Assembly (NCBI GenBank): GCA_002722885.1
Contig: PBNE01000013.1
Location: 226,831 to 290,830 of the forward strand
Source of the DNA: Rhodospirillaceae bacterium
GTDB taxonomy: Bacteria > Pseudomonadota > Alphaproteobacteria > SP197
Direction of reading: 5' to 3'
DNA: 64,000 nt
The position numbers and the translations under genes are program-made. The notes beneath the pieces were generated by a model, which was not told the origin of the DNA, made no database searches, and was given only the letters and a program-made list of their open reading frames with translations. Within the stretch, counting starts at the first letter, position 1. The number at the start of each line of letters is the position of its first letter. Of this stretch, positions 1-64,000 are shown one piece after another.

Positions 1-1
1 C

Positions 2-551
2 TCAATCCCAGGGCTGTTCTGATGGCCGCATCGACCTCTTCAGCGGTGGGGTTGGTCTTTTCGGCATCGCGAATGTGGATGAAGTGCAGCGTCGGCTGGC
101 CTGTACGGTCGAACACAAAGACCTTCGGGATGTGACGGACATTGTCGAAGGCTTGCCTGACGGCATCATCGCCCGCGACCAGCCAGAAGGCGGGATCGAA
201 GTTCTCGACAAACCCAGCCAGACGGACACCGCCGTCGTTGAAGCCACCCTGGAACTCAAAGGCATTGACCGCGACTATCTCAACGCCCTGCTCGTGTTAG
301 GTCTCGTAGATCTCGTTGAGATGCTCGAACTCCGTGTGCCAGGGCGGACACCAGCTCGCGAAGAAGGTCACCACGACGACCTTGTCGTCGAGGCGTTCGA
401 TCGTGACGGCCGGTCCGCTGATGGCGTCGAGCGACGCCAGAATGCTGCGGGTGTCGTCGCTCAGAACGATGGCATCACCGTCGGCGCGAGCAGGCAGTGC
501 AGCGAGCAGGACCAGAACCGCGGCAACAGCGTATCGGCAGAGAATCGTCAT
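2..551 (-). pseudogene. TlpA/thioredoxin-like protein, disrupted (in-frame TAA; active site WCPPW)
   Basis: Signal peptide MTILCRYAVAAVLVLLAALPARA; FFASWCPPWHTEFEHLNEIYET, then TAA (297-299). The same frame continues HEQGVEIVAVNAFEFQGG...HIPKVFVFDRTGQPTLHF to the window edge. Confidence 0.75.
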
Positions 552-607
552 CACTGAGAGATAGGATGAGTCGGAAACAGCGTAAGCCCGCCCGCACGGC
601 AACCTGA

Positions 608-979
608 TCATTCGTAATAGGTCACGTCCTTGCCGACACCGCCGCTGTGCGGGGCATAGATATCAAAAAACACGACGGCCTCGTCGCCCAGGATTTCGCC
701 GCCATGGGGCACCCCAGCCGGGGCGAACCAGCTGTCGCCAGGACTGATCTCGCGGACCTCGTCGCCGACCGTCAGCCGCATGCGTCCACGAACCAGAACA
801 CTGCTCTGCTCATAGGGATGGCTGTGGAGACGATAGGCACTGCCGGGCTCGAACTTCGCCCAGATCAGCTGCTGGTGCTGGCCATCGGCAAGCACAACAT
901 CAGCGGAACCGTGCTCGGCATGGTACTCGGCTCTCGCTTCAGACTCATCGTTCGTGAAGATAAACCCCATGGTCTCCAC
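608..979 (-). CDS. cupin domain-containing protein
   Basis: 123 aa with cupin motifs (YRLHSHPYEQSSVLVRGRMRLTVGDE...SWFAPAGVPHGGE). Confidence 0.8.
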   Translation of the reverse strand: METMGFIFTNDESEARAEYHAEHGSADVVLADGQHQQLIWAKFEPGSAYRLHSHPYEQSSVLVRGRMRLTVGDEVREISPGDSWFAPAGVPHGGEILGDEAVVFFDIYAPHSGGVGKDVTYYE

Positions 980-1049
980 TCCTCATTGTCGTTGGCTTCC
1001 AGATACCCCATCCTGACGCCGTGCGAAACGCCAGGGATCAGGAGCGCCG

Positions 1050-1718
1050 ATGACCCAGACCGCCTGTTACTTCATCAGCGGCAGCCCGTCGTGCTGGACC
1101 GTGATGCTGGCGCTTGCCGTGAAGGGCGTGCCCTATGACGCGATCCGGCTGAGTAACACCATGGGCGATCAGAAGGCCGAGGCGTTTCGCACCATCAACC
1201 CGCGCGGCACCGTACCGGTGCTGGTCGACGGCGATGTTACGGTCCGTGAAACCAACGCGGTGCTGGCCTATCTCAATGCCGCCTATCCCGAGAACCCATT
1301 GTTCGGAAGCAACCCGGCCGAAACGGCAGCGATCTGGCAGATCGTGCAGGAGGCTGAAAGCCGCTATCGGACACCGATCGGCAATATCACGCGCCCGATC
1401 TTCCGGGGGAAGACTTCCGAGAAGGCCGACGAGCTCAACGAGGCAATCGTGCCCGTCCGGACCGATCTCAAGGAGCTGGAAAGCGGGCTCGGGGAACGGG
1501 ATTGGCTGGTGGGGACACACCTGACGGCAGCCGATCTGGCGCTCTACCCCGCAGTGATGCAGCTTCTGCGTGGCGCGACCAAGGATGACGCCTCTCTGTT
1601 GGACCTTCGTGTCGCACCGCTCGCCGAATACTTTCCGGTTCTGGCCGGCTGGTGCAACAGGATCGAGGTGCTGCCGGGCTATGACAGCGCCTATCCGCCC
1701 CACTGGCGCGACGACTAG
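1050..1718 (+). CDS. glutathione S-transferase family protein
   Basis: 222 aa; N-terminal thioredoxin fold (SPSCWTVMLALAVKGVPYDAIRL...NPRGTVPVLVDGD) and C-terminal GST helical domain. Confidence 0.85.
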   Translation: MTQTACYFISGSPSCWTVMLALAVKGVPYDAIRLSNTMGDQKAEAFRTINPRGTVPVLVDGDVTVRETNAVLAYLNAAYPENPLFGSNPAETAAIWQIVQEAESRYRTPIGNITRPIFRGKTSEKADELNEAIVPVRTDLKELESGLGERDWLVGTHLTAADLALYPAVMQLLRGATKDDASLLDLRVAPLAEYFPVLAGWCNRIEVLPGYDSAYPPHWRDD

Positions 1719-1838
1719 CTGAATCTAACCTTCGTCAGTCTCGATCGACCAGGTGCGGAGCGCATCAAGCTCAGCAAGGTCGAAATCCGGCGAATTTACC
1801 AAATGTTTCACCTTTTCTTCATGTTCTTCTGAACGGCC

Positions 1839-2813
1839 TCACACACCGGGCTTGTCCTCATCATGGACAAGATTGTAGTTCCAGTGCGCGGCCTGCTCTA
1901 CATCCTCGTCGGAGGCACCTTCTGGGGCGAAGAAATCGACCTTTACCCGGATGTTGCCGGCGTCGACCATCTCGATGATGCGGAGGGTGGACACCGAACT
2001 CTCCATGCCCTGGACCGTCCAGTTCGGCCAGGCTCCGCAGGCCTTCCAGGGCGGCATGTTGGCTTCACCGCCCAACGACAGGGGCGTGTGGAAGGCGAAG
2101 TTGCTGTAGGAACGGGTGATGTAGTCTTCGGGATCAATCTTGTGGGTCCCGGTCATGTGCGGATGGACCACGGCGGTGTGATAGCTGTCCGCCGTGTTGT
2201 CCATGAAGACCTTCCAGTTGCACGCCTGCTCCCACCTCAAGGTCTTGTGGTAATGCCATGTTCTGAGGCCGATAGCCTCTGCGTCGGCGAGCGACATGAG
2301 TTCACCCAGGTCGTCCTCGAACGACGGGCCCTCGGCGACAAGATTGACGAAGGCCATCTCGCCCCAGACTCCGACCCGCACCGGTTTGAGGCTGTGACAC
2401 CATGGATCAAAGTTCTTCTCGAGTTCTCCCCGCACCGCGTTCAGCAACGTCCCGTCGATACCGTAACTCCAGGCATGGTAGGGGCAGACAAAACCACGGG
2501 GGACATGGCCGCTATCCTTGGCCACGGGATGACCGCGGTGCCCGCACATATTGCCGAACGCCTTCACCCCGCCATCAGTCTGGCGCACGACCAGAACGGG
2601 TGCCTCGGCCACATCGCAGGTCAGAAAGTCGCCGGCCGTCTTGAGCTCGTCGATCGGGCCGATCGGCTGCCAGGTACGGCGAATCACATGAGCCTTCTCG
2701 ACGGCGGCGATCTCTGGATCGGCATACCAGCTTCCGGGGAAGGACTTTGTGCGCTCTATGGCATCCTCGACCTCGGTCACAAGGTGGCGATGCAGAGCTT
2801 CGGGATAAGACAT
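1839..2813 (-). CDS. Rieske 2Fe-2S aromatic-ring/quaternary-amine oxygenase alpha subunit (C-terminus possibly frameshifted)
   Basis: Rieske motif CGHRGHPVAKDSGHVPRGFVCPYHAW; catalytic-domain D-x-YH-x-x-x-VHPH-like motif (DNTADSYHTAVVHPH). Confidence 0.85.
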   Translation of the reverse strand: MSYPEALHRHLVTEVEDAIERTKSFPGSWYADPEIAAVEKAHVIRRTWQPIGPIDELKTAGDFLTCDVAEAPVLVVRQTDGGVKAFGNMCGHRGHPVAKDSGHVPRGFVCPYHAWSYGIDGTLLNAVRGELEKNFDPWCHSLKPVRVGVWGEMAFVNLVAEGPSFEDDLGELMSLADAEAIGLRTWHYHKTLRWEQACNWKVFMDNTADSYHTAVVHPHMTGTHKIDPEDYITRSYSNFAFHTPLSLGGEANMPPWKACGAWPNWTVQGMESSVSTLRIIEMVDAGNIRVKVDFFAPEGASDEDVEQAAHWNYNLVHDEDKPGV

Positions 2814-2942
2814 GCTACTCCTATCATTCGTGTCTGGATGACACTTTGTCGATCGCGAGCCATCCCACCTGCAGAGTCACGAAGCTGCGGGTTGGCGCTG
2901 AACCCGCCCACGTCCTAGGCTGGCGTCGGAACTGAAGGAAGC

Positions 2943-4907
2943 GTGACGATGGCCGACATTCGTGAGATCAAGGGCTGCTGCCCGCTCGACTGCCAGGACA
3001 CCTGTGCCTGGATCGCCGAGGTTGAGGATGGCACCGTCAAGCGCGTGCGCGGTTCGAAAGACCACCCGATCACGCGCGGCGCCCTATGCGCCAAGGTCAA
3101 CGACTATCAGGAACGCACCTATGCGCTGGATCGGCTGCTGCATCCCTTGCGGCGTATCGGGCCAAAGGGCAACGGCCAGTTCGAGCGGATCAGCTGGGAC
3201 GAGGCGCTCGACACCATCGCCGGCCGTTTCAAGGCGATCATCGCCGAAGACGGTCCCGAAGCCCTAATGCCGCTGTTTTACCTCGGCTCCATGGGTGTGG
3301 TGCAGCGCCATGCGCTGATGCGGATCTTCCACGGCCTGGGCGGGACGCGCCTGCATGGTGAGCTCTGCGGCGCGTCCATGAGCGCGTTGTGGGCCGAAGG
3401 TCATCCGATCGGCTTTGACCCCGAAGAGATGGTCGACAGCAAACTGATCATCCTGTGGGGCATCAACATTCTGTCTACCTGCCACCATCACTGGCAGTTC
3501 ATCAAGGAAGCGCGGGAGCGCCACGGCACCCGCGTGGTGATGATCGATCCGCGCCGCAGCCGCACCGCGGAGCAATGCGACGAACATATCGCCATCAAGC
3601 CCGGAACCGATGCCATCCTCGCCGCCGGCATGGCCAACGTCATGCTGAGCGAGGGCCTGGTCGATCTCGACTATGCCCGGGCCGCAATGTCCGATCTCGA
3701 GACCTTCACGGGCGAGGTGCAGGCCTGGACGCCCGAACGTGTTGCCGAAGCCTGCGACATCGAAGCGGAGGTGGTGATCGAGCTCGCTCGGGAGTTCGCC
3801 ACGGCCAAACCAGCCGTGCTTCGTGCCGGCGTCGCACCGCAGCAGACGGTAAAGGGCGAAGCCTTTGTACGCTCTCTCTCTGCGCTGGCCATGCTGGGAG
3901 GTCACTGGAAGCTGCGCGGCGGCGGGCTGTTTTTCTTCGATGCGCCGGCCTTCGACGAATTTGCCGCGGGACGCGACGACCTCCTGCCCCGTGATAGCCG
4001 GAGCCTCGACCTCTCAGCTGTGGGACCGGCCCTCACTGACACAAATCCGGCGGTGAAGGGACTGATGGTCTGGTGCATGAATCCTGCCGTAATCCAGATC
4101 GATTCGGGACGGGTTCGGCAGGGCCTGGCGCGCGACGATCTGTTCACGGTGGTTCTCGATCACTTCGTGACCGACACCGCGCGTTACGCCGATGTCGTTC
4201 TCCCTGCCACGACCCAGCTTGAGCACTTCGATGTGCTCGGAGCCTGGGGGCATCATTACGTCACAGTCAACAATCTCGCTGTGTCACCTCAGGGCGAAGC
4301 CAAGTCCCATGGAGAGGTCATGCGCCTGCTGGCGCCGCGCTTGGGTCTCGATCATCCCGCGTTTTCCGAGAGCGACGAGGAGATCGCCGCCAGCGCCTTG
4401 CCCGACGGCGTCTCTCTCGAATCCCTGAAGAAGGACGGCTGGATCAAGCTCTCGCCGCCGCGCCCCGACCCGGCAACAAGCGATGTTCCGCTGCGCTTTG
4501 CCGGTGACAATCCGGAACCCCTGGATGGCGATGGCCTGCGTCTGCTGACACCGAAGTCCCACTACTTCCTCAATTCGAGCTTTGCTAACATGCGGCGCCA
4601 GCGCAAAGCCCAGGGCGAACCGGAGCTGGAGATGAACCCGGCCGATGCCGAGAGCCTCGGCCTCCACGACGGCGAGATCGTCGTGATGCGCAACGAGCGT
4701 GGCGAAGTGCGTGCCAAGCTTGCGGTGAGCGACATCATCCGGCCCGGTGCGGTGGTTCTGATCGGCAAGTGGTGGAGCCGACCGACAGAAACCGCGGCCC
4801 TTTCCAACATGCTCACGCCATCGAACTGGTCGGCCGGTGGCCAGCCCGCGTACAATGACACCTTCGTCACGGTTGAAGCGGCCGAGGCCGCCATCGCCGC
4901 CGAGTAG
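2943..4907 (+). CDS. molybdopterin-dependent oxidoreductase
   Basis: 654 aa; N-terminal CCPLDCQDTCAW...ALCAKVNDYQERTY [4Fe-4S]/Mo-bisMGD signature and C-terminal molybdopterin dinucleotide-binding domain (NPADAESLGLHDGEIVVMRNERG). Confidence 0.9.
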   Translation: MTMADIREIKGCCPLDCQDTCAWIAEVEDGTVKRVRGSKDHPITRGALCAKVNDYQERTYALDRLLHPLRRIGPKGNGQFERISWDEALDTIAGRFKAIIAEDGPEALMPLFYLGSMGVVQRHALMRIFHGLGGTRLHGELCGASMSALWAEGHPIGFDPEEMVDSKLIILWGINILSTCHHHWQFIKEARERHGTRVVMIDPRRSRTAEQCDEHIAIKPGTDAILAAGMANVMLSEGLVDLDYARAAMSDLETFTGEVQAWTPERVAEACDIEAEVVIELAREFATAKPAVLRAGVAPQQTVKGEAFVRSLSALAMLGGHWKLRGGGLFFFDAPAFDEFAAGRDDLLPRDSRSLDLSAVGPALTDTNPAVKGLMVWCMNPAVIQIDSGRVRQGLARDDLFTVVLDHFVTDTARYADVVLPATTQLEHFDVLGAWGHHYVTVNNLAVSPQGEAKSHGEVMRLLAPRLGLDHPAFSESDEEIAASALPDGVSLESLKKDGWIKLSPPRPDPATSDVPLRFAGDNPEPLDGDGLRLLTPKSHYFLNSSFANMRRQRKAQGEPELEMNPADAESLGLHDGEIVVMRNERGEVRAKLAVSDIIRPGAVVLIGKWWSRPTETAALSNMLTPSNWSAGGQPAYNDTFVTVEAAEAAIAAE

Positions 4908-4920
4908 TTCGAAACCGCCC

Positions 4921-5157
4921 ATGACAGACCGGTCAACGACCTACAGCTCGGCAGAGGCACGCCGGTTTCATGAGCGGACCACGCTCCGGAACTGGTCCGA
5001 CACGCCGAACCTGATGCACTACGCCTTCCTGCACATGGCCGAGTTTTTCCCGCACGCCGTTATCCATCGCAGCGGCCCGATCATGGAGGTCGGCCAGTTT
5101 CCGCGGGCCGACATCGCCGGCTTCGAGGTCGAGAGCAGTCAGGGTCCAGAATGTTGA
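4921..5157 (+). pseudogene. 5' fragment of a serine hydrolase (beta-lactamase-like family), truncated
   Basis: MTDRSTTYSSAEARRFHERTTLRNWSDTPNLMHYAFLHMAEFFPHAVI resembles the N-terminus of beta-lactamase-family hydrolases; ends after 78 codons beside the tRNA scar. Confidence 0.45.
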
Positions 5158-5232
5158 CAAACTGTCGATACGTTCAGCTGTACACGCGCTGCAGAAGTTC
5201 GATACTGCCCAGATAGCGGACGACCGCTCAAG

Positions 5233-5309
5233 GTGGTGATCCCGACAGGATTCGAACCTGTGACCTACTGATTAGGAATCTCGTGCTCTATCCAGCTGAG
5301 CTACGGGCG
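5233..5309 (-). tRNA. tRNA-Arg(CCT)-like gene, chimeric/degenerate
   Basis: RC: GCGCCCG TA GCTC AGCTGGATA GAGC A CGAGA TTCCTAA TCAGT AGGTC ACAGG TTCGAAT CCTGT CGGGATC A CCA. D and T stems pair; acceptor has 2/7 and anticodon stem 3/5 mismatches. Confidence 0.7.
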
Positions 5310-5370
5310 CACGCGTACCCAGCTATAGCAACGGGTGGACGGCGAGGTAGACCAAAGGAAGTTCCTCACA

Positions 5371-5770
5371 ATGACGGACGACTTCTTAACGATTAAGCAA
5401 GCACCTGAGACGCGCACCTATCCGATGCGCCTTGAGCTCACTGGCTACTTCAGTGAAGACGCGTTCGACTTCTTTCATCGATACAAGTTGACGTTCTACT
5501 CCGACCAGTTCGACTTCCAGTGCGTGAAGAGTCGGCGGGTTAAGGCCTACATCGACCTTCGCATGGCGCTCGAAGTTCTACTCAAGGCAGCCGTCTGTTT
5601 ACGCGGTTCAGGCGAACTCGCCGGCAGGCAACTTGTTCGAGAGATCCGGCGCTATCGACACAATATCGAGCGCTTCACTGAAGCGGCGCTGAGGGGCATC
5701 GAGCTAGATGCTCGGTTCATGGAGGCCAAAGGAACCCGGGCTGCCCAACTGCCACTAGGCCTCAAGAGTG
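5371..5770 (+). pseudogene. hypothetical protein, 3' truncated (possibly HEPN-like)
   Basis: MTDDFLTIKQAPETRTYP...YIDLRMALEVLLKAAVCLRGSGELAGRQLVREIRRYRHNIERF looks coding. After about 5755-5770 the ORF runs antisense into the FNR gene. Confidence 0.5.
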
Positions 5771-7050
5771 AGATCCGAGGTCGGTACAGAGCAGCAGGCC
5801 AAACAGGTCCCAGGCTCAGCGGCGGCGCTAGGAATGATTGTATGGCGGGAGGTGCCTGCCTTGATCGCAGTGATGCATGTGCCGCAGTTGCCCGCTCGGC
5901 AACCGGCCTCCATCGGAATGCCGTTGGCCTCCGCTAGGTCCAACAAGGAATCGGCCTTGCCATCCCAAGTGAGTGCCTTGTCACTGCGCGCAAAGGTGAT
6001 CGTAAAACCTTCCGTGGCCTCGTTGACTTCATCGACCTGCTTGGTCTGACCGATGCGCTTGATGCTTGCGGGCCCGAAGGCCTCGAAGTGGATCCGTTCA
6101 TCGGGGACGCCCCAGTCCAAGAGTCCCTCGTAAAGCGACTTCATCATCGGCGGCGGCCCACAGAAGAGGAAATCGTAGTTGTTGGACGGCAGCAGGTCCC
6201 TGAAGAGATCAACGCCGACCCTGCCGCCGTGCTGAAAATGCTCACCCTCGATATCGCCGTCCTCGGGATCGGAATAGCATACACGGAGTCTGGCGTTGGG
6301 ATGCTGCAGAGCGAGGCGCTTGAGGTGATCCTTCATGATGTGTTCACGGCCACAACGTACGCCATAGAAGAACCAAATCTCCTGTTCGGAGTTGCGTTCC
6401 AGCAGAGTATTGAGCATTGACAGAACCGGCGTGATACCGACGCCGCCACCGATCAACACGACAGGCTTGCGCTGCGCGGGGTCGAGGTAGAAGTGACCAG
6501 CCGGTGCCTTGACGTCGAGGATGTCTCCGACCCGCGCGTTGTCATGGAGCCAGTTCGACGAGGATTTTCTGATGTCGGCCCTGCTTTCGTCACGAGGTGG
6601 GGCCTGACGCTTAACTGAGATCCGATACTTTTCCTGGTGTGGTGCATCCGACAGGGAATAACACCGCACGACAGGGCTGGAAGACCCGGGAAGCTTTAGA
6701 TTGAAGGTCAGAAACTGCCCAGGAAGGTAAGGCGGGAGCGGGCGTTTGTCGTGCGGCGAAAGGTAAAAGGAGCAGATATCCCCGCCCTCCTCAACACGCT
6801 CCATCACCTCGAACTTCCGCCAGCCCGACCAGGAGAACTGTTCGCGCTCGCGCTCAAGCCTGCCACGCTCCAACAAATCGTCGATGCGCCGGTTTAGCAG
6901 CGATTGCTCCAACTCCGCGGTGCGCGCGGTGACCGACACCCCGTGAGCCTCTCGCAGCGCCAGCACAAGGACATAGGCGGCAATGGCACCAAAGATGGCT
7001 CCCGCCGCCAGATTGATCATCATGTTGGGTTCCATGAACCGCCCTCTCAC
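5755..7050 (-). CDS. FAD/NAD(P)H-dependent reductase with C-terminal plant-type 2Fe-2S ferredoxin domain and N-terminal TM anchor
   Basis: 431 aa; RCYSLSDAP (FAD), LIGGGVGITPVLSML (NAD-binding), C-terminal CRAGNCGTC...CLACC 2Fe-2S motif; N-terminal hydrophobic segment. GTG start at 7050 or ATG at 7035. Confidence 0.88.
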   Translation of the reverse strand: MRGRFMEPNMMINLAAGAIFGAIAAYVLVLALREAHGVSVTARTAELEQSLLNRRIDDLLERGRLEREREQFSWSGWRKFEVMERVEEGGDICSFYLSPHDKRPLPPYLPGQFLTFNLKLPGSSSPVVRCYSLSDAPHQEKYRISVKRQAPPRDESRADIRKSSSNWLHDNARVGDILDVKAPAGHFYLDPAQRKPVVLIGGGVGITPVLSMLNTLLERNSEQEIWFFYGVRCGREHIMKDHLKRLALQHPNARLRVCYSDPEDGDIEGEHFQHGGRVGVDLFRDLLPSNNYDFLFCGPPPMMKSLYEGLLDWGVPDERIHFEAFGPASIKRIGQTKQVDEVNEATEGFTITFARSDKALTWDGKADSLLDLAEANGIPMEAGCRAGNCGTCITAIKAGTSRHTIIPSAAAEPGTCLACCSVPTSDLTLEA

Positions 7051-8588
7051 TAGAACTTCTTGCGAAGCTCGATGCGAAAACCCGAGATGTCGTCCGAGTT
7101 CTCAAGCCAACCGTGCATGGCGTCGAACCGAACGATCCAATCGAGCGCGATCGGCTCTTGGTATCTGAGACCGAGAGCAAACTGGTCACCCGGCGCAGAG
7201 CGCCCCGCAGCATCGTCAAAGGCGCGCAATGCCGCAGCCTCGACGACGAGCTGGCGGTCTAGATTGAAGAGATACTCTATGCCCAAGGCGCCGCCAAAGG
7301 TGTTGTTGGCAGTGTCGTCCAGCTTCGGGAAGCCGGTCAGATTGTCGGTATCGAAGTTGATCCCGGTGTTCTTGAGCAGTCCGGCGTTGCGCGCCAGAGG
7401 CTGCGGCTTATCAAACCCGACAAAGGCATTGAAATAGGGCACCAGAGTGAGCGGCTGGCTGGTGATCAGCGAGTTTTCCACCAGCAGCGCGAACCCGTCG
7501 GCGGTTTGCGCAACACCGCCCGGCGGATCCTGACCGAAGGTCCAAAATCCGCGGACGGAGTTGGAGAGCCACCCCCCGTAACGGCGCGTGAACGCAACCG
7601 TTGCACTGTTGTAGCCCAGATCTTCGAGCTGATCTTCGCCCACAAGGGCGCCGATACCGGCTTCCCAATAGCCTTCGTTGGCCTCCACGAACGTGGCGAT
7701 ACCAAAGATATCGAGATCGTCGTCGGCGAGGCCGCCGGCCGAATCGCGGATTGCCGGGGTCGTGACCTTGTCGAAACCGGCGAAGAAGGTCACATCGAAA
7801 TTCGTGATGTCGAGCTCGGGACTGTTGCGCGCCGGAAGGGCGAAGGCGCCCCCCACGAAGGCGTCGTCGACCCAAATTCCGTTCTGGAAGATCATCGGGA
7901 CGAGTCCGACCGCGAAAGGAAGATCGAAGTCCTGATACCGCCCGGAGAACCCTGAATAAAGCGCGCCGATGTCGCCTTCGAAAAACAGCGTTTGGGGCAC
8001 ACCGTTAAACTCGTTCACGAAGCCATCGCGGGAATCACCACCCGCGAACTCGTAGCGTGTGAAGTTGCCGTTCTGATCCAGCGGCCGGAAAAAAGCGTGG
8101 AGTCGCTCGGTCGCGGTGATGGCGACATCTATGTCGAGATTGATCTGGGTCGCTACCAGGCCCAATTCGGACGCACCATTGTCATTGTAGGCAACGGCGG
8201 TCCTTAGATCACCGTAGATCCTAAGGTTGGGCCGCACGAGATTGCGCTCACCAAGAAAGGCGTAGTCCTCGGAGAACGGCCCCTCCTGATAGAACGGCGT
8301 ACCCAATTCTAGGAGCGGACGGGGTGCCTCGATCGGAGACTTGCCGCCGTAGATATCGAGCTGCGCCTCGGCGTCGTAGCCATCGTCCTCGTAAGTCGGA
8401 TCGGGCTTGAAAACCGAGGCGTCGAATTCGGTGAACTCCGCGTCAACTGGGATTTCCGGGGGCGGCTGTTCGACGTGAGCATCCCCGGCAACGGCAAGTC
8501 CGGTGAGCGATAGCAAACTCGTCAGCAGGACCACGACAGCAAGACGCGCGCGACAGTCACGCGCTCCCTTGGTCTCGTATGAAGTCAT
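7050..8588 (-). CDS. outer-membrane beta-barrel (porin-like) protein
   Basis: Signal peptide (LAVVVLLTSLLSLTGLAVAG); alternating amphipathic strands through the C-terminus, ending ...GFRIELRKKF (terminal aromatic typical of OMPs). Confidence 0.75.
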   Translation of the reverse strand: MTSYETKGARDCRARLAVVVLLTSLLSLTGLAVAGDAHVEQPPPEIPVDAEFTEFDASVFKPDPTYEDDGYDAEAQLDIYGGKSPIEAPRPLLELGTPFYQEGPFSEDYAFLGERNLVRPNLRIYGDLRTAVAYNDNGASELGLVATQINLDIDVAITATERLHAFFRPLDQNGNFTRYEFAGGDSRDGFVNEFNGVPQTLFFEGDIGALYSGFSGRYQDFDLPFAVGLVPMIFQNGIWVDDAFVGGAFALPARNSPELDITNFDVTFFAGFDKVTTPAIRDSAGGLADDDLDIFGIATFVEANEGYWEAGIGALVGEDQLEDLGYNSATVAFTRRYGGWLSNSVRGFWTFGQDPPGGVAQTADGFALLVENSLITSQPLTLVPYFNAFVGFDKPQPLARNAGLLKNTGINFDTDNLTGFPKLDDTANNTFGGALGIEYLFNLDRQLVVEAAALRAFDDAAGRSAPGDQFALGLRYQEPIALDWIVRFDAMHGWLENSDDISGFRIELRKKF

Positions 8589-10666
8589 TCCGTCACCTCC
8601 AACGTCACCGCATAGGGATGGACATCGATCATCCACTCGTTCATCGCCTGCTCCATCTCCGTCGTCGCCCCAACGAAGCGCATGAAGTAGATCGGCTCCG
8701 CACGACTGCGCAGACGCACGGCGAGGGTGTACTCGCCCGGCTTGCTCATGGCTTCGGCGGGAACAGTGTAGTCGGCATCGCGCCAGCCCAGCGGCGGGAT
8801 ACTGCGACCTTCCATGCGGATGAAGGGAGGATGGTTGAGCACAGTCGTTGGCACGTTCGCCGGCCGCAGGAAGGGAATCTGGTCGATATCAAAGTTGACC
8901 GGCAGATACATCTCCCGGTCCGTGCCCTTCACATTGGTCGTCAAAAACTTGGTCTGCAGATTGAACAGTTGATCGTCATGCGCGATCTCGCCTGCCGCGA
9001 CCTCGAGCGAGTGGAGGTCGGCCATGTCACCGTTGCCATCGACATAGCCGGACTCGAACACGGTGACGCCGTCAGGATCGATCAGCGCCACATTTAACCA
9101 GATTTCGGGCTGGGCGCCGAGCGAGCCGGAAGGCAGGTTGTGGCCCTCGTCGGTGTTGGTGACGCGATAGCTGAACGAGAAGGATTGACCAACCGCCGGG
9201 GGACTGTCGAAGTAGGGACCATCGATCCGTGAGCCGTTCTCCATGACCTGCACCCTGAGATCGCGCTTCTGATCGAGAAGCATCAGGTTCCAATCGATCA
9301 CTTCGCGCGCCTCGATACGGTCGTCGGAATAGGCCCAGGTGTCAGGCCATTCGTAACTGAATGCGAGCTGCAGGGTGTCAACCGCGTCGTCGAGCCGTTC
9401 GGCAAGCACCTCGGCATCGCCAGCGCCTGCGATCAGATCTTCGACCGTGAGCTCGAAGGCAGCAAAGGCCTGCTCCAGTCCCGACGGATCCTCGAGCTGC
9501 TCGATGCGGCCGTCGACGGCTTCTTCGGCATAGTCAAGCAGGTCGTAAAGGTCGTCCTCCGGCATGGTGTCGCCGGTATCGGCCGCCTCATAGACCAGAT
9601 CGACGACATCGGGCGCCGTGAACTCGAAGGTATCCTCATAAGCGAAAGCGACTTCCTCGTAGTCGTCGGTGCCCCAATTCGAGCGATAGTCGAAGTTTAA
9701 CCACTCCTCGATCGTCCAGGACTCGGCATCAGGATTGTGGGGAAAAATCCCAGGATGAGCGATCGGATAACCCGGACCGTAGAACGCGTGGTTATGGTGC
9801 GGCCGCGGTTCGCCAACCGGTTCGCCGTCGACGATCGCGGCATAGTCCATGTCGTAACCCGCAGCGATCCCTGGGATTTCGCCCATATGGCAGTCTTGGC
9901 ACTGCACGCCTGCGGCAGCAGCGGGGGAATCCCGGTACTGGTCCCAGACGACCTCGAGTTTGATACCGGGATCCACAGCAACTTGGTGGCACGAGACGCA
10001 GAACTCAGATTCGGTAATCTGCTCGAACTCGATGACGCCCTGGTGGATTGCCGATCCACGGCTTTCACCGTCGATGTCGACCTTCCAGTAGTCGGGGTCT
10101 TCCAGAACCTCGGCAATATTGCTGCCCTCGCCGCTACCGCGCATGGGCTCGTAGATCTCACCGGCTGTAATCGTACGCTCGCCATCGACCTTGCCGTATG
10201 CGCCAGCGACGCGGTGACAAGTGATGCAAGTGACACCTTCCCGCGAAATCTGACTGCGTTCCCAAAGCGGCGCCTCGCGCGGCTCGCCCATCTGCGTTCC
10301 GACCTGCTGATGGCAGCGCACGCAGAAGCTACCGATCGTACCCGAAGAGAGATCGTTGATAGTCTGCTCGAACTTGTGAAACATCGGCGAAATCGACGAA
10401 TAGGCGTGGTTAGACGAGGCCCATTCCCAATAGATGCGCTCGTGACAGGCGATACACTGGCTCGCGCTGGGATAGTTCTCTTCCAGAAACACCGCGGCGT
10501 GCGGATCCTCAATCGCCGCCATCTCGACCTCAGCCTCGTCGTCGACCTCCTCCTGGCCGAACGCACCGGCGCCAATCGTTAGCAACGCGGCCATCGCCAG
10601 AACCGTCAGCCAGAGCGTGGCCTGAGACCTGAAGATCTGGTCATGAGAAGATTGTGTGGACGTCAT
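8585..10666 (-). CDS. pentaheme c-type cytochrome, secreted/membrane-anchored
   Basis: 693 aa; five CxxCH motifs: CIACH, CVRCH, CITCH, CVSCH, CQDCH; N-terminal hydrophobic signal/anchor. Confidence 0.88.
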   Translation of the reverse strand: MTSTQSSHDQIFRSQATLWLTVLAMAALLTIGAGAFGQEEVDDEAEVEMAAIEDPHAAVFLEENYPSASQCIACHERIYWEWASSNHAYSSISPMFHKFEQTINDLSSGTIGSFCVRCHQQVGTQMGEPREAPLWERSQISREGVTCITCHRVAGAYGKVDGERTITAGEIYEPMRGSGEGSNIAEVLEDPDYWKVDIDGESRGSAIHQGVIEFEQITESEFCVSCHQVAVDPGIKLEVVWDQYRDSPAAAAGVQCQDCHMGEIPGIAAGYDMDYAAIVDGEPVGEPRPHHNHAFYGPGYPIAHPGIFPHNPDAESWTIEEWLNFDYRSNWGTDDYEEVAFAYEDTFEFTAPDVVDLVYEAADTGDTMPEDDLYDLLDYAEEAVDGRIEQLEDPSGLEQAFAAFELTVEDLIAGAGDAEVLAERLDDAVDTLQLAFSYEWPDTWAYSDDRIEAREVIDWNLMLLDQKRDLRVQVMENGSRIDGPYFDSPPAVGQSFSFSYRVTNTDEGHNLPSGSLGAQPEIWLNVALIDPDGVTVFESGYVDGNGDMADLHSLEVAAGEIAHDDQLFNLQTKFLTTNVKGTDREMYLPVNFDIDQIPFLRPANVPTTVLNHPPFIRMEGRSIPPLGWRDADYTVPAEAMSKPGEYTLAVRLRSRAEPIYFMRFVGATTEMEQAMNEWMIDVHPYAVTLEVTE

Positions 10667-10672
10667 GGTGCG

Positions 10673-12673
10673 TCACTCCATCGTTGCTTCAAGCTCCACC
10701 ATGCGGCGGAGGAAACCAGTTTCAAGATGATAATTGTGACAAAGCAAACAGCCTTCGTCGGCAGCGATCGCCTGGAGGCCGTCGTCACCTTCGCCGTGAC
10801 ACGATAGACATTGGGCGTTCCCGATCGAACGGAAGCTCGAAACCGGGCGGTTCGCGTCAAGGGTTTCGTATGCACCGGCGATGCCGCTTTCTTCCTTTAG
10901 ACGATGACAGACCGAACAGGAAGTGCCTTCGCCCAGAACATTCAGATGCGGGCCGTGGCTGTAGCGCACGTAAGGGCTCCAGGGTGTGTTGTCGCTTTCC
11001 CATCGGACCTCGACCGGCGTCGCAGGATCGGTCGGATTGCCGTTCGACACGCTCATGCTGTGACACCTGGCACACGAACCGGGTCCCTGTCCCGGGCTCA
11101 TGAGCGTGTCACGGACAAAGAGCGCGTGATCGACATCGCCACTGGCCTCCGCAGCCAGTGTCGGAGCGGCCGCGGCGAGATCGAGCCAGGCGGTCATCAC
11201 TGGATCCGCATGGCCCGACGCCATGTAGTCGACAGTCAGGCCGTCCACGTACCAACCGCCGCCGGGTGGCGGGTCCTGACGGACGTCAGCATTGGCCATC
11301 CACGCGCAGACCGCGGTGCGCACCGTATCGTCGTTCAGGCCGGCCAGCAGGGCGACACCGTCCACCGTTCCGTCGGTACGATCCTCGATCAGGCTCGCCA
11401 GCGGCTCGCTTCCACTGTCGGCAAGATCGAGATAAAGCCAGAGCAGGTCGTCGACCAAAGGTTCATCGGCCGGCAGGTCGTAGATATCGGGGTTCTCCGC
11501 ATCAAGCGCCCATTGCATCAGCGGCGTCATAGCTTCGCCGAACGCCACCGATTCGAAATCGCCGAAGGGGTCGCCTTCGGCCACGGCGGCGCGGGCGACG
11601 ATGAGAGAGCGGTAGAATTCAGGCGATCCGCGGTCGGGACATAGTTCGGCAAGGTACTCGTGATCGAGTGCTGCGAATTGTTCGGCCGAGAACTCGGGCA
11701 GCGCCAGCACCGGCAGCGAGCGGTCGTCGAGGTCGCCCGCATGGCAGGACGCGCAGGACTCTTCGAAACCACGCACCGGTACGAAATCCGTCGCACGGTC
11801 GACAACGTGGCAATCGACGCAACCTGTGGGATCGTCTGCCGCGGCCTGAAGGAAGTGCTTGCCCAGATGGGTGACGTGGTCGAACCGCAGCGCGGTTCGC
11901 TGGAGAGATGGATAAAGCTCACCGAAGGGCACGTGGTCGGTGAAGCTCTCCATCGCGACCAGATGGCACGTGCTGCATTGCGCGTCGGTCATCTCGACTA
12001 AGTTCGCATCCAGGCCGTCGTGTTCGGTATGGCAACTGATGCATTCCATCTGCGCAAGGTCGGGATTGCGCAGTGAGGACATCGCTACCGATTCAAAGTT
12101 ATGCGGATTGCGGACATCGCCCTCGAAAACATGGCAGTCGAGGCAGGCGGAGGTCATGTCCTGGCCGACGAAGATGCTGCCCAGCCAGTCGCCCAGATCA
12201 CCGTCGTGGGCGACGTGGCACGCACCGCAATCGTCGCCTACAAACAGCAGATGCGAGCTTGAGATCATACCCGGGCTGAGGCTGTTGGTGGCATGGCTCG
12301 CGTCGCTACCGGTTTCGATGATGGCACCCAGCAGGGCGATCATGGCGATCACCGCGAGAAAGGTAATTCGGGAGCGCTGATGACGCAGGGACCGCCGCGG
12401 CACGCAGGGTGGACGCCGCCGCGCACAGCGCCCCTCGGGATCCGGGCCCTCCGCGCACGGACCGCCGGCGGAGACCGGTCTGCGGCACTCCCAGCGATCC
12501 TTGCTTGCATTATGGAATGGCCGGCAAGCCGTAACGCCGCCGCAGCTTCCATCGCCGTTGGGTCCCATCGGACACGGCCGGCCCCAGATCGCCGCTCGCC
12601 CGCAACGCCACTTGCGGTTGGGCCGTTCGTAGGGGCTGCGATCAAACTTGAACCTGTCGGATGAGAGCTTCAC
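10673..12673 (-). CDS. decaheme c-type cytochrome with N-terminal Cys-rich domain preceding a TM helix
   Basis: 666 aa; ten CxxCH: CGACH, CLDCH, CISCH, CSTCH, CVDCH, CASCH, CARCH, CSVCH, CLSCH, CLLCH; Cys-rich N-terminus followed by TM (ITFLAVIAMIALLGAIIETG). Confidence 0.88.
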   Translation of the reverse strand: MKLSSDRFKFDRSPYERPNRKWRCGRAAIWGRPCPMGPNGDGSCGGVTACRPFHNASKDRWECRRPVSAGGPCAEGPDPEGRCARRRPPCVPRRSLRHQRSRITFLAVIAMIALLGAIIETGSDASHATNSLSPGMISSSHLLFVGDDCGACHVAHDGDLGDWLGSIFVGQDMTSACLDCHVFEGDVRNPHNFESVAMSSLRNPDLAQMECISCHTEHDGLDANLVEMTDAQCSTCHLVAMESFTDHVPFGELYPSLQRTALRFDHVTHLGKHFLQAAADDPTGCVDCHVVDRATDFVPVRGFEESCASCHAGDLDDRSLPVLALPEFSAEQFAALDHEYLAELCPDRGSPEFYRSLIVARAAVAEGDPFGDFESVAFGEAMTPLMQWALDAENPDIYDLPADEPLVDDLLWLYLDLADSGSEPLASLIEDRTDGTVDGVALLAGLNDDTVRTAVCAWMANADVRQDPPPGGGWYVDGLTVDYMASGHADPVMTAWLDLAAAAPTLAAEASGDVDHALFVRDTLMSPGQGPGSCARCHSMSVSNGNPTDPATPVEVRWESDNTPWSPYVRYSHGPHLNVLGEGTSCSVCHRLKEESGIAGAYETLDANRPVSSFRSIGNAQCLSCHGEGDDGLQAIAADEGCLLCHNYHLETGFLRRMVELEATME

Positions 12674-12678
12674 GGCGT

Positions 12679-13503
12679 TCAGACGAGATAAACGTGGACG
12701 AGGATGACGTGCCAGATCACAAGCACCAGAAAGGCGTAGGTGGCGGGCACATGGACCAAGAGCCAGACCTTGAGCAGCCGCTGCAGCGTGTAGGAGCGAT
12801 CAAGATCGATCTTGAGATAGGCCAGGGCTTGCAGCCTGGAGCAGTAGTCATGCTCCTCGCCCTGCAGATAGATACTGACGCTGTCGATGTGATGGCGAAG
12901 CCAGAAATTGGCGGTGTTGGCGACAAAGAGCGACGAAATCGCGAAGCGCGGCTTTCGGAAGTACCAGTGCAGGTTTTCGCGGTAGAGTCGCGGCAAAACC
13001 TCGCTGCCGGTCTTTTCGGCACATTCCATGATGATCTCTTCGGCCTGTCGCCGAAGCTCGTAGAGATCGCCGGGGATGCGCTCCCAGATGAACTCGTTCT
13101 GGATTTTCGTGAGCGCCGTTGAGAGCACGCGCTGGAGGATGTAACCCGCGATCCCCGATAACACGACCGCATAGAACAGCAGGGCCAACAACAGCTCGTA
13201 GCCGCTGGGCCAGAGCGTGCGGGCATGAAGCGCGTAGACGATGATCACGCCGATCCCGACGACGACGTGCACAACCAACCAGTAGCTGCTTCTGCCCAGG
13301 GGCAGCATCGAGAGCTTCTTGCGAATGTTGTAGAGCGCGAGAAACACGATGGAGGCGAGCAGCAGCCAGCCTGTTTCGATCTCGGGATGCCCGAGAACGA
13401 GAGCTTGGCTGTAATCATACCAGGCGACGGCCGCACACGAGCCGACAAGGAACATACCGAAACCGACACGAAACGCGAAACGCAAAGCGTTGCCGCGAAT
13501 CAT
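12679..13503 (-). CDS. polytopic membrane protein, cytochrome b561-like
   Basis: 274 aa with several TM helices and conserved-looking His residues in them (LVVHVVVGIGV, YALHART, LLVHVPATYAFLVLVIWHVILVHVYLV). Confidence 0.65.
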   Translation of the reverse strand: MIRGNALRFAFRVGFGMFLVGSCAAVAWYDYSQALVLGHPEIETGWLLLASIVFLALYNIRKKLSMLPLGRSSYWLVVHVVVGIGVIIVYALHARTLWPSGYELLLALLFYAVVLSGIAGYILQRVLSTALTKIQNEFIWERIPGDLYELRRQAEEIIMECAEKTGSEVLPRLYRENLHWYFRKPRFAISSLFVANTANFWLRHHIDSVSIYLQGEEHDYCSRLQALAYLKIDLDRSYTLQRLLKVWLLVHVPATYAFLVLVIWHVILVHVYLV

Positions 13504-15224
13504 CGTTCTTCCGCCATCTGCACAAGATCCGCAAAACTGCTTCGACGCAGAGCATCATGGGGACAGGCGCGCACACACGCGGGTCCGGCCGGCTGGTCGT
13601 AGCAGAAGTCGCACTTGGTGGCCTTCAAGAGCGGCACCCCCTGTTCGCTGTCGATGATCACCTCGTCGCGGTCATTGCGAATCTCGACCATGCGGATGTT
13701 GTCGTATGGACAAGCGTTGGCGCAGGTCTGGCAGCCGATGCATGTCGTGTCGTTGATCACGACCATGCCGCTTGCCTCGTCGCGATGGATGGCGCCGGTC
13801 GGGCAACCGATCATGCAGACCGGATCGGTACAATGCATGCAGGCGTTGGCTACCATCCAATGTGAATGATCCTTGCCGTGACGCACGAATCGTGGATTGC
13901 CATCGTGGGTCGAGGCACAGGCACGGACACAATCGTCACAGCGGACACAGCGATCCAGATCGATCACCATGGCGCGCGTACCATTGATGAAACGCTCACC
14001 GATCGCCCACTCGAGCAGCGAGTCATCGGCGAGCGGCCGTTCGAAAGCTGATTGTAGATCGTCGGACGGGGACTGGCGGAGATTGGGAAAAACGTGCCGT
14101 TCCATGACAAAATAGGGCACACGCAATACGTCGACATACCCAAGTGGCGTCAGCGACGCGCGCATGGCGACATCGTCGTCGCCCCTCCAAAGTCGGTAGA
14201 GTTCATCGAGACCAAAGACATCGCCAGCACGCAGATAGGTCAGCGCACGCTCGCCATTGCCGATGCGCCTGGTGACCTTGGCGAAGCCGCCGCGGATCAT
14301 CAGAAGGCCGTCGGGGTAATCGCCCTCGTTCACGATCTTCGCACCGACGCTTTCTGCGCCCCGGCGCTTGAAATCAACGTTCCAGTCGAACGATCCATAC
14401 GACTCAAACAGCGTGTCGGCAGCCACCGCATCAATCAGTTCCGACGACAGGCCGGAGAATAGGGCATCTTCTTGCAGATGAAGCTTCAGCGCGTTGTTGC
14501 GATAGGTTGAGTCGATGCGTTCGCGCCACCCCGGATCGTAGCGGCGTAGTTCGCGCAGACCCTGCCAACGGATTTCAAGCAGAAGCGCATCGACCTCCGC
14601 AACAACCGTCGCGGTCCGGGGACTACGCGCTACAGCAGCGATCTCACCAAAGATGCGCCCTTCGCCCAGGGACACCGTCGTCTGTGTCTGACGGACGTAG
14701 TCCATGTCGAGTCTTGTCTGTTGCTGCTCGACCGTCCGGACGCTGCGCTCTGACACATCATTCATGCGCCGCAATTCCATGATCTTGCCACGGTTCGTCC
14801 AGAGCTGAGACAAAGCAGACAAGAGGCTCTTTCGACGTGATGGCGCGCGCCCCAGCATCGACGGTGGCAAACCGGGTGTCAGCGCGACGCAGACCGAGCC
14901 TTCCACCACGAGGAATGCGGAATTGCCGTAGTCACCCTCACGCACGACGACGTCACCAGCCTGATAACGGATCAGTCTCGTATCGTTGGCGAGGATACCG
15001 TCCAGCGGAATCTGAACAGGGAAGCGATGGGCTTGGACGCCGTCAAACGCGGGCAGCGCGAGAATACGTTCAACGTCGTGGCTCGAGAGCTCCTCATCGA
15101 ACGGTTTATCCCAGCGTTGAGGCCGAGGAACGGCATCCATCGGCCAACCTGCCCGTCGCATACGCTCACGCCCCCGATCGAGTTGTGCCGAACTGTCACT
15201 TGTACTCGGTCGGCACGAGATCAC
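13500..15224 (-). CDS. tandem cyclic-nucleotide-binding domains fused to DmsB/HybA-type 4Fe-4S ferredoxin
   Basis: 574 aa; cNMP-like regions (GDVVVREGDYGNSAFLVVEGSV; GAKIVNEGDYPDGLLMIRGGFAKV) and 4Fe-4S motifs CVRCDDCVRAC, CMHCTDPVCMIGCP, CIGCQTCANACP, CDFCYDQPAGPACVRACP. Confidence 0.88.
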   Translation of the reverse strand: MISCRPSTSDSSAQLDRGRERMRRAGWPMDAVPRPQRWDKPFDEELSSHDVERILALPAFDGVQAHRFPVQIPLDGILANDTRLIRYQAGDVVVREGDYGNSAFLVVEGSVCVALTPGLPPSMLGRAPSRRKSLLSALSQLWTNRGKIMELRRMNDVSERSVRTVEQQQTRLDMDYVRQTQTTVSLGEGRIFGEIAAVARSPRTATVVAEVDALLLEIRWQGLRELRRYDPGWRERIDSTYRNNALKLHLQEDALFSGLSSELIDAVAADTLFESYGSFDWNVDFKRRGAESVGAKIVNEGDYPDGLLMIRGGFAKVTRRIGNGERALTYLRAGDVFGLDELYRLWRGDDDVAMRASLTPLGYVDVLRVPYFVMERHVFPNLRQSPSDDLQSAFERPLADDSLLEWAIGERFINGTRAMVIDLDRCVRCDDCVRACASTHDGNPRFVRHGKDHSHWMVANACMHCTDPVCMIGCPTGAIHRDEASGMVVINDTTCIGCQTCANACPYDNIRMVEIRNDRDEVIIDSEQGVPLLKATKCDFCYDQPAGPACVRACPHDALRRSSFADLVQMAEER

Positions 15225-16188
15225 TCACGGCAGCGGAGTGGTCCTGACCGGCGATCGCCAGAGCAAATGCTTCAGCATTCGCTTCAGTCGGATCGGCCAG
15301 CACGGCTGCGCCGACATCGATTCGTGACAGAGCCTCGGTAGCGCGCGCGATACGCACCTCCATCGCAGCGACGTAATCGGGATGAGAGGTCCGCGCCGAG
15401 CCCTCGGTCGCTGCGACAAGCGAGGCCGCCTGACCCACCAGATACCACTCAGCCGATTCGGCCGCGGTGAGTTCCTGATTAACGTCTCTGTCGGGCGGAT
15501 AGAAGCGGTGGCGCACCTGACCCTGGCTGTAGGCGATGTATTCGAAATCGCCATTCACGGGATGACCGGCATCCAGCATGATCTCCAGCGTCGCAACGTC
15601 GAGCGCATCGTTGTTGAGACCGTGGCAGGTGAAGCAGTTGCGCGTGGCGTCGTAGGTCATATGCGGCCAGATCATGCCTGCCGCAGCGGCATCGTTAATA
15701 CGCTGGGCTTCATGCTCCGCCGACTCCTGCTCGGCCGTAACGCCCTGACCACCGTAATTGTTGTGAATCTCGATCCAGTCCGACGCTGCACCGTGACAGC
15801 TTTCGCAGGACGGGCCCGCCACCGGATCGGGTTCACCGGAAGCATCTGTGAGCGCCGTGTAATGGCAGAGAATGCAAACTTCGCTCTTCTTGGGGTTCCG
15901 GTCGCCAACTTCCTTGACGATGTCGCGTGCGTCGCGGTTCCTGTGAAACTCGTCGAAGAGGGCAGCGTGTGGCGTGTCCTCCCAGACGGTGAATTCCGGC
16001 TTATGACACTTCTGACAAGCCTCTGGCCCTAGGAAATCCTGGGCCGATGCGGTCTGCATCAACGTGACCAATGCCAATGCCAGCAGTCCCCAACGAAGTA
16101 GCAGCATTTCGAAGATTCCCTCGACCATTTTAGCCGCGGTATCGACGACTATGCCCCGGCCAGTCACCCAAGCGGCTGGTAGCCCCAA
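15196..16188 (-). CDS. tetraheme c-type cytochrome (cytochrome c554-like)
   Basis: 330 aa; four CxxCH: CQKCH, CILCH, CESCH, CFTCH; signal peptide LLLRWGLLALALVTLMQTASA. Confidence 0.85.
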   Translation of the reverse strand: MGLPAAWVTGRGIVVDTAAKMVEGIFEMLLLRWGLLALALVTLMQTASAQDFLGPEACQKCHKPEFTVWEDTPHAALFDEFHRNRDARDIVKEVGDRNPKKSEVCILCHYTALTDASGEPDPVAGPSCESCHGAASDWIEIHNNYGGQGVTAEQESAEHEAQRINDAAAAGMIWPHMTYDATRNCFTCHGLNNDALDVATLEIMLDAGHPVNGDFEYIAYSQGQVRHRFYPPDRDVNQELTAAESAEWYLVGQAASLVAATEGSARTSHPDYVAAMEVRIARATEALSRIDVGAAVLADPTEANAEAFALAIAGQDHSAAVSDLVPTEYK

Positions 16189-16261
16189 CCCACCTGAAAA
16201 CGAAACCGCAATTCTTGGAATCTATCGTTCAACAGCGATCAGGGCCTGTCAACAAACCAAA

Positions 16262-16326
16262 TGATCCTTCGCCCGCGAATTGGTCCATCCTGATGTTTGG
16301 GAAGGATGGCCAGATATGGCGAGGAT
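16262..16326 (+). mobile_element. IS3-type insertion-sequence end remnant (copy A)
   Basis: About 60 of 64 nt identical to 30896-30960: tgatccttcgcccgcgaattggtccatcctgatgtttgg[g/t]aaggatg[g/t]ccagatat. Confidence 0.65.
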
Positions 16327-16346
16327 CAATCGACTGTATCCCCTTG

Positions 16347-16535
16347 CTAGGTCCCAACCATGAGGTCGTTGCCCAGGCATTCGGTTCTCGAACGCAGCAG
16401 GAAGGACGCAGCCAAATTGTGCATGCTATCGGCTTGCTTCAGGGTTTCAGGGCAGTAGGGGTCGGCCTCCAGAAGCTGTTCTGCCATCACCTGCAGCAGA
16501 GTGGCCCGTTCGAGATCAGCATGTATGACGTCCAT
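16347..16535 (-). CDS. small hypothetical protein (62 aa)
   Basis: Strong Shine-Dalgarno (ttgaaaggagtacaacgATG); MDVIHADLERATLLQVMAEQLLEADPYCPETLKQADSMHNLAASFLLRSRTE. Confidence 0.4.
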   Translation of the reverse strand: MDVIHADLERATLLQVMAEQLLEADPYCPETLKQADSMHNLAASFLLRSRTECLGNDLMVGT

Positions 16536-16846
16536 CGTTGTACTCCTTTCAACGTTCTTTGTACGGAGCCGAGGCGAAATGCGATCACTGTCCTGCTACA
16601 ATTCCTGCGTCCAGCATCTGCCTGGCAAGCTGCGCTCTTAAGACGGTTTCGTCGATAGGCCAATTTGCCCGGGCCTTCGAAACCGGAGGGCCCCTTGTTC
16701 GCTGATCGTTGCCATGGACGGGGTCTCAAATGGGGCATTCGCCTAATTAAACGAATTAAACGTCTGATCTATTGTTTGTCGATCTTAAGAAGGAGGGGCC
16801 GATCATGGTCGGAACATCGGGCTCCATCCGCTATTCATCGATTGGC

Positions 16847-17170
16847 TCAGCCACCCCAAACATCATCGTATCGGGTCGTTCCGTCGCCTGCGGGGTAGTC
16901 GCGGTAAGTCGCGCGAGATGCATCGGCAACGTTACCGGCGTTGCGAAACGTCAGGCCGGTTACAAGGAATCCAACAGCAACAAGGACATGCCCCACGATC
17001 AGTTCGCCGTACCAAATCCAGGCGCCGGTTGCGGTGCAAAATATGGCGGTCCACATCATGGCGAGCGTACTCATGATCTGGAACCGCTGCGCCGGCGGCA
17101 GCGTGCGCAGGGGGTTGACCGAAGGATCCATTACAGATCGGTACAAGGAAAACATGGCAATCTCTTTCAC
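16847..17170 (-). CDS. small two-TM membrane protein
   Basis: 107 aa; two hydrophobic segments (MMWTAIFCTATGAWIWYG; IVGHVLVAVGFLVTGL). Confidence 0.6.
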   Translation of the reverse strand: MKEIAMFSLYRSVMDPSVNPLRTLPPAQRFQIMSTLAMMWTAIFCTATGAWIWYGELIVGHVLVAVGFLVTGLTFRNAGNVADASRATYRDYPAGDGTTRYDDVWGG

Positions 17171-17194
17171 GGATTGGTTGTCGGGTCTAGAACG

Positions 17195-17353
17195 CTATTT
17201 CTGTCCGCCGATCGAAGATCCCTGACGGATGCGCGCCATCTGGACCCGCAATGCGTCGATGCCGGGAAGAGGAACGACAGACAGTCCGGGGAGAAGCAGC
17301 ACACCCCGGGGCAGGGTGGGTTTGACGACCTGATTGTCGTTTGCAGTACGCAT
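17195..17353 (-). CDS. candidate 52-aa small protein (below ORF-track length cutoff)
   Basis: RC reading gives MRTANDNQVVKPTLPRGVLLLPGLSVVPLPGIDALRVQMARIRQGSSIGGQK*, with AAGGAC upstream. Confidence 0.35.
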   Translation of the reverse strand: MRTANDNQVVKPTLPRGVLLLPGLSVVPLPGIDALRVQMARIRQGSSIGGQK

Positions 17354-17680
17354 AGGTTGTGTCCTTGCTTTGAATGTTTCCGTTTCTACGTGGCCAGAAG
17401 CTCGATAGATCAGTCAAAGCTGCCATGCGTGGAGCGCCCGACCCGGTTTTCCTGGTTGAGCCCTGGCGCCAACCGGAACCGGCGTTTCGACAAATGACCT
17501 CATTGTGTTGGGATTCGGAGGCACATCGTGTCTGTCCGACAGGTCAAATGCCGTCCGAAGCTCGCGTGTTGCACCCCAGGCGGCGCAACATCATCGCTTG
17601 AGAAGGCAGCACTGGACACCGTTCGCGGGAGTGACTGATGGTGCCCAGTACTGCCATAACCGCCCACACGGGCTGATCTA

Positions 17681-17708
17681 TTTACGCGGACTCAGGACGA
17701 TCGGATCA
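17681..17708 (-). promoter_or_regulatory. predicted RpoE/ECF11 promoter TGATCC-N16-CGTAAA
   Basis: RC: TGATCC gatcgtcctgagtccg CGTAAATAG; same -35, spacing and -10 as the site upstream of rpoE; overlaps the GPx stop codon. Confidence 0.65.
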
Positions 17709-18275
17709 TTCGGCGTAGAGGATGTCTTCAATCGATTGCTGCAGGTCGCGAGATCCAGGGGTTGTCATACTGGAGAACCACCTCACGAAGTTGCCATCGC
17801 GGTCAATCAGGTACTTGAAGAAGTTCCACCGCGGTTGCCCGGCGAGGCCAGCCTGGTTTGCAATCCACGCGAACAGCGCATGAGCCTCGTCACCCTTGAC
17901 ATTTTGCTGCGTCAGCATCGGGAAATCGATTCCGTAGGTGACTTCGCAGAATGTTTTTGTCTCGTCGTTGCTGTCGTACTCTTGGCCGCCGAAATTGTCT
18001 GAAGGCACGCCCAGAACGACCAATCCGTCGACGCGGTAGCGTTCCCATAACATTTGGAGGCCTTCGTATTGTGGCGTGAAGCCGCACATAGAGGCTGTAT
18101 TGACCACCAACACCGTGTGGCCGATCAGATCATCGGCAGAAAGTTGGCCGCCGTCTAGGCTGGGCAAAGGTATCTCGGACCAGTTCACAGGAGAGGAGTT
18201 GGCAGTAGCGGTGCAGATTGTCATGGCGGCAGTCAGCGACGCAAAGCCGTAACGAATCCTTCGTGCCAGTACCAA
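17706..18275 (-). CDS. glutathione peroxidase
   Basis: 189 aa; NTASMCGFTPQYEGLQMLWERY...LGVPSDNFGGQE...WNFFKYLIDRDG, the Cys-type GPx signature. Confidence 0.9.
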   Translation of the reverse strand: MVLARRIRYGFASLTAAMTICTATANSSPVNWSEIPLPSLDGGQLSADDLIGHTVLVVNTASMCGFTPQYEGLQMLWERYRVDGLVVLGVPSDNFGGQEYDSNDETKTFCEVTYGIDFPMLTQQNVKGDEAHALFAWIANQAGLAGQPRWNFFKYLIDRDGNFVRWFSSMTTPGSRDLQQSIEDILYAE

Positions 18276-18278
18276 TCT

Positions 18279-18938
18279 TCAGACCCTCAAGAGCGGATCA
18301 ATGATACGGCCCAGGGGTCCCGTCAGCCTGAGGCGATCCGACGTCACCGCCAAGCAGATACAAGCCACCTGGTCGTCGGCCAGAGGCTGGTGATCAAGCT
18401 CTTGATCGGCGACCTGAATGTCCCCGCGCACATAGTTTCCGGTGATGTCGCTGAATCCACCTTCCAGAACAAGGGTCAGCTCGGTTCCTCTGTGACTGTG
18501 TTGCGGGACTCCGTGGCCCGGTGCGATACGCAGCATCCTGATCTTATGTCCGGGTTCCGCTGCAGGAAGAAAGGCCGTTTCAATCGCTCCACGACGATTC
18601 CAGGGAACGTCGCTGCCAAGCGAGGTCAGCCGGTCGCGCAAGGGTCGTGGAAAGGTTGCCAGCGCCGGCGGGACTGGGGGACGAGCGGGCCTCACTTCTG
18701 GCTCGCGCTCGTCTCGTTCGATCCGGGCCATCAGTGCTTCAAAATCGTCGCCGCGAGCTTGAGGTGGGTTTTCCCGATCTAGCATGGCGCCGCCAATGCG
18801 TTCGAGCGCTGAGACTTCGCGACGGCAGGCAGGGCACATGGCAAGGTGCGTGGCAATGATCAGGCTGAATGCGTCGCTCATGGCGCCCGTCGCATAGTCG
18901 AGCAGCAGCGTCTGATCGGGATGATGAGAGATGTTCAC
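18279..18938 (-). CDS. chrR: ChrR-type zinc anti-sigma factor with C-terminal cupin domain
   Basis: 219 aa; ZAS motif HLAMCPACRRE after HHPDQTLLLDYATGAMS; cupin HSHRGTELTLVLEGGFSD. Confidence 0.88.
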   Translation of the reverse strand: MNISHHPDQTLLLDYATGAMSDAFSLIIATHLAMCPACRREVSALERIGGAMLDRENPPQARGDDFEALMARIERDEREPEVRPARPPVPPALATFPRPLRDRLTSLGSDVPWNRRGAIETAFLPAAEPGHKIRMLRIAPGHGVPQHSHRGTELTLVLEGGFSDITGNYVRGDIQVADQELDHQPLADDQVACICLAVTSDRLRLTGPLGRIIDPLLRV

Positions 18939-19579
18939 TGCAAACCCTCCAAGGAGTGGCGCAACTTCTTCAGTGCCAGACGCAACCGCGATTTTACGGT
19001 GCCCAAAGGCAAGTCGAGCTGCATGGCGATTTCCGAATGAGACATATCCCTCTGGTACGCCATGGCAATCAGATCGGATTGCTCTACCGGCAAATACGAT
19101 AGGGCCTGGGCGAGAAGGAGAGATATTTGGCGATTGTTGGCATGGTCGTCGGGCAGCGGGCGATCGTCGACGTCCTCGATGACGGTGGCCGGATCGTCGA
19201 TGTCGACCTCAGGACGCGACCGGCGAGCCAGGTCGATACGTCTGTTACGAGCAATTGTGAAAATCCAGGTGGAGGCCGACGCCTTCGACGGATCGAATGT
19301 GGACGACCGCCGCCAGATCCTCGCAAACACGTCCTGAACAATATCGTCGGCCAGAGCCGTTGCGCTGCCTCGCTTTATGAGAAACGAACGGACGCGCGGC
19401 GAAAAATGCTCGAAGAGACGACGAAAGGCCGCGATATCTCTATCGCGACCAACGGCCATCAGATCGGCCTCATGGGATGATAATAAGGTAGTATTAAGTT
19501 CCGCGTGATCAGCCATGGGCTTCTCTAACCCTAGGAAATCAGGAGCGGCAAGCTCGTCGTCCGAAAGCTGTTGGAACAT
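18935..19579 (-). CDS. rpoE: ECF RNA polymerase sigma factor (RpoE, ChrR-associated)
   Basis: 214 aa; sigma2 (FRRLFEHFSPRVRSFLIKRG...ADDIVQDVFARIWRR) and sigma4 (LSYLPVEQSDLIAMAYQRDMSHSEIAMQLDLPLGTVKSRLRLAL); overlaps chrR by 4 nt. Confidence 0.9.
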   Translation of the reverse strand: MFQQLSDDELAAPDFLGLEKPMADHAELNTTLLSSHEADLMAVGRDRDIAAFRRLFEHFSPRVRSFLIKRGSATALADDIVQDVFARIWRRSSTFDPSKASASTWIFTIARNRRIDLARRSRPEVDIDDPATVIEDVDDRPLPDDHANNRQISLLLAQALSYLPVEQSDLIAMAYQRDMSHSEIAMQLDLPLGTVKSRLRLALKKLRHSLEGLQ

Positions 19580-19603
19580 GACACCTCCCGCGCACTTTTG
19601 TTA

Positions 19604-19631
19604 TTTACGCAAGCCAACTGTTCCCGGATCA
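19604..19631 (-). promoter_or_regulatory. predicted autoregulatory RpoE promoter TGATCC-N16-CGTAAA upstream of rpoE
   Basis: RC: TGATCC gggaacagttggcttg CGTAAATAAC. Confidence 0.7.
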
Positions 19632-19642
19632 CAGCCTTCGGG

Positions 19643-19670
19643 TGATCCATTACAGTCTGCCGTGCGAAAA
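19643..19670 (+). promoter_or_regulatory. predicted divergent RpoE promoter TGATCC-N16-CGAAAA
   Basis: TGATCC attacagtctgccgtg CGAAAA, 23 nt before the start codon at 19694; one mismatch from CGTAAA. Confidence 0.5.
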
Positions 19671-19693
19671 AGGATCGTTATTCAAGAAGGTTC

Positions 19694-21022
19694 GTGATGA
19701 AAATCGCTGTTGTAGGGGCGGGAGTTGCCGGTCTGGGGGCCGCTTGGGCCCTTTCCAGACGCCACGACGTGACATTGTTCGAGCAAGAAACGCGTGCAGG
19801 CGGTCACGCCAACACGCAACAAATTGAAATCTCCGGAAAGCCCGTTGCAGTGGATACGGGCTTTATCGTTTACAACACGCTCAACTATCCTCACCTGACC
19901 CGGCTCTTTGAAGCCCTTGATGTGCCGAGCAACGAAAGCGATATGTCGTTCTCCGTCTCGCTCGATGGTGGCCGCTGGGAGATCGCGGGACGTCCGTTGG
20001 GTTTGTTCGGCACGCGGTCGCAGATCGCGAGTTTGGCTCACTGGCGGCTCCTGGCCAACGTGGCTCGGTTCTTTCGGCATGCCGAAAGCGCGCTCAACGA
20101 TCCAATGACGTGCGATGAAACGCTCGGATCCTGGCTTGGCCGCCATGGCTATGACGCGGCGTTCGTGCAGCGTTTCCTGGCTCCGATGGCCGGTGCCATC
20201 TGGTCGTCTAGCCTCGACGGGATCATCGGCTATCCCGTGCGCTCATTCGTTGTATTTTTTCGGAACCATCAGCTTCTAAAGTTTTCGGGTCGCGTGCGCT
20301 GGCGCACCGTTTCCGGCGGCAGCAGCAGCTATGTGTCCCGCATTCTGGATGATTTTCGTGGAAATCTGCAGCTTGGCAGGCCGGTGATTGGCCTTCGTGC
20401 GGACGGGGCCCGACCACTCCTCGAACTGGCCGGTGGAGATATCACTGCGTTCGATGCGGTGGTTCTTGCCAGCCACGGTGATCAGTCAGCGCGCCTTCTC
20501 TTGGATGATCACGACGAAGAACGCACCGCGATTCTGCAATCGTTCCGCTACCAGTCCAATGAAGTCTGGCTTCACCGCGATTGTTCACTGATGCCACGAA
20601 GGCGCCGGTTGTGGTCGAGCTGGAACTACATCGGGGGCACCGACGGCACAGGGGATCACGCGATCGCCGTGAGTTACTGGATGAACCGGCTGCAGCGGCT
20701 TGATACCGACCAGGACCTGTTTGTCACGCTCAACCCGCCCCGTGCCCCAAGGGAGGATTTGGTTCACGCCCGACTTTTTTACGATCATCCGCAGTTCGAC
20801 CTGGCGACCCTGCGTGCCAAAGATGCCATGCATCGAATTCAGGGCCGTGGAGGTGTCTGGTTTTGCGGGAGCTACACGGGTTTTGGTTTCCATGAGGACG
20901 GTCTCCGATCGGGTCTCGACGTTGCGGCGGCGCTTGGAGCTCCGGCGCCGTGGTGGCGCGATGGTGGTTTGACAGAGGTCACCCCGACGAGGCCCGGCGA
21001 GCCGGAAGTCCTGGCGGCATGA
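19694..21022 (+). CDS. FAD-dependent amine oxidase/NAD(P)-binding protein
   Basis: 442 aa; N-terminal MKIAVVGAGVAGLGAAWALSRRHDVTLFEQETRAGGHANT. Confidence 0.88.
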   Translation: MMKIAVVGAGVAGLGAAWALSRRHDVTLFEQETRAGGHANTQQIEISGKPVAVDTGFIVYNTLNYPHLTRLFEALDVPSNESDMSFSVSLDGGRWEIAGRPLGLFGTRSQIASLAHWRLLANVARFFRHAESALNDPMTCDETLGSWLGRHGYDAAFVQRFLAPMAGAIWSSSLDGIIGYPVRSFVVFFRNHQLLKFSGRVRWRTVSGGSSSYVSRILDDFRGNLQLGRPVIGLRADGARPLLELAGGDITAFDAVVLASHGDQSARLLLDDHDEERTAILQSFRYQSNEVWLHRDCSLMPRRRRLWSSWNYIGGTDGTGDHAIAVSYWMNRLQRLDTDQDLFVTLNPPRAPREDLVHARLFYDHPQFDLATLRAKDAMHRIQGRGGVWFCGSYTGFGFHEDGLRSGLDVAAALGAPAPWWRDGGLTEVTPTRPGEPEVLAA

Positions 21023-21804
21023 TGCGAACCTGGCACAGTTGCGTCTACATCGGGCAGGTGATGCACCATCGTCTGACGCCCAAGCGTCACAGGTTTGTGT
21101 ATGACGCGTTCACGATGCTCTTCGATCTCGATGAACTCGAGGCGCTCGACCAACGATTCAGGCTCTTCGGATACAATCGTCGCGCACCTGTGGCGTTCCA
21201 CGACGTCGATCATGGGCCCTGCGATGGTTCGGACCTCAGGGTCTGGGCCCAAACGGAGATACGTCGTGCCGGTCTTGTGGTGCCGAACGGGCCTATCCGG
21301 CTGCTTTGTTTGCCGCGTGTTTTCGGGTTCGCCTTCAACCCCCTGACAATCTGGTTCTGTCACGATCGGGCAGAGCGCCTGACTACGATCATCTATGAGG
21401 TCAGGAACACCTTCGGAGAACGGCAAAGCTATCTCCTTCCCGTCTGCAGTCAGGATGGGATTGTCCGTCAATCTTGCGCCAAGGCGTTTCATGTTTCGCC
21501 ATTCCTGCCGGTTGCTGGCAGCTACAGCTTCCGGTTGGCAAGGCCCGACGACCGCCTGATGGTGCAGGTGCGCCATATGCTAGAAGGCGAGGTGCGGTTG
21601 GTCGCTGTACAGACAGGTGAGCGCCGGCATCTCGAGGATGGCGCGTTGAGCCTTGCCTTGCGACGCTTTCCCTTTATGACCTTCAAGATTGTCGCCGCGA
21701 TCCATGTCGAGGCTGCGCGCCTGTGGCTCAAACGCTTGCCGGTCTTTCGTCATCGGCCAGCCAAAACACCATCAGTCATGGCGGGAGGCGGTGCTCCGCG
21801 ATGA
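21019..21804 (+). CDS. DUF1365 family protein
   Basis: MMRTWHSCVYIGQVMHHRLTPKRHRFVYDAFTMLFDLDEL...RVFGFAFNPLTIWFCHD; overlaps the upstream stop codon. Confidence 0.85.
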   Translation: MMRTWHSCVYIGQVMHHRLTPKRHRFVYDAFTMLFDLDELEALDQRFRLFGYNRRAPVAFHDVDHGPCDGSDLRVWAQTEIRRAGLVVPNGPIRLLCLPRVFGFAFNPLTIWFCHDRAERLTTIIYEVRNTFGERQSYLLPVCSQDGIVRQSCAKAFHVSPFLPVAGSYSFRLARPDDRLMVQVRHMLEGEVRLVAVQTGERRHLEDGALSLALRRFPFMTFKIVAAIHVEAARLWLKRLPVFRHRPAKTPSVMAGGGAPR

Positions 21805-22493
21805 GGCCCGCTTCGCGACGATCTTTCCTGGCTGGGACGGTCGGGCTGGCCTTGATCCCCGGAAAGCTATTGGCCTTGTCGGGCAGCCGCCTCGAGTTCG
21901 AGGTCCATCGTGATAGCAAACCGATCGGCATGCATGCCGTTAACTTTCATAGTGGAGGCGACGACCTCGTCGTCGACATCGAGATCGACCTCGAGGTCGT
22001 TTGCGCCTGGGTGACGGTCTACCGGTATTCATATCGGAACCGTGAGGTTTGGAGGCGTGGGCAGCTCGTGCGCCTGGATTCCGAAACTCATGATGATGGG
22101 ACCGATTACCGTGTCTCCATTAGGCGGAAAGCCGAGACGCTGATGATCGAGGTCGACGGCCAGTTTCAGACCGTGCCAGGTCATTTGCTCACGACGGGTT
22201 ACTGGCACCCCTTGACCATCGAGCAGGATACACTGATCGACACACAGCGTGGCGGCCTGCTCGATGTCGAACACCGGCTCGGGGGCAATGAAACGGTGAC
22301 CTTCGACGGGATAATGTCACAGGCGCGGCGATTCGAGGTGTCGGGCGACCTGACCATGACGACTTGGTATGCCAATGACGGCCTCTGGAGCGGTCTGGCG
22401 TTCGACGCAAAGGGTTCATCCATCAACTATCGGCTCCGCAGTCGTCCCGACCCCGCGACATGGCAGTCGATCGTCGCGCAAACAGGGGGTTGA
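21801..22493 (+). CDS. DUF6134-like secreted protein with Tat-like signal
   Basis: MRPASRRSFLAGTVGLALIPGKLLALSGSRLEFEVHRDSKPIGMHAV; ATGA overlap with the upstream gene. Confidence 0.6.
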   Translation: MRPASRRSFLAGTVGLALIPGKLLALSGSRLEFEVHRDSKPIGMHAVNFHSGGDDLVVDIEIDLEVVCAWVTVYRYSYRNREVWRRGQLVRLDSETHDDGTDYRVSIRRKAETLMIEVDGQFQTVPGHLLTTGYWHPLTIEQDTLIDTQRGGLLDVEHRLGGNETVTFDGIMSQARRFEVSGDLTMTTWYANDGLWSGLAFDAKGSSINYRLRSRPDPATWQSIVAQTGG

Positions 22494-22497
22494 TGTC

Positions 22498-23265
22498 GTG
22501 CCGATCGGCGACGCGGGCAGCGGTTGCATCTGGATCACCGGCGCCAGCAGCGGCATTGGGCGGACTTTGGCCCTCAGACTTGCCAGCCGAGGACATGTGG
22601 TGGCAGCAAGCGCCCGGAACGCTGATGCACTCGACGATCTCAGGGCATTGCCGCTTGCCGGCCGTATCGTGCCATTCCCGCTCGATGTCACCGATGCCGC
22701 CGAGGTCCATCAGACGATTGTCGCTATCGAAGAAGCTTGCGGCCCCATTCATACTGCGGTCCTGAATGCGGGCACCTACCAGGCAATGGGGGTAGCGCGG
22801 TTCGATGCTGCCGAAGCCAAACGGCAGATCGATGTGAATCTTGTCGGGATCATCAATGCTCTCGATCCCCTCCTCAGGTCCATGCGCGGGCGCAGGTGCG
22901 GCCACATTGCGATGGTGGGATCCCTGACCAGCCGGTTCGGTCTTCCCCAGGCGGGGGTTTACGGCGCAACCAAGGCAGCATTGATCAATCTTGGCGAAGC
23001 GCTCCGTGTCGAATGTAAGACCTCAAGAGTCACGATCCAGGTGATCAGTCCAGGATTCGTTAAGACGCCATTGACCGACCGGAACCAGTTTCCGATGCCG
23101 TTTCTGGTGCCGGTGGAGCGTGCCGCCGAGATCATCGAGAAGGGATTGGCGACAAGAAGGTTCGAGATTGCCTTCCCCTGGCAGATGACACTTGCAACAG
23201 GATTACTGCGTTGTCTGCCCCGCGGTCTTGCCTTTGCGATCACCGGACAGATGCTGCGCCCATGA
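22498..23265 (+). CDS. short-chain dehydrogenase/reductase
   Basis: GTG start; WITGASSGIGRTLALRLASRG, NAG motif, YGATKAAL (YxxxK). Confidence 0.88.
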   Translation: MPIGDAGSGCIWITGASSGIGRTLALRLASRGHVVAASARNADALDDLRALPLAGRIVPFPLDVTDAAEVHQTIVAIEEACGPIHTAVLNAGTYQAMGVARFDAAEAKRQIDVNLVGIINALDPLLRSMRGRRCGHIAMVGSLTSRFGLPQAGVYGATKAALINLGEALRVECKTSRVTIQVISPGFVKTPLTDRNQFPMPFLVPVERAAEIIEKGLATRRFEIAFPWQMTLATGLLRCLPRGLAFAITGQMLRP

Positions 23266-23723
23266 CTTCGTTGGAAACGCTGCAGACCTATGCCAAGTTT
23301 TTCGAGAACCTGTCTCTTTCATCGCTCGAACATCTCGATGACCTAGTCACCGAGGACGTTCGCTTTCGTGATCCATTACACGAGTTGCGCGGACGAAGTG
23401 CCGTGAAGCAGTTGCTTGCTGCTATGTTGCGGTCGATGCCGGATGTCCGCTTCCACATCGACGACTTGGCGCTCGGCCAACGTGGCGGCTTCCTTTCATG
23501 GACGATGCGAGCCAGCTTCAGAAGGCGCGACTTTGAGTTCGAGGGTGTGAGCGCCGTGCTCTTTTCGGCCTCCGGTCTCGTTTCATCCCATGTTGATCAA
23601 TGGGACGCCGCATCAAACGTTCACGCCAAAATCCCAGTGCTGGGCGCTCTTATACGATCCGTCAATCGCCACATTGCCAAGGCTTCCTATGGAAGTTCTA
23701 TCGATCGTGGCCGGGCGAACTAA
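23262..23723 (+). CDS. SnoaL/NTF2-like domain protein
   Basis: MTSLETLQTYAKFFENLSLSSLEHLDDLVTEDVRFRDPLHELRGRSAVKQLL; ATGA overlap with the SDR. Confidence 0.75.
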   Translation: MTSLETLQTYAKFFENLSLSSLEHLDDLVTEDVRFRDPLHELRGRSAVKQLLAAMLRSMPDVRFHIDDLALGQRGGFLSWTMRASFRRRDFEFEGVSAVLFSASGLVSSHVDQWDAASNVHAKIPVLGALIRSVNRHIAKASYGSSIDRGRAN

Positions 23724-23752
23724 TTTGCGTTGTCGATGTCACAACGCCGTAC

Positions 23753-24211
23753 CTACTTTTCTGATGCAATTACCGTGTTTGATTGTGGCCGGATAAAGTC
23801 CAAAATCACCTCGCCCACACGAAAGCCGAACTTTCGTATGTCTGCCCTTGCAAGCATCACATCCTGATCGACTTGCACCACCCAGTCATTGAAGCACACC
23901 TTCACCTTACGGCTGCCAACGGACGCGAACATTTCATAATTCCAGTGGAGGATCGCACCTCGCAATTCTCCACAAGCTTCGCCCAGAACATCCTCGGCCG
24001 ATCCGCGCAACTCTCCATCCGCCTCACAGATTGTCCAGACCCGACTGTCGCGCTCGCCATCGTCAAAGAGAAACGATTCGTCGAGAACGAGTTTGGCTTC
24101 ATCCTTGCGGCCGACAATGTCGGCTCGGAAGCGCCGTCGCACGCGGCCTTTCCCGTCCACGACCATGCCCCAAGCCTGGATAGGCCCTTCAAAGAAGCGC
24201 GCCAGTTCCAA
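23753..24211 (-). CDS. DUF3833-like protein
   Basis: FFEGPIQAWGMVVDGKGRVRRRF...DESFLFDDGERDSRVWTI; adjacent to CFA synthase. Confidence 0.65.
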   Translation of the reverse strand: MELARFFEGPIQAWGMVVDGKGRVRRRFRADIVGRKDEAKLVLDESFLFDDGERDSRVWTICEADGELRGSAEDVLGEACGELRGAILHWNYEMFASVGSRKVKVCFNDWVVQVDQDVMLARADIRKFGFRVGEVILDFIRPQSNTVIASEK

Positions 24212-24237
24212 GTTTTATGGAAACGCCAGCGCTCGAG

Positions 24238-25449
24238 TCATGGCATGTCAAACGCGTAGAGGCCCACGTCGATCCTGCCGATCTCGAAGCCCACTTCGCA
24301 GTAGACCAGATAGTAGTCCCACATGCGCCTCAATCGCTCGTCGAAGCTCGACGATTTAATCTCGGGCCAAGCTCTGTCGAAGGCCGAACGCCAGCGACGC
24401 AAGGTTTCGGCATAGTCGACTCCAAACCGGTGGACCTCACCAGCGCGCAGGCCCGCATCGCTCAGTTCCTGCTCGATCCGTTCCGGCGAGGGCAGCATGC
24501 CGCCAGGGAAAACATGCGCCTGTATAAAGTCGGCACGTCGGCGATAGGTCTCGAAATGGCTTTTGTCGATCGTGATGACCTGGAGAACTGCACGTCCGGC
24601 GGCGTTCAGGCGTTCACGAAGGGCTGCACCATAGGTAGACCAGTACTGCTCTCCAACCGCCTCCATCATTTCGATCGAAACAATCCGGTCATAGCGGCCG
24701 TCGATATCCCGATAGTCGATCAGTCGGACGACAATTCGATCGTCAAGCCCAGCAGCAGCAACGCGGTTACCAGCCTCCTGATACTGCGCTTCCGAAATCG
24801 TTATTGCGGTGATGCGACAACCGATCGCTTGCGCCGCCCAGATTGCGAAGCCTCCCCAGCCGCAACCGATCTCGAGCACGTGATGGTGGGGCTCAATGCC
24901 GGCCATTTCCGCAATTCGCTCGTACTTGGCCTGTTGTGCGTGTTCCAGGCTGCGATCAAAGTCACCTTCGAACAGGGCAGACGAGTAGGTCATTGTGGGG
25001 TCGAGCCAAGCCCGGTAGAACTCGTTGGACAGGTCGTAATGACGCCTGATGTTGCGTCGGGAGCCGATGCGCGTGTTGGGCCTGAGCCGATGAATCAGAG
25101 TCGCGATGTGGTTCGTCAACCCGCCCTTCATGGCCGACACCAGCGGTCCTTCGTTGGCGAGGGCCCACTGCATGAGCCGCTTGAGATCGGGTGTGTCGCA
25201 CTCGCCGGCCATGTACGCCTCACTGAAGCCCAAAACGCCGCCGAGCCAGAGGCGCCAGAGCATGCGCGGCGACTGGATATCGACACGGGCGTCGGGTCCC
25301 AAAGCTTCGCCTTGGAAGCTCAGCGCTGGAAGCCCGGCGAATGTTATCTGTATAGAACCTTTGGTCGCGCGCCGGGCGATCCGTGCGGCCATGGACCGCC
25401 AGGCAAAGGCCAGCGGGTGCGGTGAGACTGTTTCAGGCGATAGGGTCAT
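24238..25449 (-). CDS. cfa: cyclopropane-fatty-acyl-phospholipid synthase family SAM methyltransferase
   Basis: 402 aa; HYDLSNEFYRAWLDPTMTYSSALFEG...VLEIGCGWGGFAIWAA...FPGGMLPSPERI. Confidence 0.88.
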   Translation of the reverse strand: MTLSPETVSPHPLAFAWRSMAARIARRATKGSIQITFAGLPALSFQGEALGPDARVDIQSPRMLWRLWLGGVLGFSEAYMAGECDTPDLKRLMQWALANEGPLVSAMKGGLTNHIATLIHRLRPNTRIGSRRNIRRHYDLSNEFYRAWLDPTMTYSSALFEGDFDRSLEHAQQAKYERIAEMAGIEPHHHVLEIGCGWGGFAIWAAQAIGCRITAITISEAQYQEAGNRVAAAGLDDRIVVRLIDYRDIDGRYDRIVSIEMMEAVGEQYWSTYGAALRERLNAAGRAVLQVITIDKSHFETYRRRADFIQAHVFPGGMLPSPERIEQELSDAGLRAGEVHRFGVDYAETLRRWRSAFDRAWPEIKSSSFDERLRRMWDYYLVYCEVGFEIGRIDVGLYAFDMP

Positions 25450-25456
25450 GAGCGCG

Positions 25457-25484
25457 TTTACGCAGGACCTCAGTTGGTGGATGA
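25457..25484 (-). promoter_or_regulatory. candidate RpoE promoter TCATCC-N16-CGTAAA upstream of cfa
   Basis: RC: TCATCC accaactgaggtcctg CGTAAA; one mismatch in the -35 hexamer, same spacing as the rpoE site. Confidence 0.4.
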
Positions 25485-25575
25485 GTCAGGCGTTTCGGTT
25501 TTTCCGGAGTTCGCGCAGGTATGCTTGCCATCGCAAAAGGGCGCTCATGCCACACGCCACCGACCTGTGATTCGG

Positions 25576-25707
25576 TCATGACGGACTCCGTGTGACGAGG
25601 CTTGAACGGATGTTATCGTGGAATGCTCTCGTGACGGGGTACCGCTGCATCAGGGCAAGTGCGCCTAGCTTGAGCACCATGGGCAGGCCACCATAGAGCA
25701 GGGCAAG
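25576..25707 (-). pseudogene. C-terminal fragment of an MFS (GPH-like) transporter
   Basis: LALLYGGLPMVLKLGALALMQRYPVTRAFHDNIRSSLVTRSPS*, preceded immediately in frame by TAA at 25708-25710. Confidence 0.45.
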
Positions 25708-25747
25708 TTAACGTGACAATGCCTCCTATTGGTGTCCGAGTGTTTGG

Positions 25748-26761
25748 TTACGGCGCAACATGTTGGACGAAGAACGTGATGCTGTCTGCGACTGCCTGAA
25801 CTCTGGTCTCCCTAGAGCCCCCAGTTGTCGAACCGAGACTGCGGCAATCATTCCAGATGCCGGAAATGATATCCGCGTATGAACCCGACCACGTCTTCTT
25901 GTTGTACGTCCACGTACCATCCTTGCGAATAGTGTTCTGCGGACCGGTGTCGCAATTGATGAATGTTCCCGATTCCTCGTCATATTCAACATCATGATCC
26001 AAAGCAAATCCGTGAAAGGAGTTCTCTAAAACATAAGTCTCGAAGCCTCCGATCTGTTCCTTATAACGAAAACAGTCATCATTGGACTGATAGTCCTCGC
26101 CGCTGGCCAGATACATGAGCACTGGTGCGCCCGTCATTTGATTGTTCTCAAGGATTATGTCGCAAGCGCCATACATGGAAAGGTGAGAATTCCAGGCGCC
26201 GTTTAGCATTGGCTGATAGGCAGTGTAGGCCATATGATAGGCGACCATACCGCCATAGCTGAACCCTTGTATGTTGATGTTTTTGTGATCGAACCTAGGG
26301 TCTTTAACCAGTTCATTGAATAGCATGATGTTATCGAGGACCCTGGCGCTGAACGACAGGCGTTTGGGATGCTGCATTTGCCTAGCGCCGTAGCTGTCAT
26401 TCATCACAACGGCAAAGCCTGCGGATAAATATGCCGGAAGGGCAACATCCAACCATTTTCCGTACTCATCAGGAGAACTGAGCCCGTGTTGTATCACGAT
26501 AACTGGTAGCGGTTGCTCTGCTTCTTCGGGAAGCCACAACCTAACATCGTGCATTACAGAAGGTTTGGTAACGTAACTTCCTGAGAATATCTGTGCAAAG
26601 CTATCGGTCGTGTAGGACTTATAAGTCAGAAATGTGGACTCTATTGAGGCGGCAGAGCACGCATTCAACAACAACATTCCCATGATCGAGCCAATCAATC
26701 TTCGCAGCACTTTTTTTCCTAGATTGTTGTGTACTGAATCTGAATATTTGTCTGATCCCAA
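25748..26761 (-). CDS. dienelactone-hydrolase-like alpha/beta hydrolase lipoprotein
   Basis: 337 aa; lipobox LLNACSA, IVIQHGLSSPDEYG, nucleophile elbow GFSYGG, catalytic His context ENSFHGFALD; AT-richer than neighbours. Confidence 0.75.
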   Translation of the reverse strand: MGSDKYSDSVHNNLGKKVLRRLIGSIMGMLLLNACSAASIESTFLTYKSYTTDSFAQIFSGSYVTKPSVMHDVRLWLPEEAEQPLPVIVIQHGLSSPDEYGKWLDVALPAYLSAGFAVVMNDSYGARQMQHPKRLSFSARVLDNIMLFNELVKDPRFDHKNINIQGFSYGGMVAYHMAYTAYQPMLNGAWNSHLSMYGACDIILENNQMTGAPVLMYLASGEDYQSNDDCFRYKEQIGGFETYVLENSFHGFALDHDVEYDEESGTFINCDTGPQNTIRKDGTWTYNKKTWSGSYADIISGIWNDCRSLGSTTGGSRETRVQAVADSITFFVQHVAP

Positions 26762-26840
26762 GCCAGATCACGGCAGTGAATATCAGTTTTTGTCTAACGT
26801 CTTAACAAGACAAACCAGAAAATTATAGCGGATCACATGA

Positions 26841-27038
26841 TTATGAGAAAATATGGTCTACTCGGATCTGGGAAATGTCCGCCTTCCGTCGATCCTTGGT
26901 TTTGAGTGATTTTTTGACGTGTTCTCCCTTGTAGCAGTCCGAGAGGTCTTTCGGCACACGGGCACGGACGTGGTACATCCGCGTCCCGTTCTTCTCTTTC
27001 CGCTCCCATAGACAAGGATGTTTCGCCACGTCCTTCAT
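26841..27038 (-). pseudogene. N-terminal stub of a tyrosine-type site-specific integrase
   Basis: MKDVAKHPCLWERKEKNGTRMYHVRARVPKDLSDCYKGEHVKKSLKTKDRRKADI matches the style of phage integrase N-termini; truncated at 65 aa. Confidence 0.6.
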
Positions 27039-27540
27039 GCGCCCGTGTTTACCACATATGTGGTCCGGCGCGGCTGATTGTGGTGCACGTTCGTTCCGCA
27101 GCTGGCTCCGCGCGCAAGTCGCCGAAAACTGAAATCGCTAGCAATCTGTCAAAACCGGACATTGTTCGATGGGGCAGTGCTTCCGAAACGAAATTGAGCT
27201 CAGACGTCGACAACTCATCAGGTTCCGCGATCAGCCATCTGAATTGCCTGTTCCTGGATTACATCTCCCTGTTTTCTTGCGTTGGGAAATCGAATTATAA
27301 GGCCCGGAAGCCGTGCGTTGCCGGGCTGAGTGAAATGGGATCTGGGCTGCGTTTCTCAGGATTCCATGTTGTTTCCCTGTTGATCAGGGCAATCATGCTG
27401 GAGACCTTTTCGTTCACGACTGCCTGCACCACCATTTCTATCTCATTGATGCAGACTGGGAGTTTCTTCCCGCGGCCGCCGGATGTCTCTACAACGAGCC
27501 TGTCGCCCCTGCGTACCCTTTGGGCACTCAGCGCGGACAG

Positions 27541-28593
27541 TCAGGCGCTCTGAAACTCGGGCATGATTTCTTTCGCAAGGAGTTCCATGGAGCGCGCCAC
27601 CTTGTCGTGGGGCTGGCCCAGATGCACGTAAAGGCTCAGGTGATCGACGCCCATGTCATGGTAGGATCGCATCTTCTCGCGGACGGTGTCAGGGCTTCCG
27701 ATCAGGCAGTTGTCGAACATCTGCTGGGGTGTCAGCTCGTCGGGCACGGGGTCGTAGCGCATTCTGCCGTTGATCATGATTTCACTATCGTCGAGCATGC
27801 GCACCAGACCACGATGGACGTCGATCACGTGCGGCATGATCTCCCACGCTTCCTCATCGGTCGGGGCTACATAGGCGACCCGGTTGACGGCGAACGAGGC
27901 CTCCTCGCGCCAGCCTCCGACCGCTGCCACCGCGTCCTCGAACGCCACCAGCCGTTCCCGCACATATTCGGTGTCTTCACGGAACGCGCTTGTCATCACG
28001 CGCAGCGGATTGCCCGCTTCCCGGCAATAGTCCACCTGCAACGCGATCGAACGCGGGGTCACCCCGGCCAGGTAGAAGGGCGGCTGCTGCGTCAGCGGCG
28101 GTGGGACGATGACGGTGTTGTCGAAGTTGAAGAACCGGCCTTCGTGGACGAGCGACGTCTGCGACTTCCACAGCTTGCTCATCACCATCAGGTGCTCGTG
28201 ATAGAACTCCCGCGAGTCCTCCTCGCTTTGCAGAAGCCCCATCTGGCGGAACTCGTAGGCCGACGCACCCCGGCCGAGCACAACCTCGAACCGCTTGTTG
28301 TACATGACGTCCAACTGGGCCATTTCAGCGACCAGTTTGATCGGGTGATGGTTACGCACAATCATCACCGCCACGCCGGCCTTGATGTTCGACGTCCTTT
28401 CGAAAATCGCCGTCGCCATCTGAAGTGGACCGGGGATCGCGATGTAATCGATGGCGTAGTGCTCGGCCAGCCAGACATTGTCGAAGCCCAGTGCATCGGC
28501 GAGGACCGCCTCCGCAAGCATTTCATCATAGAGCTGCTTTGCGCTCTTGGAGTGGTCCATCCAGTGTCCCGGAATAAAGGCTCCGAACTCCAT
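27541..28593 (-). CDS. LLM class flavin-dependent oxidoreductase
   Basis: 350 aa; ADALGFDNVWLAEHYAIDYI...RFEVVLGRGASAYEFRQMG. Confidence 0.88.
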   Translation of the reverse strand: MEFGAFIPGHWMDHSKSAKQLYDEMLAEAVLADALGFDNVWLAEHYAIDYIAIPGPLQMATAIFERTSNIKAGVAVMIVRNHHPIKLVAEMAQLDVMYNKRFEVVLGRGASAYEFRQMGLLQSEEDSREFYHEHLMVMSKLWKSQTSLVHEGRFFNFDNTVIVPPPLTQQPPFYLAGVTPRSIALQVDYCREAGNPLRVMTSAFREDTEYVRERLVAFEDAVAAVGGWREEASFAVNRVAYVAPTDEEAWEIMPHVIDVHRGLVRMLDDSEIMINGRMRYDPVPDELTPQQMFDNCLIGSPDTVREKMRSYHDMGVDHLSLYVHLGQPHDKVARSMELLAKEIMPEFQSA

Positions 28594-28848
28594 CTCTCCC
28601 GCACTCCCCCCTGCTTACCAAGCATACAATCATTCCAGAAGACGCCACAACATTGCGCGACGTCCGTGTGTCATCCACCCGCTTCGGGCGGGGCAAGAGC
28701 CGTGTGGCACGGATTGCTGTGCCTCGTTTAAACTTCATACCGAACCAAGTTGAAATCGCTTCGAGCAATCCTTGAGGCAACTGTTTAGGCTTGGCCTTTT
28801 TCGTCTTAAAGGGATCACGGCACTGACCTGGATCCAGGAGCAACTGAT

Positions 28849-29931
28849 ATGGAACTCGGCCTTTTCTCTCTGATGCCGCAGCGCGACGTCAGCAAACCCG
28901 TCAGCGAGATCTATGATGAGACCATCGACCTGATCGGGCTCGCCGAAGCCATCGGCTTCGACACGGCCTGGCTGACCGAGCACCATTTCAGCAATTACTG
29001 CTCGTGTCCGTCGCCTCTGATGCTGGCCAGCAATCTGGCCGCGCGCACCAGTACCATCAAACTCGGTATGGCGGTTCTGGTGCTGCCGCTCTATCACCCG
29101 CTGCGGCTGCTCGAGGAAATCGGCATGGTCGACCAGCTCTCGAACGGACGTCTGGTGGTCGGATTCGGCTCCGGATACCAGGTTGAGGAGTTCGAACGAT
29201 TCGGCCTTGATCTCAAGGAAAACTGGGACATCACCTACGAGATGATGGACATCATCGAGATGGGGATGGCCGAGGGGCGGGTCGCCTATGACGGCACGTA
29301 TTTCCAGATCCCCGAGACCCCGATCGGCACACCGGTTCTGCAACGCCCCCGCCCGGCGGTGTTTCTTGCGGGCGGCATGCCGGAGTATCTCCAGCGCGGA
29401 GGCCGGGCCGGCTACACGCCGCTGGTCACGGTGGGCAGCGGTGACACCGCGGCCCTGATGGGTGTCAGGGATCACGTCGAAAGCAATTACATCGAAGGCG
29501 GCCACACAGGCCCCCTGCCCTTTGCCGTGAACCGCACGATCTATGTCACCGACGACAAGGACGATGCTCGCGAGGCTGCCGAACGGGCGCGCTACACCGC
29601 GCGCATCGCCACGGCGTTCAAGAAACAATACGTCAGGTTCAACGGCCTCGAAGCCATCCCCGAGCCCTACGAGGGCGAGGCAAGCCTGGACACGATGCTG
29701 GAGAACCTTCCCATCGGCGACCCAGAAAGCTGTGCTGAAAAGATGGTGAAGGACATCAAGGCGACCGGAGCCAGCCATTTCAGCATGTTCATCCAGTTCG
29801 GCGGCCTGGATCACGCACGCGCGCGCCGCTCGCTCGAACGCATTGGATCCGAGGTCCTGCCGCTGGTCGACAAAGCCCTCGGCGGCATCAAGGCGTTCTG
29901 CCCGGACTCCGTGTCCGCGGCTGCGGAGTGA
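28849..29931 (+). CDS. LLM class flavin-dependent oxidoreductase
   Basis: 360 aa; AIGFDTAWLTEHHFSNYC...NGRLVVGFGSGYQVEEFERFGLD. Confidence 0.88.
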   Translation: MELGLFSLMPQRDVSKPVSEIYDETIDLIGLAEAIGFDTAWLTEHHFSNYCSCPSPLMLASNLAARTSTIKLGMAVLVLPLYHPLRLLEEIGMVDQLSNGRLVVGFGSGYQVEEFERFGLDLKENWDITYEMMDIIEMGMAEGRVAYDGTYFQIPETPIGTPVLQRPRPAVFLAGGMPEYLQRGGRAGYTPLVTVGSGDTAALMGVRDHVESNYIEGGHTGPLPFAVNRTIYVTDDKDDAREAAERARYTARIATAFKKQYVRFNGLEAIPEPYEGEASLDTMLENLPIGDPESCAEKMVKDIKATGASHFSMFIQFGGLDHARARRSLERIGSEVLPLVDKALGGIKAFCPDSVSAAAE

Positions 29932-30012
29932 CCGGTCTGCCTGCACCCTGACAGGTGCTGGCAATCCCTTAACAAGCGACCACCACCATTTTTCCAGCAC
30001 AAGAGGATCAAG

Positions 30013-30753
30013 ATGAATGAGAATCAGCCCCTAGCGGGTCAGGTCGCCGCCGTTACCGGAGGCGCCCAGGGTATCGGACGGGCGATCGCTGATCGTCTTG
30101 TGGCTGACGGCGCCAAAGTCTGGCTTCTGGATTTTGACGGCGAGGCTGCGGCCCGCGCCGCGGATGAACTCGGCAATCGCGGCGGCTCCCAGGCGACCGA
30201 CGTGACGGACGAGGCAAGCCTGATCGCCGCGCGCGATGCGATCCTGGCCACCGACGGCCGCATCGACATCCTGGTCAACAACGCAGGACTCTATCCCACG
30301 AGCACCATACGCGATCTCACGGTTGCCGACTGGGACCGGGTGTTTGACGTCAACTGCAAAGGCGTGTTCCTGGGCAGCCGCGTCTTCATGGACCCGATGA
30401 TCGCGGCAGGCTACGGCCATATCGTCTCGATCGTCACCGTCGACGCCTATGTGGCTAAGCCCAACATGCCGCACTACGGCGCCTCGAAGGCCGCGGTTCT
30501 CAGTCTGGTCCGCACCTTCTCCCAGGAACTCGCACCCCACGGCATCATGGTCAACGGTGTCAGTCCCGGCGCGATCGCAACTGAGCGCGCCAAGAGCGAG
30601 GGCTGGCTCACCAAACACATTCCCAACATCCCGGTCGGCCGCGCGGGCGAGCCGTCCGACATCGCCGAGGTGGTGGCCTTCCTCGCCTCACCGGCCAATC
30701 GCTTCATCACCGGCGAGACAGTGATCGCCAGCGGCGGCATGGTGATGGCCTAG
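30013..30753 (+). CDS. short-chain dehydrogenase/reductase
   Basis: 246 aa; AAVTGGAQGIGRAIADRL, NNAG, YGASKAAV, PGAIATE. Confidence 0.9.
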   Translation: MNENQPLAGQVAAVTGGAQGIGRAIADRLVADGAKVWLLDFDGEAAARAADELGNRGGSQATDVTDEASLIAARDAILATDGRIDILVNNAGLYPTSTIRDLTVADWDRVFDVNCKGVFLGSRVFMDPMIAAGYGHIVSIVTVDAYVAKPNMPHYGASKAAVLSLVRTFSQELAPHGIMVNGVSPGAIATERAKSEGWLTKHIPNIPVGRAGEPSDIAEVVAFLASPANRFITGETVIASGGMVMA

Positions 30754-30767
30754 CCCGAAGCACGACG

Positions 30768-30875
30768 ATGGAACTGCACGCCAAGAAAGTTCTGGTCATT
30801 GGCAGAACCCGAGGACTTGGGGGGCGCCGTTCATCACCAAACACATCCTGCCCGCGGTGACGATGCCCAGCAGAC
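30768..30875 (+). pseudogene. SDR fragment with internal deletion
   Basis: MELHAKKVLVIGRTRGLG (Rossmann N-terminus), then loss of frame; another frame reads APFITKHILPAVT. Confidence 0.4.
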
Positions 30876-30895
30876 ACACGTCACGTCGACGATTC

Positions 30896-31110
30896 TGATC
30901 CTTCGCCCGCGAATTGGTCCATCCTGATGTTTGGTAAGGATGTCCAGATATTGTGAGGAAACGTTACAAGCAGAGGAGGCCGTGGGTCTGCTGAGGCTGT
31001 CCGATGTTCTGCACAGCCAGGGCATGACGATGTCGGATGCAATCCGTCAGATCGGGGTCAGCGAGGTCACCTTTTACCGCTGGCGCAAGGAGTACGGCGG
31101 TCAGCTCCGT
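30896..31110 (+). mobile_element. IS3-family remnant: terminal sequence (copy B) plus truncated OrfA
   Basis: End sequence repeated at 16262; OrfA N-terminus TLQAEEAVGLLRLSDVLHSQGMTMSDAIRQIGVSEVTFYRWRKEYGG, then truncated. Confidence 0.75.
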
Positions 31111-31209
31111 CGGCCGTCGCATCGACGGAACCTGCAGGCAGACCGGCGGCTGTTGCAGCATCCTGCACAGTCGTCTCGATGACGGTCGGATCTGCCAGAT
31201 CAACAGCCT

Positions 31210-31715
31210 CTCCAGCAATTTCGCCAGCGGTGCCCAAATTCTTTGGTCTGGATGTCATCGGAGTCCGGCGGACAGGCACACCGCACGCCGACGTCGACGA
31301 AATGCACAGGCCTGAAGATCTCCATACGCTTCTCCCGCGCGCTGATTTCATCGTGCTGACCGCCCCGCCCAACCCGGCCACCGAGCGTCTGTTTGGCGCG
31401 CAGGGGTTTGCACTGATGAAACCTGGTGTGGGATTTGTCCTCTACAGCCGGTCCAAACTGGTCGACTACGAAGCTCTATGTCGTGCGCTCGAAGCCGGCC
31501 GCATCAGCGCAATCGTCGATGTCTTTGATGAGGAACCCCTGCCTGCTTCGTCGCCCCTGTGGCAGACGCCCAACCTGCTGATCACGCCTCATGCGTCATC
31601 CAACGATCCCGCGCACCACGCTCCACGCAGCCTCGATCTCCTATTTGAAAACCTCGGGCGGATGTTTCAGGGTAAGGAGCTCAACAACATCGTCGATCTG
31701 GAGCAGCTTTATTGA
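31210..31715 (+). pseudogene. D-isomer-specific 2-hydroxyacid dehydrogenase, 5' truncated
   Basis: Catalytic/NAD-domain C-terminal half only: LLPRADFIVLTAPPNPATERLFGAQGFALMKPGVGFV...VDVFDEEPLPASSPLWQTPNLLITPHAS. Confidence 0.65.
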
Positions 31716-32077
31716 GGTGGTGAAGGACGAGAGAGCACGAAGGTGCCCGCGCCGATCAGGGCGATGGCCTGGACGATCAGCACGGTTGTCCCGACCTCCA
31801 GGGCGACGGACAGGGCAAACACCGCAACCATCGAAAGTGCGCTGACGATTTTGACCCGTTCGCTGATCGCGCCGTGCTTCCGCCAGTCATCGATGATCGG
31901 GCCGAAGGTTTGGTGTGTCAGCAGCCAGGTGTGCAGCCGGTCCGATGAACGGGCAAAGGCAAACGCGGCCACCAGCAGGAAGGGTGTGGTGGGGAGCAAC
32001 GGTAGCGCCACGCCCAGCGCGGCCAGCGCCAGCGCCAGGAAACCAACGGTAAGCCACAGAGCTCGCGCGGGGGTCAT
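31709..32077 (-). CDS. DUF454 (YbaN-like) membrane protein
   Basis: ALWLTVGFLALALAALGVALPLLPTTPFLLVAAFAFARSSDRLHTWLLTHQTFGPIIDDWRKHG. Confidence 0.85.
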   Translation of the reverse strand: MTPARALWLTVGFLALALAALGVALPLLPTTPFLLVAAFAFARSSDRLHTWLLTHQTFGPIIDDWRKHGAISERVKIVSALSMVAVFALSVALEVGTTVLIVQAIALIGAGTFVLSRPSPPQ

Positions 32078-32457
32078 CGACGGTCAGCCCCGGAGAAGGC
32101 GGCGATGGCTTCGAGATTCTTCTTTGGGTCGGTCGTCACGCCGAGAAACCGGCCGTTGGGAAGCACAGTTCCGGCGGAATGATCAGCGAAGACGATCGAG
32201 ACGCCTTTGGACTCCAGGGCCTCGCGGTGCTCCTCATAGAACGGCGAGCGGGCCAGGGCGCCAAGGTTCATGGCCCCGATGTCGTGGCGGAACCCGGGCA
32301 GGGTCAGTTCCTGTGTGCGAATGGCCCCGCCGGGTTGATCGTTGCGCTCTAGCACGAGCACCTGCAAACCGACCTTTGAGAGCGTCAGCGCCGCGCCCGG
32401 AGCGTTGATACCCGCGCCGATGATGATGAAATCGGGATCGCCTCTGCCGTGCGTCAT
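32074..32457 (-). pseudogene. FAD-dependent phytoene-desaturase-like oxidoreductase, 3' truncated
   Basis: DFIIIGAGINAPGAALTLSKVGLQVLVLERNDQPGGAIRTQELTLPGFRHDIGAMNLG, ending after about 127 aa where the family is normally about 500 aa. Confidence 0.65.
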
Positions 32458-32572
32458 GGTCCCTCCGTACAACCGCCCGCGACCGTCCATGCGTGTGATC
32501 ATGCGCACAGTCCGATCGCCTTGAAAGGCAATTCGGGCACCGAGTCTCGTGTTGGGGCGCCCTGGGAGTGAC

Positions 32573-32617
32573 CGCCGTCACAGGCCTTCCCGGTCTTGTG
32601 ACGGCGTTTTTCGTTTT
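32573..32617 (+). terminator. Rho-independent terminator (plus-strand orientation)
   Basis: Perfect 10-bp stem CGCCGTCACA / TGTGACGGCG followed by TTTTTCGTTTT. Confidence 0.65.
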
Positions 32618-33785
32618 ACATGCCGATTGTCGACATCGCGGGCTGGTCGTTGGTGTGGCAGTGCACACCGCCGCCTGACGCCCAGGAACTCAGCATCTCC
32701 ACGACATAGACATCACGGCCGGGGAAGTACTCCTCGATCCGCGCCTTGGCTGCGGCATCCGTTTCCGGGTTGTCGAAGCCGACGGTGATGACAAAGCCGT
32801 TGCCGACCAGCCAGTTCATGTAGTTGGTGTCGAAGGTGTGGCCCTGGTATCGCGAAGTGCCTTCGATCGGTTCGCGGATCACGGTAAGACCGGCCGCCTC
32901 GATCGTGGCGGCGGCGTTGTCCAGAATCTCAGCATTGCGGTCGTTTGCACCGGCACACTGGGCTTGGCCTATGCAGTCGGCGACAACAACAGTGGTCTCG
33001 TTGATGAAACGCGCGATGCCGTCGATGTGACCGTTGGTCAGGTCGCCTTCGGGCACGCCTTCGATGAAAACCACCTTGGAAACACCGAAGTGGCGCTTCA
33101 GGTCGGCCTCAGCTTCTTCCATCGTGTAATTGCGGTTACGGCGGGGGTCGCCGATGACGCTCCAGTTCAGCAGCACGGTGTTGACGCCGTTGAATTCGAG
33201 GTTGCCGCGTTCGTGCACAATATCGATGTGGTCAACAGGCAGACCTACGGCCTCGGCGACTTCGTTCGGAACCCGGTTGTCGGCGGCGTAGGGAATGTTC
33301 GGGCCAAAGGCACCGCCCCAGGCGTCGAACTCCCAGTTCTGGACGCGCATTTCGCCGTCGGCCACAACATAGACAGGACCGTTATCGCGCATCCAGGCGC
33401 TGTCGCTCTCGATGTGATGCCAGATGATGTTGGGGTCATCGGGATCACCGCCGGCCCGCCCGATGGCGCGGCGGGCGTCGCTTTGGATGCTGCCGGACGC
33501 AAACAGGATGTTGAGCTTCTGGTAGCGCGCGATGATCACGGAGATTTCCGCGAATGCTCCTTCGTGCTGCTTCTCATAGCGCCCAGGCCACTGCAGCCAG
33601 GTCGCTTCCTGAGGCTCCCACTCGGCGGGAACACGGATGGTGGCGGCATCGGTTGATGCGCTGGCAAGGGCGGGACTCATAAGGGCTCCACAAAGCAGGG
33701 CGGCGGATCGGCTGAACTGCCGCCGGGACAGAGGCAATGACTTGGACATGGCCTGTTTCCTCGGTTGGTGTTGACCTTCATTCAT
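32616..33785 (-). CDS. agmatine deiminase family protein, exported
   Basis: Tat-like signal (LSRRQFSRSAALLCGALMSPALA); RVPAEWEPQEATWLQWPGRYE...DGIARFINETTVV; terminal Cys motif GGVHCHTNDQPA. Confidence 0.85.
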   Translation of the reverse strand: MNEGQHQPRKQAMSKSLPLSRRQFSRSAALLCGALMSPALASASTDAATIRVPAEWEPQEATWLQWPGRYEKQHEGAFAEISVIIARYQKLNILFASGSIQSDARRAIGRAGGDPDDPNIIWHHIESDSAWMRDNGPVYVVADGEMRVQNWEFDAWGGAFGPNIPYAADNRVPNEVAEAVGLPVDHIDIVHERGNLEFNGVNTVLLNWSVIGDPRRNRNYTMEEAEADLKRHFGVSKVVFIEGVPEGDLTNGHIDGIARFINETTVVVADCIGQAQCAGANDRNAEILDNAAATIEAAGLTVIREPIEGTSRYQGHTFDTNYMNWLVGNGFVITVGFDNPETDAAAKARIEEYFPGRDVYVVEMLSSWASGGGVHCHTNDQPAMSTIGM

Positions 33786-33882
33786 CGAGAGAATTGATGA
33801 GTATTGGGCCGGTTCCCAACAAGATGAGTGCGCCAGGGCTGACTTTCCAACGCGAAGTCTATGGCCTATGGATTAATACGGC

Positions 33883-34765
33883 TCATGGATGACGACGGGA
33901 CGTCCGCTCTAATGCGGCGGCCTCGAGAGCACAGTCTTCCATGGTGATGTGGTGCATCAGGCGGCGGTGCCCGTGGTAGTCGTTAACCGCGCAGTGCCAT
34001 GTGGAGCGGTTGTCCCAGAGGGCCAGGGTGCCGGGTTCCCAGTGCAGTCGGAAGACGTTCTCCGGTCGGGTTTCGACCTCGCGCAGATAGCGCAGCAAGG
34101 GTGCTGATTCGTCCTCGGTCCAGCCTTCGAATCGCAGGGCGAAGTGATCGTTCACATAGAGTGCCCTGCGGCCGGAGACGGGATGGCGGATGACGACGGT
34201 GTGGATCGCTTCCTGGGTTGCGGCTGCTGCATTCTTGTAACGGGCTTCGTTCTCGTCGCGATCGGCCGCGATGGCGGCGGCACCGAAGATGTGACTGCTG
34301 GAATGGACGGGCTGCATCGTTTCAAGCGTGGCCTTCAGGCCGTCCGACAGGCTGTCATACGCTGCATACATGCCGGCAAACAGGGTGTCGCCGCCCAGCG
34401 GCGGCACTTCAAGCGCATAGATGGCTGAGCCCAGCGCGGGCTCGATGTCGTAGGACTGGTCGGTGTGCCATTCGTCACCGGTGTTTTTTGCGGTGCTCCG
34501 GCTCCTTCAGCACCTCGGCAATTTCGGGATAGCCGTCGACCGCCTTGAAGAACCGGTTGATGTTGATCGATGTCAGTGCTCGGGCAAGGTTGATGTGCTG
34601 TTCCGGCGTCAGGGACTGGTTGCGGAACACAAGCACGCCATGCTCGGCCAGCGCGTTGTTAAGCGCGTCGGCGATGTTGCTGCCGAGGCCTTCTGAAAGG
34701 TCGGGTCCTTCGATCTCGGCGCCGACACTGGGGCCACATGGCCTGATTTAAAAGGGTTGATTCAT
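33883..34765 (-). pseudogene. TauD/TfdA family dioxygenase, disrupted by in-frame TAA and a +1 frameshift
   Basis: MNQPF[TAA]IRPCGPSVGAEIEGPDLSEGL...VLVFRNQSLTPEQH...KEPEHRK, then frame change at A6 run (34484-34489) to NTGDEWHTDQSYDIEPALG...PPLGGDTLFAGM...ALWDNRSTWHCAVNDYHGHRRLMH. Confidence 0.85.
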
Positions 34766-34782
34766 GATGTCTCCGCAGACAG

Positions 34783-35964
34783 TCAGGCCAGCAGGGCCTC
34801 GGCGACCTGCTTGGCGAAGTGGTGGGTGATGCGATCCCAGTGCGGCGAGAAGCGACCGCCGTCGAAGGCTGGTGACCGGCGGCTCTGTTGCAACTCTTCG
34901 ACCAGCCAGATGTCCTCGTCGTTGAGTGTTCGGTAGGACTCGACGCACTCGGTTCTCTCGGTCTCGAACTCGGGCATCAGCGCATCGTGCGGCATGTAGA
35001 ACTTGATGCGTTCCCGTGAACGACCGGGCCCGTCCGGCATGAGATGGAAGCAGGTCATGCGGTCGTTGGAAAAGACCAGAAGGAGGTTCGGGAAGAGGGC
35101 TAGATAAGTCAGCGTGCCGGCAGCTTCCTGCGAGAGGCCGGGCCAACCCGGCATGTTGCCGCCGTATCCGGCCCGAGCCTCGGCAACAGGCGCGCGGCCG
35201 ACGCAGATGTTCCCGATGGTCTCATGATTGTAGGTCGCCATCGGTGTTGAGGCTTCAAGCGCCTTGTGGACCCACTTCACATGGTAGGAATCAATGAAGT
35301 TCTCAACAATGAGCTTCCAGTTCGCATCGATCACATAGTCGATGTTGTCGGTGTTGTGGCCTTCCCGGACAGCACCGTAGGGCGCGGCAGCGGCATCGAG
35401 GTGGCGAGTGTGTTCGGCGAAGTCGGGTGCCTTGCCGTCAATGTTGATCATGATGGCGTCGCCCCATATGGCGGAGCGAATCTCCTTCAGGGCAGGCGGA
35501 TCGGCCTCGTGTGGTAAACCCTCGGCATCGCCGGGGCCCATGAAGTGTGGTCGCCGCAGCAGCTTTCCAGTCTTGTCGAACGTCCAGCAATGATAGGGGC
35601 AGGCAATGACACGTTTGTTCTTTGCAGGCTCGCGCACCAGACGCATGCCACGGTGAGGGCAGATGTTATGGAACACCCGCACGGCCTCGTCGTCACCACG
35701 GACCAGCAGGATCGACAGATCGCCGAACCACACCGGTGCCACATCGCCGGGATCGGGAATGTCGGAGGCAAAGCCGATACAGAACCAGGTGCGGGTGAAC
35801 AGAAGCTCCCGCTCGAGGTCATAAAAGGCATCTGATGTGAAGGCGCTGTTGGGTAACCCACGGGCATTGGGTGTGTTGCTCAAGACTTGCTTGAGAGCCG
35901 TGATATCGGCGTTACAGAGACAGGTACGTGTTGCGCTCACGGAGATTGCTGTGTCTGGTGTCAT
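34783..35964 (-). CDS. Rieske 2Fe-2S oxygenase alpha subunit
   Basis: CPHRGMRLVREPAKNKRVIACPYHCWTFD; NFIDSYHVKWVH. Confidence 0.88.
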   Translation of the reverse strand: MTPDTAISVSATRTCLCNADITALKQVLSNTPNARGLPNSAFTSDAFYDLERELLFTRTWFCIGFASDIPDPGDVAPVWFGDLSILLVRGDDEAVRVFHNICPHRGMRLVREPAKNKRVIACPYHCWTFDKTGKLLRRPHFMGPGDAEGLPHEADPPALKEIRSAIWGDAIMINIDGKAPDFAEHTRHLDAAAAPYGAVREGHNTDNIDYVIDANWKLIVENFIDSYHVKWVHKALEASTPMATYNHETIGNICVGRAPVAEARAGYGGNMPGWPGLSQEAAGTLTYLALFPNLLLVFSNDRMTCFHLMPDGPGRSRERIKFYMPHDALMPEFETERTECVESYRTLNDEDIWLVEELQQSRRSPAFDGGRFSPHWDRITHHFAKQVAEALLA

Positions 35965-35984
35965 TGGACAAAAACTTCTGCGGT

Positions 35985-37736
35985 TCACGTCTCGTGGATC
36001 GGCAACATGATGCATGACGGTCGGTCAGCATCATGGAATAGAGTCTGAGTCGCGACAACCGGTGTCTTGCCCTGTCCCATGGGCTCGCCAGTGTTCAGGT
36101 TGCGGTCGTAGCGGTTGAAGTTGCTTGAAGAGATTTCGACACGCAGGCGATGGCGCGGCTTCAGGACGTAGCTGGTCGACCAGACATCAATCTCCAGCTC
36201 GTAGACCACGTCCGGCTCCATCAGTTCCGAGCGATCAAGCCCGTTGCGGTAGCGGCAGCGCAAAATACCGTCCTGAACGAGATTGGCGCGACCGTCTTCG
36301 AAGACATCAACCAGCGCGACTGTGACATCGGTGTCGACCGCGCTGCTCGCGAAGTGCAAATGGGCGGTGATCGGTCCGGTCAGGTTGAGCCCGTCCGGAA
36401 AGGGCTCTGAGGTGTAGACCAGCACATCGGCGCGTGCCTCGATCGGCTGACGATCACCCATGCCACCGGCAAGGGCCCAGCAGTCGAGCTCCAGCGTTTC
36501 CGTGATGGGATCGGTGGGATCGTAGTCGAAGCTATCGGCCGCCTCGTCGTTTTTTGGGGCCTGCCACGACAGTGCGCCGCCCCCTGCCGCGGTGTTGGCC
36601 TTGCCGCCGCTGCGCAGATAGACCGGCGTCATGGTCGTGCCCGCCGGAGGCCAGGCCTCGGCGTCGCACCACGTGTCATTGCCCAACGTGTAGTAGCGGA
36701 TCGGACCCTCAGCACCGAAACCGTTGTCCAGACCCATCAGGTAGCGGTCGAAGAAGGCGACATAGGCGTCCCAGCGCGCCGCCCCGGTGCCATCGGCCAT
36801 GGGTAGGATGCCTGCGCGATGGTTGAGGTCAGGTGTGTTCTCATGGTCGCCGGGACCGATCAGCAGGTGCTGGTTGCCGCTTTGGGCATTGTTGGCGGCC
36901 ATGTGGCGCCAGTCGGCGATGGTCGGGCCGAGATAGTTGTCGTACCAGCCGCCCCAGTGCAGAACCGGAATGGTGATACTGTCGTATCCTTCCAGCAGGG
37001 AGTGTTCCTCCCAGAATGTCGAGGGCAGCGGGTTGTTCATGAGCTCATCGAAGTAACTCGATGGGGCGCCTGCAGCTTGGGCCATGTCGGCCATGGGCAG
37101 ATGCCAGTAGTCGAGTCCGGAGAGGTCTTGATAAGTCTGATCGGTCATGGAGATGGCCCAGGTGCCGACCGTGTTCAACTGCAGACAGCCGTGGCGCATC
37201 GTGGCCTTGTAGCGATCGAGGCTGATGTCGCCTGGTGCCACGCAAACAAGAGCTGGATGACCTGACACGGCACCGGCGTAGCTGGTGAAGCCGAAGTAGC
37301 TTTCGCCCCACATGCCGACCTTGCCGTCGGACCAGTCCTGCCCCGCGATCCAGTCGATCGTGTCATAGGCGTCGGGCACTTCGTTGGCCGCGAGATTGGG
37401 TTCAAACTCGCCTTCAGACGCCCACTTTCCGCGCACATCCTGGACAACAGCGGCGTAGCCCTGGCGAACCCAGTGATCAGCTATCACCGGCATGAAGCAA
37501 TAGGGTTCCGTCTTGCCGTAGGGCATCCGTGTCAGAACGGTGGGAAAAGTGCCGTCGCCCGAGGGAAGATAGACATCCGTGGCAAGCAGCGTGCCGTCAC
37601 GCATGGCGACCATCTGGTCCGACATCACCGGTCCGGTGGCGGCACGGTCGGTCAGGTTCGACGGGATCCGGTCGTAGGCTGCTACATCGTGCTTACCCTT
37701 TTGTGCAGCAAGGCCGCCGGCTTGTTCGCCATCCAT
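35985..37736 (-). CDS. CocE/NonD family hydrolase
   Basis: MRDGTLLATDVYLPSGDGTFPTVLTRMPYGK...GKVGMWGESYFGFTS; C-terminal X-Pro dipeptidyl-peptidase-like domain. Confidence 0.88.
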   Translation of the reverse strand: MDGEQAGGLAAQKGKHDVAAYDRIPSNLTDRAATGPVMSDQMVAMRDGTLLATDVYLPSGDGTFPTVLTRMPYGKTEPYCFMPVIADHWVRQGYAAVVQDVRGKWASEGEFEPNLAANEVPDAYDTIDWIAGQDWSDGKVGMWGESYFGFTSYAGAVSGHPALVCVAPGDISLDRYKATMRHGCLQLNTVGTWAISMTDQTYQDLSGLDYWHLPMADMAQAAGAPSSYFDELMNNPLPSTFWEEHSLLEGYDSITIPVLHWGGWYDNYLGPTIADWRHMAANNAQSGNQHLLIGPGDHENTPDLNHRAGILPMADGTGAARWDAYVAFFDRYLMGLDNGFGAEGPIRYYTLGNDTWCDAEAWPPAGTTMTPVYLRSGGKANTAAGGGALSWQAPKNDEAADSFDYDPTDPITETLELDCWALAGGMGDRQPIEARADVLVYTSEPFPDGLNLTGPITAHLHFASSAVDTDVTVALVDVFEDGRANLVQDGILRCRYRNGLDRSELMEPDVVYELEIDVWSTSYVLKPRHRLRVEISSSNFNRYDRNLNTGEPMGQGKTPVVATQTLFHDADRPSCIMLPIHET

Positions 37737-37752
37737 GGAATTTTTCCTCCTG

Positions 37753-39192
37753 TTACCAGATCTGTTTCGGTGAATGTGGCTCCATCGCATTGGAAATGCC
37801 GTGCAGCGCACGGGTCCGTGCCTCGAGACCGGTCGAGAGTGTTTCCGCTAGAGTTAGCGCTGCCCGCAGTTCGGTCCCCGTGAAGTAGGTCAGATAACGG
37901 GCGGCAAGGTCGTCCTCGCCGGCCTCGAGCAGGATCGCGGCAGTGCGCAGGGTGGCATCCAGCTCGGTCATGAGGCGTTGCTCTGTGGCTTCCCAGATCT
38001 CGGTGACTTCGGGCAGATAGCGCTCGTGGTGCTGAGAAACGAGACAGAGCAGGCGCTTGAAGACCGCTGTGGCCGAACGGGTTGATTCGATGCCTTGCGG
38101 GACCTGGGACAGGGCGTCCGTGTTGCCTTCCGCCGCGTGTCGCATGTCGATGAAACGCGCGTCCTCACCGGAGGTGAGGTAGCGGTGCTGGCGATACTCC
38201 TCGGGCACGTCGGTCACGCCGATGAATACGGGAACGAAGGGTGCGGCGATGGACCCGATCTGGGTGTGCCAGAGATAACGCAGGGCGGCGTGTCGCGGGT
38301 GGTGCAGTGGCACAACCTGGCCGTAGCCGGCGGTGTCGCCCGTGAGCTGCTCGGTGCGGATCGCCCACATCATGTCGGTAAGTCCGATCTTCTCCGGCCG
38401 CACTGCGCGGCGGCGCATCTCGTCCTCTATCCAGGCGACGCCGTCCCAGCGCATCTTGCCGTCACCGTAGATCGCATTGGCGTTGAACGGCTCACCGCTC
38501 TCCGGTGACCACCAATCCTGCTCGACGCCCACCTCCACGAAGTTCGGCGCATAGAGAAATCCAGGATCGCCGGGCCGGTCGACCGGCACATCGCCGATGT
38601 ATCCGGGGCGGGAGGCACGGATGTCGTCAGGCCCGACCCTTTCGGCGCACCACAGGCCGCGGCCGCCCGCATACTCGATCACAACCCAGGCTTCGTCCGG
38701 GTCAGCGATGAAGTGGGAGTTGCCGCCGTAGGTCGAGTAGCCGTAGCGCCCGATCAGGTCACCGATGATCTCGACACCCTCTCGCGCCGTGCGGGCGCGT
38801 TCAACCACTATGCGGGCAAGGTCGCTGTAGTTGGGACCCTTCTGATCCCGAGGTGTCATATCCTTCAGCTCCTGGCGCGAGGGCGACCAGATGTCGCGCA
38901 CCGCGACGCCGTGTTCGTTGAGACCGCCGTTGGTCAGGGGTGCGGGAACACCGAGGTAGTAGCTGTAGCTGGTGCGGATGTGCCGTGCCGTCTCCGGCAC
39001 CTGCGGAATCTCGCTGAGAATGCCCGGCATGTCGGCCTGGGGGGTGACACCGACCGTGATCGTGGCGCCGTCGTCGTGGCTGCGTCGCGGAATGATTTCG
39101 AGCCAGTGGCTTGAAGGTTCATCGCCGTAGCCAGCGATATGGGCAATGCCGTTGGCGGTGTGGTTCTTTCCGACGTAGATGGCGTAGCTCAT
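37753..39192 (-). CDS. C69-family-like peptidase (Ntn hydrolase)
   Basis: MSYAIYVGKNHTANGIAHIAGYGDEPSSHWLEIIPRR...GGLNEHGVAVRDIWSPSR...GYSTYGGNSHFIADPDEAWVVE-like layout. Confidence 0.7.
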   Translation of the reverse strand: MSYAIYVGKNHTANGIAHIAGYGDEPSSHWLEIIPRRSHDDGATITVGVTPQADMPGILSEIPQVPETARHIRTSYSYYLGVPAPLTNGGLNEHGVAVRDIWSPSRQELKDMTPRDQKGPNYSDLARIVVERARTAREGVEIIGDLIGRYGYSTYGGNSHFIADPDEAWVVIEYAGGRGLWCAERVGPDDIRASRPGYIGDVPVDRPGDPGFLYAPNFVEVGVEQDWWSPESGEPFNANAIYGDGKMRWDGVAWIEDEMRRRAVRPEKIGLTDMMWAIRTEQLTGDTAGYGQVVPLHHPRHAALRYLWHTQIGSIAAPFVPVFIGVTDVPEEYRQHRYLTSGEDARFIDMRHAAEGNTDALSQVPQGIESTRSATAVFKRLLCLVSQHHERYLPEVTEIWEATEQRLMTELDATLRTAAILLEAGEDDLAARYLTYFTGTELRAALTLAETLSTGLEARTRALHGISNAMEPHSPKQIW

Positions 39193-39203
39193 GGCTGGTA
39201 TCC

Positions 39204-40355
39204 TCAGTCGTTGTCGTCGGATGTGTCGGTGATGCGCGACTGAGCTTTTGTGAGCGACCATACGAAGTCGAGCTGCAGCATGCGGTCCCGGCTGTTCACG
39301 CCGGTCGACGGCAGGGCGTACCAGGCCGGATCGGGTGCGCCGACATGGCCGACTTCACGGCCGTCTTCGGTGACATCGAACACCGACAGCCGCACAACGT
39401 CCGGCGAGGACAGGGGATGGTCGGCCAGGCCGGCGCCGAACTCGAACTCGGCCGCCTCGTTGACCGGCGACGCAATGGTGGCCCGGCCGTGGCAGGTTAT
39501 GCAGGAGGTGGTGCGTTGGAAGCTCGTCTCGAGCTCGGAGTTGGCCAGCAGGATCGGCACGCCATAGCTGTCGGTGTAGTCGATCTGGGTGCCGCGCAAG
39601 CGGTAGTTCTCGAAGGCCGTGCCACCAATACCCATGAGCCAGGTGGGGGCCTCGTTACAGTCATAGGGCGCCTGGGAACAGGCCGTGCTGTCGCTTGACG
39701 GGATCAGCCAACCCTCGTCGTGGGGACCGCGGCGGTAGGCGTTGTCGACATGTTCGAAGGTCGCCCACAGCCAGTTGGGCATGACCTTTGACGACATATG
39801 GAGGGACGTGAGCCCGTAGAGGTACCCCGTGCCGTCGTCGTCGCTGAAAATCGCCCACTTGTAGCGGTCCTTGACGGCTTCGGTGATGGCACGCCAGATC
39901 GCGTTGACCTCGACCGACTGGACGGGGAAGTCGACCTTCTCGTCGGCGTAGAAGAACGCAAGCTGGCCCTCGATGTTGTAGAGCTCGTTCATGCAGATGT
40001 AGTCGAACGTGGCCTGGTTCATCCGCACCTCTTAGTGCTGATGGCCGACGTCACCGGGCGGCAGGGGTTCTGCATCGCGGATCAGCTGCCGCTGGACCGG
40101 AATGCCGGTGCCGAGCACGCGGACCTTAACGATCGCCTGCTCGTCCCAGGGGCAGGGCGTCGCACCGTTGTCGAGGTAGACATCCTCCTGAATCACCCAG
40201 GACTCAAAGACCATCGGACTCTCATCACCGGGAAACCTGTCGGGATCGGCGGCCCGGGTTTCCAGATCTGCCGGTCTTCCTGTGCCTTTGCATGGCCCGA
40301 GAATACCAGCGACGCGGCCAGAGTATCAATCAGGGCGGCGGTCTTGAGGTGCATG
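39204..40355 (-). pseudogene. periplasmic c-type-cytochrome-like protein (one CxxCH), disrupted by frameshift and in-frame TAA
   Basis: Signal peptide MHLKTAALIDTLAASLVFSGHAKAQ; frame change near 40250-40285 to ADPDRFPGDESPMVFESWVIQEDVYLDNGATPCPWDEQ...VGHQH[TAA 40032-40034]EVRMNQATFDYICMNELYNIEGQLAFF...TTSCITCHGRATI. Confidence 0.75.
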
Positions 40356-40612
40356 GTGCTGGCTCCGTTCTTGGTGAGAGGGGCGTGCGTGCGACATCTT
40401 AGGATCAACGCCATGAAAAGAAGTAATCGTGTCGGTGCCAATCTCCGGCACCAGATATTGGGGTGTTTGCGATTGACCGCTAATCGCGGTCAGTTCATCG
40501 CGAATCGTGTGTTGTAGCAAGCACGGGATCGCTTCGCGGTGCGCGCTTAACACTCGACTCCGACCCTCCGGGAAGGCTATTCCTCGCCCGCATCAGGCGT
40601 GGGAGAGAAGCC

Positions 40613-43024
40613 ATGCAAGATCGGGCAAAGGTTGTCATCATCGGCGGCGGTGTCGTGGGCTGTTCCATTCTGTTTCATCTGGCCAAGTACGGCTGGAAGG
40701 ACAGTCTGCTGCTGGAACGTGACGAGCTGACGTCGGGTTCGTCCTGGCACGCTGCGGGCCAGATCCACACGATCTCGTCGGACCCCAATATCTCCCGTCT
40801 GCAGGGTTACACGATCAATCTCTACGAGGAGCTTGAAGAGCTCTCGGGCCAGTCTGTCGGGCTGCACAACACAGGCGGCTTCTATCTCGCCTCCAACGAG
40901 GTTTGGCACGACTACCTTAAGCGGGAGCGTTCCAAGGCGCGCTACATGGGGCTGGATCAGGAGTTCATCAGTGTCGAGGAGGCCGCGCGCCGCCATCCGC
41001 TGATCGACGCCAGCCGTTACATCGCTGCCCTTTGGGATCCGCTCGATGGCGACATCGATCCCTCCGGTGTGACCTACGCCTATGCCAAGGCGGCCAAGGC
41101 GCTGGGGGCGGCCTACCAGACCCACACGCCGGTGCTTGAGACCCACCATCGTTCCGACGGCACCTGGGATGTGGTGACCGAGAAGGGTAACGTGCACGCC
41201 GAATACATCGTAAATGCCGGTGGCCTTTGGGCGCGTGAGGTCGGCCACATGGCCGGGCTGCATCTGCCGGTCCAGCCTATGGAACATCACTACCTCATCA
41301 CCGAGGACATTCCCGAAATCGTCGAGCGCGAGATACGCCTGCCGGCGGGTATCGACTACGAAGGCAACATGTACTTCCGCCAGGAGCGTAACGGCATGCT
41401 GCTGGGGACTTATGAGCCGTCGTCGACTCCGTGGAAGGTGGGCGGAACGCCGATGGACTTCGGGCATGAGCTGCTGCCACCCGATATCGACCGCATCGCC
41501 GAACGGCTCGAGCTGGGCTTCGAGCGGATTCCCGCCCTGGGCCGCGCCGGGATCAAGAACATGATCAACGGTCCCTTCACTTTCGGTCCCGACGGCAACC
41601 CCATGATCGGTCCCGTGCCGGGCAAGAGGAACTACTGGGTGGCCGTGGGCGTGATGGCGGGTTTCTGCCAGGCCGGCGGCGTGGGCCTGTGCATGGCCGA
41701 GTGGATGATCGACGGCGAGCCCTCGATCGATGTCTGGGCGATGGATGTGGCCCGCTTCGGCGACTTCGCGACCCCGGACTGGGGAACGGTGAAGAGTTCC
41801 GAGAACTACGAACGCCGTTTCGTGATGACCTTCCCCAACGAGACCCTGCCCAAGGGCCGGCGCCAGATGACCACCGCCCTCTACGACCGGCTCACAGCCA
41901 AGGGTGCCGTCTGGGGTCAGGCGTTCGGGCTGGAGAATGTGCTGTGGTTTGCCGACGGGCCCGAGGATGCCCATGAAGACCCGACCTTCCGCCGCAGCCG
42001 GGCCCATGACTATGTCGCGCGTGAGGTCGAAGCGGTGCGCAACGCGGTGGGCGCGGTCGAGGTCGCGAATTTCGCCAAGCACGAATTCAAGGGACCGGGT
42101 GCGCGGACGTTCCTGGATCACGTTCTGGCCGGCCGCATTCCGAAGCCCGGTCGCCTGGTGCTGACCCCGATGCTGACGCCCAAGGGCAAGCTCTATGGCG
42201 ACCTCACGGTGGCCTGTCTGGCCGACGACCACTTCGTCCTGTTCGGCTCCGGTGCAATGCAGGGGGCGCACCGACGCTGGTTCGAGGCGCGTCTTCCGGA
42301 GACCGGCGTGGCCTATCGCAACCGCTCGAACGATATGCACGGGATCGCTCTTTCGGGGCCGAACTCGCGCGATCTTCTGGCGAAGATCACCCGCGAGCAT
42401 GTCTCTGCCGAAGCGTTGAAGTTCCGCGACACCCGTCTGATGTTTGTAGGTGGCGTGCCGGTACACCTCAACCGGGTCTCGTTCTCTGGCGAGCTGGGTT
42501 ACGAAATCTACACGGAGCCGCAGTATCTGCTGCGCCTCAGCGAGGCGATTGAAGACGCCGGCGCCGATCTCGGCCTGCGCTGGTATGGCGCCCGGGCTCT
42601 GATGAGCTTGCGTCTTGAAAAGAACTGGGGTGCCTGGACGCTCGATTTCCGGCCCGACTTCACTGCGGCCGAAAGCGGGCTCGATATCTTCATCGACTGG
42701 TCCAAGGACTTTGTCGGCAAGGAGGCCGCGCTCGCCGAAAAGGAAGAAGGCCCCTCCAAGAAGCTGATCACCATGGTGGTCGAAACCGACGATATCGACG
42801 TGTCCAACGACGAAGCCATCCTGAAGGATGGCGAGGCTGTGGGGCATGTCTCTTCAGGCGGCTATGCCCACCACGTCGGCAAATCTGTGGCTCTGGGGTA
42901 CGTCCCGACCGATCTTGCCAACGCCGGCGCGAAGGTCGAGGTCGAAATCAACGGCACGATGTATGCGGCCGAAATCCTGGGCGAGCCGCTTTACGATTCC
43001 AACGGCGGCAGAATGCGGTCGTAG
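40613..43024 (+). CDS. FAD-dependent dimethylglycine/sarcosine dehydrogenase-like protein (DAO + GcvT domains)
   Basis: 803 aa; KVVIIGGGVVGCSILFHLAKYGWKDSLLLERDELTSGSSWHAAG; C-terminal aminomethyltransferase-like domain. Confidence 0.9.
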   Translation: MQDRAKVVIIGGGVVGCSILFHLAKYGWKDSLLLERDELTSGSSWHAAGQIHTISSDPNISRLQGYTINLYEELEELSGQSVGLHNTGGFYLASNEVWHDYLKRERSKARYMGLDQEFISVEEAARRHPLIDASRYIAALWDPLDGDIDPSGVTYAYAKAAKALGAAYQTHTPVLETHHRSDGTWDVVTEKGNVHAEYIVNAGGLWAREVGHMAGLHLPVQPMEHHYLITEDIPEIVEREIRLPAGIDYEGNMYFRQERNGMLLGTYEPSSTPWKVGGTPMDFGHELLPPDIDRIAERLELGFERIPALGRAGIKNMINGPFTFGPDGNPMIGPVPGKRNYWVAVGVMAGFCQAGGVGLCMAEWMIDGEPSIDVWAMDVARFGDFATPDWGTVKSSENYERRFVMTFPNETLPKGRRQMTTALYDRLTAKGAVWGQAFGLENVLWFADGPEDAHEDPTFRRSRAHDYVAREVEAVRNAVGAVEVANFAKHEFKGPGARTFLDHVLAGRIPKPGRLVLTPMLTPKGKLYGDLTVACLADDHFVLFGSGAMQGAHRRWFEARLPETGVAYRNRSNDMHGIALSGPNSRDLLAKITREHVSAEALKFRDTRLMFVGGVPVHLNRVSFSGELGYEIYTEPQYLLRLSEAIEDAGADLGLRWYGARALMSLRLEKNWGAWTLDFRPDFTAAESGLDIFIDWSKDFVGKEAALAEKEEGPSKKLITMVVETDDIDVSNDEAILKDGEAVGHVSSGGYAHHVGKSVALGYVPTDLANAGAKVEVEINGTMYAAEILGEPLYDSNGGRMRS

Positions 43025-43054
43025 GTCTTTGTTTCAGCTCAGGGAGTTCTAGAT

Positions 43055-44146
43055 ATGGCGGGAACCGCACTTGTCGTCGGCGCCGGCGACATGGGGATGC
43101 GCATGGCCGAAGGCCTGCTCACACAAGGGAGGCTCGACCGGCTGGTGCTGACCAATGTCAACGCCGCCCGCCAGCGTGATCATGTTGCCATGCTCAATTC
43201 GGCCTACCTCTGCCGAATCGAGCTGGTTGAACTCGACGGCCGCGATCATGCGGCGGTCAGGAGCGTGATTGCAGAGACCGACCCTGATCTCATCATCCAG
43301 GCGGCTAGCCTGTTCGGACCGTGGTCGGTGATCGGCAGTGATCATCCCGTGATCAAGCACCTTTCGGCCGCTGGGATCGGCATTCAGCTTCCGAACCAGC
43401 TCCCGGTGCTGACCAATGTGATGCGCGCGGTGAAGGATCTGGGGCTGGCCTGCCCGGTGGCCAACATCTCGGCGCCTGACGTGACAGGCCCCGTTCTAGC
43501 AGCGCAGGATCTGGCGCCGACGGTTGGCCTGGGCAATGTCTCTATGCACCTGCTGCGTGCCCGTTCGGCCTGGCGGGCGCGGCGCGAGGCCGCAGGCGAC
43601 GAACTGAGCGAGCTGCCGCTGATGCGGCTGATCGGTCACCACTGCCATGTCTATGGCGTTGTCCAGGCCCGCTTTCCTGAGAACGCCGATGAGTCGACAC
43701 GCGTCTATCTAGGCGAAAACGGCGAGCGCGACGATCATCTGGCCTATGAAGGGGCGCCCTTCGCAGCCGGTCCGATCTACAACGTCCTGACGGGGATCTC
43801 CTCGCTGCCGACATTGTCGGCATTACTTCCGGACGGCCCGAGAACGCGCTTTTCAGCGCCGTCGCCGCTCGGCCTGCCGGGCGGATATCCGCTGGTTATC
43901 GAGGCGGGGTTCCTGGACTTCGACCTGCCGCCGGGTGTCAGCAGGGATGACGCCATCGTGTTCAACACCGCCATGGGCAGACTCGACGGCATCGAGAGGA
44001 TCGATGCTGATGGCACCGCACATTTCACGGAAACGGCCCGTGGTCATGCCGCCAAGGTCGATCCGCGTCTGGCCGAGCCGCTCGACCCCCGAGACCTCGA
44101 GGCACGAACCAGGCTGCTGCTTGAGATCGTCGACGCCGCCCGTTGA
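43055..44146 (+). CDS. saccharopine-dehydrogenase-like NAD(P)-binding protein
   Basis: 363 aa; MAGTALVVGAGDMGMRMAEGLLTQGRLDRLVLTNVNAAR. Confidence 0.7.
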   Translation: MAGTALVVGAGDMGMRMAEGLLTQGRLDRLVLTNVNAARQRDHVAMLNSAYLCRIELVELDGRDHAAVRSVIAETDPDLIIQAASLFGPWSVIGSDHPVIKHLSAAGIGIQLPNQLPVLTNVMRAVKDLGLACPVANISAPDVTGPVLAAQDLAPTVGLGNVSMHLLRARSAWRARREAAGDELSELPLMRLIGHHCHVYGVVQARFPENADESTRVYLGENGERDDHLAYEGAPFAAGPIYNVLTGISSLPTLSALLPDGPRTRFSAPSPLGLPGGYPLVIEAGFLDFDLPPGVSRDDAIVFNTAMGRLDGIERIDADGTAHFTETARGHAAKVDPRLAEPLDPRDLEARTRLLLEIVDAAR

Positions 44147-44200
44147 TCGCGCGGGTCAGAGCTGCTCGAGGCCCTTGCCGGTGGTTTCGATGTGGCAGAG

Positions 44201-45157
44201 TCAGGTGATGAGTGCACCGAGCAATGAGGTGCCAACGAGTATCCAGAGCAGGAGTTGCTCGCCGATGTCAGCGAGCAGGATCGGGAACAGGAATATGATG
44301 GTGACGGCGCCGATCTTGGCGAAGGAGGCGGCGAATCCGGCACCTTCGCCACGGACGGTTGTGGGGAAGAATTCACCGGCCAACAGATAGGTCTGGGCGT
44401 TGGGGCCCATGTTGGTCATGAAGTTGAAAAGCATGAATCCCGCGAAGATCAGGATGGTCGCCATGGTTCGGCGAGCCCGACTGACAGTGAGGCGATGAAC
44501 AACACTGCGGCGCAACCGATGAAGCCGATGACCTGAAGCCGGATTCGCCCGAGGCGGTCAGCCAGCGGGACCGCGGCGAGGATGTCGACGATCAGCAGGA
44601 TATCGAGGAAGGCCGGCCCTTGGTGGCGAGAACCTCGTTGCCGATCAGGTCGGCAAGCATGTTGGCGTGCTCCTTATTGTGGCCGAAGGATGTGGCGAGA
44701 ACGAGTGGTGTGAAGATACCGATACCGTATGTTCCGAGGTCCTGCAGAAACCAGGGATGGCTGCGAGAATGGTAGCGCGACGATGACGTCTGTTGAAGAG
44801 GTCGCTGAAGCGTGAGCCGTCGCTATGACCGCGGAGTTGCGGATCGATCCCGTCGCGGACGAGTGTGATCTTTGTCGGATAAGGCGGTGACCGCTCCAGA
44901 AGTCGGAGGGCCGCCGTCTCGGCCGCATCCGTGCGTCCCTGTGCCAGGAGCCAGGGCGCACTTCCGGTGATGCGAAACCGGCCGATCAGGGGAAGGGCGC
45001 CACGGGTCATGAAGACGACCATGCCTTCGAAGAACTTGCCGGCAGCCGCGAGCGGCCAGATGCGCCACTGCATGCGGGTCATCGGTGCGCCGTCGACCCC
45101 GGTGCCATCGGCCCATCGTGGCGTCTCGTCGATGTAACCCTGAACGGTGCGCGTCAC
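44201..45157 (-). pseudogene. MFS transporter (sugar-type), internal deletion and frameshifts
   Basis: GYIDETPRWADGT...MQWRIWPLAAAGKFFEGMVVFMTRGALPLIG joins directly to APWLLAQGRTDAAETAALRLLERS; C-terminal part in separate frame: FNFMTNMGPNAQTYLLAGEFFPTTVRGEGAGFAASFAKIGAV. Confidence 0.8.
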
Positions 45158-45164
45158 GAAAACC

Positions 45165-46331
45165 TCAGGCCGTCATGGCGTCGATGTCGTCGAGACCAAG
45201 TTCGATGCCGAATCCCGGCGCTTCGGAGGGGACAAGCCAGCCGTTCTTCGGGACCGCCATTCCGGGCGTCGGTCGCCAGCCTTCCTCGAGTGGCACATCA
45301 CGCCCGGAATCGACCAGAAACTCCCCCCAGGTGCAGGCGATCATGCCTTGCGTGGCATGCTGGCCGAAGGCGTCGTTCATGCCGCCATGGAGCGAGACCT
45401 GAAGGCCTGCGCCATCGGCAATGTGACCGATCTTCTGGCAGGCCGTCAGCCCGCCGACCCAGCGAATGTCGGGCTGGAAGATATCCACCAGCCGCTTGGC
45501 GCCGGCTTCACCGAAGCTGAGGTGGCTGTACCAGCGTTCCCCTGTGGCGAGGGATTGCCAGGGCACCCGGCGGCGCATCTCCTCGAATCCCTCCATGTCC
45601 TCGGGAAACAGAAAGTCCTCGAGCCACTTGAGATGGTAGGGCCGCAGCCGTTCGGCGAGCCGGACCATAAAATCAACCTCGCTGACCGCCCAGCAGTCGA
45701 GCATCAGCTCCTTGTGGTCGCCGAGTTTGTCACGCGCCCTGGCAACGGTTGCTTCGATCTCCATGATCGCCTCGATGCCTCGGGCTTCGGCGAAAGGAGC
45801 CGTCACCTTCAGCGCCTGAAAGCCGCATTCCAGGATCCAGTCGATGTCATAGCCGGTGCCGTAGCAGAAGATGCGGTCACGCACCGGCCCGCCCATCAGC
45901 TCGTAGACCGGGCGCCGTAGCAGCTTGCCCTTGAGGTCCCAGAGCGCGAGGTCGATCGCACTGATCGCACGCCCGGCAATCCCGCCACCACCGTGAATGC
46001 CGGTCTGGCGCACCATGAGATCCCACATACGTTCGGTTGCGAGCGCGTTGTTGCCGACCAGGAGTGGCGCGAACATGTCGTTGATCACGGGCACGACGGG
46101 TGCGGCGAGGTCAGTCATACCCATGCCCCAGGTGCCGTCGTCGGCAAAGGCAAGGCAGACCAGCGGCGGCCAGGGCAGATCGTGATAGCTGCCGTGGCCG
46201 GTGAACTCGCGGTGACGCCCGAAGGCGTTACCGCTGTCGGAGATATCCGGAGCCTTGCCGCGCTGTGATGTGGCGCGATCTAAGGCGCATCCCGGCTTGA
46301 GCGGTGCTGCAACAATACGGTCGATGTTCAT
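45165..46331 (-). CDS. enolase-superfamily (mandelate racemase/rhamnonate-dehydratase-like) enzyme
   Basis: ISAIDLALWDLKGKLLRRPVYELMGG...LMLDCWAVSEVDF...WLEDFLFPEDMEGFEEM. Confidence 0.82.
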   Translation of the reverse strand: MNIDRIVAAPLKPGCALDRATSQRGKAPDISDSGNAFGRHREFTGHGSYHDLPWPPLVCLAFADDGTWGMGMTDLAAPVVPVINDMFAPLLVGNNALATERMWDLMVRQTGIHGGGGIAGRAISAIDLALWDLKGKLLRRPVYELMGGPVRDRIFCYGTGYDIDWILECGFQALKVTAPFAEARGIEAIMEIEATVARARDKLGDHKELMLDCWAVSEVDFMVRLAERLRPYHLKWLEDFLFPEDMEGFEEMRRRVPWQSLATGERWYSHLSFGEAGAKRLVDIFQPDIRWVGGLTACQKIGHIADGAGLQVSLHGGMNDAFGQHATQGMIACTWGEFLVDSGRDVPLEEGWRPTPGMAVPKNGWLVPSEAPGFGIELGLDDIDAMTA

Positions 46332-46416
46332 GGTGCCTTCCGTCCGCAACGGGTCATCGTCAGGACCATAAACGGCATGCGCGGGACCGCAACCGGCCGT
46401 CGTTGCGGCAGATCAG

Positions 46417-47541
46417 ATGATAGGTCAGACTGTGAACATGTCCGGAAAGCGCATCACGTACTCGTTGAGCCGCTGGGCACTCGCCACATGGTTCGCAGTG
46501 GTCCTCGCCCTTCCGTCGCAGGCCGATTACGACTGGGGCCTGCCAGATTGGCTCGATCCGCCGCCCGTTCCCGCCGACAATCCCGTGACCGAAGAAAAGG
46601 TTGCCTTGGGCCAGCGCCTGTTCTTTGAACTCGACCTTTCTGGCCCTCGCTACATGTCGTGTGCCACGTGTCATGAGCCGGCCATGGGCTTCTCGGATGG
46701 CCGGGAAACCCCGGTGGGCGTGACAGGAGAGTTTCATTCGCGCAACTCCATGGGCCTGTTGAACGTCGCCTATCAGGGCGTGCTGACTTGGGCTGACCCC
46801 GAGCTGGAGACGCTGGAGGAGCAGGTCCGAGTCCCGCTTTTCGGCATCAACCCGATCGAGATGAACGTGGCGGGAAACGAGGAAAGTGTTCTCAACAACC
46901 TGCACTGCGATCCCGTCTATCCCGTGATGTTCGCCGCGGCGTTCCCCGAAGCAGACGGGGTGATCAACTACGATCTCGTGGCCAAGGCGCTGGCGACCTA
47001 TGTCCGTGTGATGGTGTCGGCAACATCGCCCTACGACATGTATCGGTATGGCGGTGATGAGACGGCGGTTTCCGAGTTGGCCAAGCGAGGCGAAGAGCTT
47101 TTCATGAGTGATCGTCTCAACTGCAGCACCTGCCACACCGGCATTCACTTCACCGACGCGTCGCCGACACCGAGTTACCACAACACCGGGCTCTACAATG
47201 TCGACGGGGCAGGGGGTTTGCCCGAAGGCAACCAAGGCCTGTTCGAGCATTCCGGGGATGCCGCCGACATCGGCCGGTTCCGCACGCCGAGCCTGCGTAA
47301 TGTCGCACTCACTGCGCCCTACATGCATGACGGTTCGCTGCCGGACCTGGACGCGGTGATTGATCACTATGCGGCAGGCGGTGAGGCTGCCAGGCTGGGT
47401 GACGCATCACCCCTGGTTTCTGAACACATCACCGGATTCGAGCTCACAGACGACGAGCGGACCGGCCTGATCGCCTTTCTTGAATCGCTCACCGACGAGC
47501 AGTTCCTCGCCGACGCGCGTTTCCAGACCCCGTTCCAGTAA
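46417..47541 (+). CDS. di-heme cytochrome c peroxidase/MauG-like protein
   Basis: Two CxxCH motifs (CATCHEPAMGFSDGR; CSTCHTGIHFTDASPTPSYHNTGLYN); signal peptide; RFRTPSLRNVALTAPYMHDGSLPDLDAVIDHY. Confidence 0.9.
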   Translation: MIGQTVNMSGKRITYSLSRWALATWFAVVLALPSQADYDWGLPDWLDPPPVPADNPVTEEKVALGQRLFFELDLSGPRYMSCATCHEPAMGFSDGRETPVGVTGEFHSRNSMGLLNVAYQGVLTWADPELETLEEQVRVPLFGINPIEMNVAGNEESVLNNLHCDPVYPVMFAAAFPEADGVINYDLVAKALATYVRVMVSATSPYDMYRYGGDETAVSELAKRGEELFMSDRLNCSTCHTGIHFTDASPTPSYHNTGLYNVDGAGGLPEGNQGLFEHSGDAADIGRFRTPSLRNVALTAPYMHDGSLPDLDAVIDHYAAGGEAARLGDASPLVSEHITGFELTDDERTGLIAFLESLTDEQFLADARFQTPFQ

Positions 47542-47562
47542 GACCAGGCGGGGCCATCGAAT

Positions 47563-47833
47563 CATGCAACGGCTGGGACTTGGCGCCATGATTGCCCTAG
47601 GCTGCGGTCTCTCGGAGACCGTCAACCAGTCGATGGCGCGGGCCGCGCTGTCGGACAGCTATGGGCCACAGGCGGGTCTGCTGGCGCAACTGATCGGTAT
47701 CGCCGGCTCGACCGGCGCCAAGGTTCTGGTTGAGGGTGTGGATACAGCGGAACAGGCTGCTCGTGTCACCCAGGCCTCACTGGGCCAGGGCTATTTCTGG
47801 CACCGCCCGTTACCGGTCTCGGACCTGCCCTGA
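47563..47833 (+). pseudogene. C-terminal remnant of an EAL-domain (c-di-GMP phosphodiesterase-like) protein
   Basis: MARAALSDSYGPQAGLLAQLIGIAGSTGAKVLVEGVDTAEQAARVTQASLGQGYFWHRPLPVSDLP* resembles only the last EAL segment. Confidence 0.55.
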
Positions 47834-48335
47834 CGTTGCGTCGTCCGGCTGCTTCTGGCTGCCAGCCGTAGACCGACCCCTTTTCCCAGCTCGCCACGAA
47901 CTCCTCGATGGATGTGGTCCAGGTCTCGGTCATGTCCTCGTTGAAGTACTCGAAAATGATGCCGTCCGGCGCATGGAGTGAATAGATGACGGTTCCGCCA
48001 TTCTCGCCGCCCCATTCGTCGTGCGGCAGGGCGTCGACCGGTGCGATCGCATAGTCCCCCGCCTTACGAACAATGCGTTTGGTTGTGCCGCCGGGCTGGA
48101 ATTCATCGAGATGCTGCTCGCCTTCAAGCACCAGGGTCATGGTCGAGGCACGATGACGATGACGCCGGCAGTGCCCCTGATTCACGTAACGCAGCATCAT
48201 ATCGAGCCGTTGGCTTGGGAGGTCGTAGCCCAGAAGGCTGTAGTCGAACTCGACATGGAAGGCCGTGCAACTAGGATCGGTGACCCGGCGCCATTCCACC
48301 TTCTTCGGATCGTACTGACTGAACACAGCGGTCAT
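47766..48335 (-). CDS. cupin domain-containing protein
   Basis: YVNQGHCRRHRHRASTMTLVLEGEQHLDEFQPGG...APVDALPHDEWGGENGG. Confidence 0.75.
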   Translation of the reverse strand: MTAVFSQYDPKKVEWRRVTDPSCTAFHVEFDYSLLGYDLPSQRLDMMLRYVNQGHCRRHRHRASTMTLVLEGEQHLDEFQPGGTTKRIVRKAGDYAIAPVDALPHDEWGGENGGTVIYSLHAPDGIIFEYFNEDMTETWTTSIEEFVASWEKGSVYGWQPEAAGRRNVRAGPRPVTGGARNSPGPVRPG

Positions 48336-48471
48336 GACTTACCCTCCGAAGGAATATTCCAGCATTCAAAGTAGGGCGGCGCAACGCGTTTCATCAAGCG
48401 TTCGGTTGTGGGTTTCGTGGCGCAGGATGCGATGTGGCATCATCGCACCAGGGGTTGCGGGAGAGGGTTTG

Positions 48472-50014
48472 ATGCATTTGCAACGCAAGATCGGTGTGCT
48501 GGGTCTCACGATGATCGGCGTCGGTGGAGTGATCGGGTCGGGCTGGCTGTTCGCGCTGATGAACGCGGCGCAGCAGGCCGGTCCCGCCGCAATCCTTTCC
48601 TGGGCGATCTGCGGCGCCGCGATTCTGCTGATCGCACTCACCTATGCCGAGGTTTGTGCCCGGCTGCCGGTGGCCTGGGACGGCTGCCGTACTTCACGCA
48701 TGGTCGCTTGGTGGCCGCTGCGATGGGCTGGACCGCATGGATTGGCTAGCTGACGAATGCGCCCATCGAAACGGCCGTGATGCTTCAACACCTGTCGGGT
48801 CCGCTGCCGTGGCTTGAGGACGCCACCGCGGGTCATGGCTTGAGTTATGCCGAAATCGCTTTTGCGATCGGACTTCTGTCTCTGATGGCCGTGATCAACG
48901 CTTTCGGCGTCGCGTTTTTCGCCCCGCTCAACAGCAGCCTGACGATCTTCAAGGTCCTGGTGCCGGTGGTGGTCGGAACGATCATCATGATCGACCGGTT
49001 CGAAGGCGCGAACTTCTCAGCGCAGCCGTCGTTCATACCTTACGGCTAGCAGGGTGTTTTGAGCGCCATCGCGACCGGTCGTGTACGCTTCGCTCTGATC
49101 GGATTCCGTCATGTCGTCGATATGGCCGGCGAGGTCAGCAATCCCAAAAGAACAATTCCTGCTGCCTTTGCACTTTCGGTGGTGATCTATGTCGTGCTGC
49201 AGGTCGCCTTCATTGGTGGCCTCGGCGATGAGACGCTGTCGAAGGGTTGGGCGGCACTTTCCAGCAACCACGGGTTGGGTCCGCTGGGGGCTCTGGCCGT
49301 CGCTCTGGGCATGGTCTGGCTTTCGGCTGTCATTCTGGCGAGAGCGGTAATTTCGCCGTTCGGCGGCGCTTTGATCTCGACCGGTTCCAACGCGCGTTTG
49401 ACCCTGGGACTGGCGCACAACGGTTTCTTCCCGGATCTGCTGGCCAAGCTCTCGGACAAACGGGGGCCGCTTTCGGCCCTGGTTCTCAGCCTCGTTATCG
49501 GAGCGATTATGTTCGTGACCTTGCCGTTCAGCGAACTGGTCGCGCTCAACGGCGCAGCGCTGGTGTTCTCGCTGGCGGTGGGGCCGGTGACCCTTTTGAG
49601 CCTGCGGCGTCAGATCGGTGATGAGTTCGAGGGATTTCGCCTGCCGATGGTATGGACGCTGTGTGCTGTCGCCTTCGCGGTTTCGACCCTGATCATCTAC
49701 TGGTCGGGCTGGGACACGGTGTGGCGGCTGGGCCTTGCACTGATCGTCGGTGCGTTGCTCTTTGCCTTGCGCCAGAAGGGTGGTCGCCAGGGGCCGCTGG
49801 ACGCCCGCACCGCACTATGGCTGGGCCTTACATCGTGAGCATCTTCCTGCTGTCATGGCAGGGCAGCTTCGGCGGGACCGGCCTGATCCCGTTCGGCTGG
49901 GACATGGTGTTGGGCGTCATCCTGAGCGTGGCTTGCCTGTGGCTCGCAATGAAGGATTCCCTCGATGTCGAGCATGCGGCCGAACACCGCAGCCACGCGT
50001 TGGAGATCGACTGA
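48472..50014 (+). pseudogene. APC-family amino acid permease, two frameshifts and two in-frame TAG
   Basis: MHLQRKIGVLGLTMIGVGGVIGSGWLFA...ARLPVA / GGLGRLPYFTHGRLVAAAMGWTAWIG[TAG]LTNAPIETAVMLQ...IPYG[TAG]QGVLSAIATG...LWLGLT / YIVSIFLLSWQGSFGGTGLIPFGWDM. Confidence 0.85.
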
Positions 50015-50049
50015 GCGCGCAGGATGGCGAAGCGATGCCGGCGAGCGCT

Positions 50050-50838
50050 TCAGGTCGCGTAGGTGTTCTCGCCGTGACGGACGCTGTTGCCGGCGAGATA
50101 ACCCTCGATGGCATGGCGCATGGCACCGAGATCACCACGGCCGAAATGGCCGGGATAGACGGCGGTCGCGGGCAGCGCCAGAAGACGCGTCATCGAGTCC
50201 CTGAAGGCAGGGCGGTCGGCGTCGTCGGTTCGCTCCTCGACCTCGCCGTCGTAGACATAGTCACCGTCCCACACGAGCGTTTCGCCGGCAAAAAGCACGC
50301 CGGTTGCCTCTTCGAAAAGTGCACAGGCCCCTGTTGTCACGCCGGGCAGGTGATGCACACGGAACTGACGGTCGTCGAGGTCGATGACGTCGCCGTCAGC
50401 CAGCAGGCGGGTCGGTTCCGAGGCTGGCATGACGTAGTCGTCGAGGCTGAAGCCTTCCCAGGGCGCGGCATCAAAAGCGCCTTGGAAGTACCATTCGGCA
50501 GCCGTGTTGTAGCGGTTGGGCTGGCGGATCCGGTGCGCGTCGTTGGCGTGAATCAGCCGCTCGTCGAACTGGTGCAGACCGCCGGCGTGGTCGTAGTAAC
50601 CCAGTGACGCGAAGGCCATGATCGGCTTGGAGGTCACCGTTTCGAGGAACTGCCGCAGCGGCGCGACGCCGACGCCGGTCTCTACCAGCAGAGCCTTCTC
50701 GCTGCCCTCGACCAGCCACATGCTGCCGCCGCCGTACTCGTGAACGTGGGTTTCGCGCACGCGACGGACCCCATTGTCATCGGCATCCTCGATCGCGAAC
50801 CAGTCGGTCCTGACGGGCAGGGGATCGGGCGTACTCAT
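50050..50838 (-). CDS. MBL-fold-like protein with degenerate metal-binding motif
   Basis: MSTPDPLPVRTDWFAIEDADD...SMWLVEGSEKALLVETGVG...FASLGYYDHAGGLHQF...HHLPGVTTGACAL...VYPGHFGRGD. Confidence 0.75.
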   Translation of the reverse strand: MSTPDPLPVRTDWFAIEDADDNGVRRVRETHVHEYGGGSMWLVEGSEKALLVETGVGVAPLRQFLETVTSKPIMAFASLGYYDHAGGLHQFDERLIHANDAHRIRQPNRYNTAAEWYFQGAFDAAPWEGFSLDDYVMPASEPTRLLADGDVIDLDDRQFRVHHLPGVTTGACALFEEATGVLFAGETLVWDGDYVYDGEVEERTDDADRPAFRDSMTRLLALPATAVYPGHFGRGDLGAMRHAIEGYLAGNSVRHGENTYAT

Positions 50839-52655
50839 CGGGCCACCGCATAGCACTGGCGCCGCGGGCTGGCGCTGGTCCGGATCATCGGGCCGACCTT
50901 CGAGGCCATGGTCATGGAGTTGTATTGACCCCATTGCGGATAGATCTGCAGCTTGTGGCCACGACGGTCGAGCTCGGCCAGGGTTTCCCTCGGGAAGTGA
51001 GCCTCGACAGCCAGGCTGCCGGGATCCCATTCACGCGGGTAGAAGCTGCTGGGCAGATGATCTGTGTAGAAGCTGGGTGCGTCGAGTGCTTCCTGCAGGT
51101 TCATCCCGTGATGGACGTGGCGCAGGAAGGCATGCAGTGCCCATTGGTCCTGCTGATCGCCGCCGGGCGTGCCGAACACAAGATAGGGGTCATCCTTGTG
51201 AAGCGCCAGGGTTGGCGTGAGCGTGGTACGCGGACGTTTGCCAGGCTGCAGGCCGTTGGGGTGGTCATCATCGAGCCAGAACATCTGACCGCGGACGCTG
51301 ACCGGAAAGCCCAGCCCGGGAACGGCCGGTGAGCCCGACAGCCAGCCGCCCGAAGGGGTGGCGGAGATCATGTTGCCCCAACAGTCGATGATGTCGAAAT
51401 GACAGGTATCACCGTAACTCTCGGCCTGAAACTGAGTCATCGTCTGCCACGGCGGCGGCCCGCTCTCGTTGTCGACCGTCATCTGGTTGTGCGCCATGTT
51501 GGTCGAGCCGAGGCTGCGCAACCTGATCTCACCGCCGTAGCCGTCGACCGTGCCCGCGGCGAAATCCATGCTGGCTTCCGCACCGACCTGTTTGCGTCGT
51601 TCGGCGTTGTAGTCTTCCGACAACAGGCGATCGAGTGGGACGTCGACGAAGTTCGGATCGCCATAAAAGGCTTCGCGGTCCGCCAGTGCAAGCTTGCAGC
51701 ACTCCTGGACCGTGTGAACGAAGTCTGCGCCGTTGGGGTCCATGGCGGCGATATCGAATCCCTTGAGCAGGGCGAGCTGCTGCAGGAACACCGGAGCCTG
51801 TGACCAGGGGCCGGCCTTGCACACGGTGTAGTCGCCATAGTCCAGGGTGATCGGCTCCTCGACCGGCGCTTGCCAGCCGGCGAGATCGTCGCCGGTGAGG
51901 TAACCGGCGTGGAGTTCACCCGTGGTGTCCATGACCGGCTGGCGCATGAAGTCGTCGATCGCCTCGGCCACAAAGCCCTCGTACCAGGCCTTCCGCGCCG
52001 CCTCTACCTGGGCCTCGCGGTCGCCACCGGCGGCTTCGGCTTCACGCACGACACGTTCGTAAGTGTCGGCCTGCATGGGCAGGCGGTAGAGGCTTCCGGC
52101 TTCCGGCGCTTCACCACTGGGAAGATAGGCTTCCGCCGAGGTCGGCCAGTACTCGGTCATGAAGGCGCTGCCCCGGCGCAGCACATCGGCCACGGTCGGA
52201 GTGAGCAGGAAACCCTCCCTTGCGGTCTGGATCGCCGGTTCCAGCACATCGCGGACCGTGAGGCTGCCGTAATCGTGCAACACGCGCATCCATGCGCCGA
52301 AGGTGCCGGGCACGACGACCGGCAGATGCCCAATGCCGGGCATGACATCGAGGCCCATGTCGCGCAGCGCCCCTGCGCTGATGGCGGACGGGGCGGTGCC
52401 CTGGCCGCAGACCACCTCGACCTTCTGGTTCCTCTGGCTCCAGAGCACGATGGGAACGTCCCCACCGGGGCCGTTCTGGTCCGGTTCCACGACATTCAGC
52501 ACACAGCCCGCCGCAACCGCGGCATCAAAGGCGTTGCCACCCTTCTCCAGCATCGCCATGCCAGCCGCGCTGGCCTGCCAGTGTGTCGAAGCGACAGCGC
52601 CGAAGGTGCCAACGAGTTCGGGACGCGAGTGGAGCATGAAACCCTCCCTGAGCAT
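50835..52655 (-). CDS. ggt: gamma-glutamyltransferase family protein
   Basis: ALEKGGNAFDAAVAAG-like N-terminus (AMLEKGGNAFDAAVAAGCVLNVVEPDQNGPGGD) and nucleophile region YGDTCHFDIIDCWGNMISATPSGG. Confidence 0.9.
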   Translation of the reverse strand: MLREGFMLHSRPELVGTFGAVASTHWQASAAGMAMLEKGGNAFDAAVAAGCVLNVVEPDQNGPGGDVPIVLWSQRNQKVEVVCGQGTAPSAISAGALRDMGLDVMPGIGHLPVVVPGTFGAWMRVLHDYGSLTVRDVLEPAIQTAREGFLLTPTVADVLRRGSAFMTEYWPTSAEAYLPSGEAPEAGSLYRLPMQADTYERVVREAEAAGGDREAQVEAARKAWYEGFVAEAIDDFMRQPVMDTTGELHAGYLTGDDLAGWQAPVEEPITLDYGDYTVCKAGPWSQAPVFLQQLALLKGFDIAAMDPNGADFVHTVQECCKLALADREAFYGDPNFVDVPLDRLLSEDYNAERRKQVGAEASMDFAAGTVDGYGGEIRLRSLGSTNMAHNQMTVDNESGPPPWQTMTQFQAESYGDTCHFDIIDCWGNMISATPSGGWLSGSPAVPGLGFPVSVRGQMFWLDDDHPNGLQPGKRPRTTLTPTLALHKDDPYLVFGTPGGDQQDQWALHAFLRHVHHGMNLQEALDAPSFYTDHLPSSFYPREWDPGSLAVEAHFPRETLAELDRRGHKLQIYPQWGQYNSMTMASKVGPMIRTSASPRRQCYAVAR

Positions 52656-52764
52656 TACGACTTGCCACTATAGAAGAGTCACAGCGACACGCCATAACTC
52701 CAATCCGGTGGCAGCGACCGGCGGCGCGTTTGGCATGAATCTCAGGCTGGAGAGGACTGCCTGT

Positions 52765-53661
52765 TCAGTCCGAAGCGCCTTCGGGTGCGTCCTGCAGAAT
52801 GATGGGTCTGATGGCGTCGTGACGGGCCATGAGTGCCTCGCCGCCGGTCCGGTCCATGTCGCGTTCACGGGCAGAATCGGCCAGCGTCAGCGGGTGACCC
52901 TCCTCGACAAAACCAAGGTAAGGCGCGGCGAAATCGTAGCCGATGAGCTGCAATACCTCGGGACGGATGCCACGTGCTTTTTCGGGCGGGATCGAAAGGT
53001 ACTGGTTCTCCTCCTGGCGCAGCCAGCCGAGGTTGTAGTGCAGCGCCATGCCGCGGCGGGCGCCGTTGGAGTGGTTGCCGCCGCCGCCGTGCAGGAAGTT
53101 CGAGGTGTAGATCAGCACCGATCCCGCCGGCATCACCGCGTTGATGATTTCGTCGTCCCGCGGCTCGCGGCTGTGGCTCCAGCGATGGCTGCCGGGCACG
53201 ATCCGTGTACCGCCGTTTTCCTCAGTGAAGTCCTCGCACGCCCAGATTGTCCCAATGGTGGTGACGATCGCCGGGAAGCGCACCGGATAGATCTGGCCGT
53301 CGCGGTGCATGACCTGTTTCGCCTCACCCGGCTGCAGCTCGATGAGTGTGCCGACGTGCAGGTGGTAGCGGGCGCAGTGGGGCAACAGCATGGCATCGCA
53401 CACGGCCATGACCGTGGGGTTCATGGCGAGGTCCTGGCACGCCTCGGATTTCGCGATCAGGTTGTTGATGCGTTTGGTCTTGCGCCCGGCGAAGTCGGTT
53501 TCGCCCAGCTTCACGGCGTCGAGATAGGGATCGAAGTCGGCATTCATCCGCGCCAGTGTTTCGGGATCAGCGAGTTCGTGCACGATGGCGTAGCCGTGCT
53601 CCTCGAGCCCCTCGACGATGGTTTCGGGTTGGGCGTCGCGCTCAAACTCGGGGCCGGGCAT
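52765..53661 (-). CDS. phytanoyl-CoA dioxygenase family protein
   Basis: GYAIVHELADPETLARM...MHRDGQIYPVRFPAIVTT...NGGTRIVPGSHRWSH. Confidence 0.85.
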   Translation of the reverse strand: MPGPEFERDAQPETIVEGLEEHGYAIVHELADPETLARMNADFDPYLDAVKLGETDFAGRKTKRINNLIAKSEACQDLAMNPTVMAVCDAMLLPHCARYHLHVGTLIELQPGEAKQVMHRDGQIYPVRFPAIVTTIGTIWACEDFTEENGGTRIVPGSHRWSHSREPRDDEIINAVMPAGSVLIYTSNFLHGGGGNHSNGARRGMALHYNLGWLRQEENQYLSIPPEKARGIRPEVLQLIGYDFAAPYLGFVEEGHPLTLADSARERDMDRTGGEALMARHDAIRPIILQDAPEGASD

Positions 53662-53746
53662 GTCGTGCTCCTGCTTGTCAGATTCGTTACCATTTCACCA
53701 GCGGGACGATTCCGGTGCAAGATCGTGCCGGTACGAGGTGATCGCC

Positions 53747-54487
53747 ATGATTGTTCTTACACTCGGCGTCGCATTGCTGTTTGCGGCGATCCACATGTTC
53801 ATCGGCCGGATGTCCGGACTGCACGGTGCGGAGCGCAGCGGCTGGCTGTCGTTCAGCGGTGGCGTGGCGATCACCTATGTTTTCCTGCATGTTTTGCCGG
53901 GCCTCACGATCCACAACGAGATTCTGGCCGAGGGCAACGAAGCGGTGGCTTTCATGGCCGACCACATCGTTTATTTTCTGGCGATGATCGGGCTGATCAC
54001 CTTCTACGGCCTGGACCGCACCGTGGTGATCTCACGACAGGCCCAACGCGCCGCAGGGGCCGCCGATGTGCCCCACAACACGGTTTTCTGGATTCATATC
54101 GGCGCGTTTGCGATCTACAACTTCCTGATCGGTTATCTGCTGCTGAACCGGGAAGACCATTCGCTCTTTGCGCTGGGACTCTACGCCTTTGCCATGGGTG
54201 TTCATTTCCTGACCGGCGATTACGGCATGTGGGACCACCACAAGCATCTCTATCAGAGCAAGGTGCGTTGGATCGTCTCGGCCGCGTTGCTGGCGGGCTG
54301 GAGCACCGGTGCCATGGTGGAGCTGCACGATCCCACCATCAGCATCATTTTTGGCTTTCTGGCCGGCGGCGTGATCATGAACGTGATCAAGGAGGAGCTG
54401 CCGGAGGATCGTGAAAGCCGGTTCGGACCGTTCGCCCTGGGTGCGGCGTTCTATACGGTCATTGTTCTTTCTGAAGGCCTGATCTGA
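53747..54487 (+). CDS. polytopic membrane protein (ZIP-like)
   Basis: MIVLTLGVALLFAAIHMFIGRM...ITYVFLHVLPGL; multiple TM segments. Confidence 0.65.
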   Translation: MIVLTLGVALLFAAIHMFIGRMSGLHGAERSGWLSFSGGVAITYVFLHVLPGLTIHNEILAEGNEAVAFMADHIVYFLAMIGLITFYGLDRTVVISRQAQRAAGAADVPHNTVFWIHIGAFAIYNFLIGYLLLNREDHSLFALGLYAFAMGVHFLTGDYGMWDHHKHLYQSKVRWIVSAALLAGWSTGAMVELHDPTISIIFGFLAGGVIMNVIKEELPEDRESRFGPFALGAAFYTVIVLSEGLI

Positions 54488-55064
54488 TCGCGGTGCGGTA
54501 GATCGTTGTGTCCGGTGCCTGGTCGACGGCGTGGCCCTGCCAGGCTTCGCTGTCGGCGCGAAGAGTTTCACCGGCCACGAGGGTGGTGTCGAGGCTGTAA
54601 CCTGTAGCGTCACAGGCGCCCTCCAGGACATGGAAGAAGATCACGCATTCTGTATGCACGAGGTCAAGCGAGCCTTCGCCGCCCCGGAGCACGTTGACCT
54701 TGGCGGTGACCATATCCTGGGCCGTCATGACATTGAAGTCGGTCAGCGGGCCGCCAAGCAGGGTGACATGGGTTGTCCAGCCACCGTCGAAGGTGACTGG
54801 ATCAAACGGGCGTTCGAGGGTGGCATGACCGTGCACGCCGAAGTCGAGTGTCATGCCCGGACACTTCAGAACCATGATGATGCGCTTGCAGCCGGCGAAG
54901 TTTGAGAACACACCGTTGCTGTCGACGCTGGTCTGGCTGATGCGCCAGACCAGCGTGCCGTCGTCACGGTAGGCGTTGGTCACCTCGCGGGTCCCGCCCA
55001 ATCCGTTCTTCCAGGGCGCCTCGTCATGGTCTTCGTGGCGGATCACGGTCGCGCGCATCGGCAA
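54459..55064 (-). CDS. HutD family protein
   Basis: PWKNGLGGTREVTNAYRDDGTLVWRISQTSVDSNGVFSNFAGCKRIIMVL. Confidence 0.88.
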   Translation of the reverse strand: MPMRATVIRHEDHDEAPWKNGLGGTREVTNAYRDDGTLVWRISQTSVDSNGVFSNFAGCKRIIMVLKCPGMTLDFGVHGHATLERPFDPVTFDGGWTTHVTLLGGPLTDFNVMTAQDMVTAKVNVLRGGEGSLDLVHTECVIFFHVLEGACDATGYSLDTTLVAGETLRADSEAWQGHAVDQAPDTTIYRTAIRSGLQKEQ

Positions 55065-55145
55065 TCTCCGGTTGTGGTGTTTTCTTGCATGGCTCCGGGG
55101 ATCGCGTCACCATGCCTGATCTCGGGCAACGAAATCAGGGGCAGC

Positions 55146-55787
55146 ATGGCCGACGAGCCGATCGATCTCAGCAAGGATGAATTTGTCGCGGGCGCCTATG
55201 GCCTGAAGACCGCCGATGACGCCGAGGCGTTCTACACGCTGTGGGCCGACGACTACGAAGGCCACATGGTGGGGGAGCTGGGATACTGCTCGCCACGGCT
55301 GGTGGCCGAGAGGCTGACAAAACACCTGAAGAACACCGACGCCGAGATCCTGGATGTGGGCTGTGGTACGGGACTGACCAGTGATCATCTGCATGAGCAG
55401 GGATTCGGGAACGTCGACGGCGTCGATCTGACCGAGGAGATGCTCGACAAGGCAGGCGGCCGCAACATCTACCGCAATCTGATCCAGGCCGATCTCACCA
55501 AACCCCTGGCGCTGCCCGACGCTTGCTACGACGGCATGGTGTCGTCGGGCACCTTCACCTGCGGCCATGTCGGGCCCGAGCCGTTCGACGAGCTGGTGCG
55601 TCTGCTGCGGCCCGGAGGTCTGATGTCGTTCTCGATCCACGTTGACATCTGGGAGCCCCAAGGTTTCATGGCGACGCTGGATAGGCTGGTGGATCAGGGC
55701 AAGCTGGTCCAGATCGAGTGCGAGCTCGACAAGTTTTTCGAACCGTTGGAACCCTCCGGCTGGTTCTTTGTCTTCGAGCGGTTGTGA
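55146..55787 (+). CDS. class I SAM-dependent methyltransferase
   Basis: DAEILDVGCGTGLTSDHLHEQGFGNVDGVDLTEEML. Confidence 0.88.
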   Translation: MADEPIDLSKDEFVAGAYGLKTADDAEAFYTLWADDYEGHMVGELGYCSPRLVAERLTKHLKNTDAEILDVGCGTGLTSDHLHEQGFGNVDGVDLTEEMLDKAGGRNIYRNLIQADLTKPLALPDACYDGMVSSGTFTCGHVGPEPFDELVRLLRPGGLMSFSIHVDIWEPQGFMATLDRLVDQGKLVQIECELDKFFEPLEPSGWFFVFERL

Positions 55788-55799
55788 GGAGAGAACACG

Positions 55800-56780
55800 A
55801 TGCGGGTCAACATGCAGGGCAAGCCGGGGCGCTACAACGCGCCGTACTCGGGCGTGCCGACCTTTCTGCGCCAGGACTATTGCGACGACATCGAAACCAT
55901 GGATGCCGATATCGCGATCCTGGGCGTGCCAACCGATGAAGGGTCGCCGTTCATGGCCGGCTCACGCTTTGCGCCGCGCAGCATCCGCGAGCACAGCCTG
56001 CGCTTCAGCCCTGAGGGCTACTACAACGTTCTGACCGACAAGAACTACCTGCTGTGGGAGACCGCTAACCGCCGGATGGTCGATGTCGGTGATACCGATG
56101 TGCTGGGCACGAGTATCGAACAGACCTTTGAGAACATCACCCATGATGTCGAGGCGATCCTGGACCGCGGCGCGATGCCGGTGATCATCGGCGGGGATCA
56201 CGCGATCACCTATCCTATCGTGCGCGCCTTCAAGGAACCGATCCATGTGCTGCATTTCGATGCGCACATGGACTACCAGCCCTTTGTGCACGACTTGCGG
56301 TTCACCAATGGCCATGCCTTCCGGCACATCAAGCCGATGATGCATGTGATGTCGCTGACCCAGATCGGCATCCGAAGCCTGCGCAGTGCGATGCAGGAGT
56401 TCATCGACGCCCGTGCCGAAGGCAGCCGGATCGTCACCATGGATGAGATCTACAGCCGCGGGCCCGCCGGTTTCGTATTCGATACGCTGCCCAAGGGCGA
56501 AAAGGTCTATGTCTCCATCGACGTCGATGTCTTTGATATGCCGCTCATTCCCGGCTGTGTGTCGGCCGAGCCCGGCGGCATGACCTATCAGGAGCTGCGC
56601 GACATCCTGAATGCCATCGCCCAGCACATGGAGATCGTGGGCTTCGACTTTGTCGAGGTCAACCCGCAGCTTGATGTCGGCACCGGCATCACAAGCTACA
56701 TCGGCGCCCACACCATCCTGGAGTTCTTGGGAGCGATCTGCGAGCAGCCCTGGTGGCACAAGCGCACGGGGCGCGGCTGA
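55800..56780 (+). CDS. speB: agmatinase/arginase family ureohydrolase
   Basis: GVPTDEGSPFMAGSRFAPRSIREHS...IIGGDHAITYPIV...HFDAHMDYQ...SIDVDVFDMPLIPG. Confidence 0.88.
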   Translation: MRVNMQGKPGRYNAPYSGVPTFLRQDYCDDIETMDADIAILGVPTDEGSPFMAGSRFAPRSIREHSLRFSPEGYYNVLTDKNYLLWETANRRMVDVGDTDVLGTSIEQTFENITHDVEAILDRGAMPVIIGGDHAITYPIVRAFKEPIHVLHFDAHMDYQPFVHDLRFTNGHAFRHIKPMMHVMSLTQIGIRSLRSAMQEFIDARAEGSRIVTMDEIYSRGPAGFVFDTLPKGEKVYVSIDVDVFDMPLIPGCVSAEPGGMTYQELRDILNAIAQHMEIVGFDFVEVNPQLDVGTGITSYIGAHTILEFLGAICEQPWWHKRTGRG

Positions 56781-56786
56781 CCTGAG

Positions 56787-57626
56787 CTAACTCCGGATCG
56801 TTGCGCGGCGCATGCGGCGGCGGAAACCCTGTCCGCCCTTGATCGCGGCAAGGTCATCTTCGAGCGCGATGTGCATGGTGCAGCGGTTGTCCCAGATCAC
56901 CACATCACCGGGTGACCAGCGATAACGGCAGGTGAAGATGTCCTGAGTGGCGTGGCGCTCGAGGTGGTCGAGGATCATGGTGCTCTCCTCGTCGGTCATG
57001 CCCTCGATGCGGTGGCAGTAGCTCGGGCAGATCAGCAGCGATTCCTGGCCGGCCTCGGGATGGATGCGGACGAAGGGGTGCGCAGTGATCTGCTGCTCTG
57101 AGCCTTCCTTGTGCTGCATCTTCATGCCCTTGAAGTTCTGTGAATGGCGCGTCGGCTTGCCGGAATCGTGGATTGCGCGCAGCTCACGCAGGGTTTTTTT
57201 CATGCCGTCCGAGAGCATCTCCCAGGCCAGAGTCATGTTGGCAAAGAGCGTGTCGCCGCCTACGGGAGGAACCTCCAGGGCATACAACACGGCCCCGGCC
57301 GGCGGCTGCTCACGAAAGGTCATATCGGCGTGCCAGCGATGGCCGAAGTTGATGACCTCGTCGGGTTCCTTGACGATCTCGATCAGCTCGGGATGGCCTT
57401 CGATGCCGTGGACGAAGGGGTAGTCCTCAAGCTCGCCGAAGCGTCGTGCGAAGGCAACGTGTTCGTCCGGCGTCAGTTCCTGTTCGGGAAAGAACAGAAC
57501 GTGATGTTCGAGATAAGCGTCATGAATTGTCGCCCAGCCAGCGTTGTCGAGCGGCTGTGCCAGATCGACGCCGAGAACCTCGGCACCGATCGCCGTGGCA
57601 TAGGGACGTATCTGCGGACCAGACAT
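56787..57626 (-). CDS. TauD/TfdA family Fe(II)/2OG dioxygenase
   Basis: WHADMTFREQPPAGAVLYALEVPPVGGDTLFANM...WSPGDVVIWDNRCTMHIALEDD. Confidence 0.9.
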   Translation of the reverse strand: MSGPQIRPYATAIGAEVLGVDLAQPLDNAGWATIHDAYLEHHVLFFPEQELTPDEHVAFARRFGELEDYPFVHGIEGHPELIEIVKEPDEVINFGHRWHADMTFREQPPAGAVLYALEVPPVGGDTLFANMTLAWEMLSDGMKKTLRELRAIHDSGKPTRHSQNFKGMKMQHKEGSEQQITAHPFVRIHPEAGQESLLICPSYCHRIEGMTDEESTMILDHLERHATQDIFTCRYRWSPGDVVIWDNRCTMHIALEDDLAAIKGGQGFRRRMRRATIRS

Positions 57627-57685
57627 GCTGTGGTCTCCTGATATCGGAGGACCATGCTACCCGAGATAGCGTCGACGAAAAGCCC

Positions 57686-57991
57686 TCAGGCGGTCTGTGT
57701 TTCGGCGTCTTCGGTCGTCACGGCCTTGGCGCGCCACGGCCGTGCTGCCAGCACCAGCACCACACCGAGGACTGCCGGGACGATCCAGGCCGGCCACTGC
57801 AGGACCGGCAGGACGACATTCAGCCAGAGATCGGGATCGATCTGCTTTTCGACAAGGGCGCCGAAGCCCACCAGGCTGTTGGGATCGATCGACGCCCAGA
57901 TCTGGCCGGTCGTGTCGCCGCCCGCAAACACCAGGGGTCCTGCTGCTCCCAGCAACAACAATCCCCCCAGAACAAGCATGGTTCTGTTCAT
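57686..57991 (-). CDS. small membrane protein
   Basis: MNRTMLVLGGLLLLGAAGPLVFAGGD...WPAWIVPAVLGVVLVLAARPWRAK. Confidence 0.6.
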   Translation of the reverse strand: MNRTMLVLGGLLLLGAAGPLVFAGGDTTGQIWASIDPNSLVGFGALVEKQIDPDLWLNVVLPVLQWPAWIVPAVLGVVLVLAARPWRAKAVTTEDAETQTA

Positions 57992-58080
57992 GGTCTTCTC
58001 CGTCACACCTACCCCAAAGATGGGCATCCGCGCCTGTGTCGCAAGCTTTGATGCCGAAGCCGTGATCGCGGCGCGAGGGC

Positions 58081-59019
58081 TTGTCTAATGACGCTGTGCT
58101 TGTAAGATCGCGGTGGGACAAGAGCAGGAGAGATCTGATAGCGCTCCTCGATCAACGCAATCCAGAGACCATGGGTGAGGTTCAGGCCTCCCGGCCGGTC
58201 TCGCCCGAGCAGGTGGGCAAGGACGCCATTGATGCTTATCAGCGGGACGGGGTGATCTGTCTGCGCGGCGCCGTGTCGGACGATTGGCTAGCGGTCATCG
58301 AGCAGGGCGTGGACTATTTCCTCGGCGTCGGCGTCGACGACGGCGACCCGGCCAATGTCGTTGTCAAGCTCGACGGCGATACCGGCGGGTTCCACTACGG
58401 CACGGCGTTGTGGCAGAGTAACCCGTATCTGCGCCAGATCATCTTCGAAACGACCCTGCCCGATCTCTTCGGCAGCGTGCTCGAGACGCGATCCCTGAAC
58501 TTCTATTACGACTTCCTGATCATCAAGGACGCCGGGTGCCGCAGCGCGGTGACGCCGTGGCATCACGACCAATCCTACTACGTCATGCGGGGGCGCAAGA
58601 TCATCAACTGCTGGATTGCGCTCGATTCCATCCCCAAGGAGACGGCATTGCGCTTCGCCAGGGCCTCTCACAAGAGAGACGATCTGGCACGCGCCATTCA
58701 TTTCGATCCCAACCAGGATTACCCGGGTCTTTTGACCGAGCGTCCTCTGCCGCCCGATTTCGACAACGACCCCGACGCAGACATCATCACCTGTGCCATG
58801 GAGCCAGGCGATGCTCTGGTGTTCAACTGCCGCACCTTCCACACCGCACCGGGCAATCATCTGGATCGCCGTCGCGGGGCGCTTTCGCTCAACTTCATCG
58901 GTGATGATGTGACCTACTTCGACATGGCCCAGCTGCCGGACCCGCCGATCCGCGGTGAAGGATTGGTCGACGGGGGCTCCATCACCTGCGAGAGCTTTCC
59001 ACTGTTGCGGGAGTGGTAA
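58081..59019 (+). CDS. phytanoyl-CoA dioxygenase family protein
   Basis: YQRDGVICLRGAVSDDWLAVIEQGV...TPWHHDQSYYVMRGRKIINCWIALDSI...RTFHTAPGNHLDRRRGALSLNFIGDD; start codon uncertain (TTG at 58081 or ATG at 58171). Confidence 0.85.
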   Translation: MSNDAVLVRSRWDKSRRDLIALLDQRNPETMGEVQASRPVSPEQVGKDAIDAYQRDGVICLRGAVSDDWLAVIEQGVDYFLGVGVDDGDPANVVVKLDGDTGGFHYGTALWQSNPYLRQIIFETTLPDLFGSVLETRSLNFYYDFLIIKDAGCRSAVTPWHHDQSYYVMRGRKIINCWIALDSIPKETALRFARASHKRDDLARAIHFDPNQDYPGLLTERPLPPDFDNDPDADIITCAMEPGDALVFNCRTFHTAPGNHLDRRRGALSLNFIGDDVTYFDMAQLPDPPIRGEGLVDGGSITCESFPLLREW

Positions 59020-59022
59020 GCC

Positions 59023-59985
59023 TCAGTGACTGAGGTCGAAGGTCATCCAGCCTTGAACAATCGCGGCGCCATCGCTGGCGCGGGTGCATGAGATTTCTAG
59101 GTCGGCGAGCCTTTGGCCGTTCTCCTCACGGAGCGCGGTGATGCGGCCGTCATAAGTCAGGACATCGCCGGGCCAGAAGACTTCCCGAAACCGGCCTCGG
59201 AAGCTGCGTGCGTTCTCTTCACCCAGCCAGCGGCAGGCATAGCTGGCAAGGGCGCTGCCCTGCTGCATGCCGTACCCGAAGGGGCTGGGAAAACCATGCT
59301 GGCGGGCATAGGCGTGATCGTAGTGAAGTGGGTTGTCCTCACCGCAGGCGGCGAGATAGCGGCCAAGATCGAGCATGGTCAGCGTGCCGGCCTCGACAGG
59401 CCCCGGTCCCATACCAATGGAAAGATCCGACCACGTTGCGGTGGGCATGGCAGCGAAGGGATCGGCGGGCTGCTGGCTCTGGTAGTCGGGCTCGTAGGGT
59501 GGCGGCAGTGTGCCGGACGGTCCGTCGCCGCCGTCGTCGGACGCCGAAGTCGTGACGGTGGTGCAGCGCGCGTTGGCGACATGGTTGCCGCTCCGGTCGC
59601 GGAACTCGGTGAGCATGACAAGAAAGGTGAGCCCGCCGCCGCGTGTGCCCTGTTTTTCCGTCACCGACTCAAGGCAGGCACGACCGGTGAGGCTGTCGCC
59701 GGCGCGCGGCAGGGGCACGAAGAACTCATAGGATTCCTCGGCCAGGAGGGGAACCGAGAGATCATGGTCGATCTCTTCGAACAGTGTGCCGCGGGGGCGC
59801 TCGAGCGAATAGCCCCACTCGACATTCGCGATAGTCAGCAGGGTTGGCAGCATCGGCGGTGCCTCGGCCTCGAGATAGCAGGGCCAGGGTGCGTGGACTG
59901 CCTTGGCGAACTTGCGCAGGGCGCCGAGCTCGACGGGAAAGGTGAAGTCGGGGCCGAAACGGCCGATTAGATCGGGATTGATCAT
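59023..59985 (-). CDS. MaoC-like acyl dehydratase
   Basis: N-terminal dehydratase fold and C-terminal MaoC segment (NPLHYDHAYARQHGFPSPFGYGMQQGSALASYACRWLGE). Confidence 0.8.
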   Translation of the reverse strand: MINPDLIGRFGPDFTFPVELGALRKFAKAVHAPWPCYLEAEAPPMLPTLLTIANVEWGYSLERPRGTLFEEIDHDLSVPLLAEESYEFFVPLPRAGDSLTGRACLESVTEKQGTRGGGLTFLVMLTEFRDRSGNHVANARCTTVTTSASDDGGDGPSGTLPPPYEPDYQSQQPADPFAAMPTATWSDLSIGMGPGPVEAGTLTMLDLGRYLAACGEDNPLHYDHAYARQHGFPSPFGYGMQQGSALASYACRWLGEENARSFRGRFREVFWPGDVLTYDGRITALREENGQRLADLEISCTRASDGAAIVQGWMTFDLSH

Positions 59986-59987
59986 GG

Positions 59988-62102
59988 TCAGGGAGACTCC
60001 TCTGTTTCGCCTAGAACGACCAGTGCATCGACGGCAACGACGCTGTCGTCGCGGCTCAAAAGCACGGGATTGATATCAAGCTCCTGCACCGTGTCGGCGT
60101 GGGCAAGAGCAAAGCGCTCCACGGCACGGATTGCGTCCAGCAGATTGGCTGTTGCGTTCACCGTGAGATCGAGTCCAAGCCCCTCGACGACCGCGCTGAC
60201 CTCTCGGTCGCTGGCCGGCAGCAGCACCAGGCCGTACTGACGGGCCTCTTCGACATCCACGCCACCCAAGCCGATGACCAGCGCCAGACCCAGCTCCGGA
60301 TGCCGCTTGAGTCCGATGATTACCTCGGCGACGGGATCCTGCGTCATGGGTTCAACCAACACACGTTCCAGGCCATGACCGGGCGCGTGATGCTCAAGGT
60401 GGCGACGCATGGCGGCGATGGCCTCGTCGACGGCGTCACGGCCGGTGAGGTTCAGGCAGACGCCTCCCACCTTGCTCTTGTGGAGCAGTGTGGTGCTCAG
60501 GACCTTCAGGACGACGGGGAAGCCGATCGCCTCGGCGGCCTCGGCGGCCTGATCGACAGGCCCAGCCCAACTCCCGGCAACAGGGAGACCATGTGCTGCC
60601 ATCAGGGTCTTGCCCTCATGTTCGTCCAGGGCGCGGTTGCCACGAGGCGCGGTAATTGGGTGAATGGGTGAACCCGGCTCCGTGATGGCCTTGCGTGTGG
60701 CGCCATAGGCGACGGCCGCGCCCAGGGCGTCGAGGCATTCGGTGAAGCCGGTGAGCGGTGCGACGCCACCATCGAGCAGTTTCTGCCGGAGGTGGGGTTC
60801 GAGGCCTTCGGGGATGAGGGGTGAGGCGATGACCGGCATGTCGATCCAGTCCTTCAGAAGGAGCAGCGCATCGATGGTCGGCAGCCACGGCAGGTCACCG
60901 CCAGTGCTCCGACGCGGGATGTCGAGCATGAAGACGAAGCTGTCTGCGATACCCCGACTTGCGGTCTCGATACACCAGGCGATGGACTCGGGGTCATCGA
61001 GAGACACCTTGCGGTCGGTGCGCCAGGGCAGGTTGATGTCGAAAGGATTGGAAATCGTGACGTAGTCTTCCAGTGCCGGAGTGAGTTCGCGCACGGCGTT
61101 TTCGGGGATGGGTGGCAACGCCAGACCGCGCTCGGGAGCCTGATCGGCCAGCAGGGTTCCGGCGGCGCCGGAATAGGTCGCCACGACAACCCGATTGCCC
61201 CGAGGAACACAGCAGACAGCGAGCAGCTTGGTAGTCTCCACAAGCTGTTTGGGTGAATGGACCTGGATCAGGCAGAAGCGACGGATCAGGGCATCCCAGA
61301 AATCGTTGGGGACGGCGAGATTGCCGGTGTGGCTCAGCGATCGCTCGGCCGAGGCTGTCGTGCCGCCGCCGCGCAAAAGCACAACGGGGATGTTCTGTGC
61401 CATGGCTTTGGCCAGCGCCTCGGAGAGTGCCGCGCCGTCGGCAAGACCCTCGGCGTAGATGCCTACGGAGCGTACACGCGGGTCCTCCAGCACGGCATCG
61501 AGCACGTCGGCTGTGTCGATCACAGCCTGGTTGCCGACACTGACGGCGTAGCCCAAGGGAAAGGCGCGCTCGCCTCCCAACACGCCATAGAGGAACGCAC
61601 CGCTCTGGGAAATCAGGGCGACACCGTTCTCGTCGATGGGCTCGGAGGGTGTGTATTCGCCCCACATGGCGGCATTGTCGAAGGCGTTGATCAGGCCCAT
61701 GCAGTTGGGGCCGATCAGCGCCATGTCGCCGGCGGCCTCTGCCAGGGTGTTCTGGGCTTTGAGGCCCTCACCGCCGAGTTCACCAAAGCCCGTGGCATGG
61801 CAGACCACACCGCCGGCGCCCCGCTCAGAAAGGGCTGTGACCGCCTCGAGGGTGCGCTGGTTCGACATGGCAACAAAGGCGGCGTCTGGTGCGTCGTCGA
61901 GCGCATCGGCCGACGGCACGCACGGAACCCCTGCGATCTCATCGTGGCGCGGGTTGATCACCGACATGCGTCCCTCAAAACCGTTGTCGCGGCACAGGCC
62001 AATGACCCGCTCGAGATGGCCGCCGCCGACAAAGGTGATGTGCCGGGGTTTGAGCACCCGGCGCAAGTTGGCACGGCGACGTTGTTTCAGAGTCGTGGTC
62101 AT
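59988..62102 (-). CDS. ADP-forming acetate/acyl-CoA synthetase family protein
   Basis: N-terminal CoA-binding domain (ALIGPNCMGLINAFDNAAMWGEYTPSEPIDENGVALISQSGAF) and C-terminal ATP-grasp domain (GFPVVLKVLSTTLLHKSKVGGVCLNL). Confidence 0.9.
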   Translation of the reverse strand: MTTTLKQRRRANLRRVLKPRHITFVGGGHLERVIGLCRDNGFEGRMSVINPRHDEIAGVPCVPSADALDDAPDAAFVAMSNQRTLEAVTALSERGAGGVVCHATGFGELGGEGLKAQNTLAEAAGDMALIGPNCMGLINAFDNAAMWGEYTPSEPIDENGVALISQSGAFLYGVLGGERAFPLGYAVSVGNQAVIDTADVLDAVLEDPRVRSVGIYAEGLADGAALSEALAKAMAQNIPVVLLRGGGTTASAERSLSHTGNLAVPNDFWDALIRRFCLIQVHSPKQLVETTKLLAVCCVPRGNRVVVATYSGAAGTLLADQAPERGLALPPIPENAVRELTPALEDYVTISNPFDINLPWRTDRKVSLDDPESIAWCIETASRGIADSFVFMLDIPRRSTGGDLPWLPTIDALLLLKDWIDMPVIASPLIPEGLEPHLRQKLLDGGVAPLTGFTECLDALGAAVAYGATRKAITEPGSPIHPITAPRGNRALDEHEGKTLMAAHGLPVAGSWAGPVDQAAEAAEAIGFPVVLKVLSTTLLHKSKVGGVCLNLTGRDAVDEAIAAMRRHLEHHAPGHGLERVLVEPMTQDPVAEVIIGLKRHPELGLALVIGLGGVDVEEARQYGLVLLPASDREVSAVVEGLGLDLTVNATANLLDAIRAVERFALAHADTVQELDINPVLLSRDDSVVAVDALVVLGETEESP

Positions 62103-62289
62103 GGCGTGGCTTCCTCGATCAGCCAGTCGTGGGCCGCCTTGAGGGCGGGCCGCGCAGGGCACGGCGCGGATAGATCATGTAATAGACTCGTTGCAGTGCA
62201 ACGGCGAGGTCGAAGGGCTGGACTAGCCGACTGGCGACCAGATCGTCTTCGATGAAGCGCAGGTGGCCGAGTGCCACGCCCTGGCCGGT
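62099..62289 (-). pseudogene. C-terminal remnant of a LysR-type regulator (frameshifted)
   Basis: RC reading TGQGVALGHLRFIEDDLVASRLVQPFDLAVALQRVYYMIYPRRALRG, then frame change to PALKAAHDWLIEEATP*. Confidence 0.6.
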
Positions 62290-62469
62290 GTGTCTGATGA
62301 CATGCCGGCTCTCTTTGTGCGGACAGAAGCGGAAAAGTCGTGTGTCAGGGCGAAATAGTGACGATGGGCGCTAGGCGCGGACGCAAGGTTTTGACATGAT
62401 TCAAATCTAGGGATGAGAGGCAAGGGGCGTGAATGGCATCACGGACCCCTTTCGACGGGAGTTTGGACC

Positions 62470-63537
62470 ATGGCTAGGCAGGAAATGAGCGTGTCGCGGC
62501 GCACCATGTTGGCCATGGGCGCGGGCGGTCTTGCCCTGTCCGCACTTCCCGGTCTTGCCGGCGCCCAGGAGATGACCTTCTTCCGCATTGCGACCGGCGG
62601 CACGGCGGGGACCTACTATCCCGTCGGCGCGTTGATCGCGAATGTGATTTCGAACCCACCGGGTTCGCGTCCCTGTGACGAAGGCGGAAGCTGCGGCGTT
62701 CCGGGCCTGGTGGCTGCGGCACAGTCGTCCGAGGGCTCGGTTGCCAATGTCGAGGCCATTTCGGCCGGCCATGTCGAGTCGGGTTTCTGTCAGTCCGATG
62801 TCGTGTTCTGGGCCTATAACGGGTCAGGCATCTTTCAGGGGTCGGAACCGCGTCGCAACCTGCGGCTGATCGGTAGCCTCTATCCCGAGGTGGTGCAGAT
62901 CGTGGTCCGCCATAACTCCGGGATCGCCTCGATCCCCGATATGGCCGGCAAACGCATTTCGCTCGATGTCGAAGGGTCTGGCACCCTGGTCGATGCCCGT
63001 ATCATTCTGGAATCCTATGGTCTGACTGACGATGATCTGATGGCCGAGTACATCCAGCATGTTTCGGCCGTGACCAAGTTTCGCGAAGGCGAACTCGACG
63101 GTTTCTTTATCATTGCGGGATATCCGACCAACTCTGTCTTCGATCTTATTGAAGAGGGGCTGGCTGATCTTCTGCCGATCCCCGATCAGGATGCTCTGGG
63201 TCTTCTGACGGATAATCCGTTCTTCTCGCTGTCGGTGGTGCCGGAAGGAACTTATCCCGGAACACTCTATGTCCCGACACTGGCGATCGGTGCGCAGTGG
63301 ATTGTGACGCCGGAGCTGCCCGACGAGCTGGTCTATGGTATCACCCAGTCGCTGTGGCACGACAACAGCCGTGCCCTGCTGGATTCAGGTCACCCCGCCG
63401 CGCAACAGCTCAAGCTGTCGAACGCCCTGCTCGGTGCGTCGATCCCGCTTCATCCCGGGGCACGGGCCTATTACGAGGAGGTCGGCCTCGACCTCTCTCA
63501 TGTGCCGCTGCCGGACGATGACGAGGGTGCCGTCTAG
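62470..63537 (+). CDS. TAXI family TRAP transporter solute-binding protein
   Basis: Signal peptide; FFRIATGGTAGTYYPVGALIANVISNPPGSRPCDEGGSCGVPGLVAAAQSSEGSVANVEAI. Confidence 0.88.
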   Translation: MARQEMSVSRRTMLAMGAGGLALSALPGLAGAQEMTFFRIATGGTAGTYYPVGALIANVISNPPGSRPCDEGGSCGVPGLVAAAQSSEGSVANVEAISAGHVESGFCQSDVVFWAYNGSGIFQGSEPRRNLRLIGSLYPEVVQIVVRHNSGIASIPDMAGKRISLDVEGSGTLVDARIILESYGLTDDDLMAEYIQHVSAVTKFREGELDGFFIIAGYPTNSVFDLIEEGLADLLPIPDQDALGLLTDNPFFSLSVVPEGTYPGTLYVPTLAIGAQWIVTPELPDELVYGITQSLWHDNSRALLDSGHPAAQQLKLSNALLGASIPLHPGARAYYEEVGLDLSHVPLPDDDEGAV

Positions 63538-63543
63538 GCTCTC

Positions 63544-63999
63544 TCAGTATCCACGGTTGAGATCAGCGACATTCGTAAACGATTCGCCCGCCTTCATGCG
63601 TAGGTAATTGTCGGCGATCTGTGGGGCGCAGGTGCGCGCAATCGTGAAGGCCGCGATATGCGGGAAGGTCATGATCTTCGGGTGATGCCACAAGGGGTGA
63701 TCATCGGGCATTGGTTCGGTGCGCTGAACATCGAGCGACGCGCCTGCGAGATGGCCGCTGTCGATGGCTGCGATCAGGTCGCTATCGACGATGTGATGAC
63801 CACGGGCCGCGTTGACGATAAAGGCGCCGCGCTTCATCCAGCCGAAGCTCCGGGCCTTCAGGATGTCCCGCGTTTCCGGCGTGAGAGGCAGCAGGCAGAT
63901 CACGACATCACAGGGCGCTAGGAATTCCTCCAACTGATCGCTGCCGTGGAAACAGGTGACGTCCTCGATGGTCTTCTGCGTCCGGCTCCAGCCACGCAC
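63544..63999 (-). CDS. D-2-hydroxyacid dehydrogenase (glyoxylate/hydroxypyruvate reductase-like), incomplete at window edge
   Basis: DVVICLLPLTPETRDILKARSFGWMKRGAFIVNAARGHHIVDSDLIAAIDSGHLAGASLDVQRTEPMPDDHPLWHHPKIMTFPHIAAFT. Confidence 0.85.
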   Translation of the reverse strand: MRGWSRTQKTIEDVTCFHGSDQLEEFLAPCDVVICLLPLTPETRDILKARSFGWMKRGAFIVNAARGHHIVDSDLIAAIDSGHLAGASLDVQRTEPMPDDHPLWHHPKIMTFPHIAAFTIARTCAPQIADNYLRMKAGESFTNVADLNRGY

Positions 64000-64000
64000 C

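Follow-up and report, generated by a model that had tools for sequence, protein, structure and literature searches.

A PCC4 subgroup II porin-cytochrome locus in a marine-type alphaproteobacterium, read as a candidate outward electron wire

Seven co-directed genes of a marine-type alphaproteobacterium, located at 5755-16188 on the minus strand of the 64-kb stretch of DNA analysed here (the window), constitute a real, conserved and co-inherited system. By gene content and sequence motifs the cluster is a PCC4 subgroup II porin-cytochrome locus, a kind already proposed and named from genomes in 2017 by He et al. (PMC5566968), and not an unrecognised system as the first-pass annotation had it. 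We favour, with a probability of roughly 0.55, the reading that this locus encodes an outward trans-envelope electron wire, driven by NAD(P)H and probably gated by a cyclic nucleotide; its route, outward direction, gating and acceptor are what we infer.

The seven genes (Table 1) are open reading frames at the coordinates given by the first-pass annotation, and its CxxCH counts are exact, with four in P0001, ten in P0004 and five in P0005, for a total of 19. The corresponding DNA pattern matches 26 times in the 64 kb, compared with 4.5 expected from shuffled sequences (0/100 shuffles reach 26), and 19 of the 26 are on the coding strand of these three genes. The tight packing also holds, with 4-base overlaps at 13500/13503 and 8585/8588, a 6-base gap at 10666/10673, and abutting genes at 7050, but a further overlap claimed between P0001 and P0002 (15196/15224) is doubtful, as it needs a GTG start for P0002, and the P0002 homologues align from Met29 of that reading frame; the later start in Table 1 is therefore more likely. 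Elsewhere in the window, the 17706-25449 region contains sigma factor (18935-19579, minus strand) and ChrR-like anti-sigma (18279-18938, minus strand) genes near glutathione-peroxidase-like, FAD-dependent oxidoreductase, DUF1365-like, SDR, and cyclopropane-fatty-acid-synthase-like genes, and, judged from sequence alone, looks like a singlet-oxygen (RpoE-ChrR) regulon. At 26001-28000 the G+C content falls to 0.522 from about 0.61 around it, near a lipase/dienelactone-hydrolase-like gene (25748-26761).

Table 1. Genes of the porin-cytochrome locus, with positions in the window
Gene	Coordinates	Strand	Features
P0001	15196..16188	-	Periplasmic tetraheme cytochrome c; signal peptide; likely start near 16107; Cytochrome_C554 (E 6.7e-13)
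P0002	13500..15224	-	Cytosolic; cNMP-binding module(s) and C-terminal four-cluster ferredoxin; likely start near 15140
P0003	12679..13503	-	Inner-membrane protein; two WX3HX13H motifs and SGxxG; predicted two b-hemes
P0004	10673..12673	-	N-terminal 8-Cys domain, one TM, then periplasmic decaheme c
P0005	8585..10666	-	Exported pentaheme cytochrome c; helical middle; Ig-like C-terminal domain
P0006	7050..8588	-	Outer-membrane beta-barrel, ~18 strands; conserved N-terminal periplasmic extension; ATG start at 8588
P0007	5755..7050	-	N-terminal TM anchor with FAD, NAD(P)-binding and 2Fe-2S domains; flavohemoprotein-type reductase (domain scan)

The three c-type cytochromes keep their heme counts of 4, 10 and 5 in homologues, including those of eight other carrier genomes. 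In family-wide alignments, the number of extra conserved histidines in the heme-bearing regions matches all 19 c-hemes: P0001 (59 homologues) has four proximal and four other invariant histidines, P0004 (57 homologues) has ten proximal and ten invariant extra ones, and P0005 (81 homologues) has five proximal and five conserved extra ones, one of these at 95%, with four more conserved in its C-terminal part. These counts are sufficient for bis-His ligation of every c-heme, which we infer, and which argues for electron transfer rather than catalysis; the conserved ligands would suit a wire without an open catalytic heme. Domain scans give Cytochrome_C7/CIII-type matches for P0004, whose 8-Cys domain lies ahead of the single membrane span and is predicted to be cytosolic, and Cytochrome_C554 and a NapC/NirT-like stretch for P0005. 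The P0005 model (pLDDT 80) has a heme domain, a helical middle, and an Ig-like C-terminal sandwich; it has no PDB fold match at E <= 0.001, and the heme region is weakly related by sequence to a pentaheme cytochrome c552 (5ze8). No match was found for the decaheme P0004 in a search against plasmids.

The putative heme ligands of the membrane protein P0003 lie in W75/H79/H93 and W247/H251/H265, with SGxxG at residues 116-120. All 46 of its homologues have both HX13H pairs, with four invariant histidines, 45 have both complete WX3HX13H motifs, and 37 have SGXXG; two b-hemes are predicted from this pattern. P0003 has no meaningful Pfam domain, no PF01794 match in the domain scan, and no meaningful match to solved structures, and Hema_stalk and Med9 matches of the membrane proteins were dismissed as chance. 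P0002 combines cNMP-binding and 4Fe-4S dicluster domains (PF13247, E 1.7e-12), and an alignment of 42 homologues has 16 invariant cysteines together with invariant E194 and R203; these last two are in FGEIA...PRTATV, which we take to be the usual phosphate-contact pattern of cNMP domains. The fixed heme counts and candidate second histidine for each c-heme are new here, as are the four histidines of P0003 and the 16 cysteines and putative cNMP-contact Glu/Arg pair of P0002. In one relative (G002, L012:11849-13502) the cNMP/4Fe-4S gene is in two reading frames with the other six genes intact, reflecting either a frameshift or an assembly error.

The heme proteins are constant, and the cytosolic entry domains are swapped between lineages. 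The window type has the cNMP-4Fe-4S protein, a TM-FAD-NAD-Fer2 reductase, and a decaheme with the Cys domain. Hyphomicrobium, Filomicrobium and Rhodomicrobium loci are without the cNMP protein and have a decaheme without the Cys domain; in the first two genera the pentaheme and barrel genes are divergent from the remaining genes, and a Hyphomicrobium locus (L066) encodes a Fer2-first reductase (8209-9288) whose Fer2, FAD and NAD domains match those of P0007. In beta- and gammaproteobacterial and some alphaproteobacterial loci, a single protein contains Pyr_redox (pyridine-nucleotide-disulphide-type oxidoreductase), cNMP and 4Fe-4S domains, and the decaheme has an FHA-like N-terminus (a weak FHA match, E 0.0078); in Hwanghaeella the reductase is fused to FHA. 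The fusion, which puts the NAD(P)H entry and the cNMP-Fe-S part in one chain, supports treating P0007 and P0002 as one functional unit, and nearly every architecture examined includes a cytosolic flavoprotein of the NAD(P)H type alongside an Fe-S protein.

In the outward wire that we propose, the membrane-anchored reductase P0007 would oxidise NAD(P)H and pass electrons to P0003, either directly or via the four 4Fe-4S clusters of P0002, where a bound cyclic nucleotide probably gates the flow. The diheme-b P0003 would take electrons through the inner membrane, in the manner of a ferric reductase/NOX whose parts are distributed among several polypeptides. In the periplasm, the decaheme P0004, anchored in the membrane, and the tetraheme P0001 would hand these electrons on to the pentaheme P0005. 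The barrel P0006 would keep this pentaheme at the outer membrane, where it would reduce an extracellular acceptor, whether Fe(III)/Mn(IV), a chelated metal or a shuttle. Movement from NAD(P)H outward through b-hemes is downhill and aided by the membrane potential, which does not apply to NAD+ reduction from Fe(II) along that route. The outward direction is favoured by this difference between NAD(P)H oxidation with an extracellular oxidant and its reversal through a simple b-heme wire, by the NAD(P)H-type reductase present with nearly every complete cluster examined, and by the resemblance of P0003 and the reductase to a ferric reductase/NOX divided into subunits. Against it, P0003 could trade electrons with quinones in place of P0007, no outer-surface cytochrome is encoded in the cluster, and Fe(II) oxidisers are among the PCC4 carriers (PMC5566968).

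The opposite direction is that of He et al., who draw PCC4 electrons inward to quinone (PMC5566968), such that extracellular Fe(II)/Mn(II) would be oxidised at the barrel and pentaheme, with electrons passing through the tetraheme and decaheme to P0003 and the quinone pool. It fits the occurrence of PCC4 in iron-oxidising Zetaproteobacteria and in Hyphomicrobium tied to pyrite oxidation and to Mn-removing filters (PMC5566968), and the bc1/FRD-like HX13H pairs of P0003, but gives no evident role to the Fe-S protein and the NAD(P)H flavoprotein of the cytosol that come with nearly all the architectures examined. RuBisCO, the one carbon-fixation route searched for, is absent from all nine full carriers among the relatives, which counts mildly against lithoautotrophic Fe(II) oxidation, and we regard inward flow as unlikely.

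The narrow barrel is the main problem. The P0006 model (pLDDT 85.4, from 55 sequences) has about 18 strands, and its best PDB fold matches are the OpdO/OccK and AlgE channels, with MtrB absent among the 50 fold matches listed; we predict an OprD/AlgE-like rather than an MtrB-like fold. P0006 has no CxxCH motif, no match by sequence to solved structures, and no Pfam family at E <= 0.1, and so is not assigned to MtrB_PioB. MtrB has 26 strands, and the modelled 18-strand barrel, being much narrower, may not sheath the pentaheme chain; its role may instead be to enclose just a portion of the pentaheme, to anchor it, or to let a soluble shuttle through. The first-pass annotation had named an alginate-type porin lacking cytochrome co-occurrence as evidence against a conduit; the predicted fold is indeed of the OprD/alginate-porin kind, but the barrel strictly co-occurs with cytochromes.

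The fold nonetheless suggests that P0006 could be a substrate porin, with no electrons leaving through it, and P0005 its reductase partner, periplasmic or bound to the outer membrane, whose substrate would be small and soluble, such as a metal chelate or an oxyanion. The weak similarity of P0005 to pentaheme c552 and selenoprotein cytochromes and its Ig-like domain are in keeping with this, but a candidate second histidine is conserved for all five P0005 hemes, leaving no obvious open catalytic heme, and P0006 has a conserved, family-specific N-terminal extension and is never seen without the pentaheme, either in 80 fetched loci or in 61 relatives. We consider this role quite improbable.

Relatives carry the cluster intact and in synteny, as the neighbourhood analysis called for in the first-pass annotation reveals, and its genes do not scatter independently. 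Among 61 related genomes, nine contain the decaheme, and the membrane protein scores highly in the same nine; the barrel and the pentaheme are each in ten, these nine and G022, a partial carrier with the barrel, a pentaheme fragment at a contig end, and RuBisCO. The seven genes stay together in the eight other carriers, with the same order in seven of them (in one, G005/L014, the contig stops after the pentaheme gene) and rotated to P5-P6-P7-P1-P2-P3-P4 in G042. Only 4 of 10 congeners carry the cluster, which is thus accessory; in G002, transposase-like genes flank it on both sides (L012:2694-4099 and 15119-19377), which fits its uneven distribution in the genus. Searching GTDB species genomes with the pentaheme alignment yields at least 466 related loci, and in the 80 fetched the pentaheme is always present, adjoined by the barrel in 77; the three without it (L022, L078 and L094) all stop at a contig edge. 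Three of 399 sampled genomes of the phylum, including the window's own, are carriers, so the system is widespread but uncommon. The composition and barrel-cytochrome link claimed in the first-pass annotation thus stand, through the synteny, matching presence and absence, and adjacency in 77/80 loci.

The pentaheme-barrel pair is nevertheless a partly separate module. Pairwise divergences among P1-P4 correlate at r 0.86-0.96 and those of P5 and P6 at 0.64, but cross-module values for P1-P4 against P5 or P6 are 0.03-0.54 (0.03-0.31 for P5 against the inner module), indicating partly independent evolution of the inner and outer modules. The pair is apart from the inner module in Ferruginivarius sediminum, where a decaheme is encoded elsewhere in the genome. 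The coupling is less tight than synteny suggests, which counts against the proposed wire. One Geminicoccaceae MAG (L042, L062) has the full cluster, a solitary second pentaheme-barrel pair and two decahemes in total, and two further loci (L056, L061) have the pair and a tetraheme gene, but neither a decaheme nor a membrane-protein gene was recognised in the sequence fetched, representing either a reduced form or a split system. No match to the FNR/CRP-like box patterns tried was found upstream of the tetraheme gene in seven loci. A chance grouping of seven unrelated redox genes, for which nothing but the rearranged gene order in some lineages speaks, is refuted by co-occurrence, given the synteny, fixed heme counts, matching phylogenetic profiles and P1-P4 co-divergence.

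A broader proposal, which we offer tentatively, is that PCC4 as a whole is a second-messenger-gated, multi-subunit analogue of ferric reductase/NOX, in which NAD(P)H electrons would go straight outward without entering the quinone pool. They would leave via an 18-strand OprD-type barrel that differs from the known Mtr conduits, and lineage-specific sensors (Cys-rich, FHA, cNMP) would be swapped on a constant heme core. The pentaheme relatives (at least 466 loci) are spread over Alpha-, Beta- and Gammaproteobacteria and Planctomycetota. Culturable carriers include Hyphomicrobium facile DSM 1565, Kordiimonadales IMCC3096, Hwanghaeella grinnelliae and Solimonas terrae, and exchange of electrons with metals or shuttles through PCC4 may be common yet overlooked. 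With the conserved ligand sets, the NAD(P)H entry modules and the cNMP module, what was a vague candidate becomes a model that specifies a direction and can be tested. We found no experimental, biochemical or genetic study of any PCC4 in the open-licence literature, where a 2026 metagenome paper cites PCC4.

He et al. describe PCC4 as comprising a porin, cytochromes with 4, 5 and 10 hemes, a membrane protein with two WX3HX13H motifs and SGXXG, and redox genes, with a pfam13247 Fe-S gene upstream of the membrane-protein gene in subgroup II (PMC5566968). The locus here corresponds in its porin P0006, its three multiheme cytochromes of the same heme numbers, its membrane protein P0003, and a flavin/2Fe-2S redox gene (P0007), and follows subgroup II in having the PF13247 gene P0002 directly upstream of P0003 and in gene direction, all seven being on the minus strand unlike the divergent Hyphomicrobium loci of subgroup I. 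It departs from the layout as they describe it, with a redox gene upstream of the tetraheme gene (PMC5566968), in that P0007 is at the far end after the barrel; we treat this as a layout variant, since the content is the same and P0007 is directly upstream of the tetraheme gene in G042/L019. The cNMP module on the Fe-S protein and the 8-Cys domain on the decaheme are not mentioned for PCC4 in the excerpted text of that account (PMC5566968). Of the described PCC4 members the comparison covered those of Hyphomicrobium, and homologues of the tetraheme, membrane, decaheme, pentaheme and barrel genes are present in its loci L066, L067 and L071. Subgroup I (Hyphomicrobium; L066, L083) shares the 4/10/5 cytochromes, barrel, membrane protein and flavin/2Fe-2S reductase, but has two divergent units, no cNMP/4Fe-4S gene, a Fer2-first reductase, and a decaheme without the Cys domain.

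Among other known systems, we agree with the first-pass annotation that this is not Mtr, Pio, Cyc2, Nrf, Hao or Sox. MtrAB, MtoAB and PioAB similarly pair an outer-membrane barrel with a periplasmic multiheme cytochrome, but here the barrel has a predicted ~18 strands, there is no outer-surface MtrC, and the decaheme is anchored in the inner membrane; P0006, with no Pfam match and a fold nearest OccK/AlgE, is not a member of that family. The decaheme P0004 is not of the DmsE/MtrA type, scoring 25.6 bits on TIGR03508 with a cut-off of 192.2. PCC3, with an extracellular multiheme cytochrome (heme medians of 34 and 21), is rejected, as only 4, 5 and 10 hemes are found here, and Cyc2 is rejected because it is a porin-cytochrome fusion, which is absent here, the barrel P0006 being free of CxxCH. 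The locus resembles ferric reductase/NOX (FRD, PF01794) in having two membrane HX13H heme pairs and an NAD(P)H-FAD reductase, but differs in that P0003 has no PF01794 match, the HX13H pattern being all that the two share there, in that the reductase is separate, and in that electrons would go on into c-type cytochromes.
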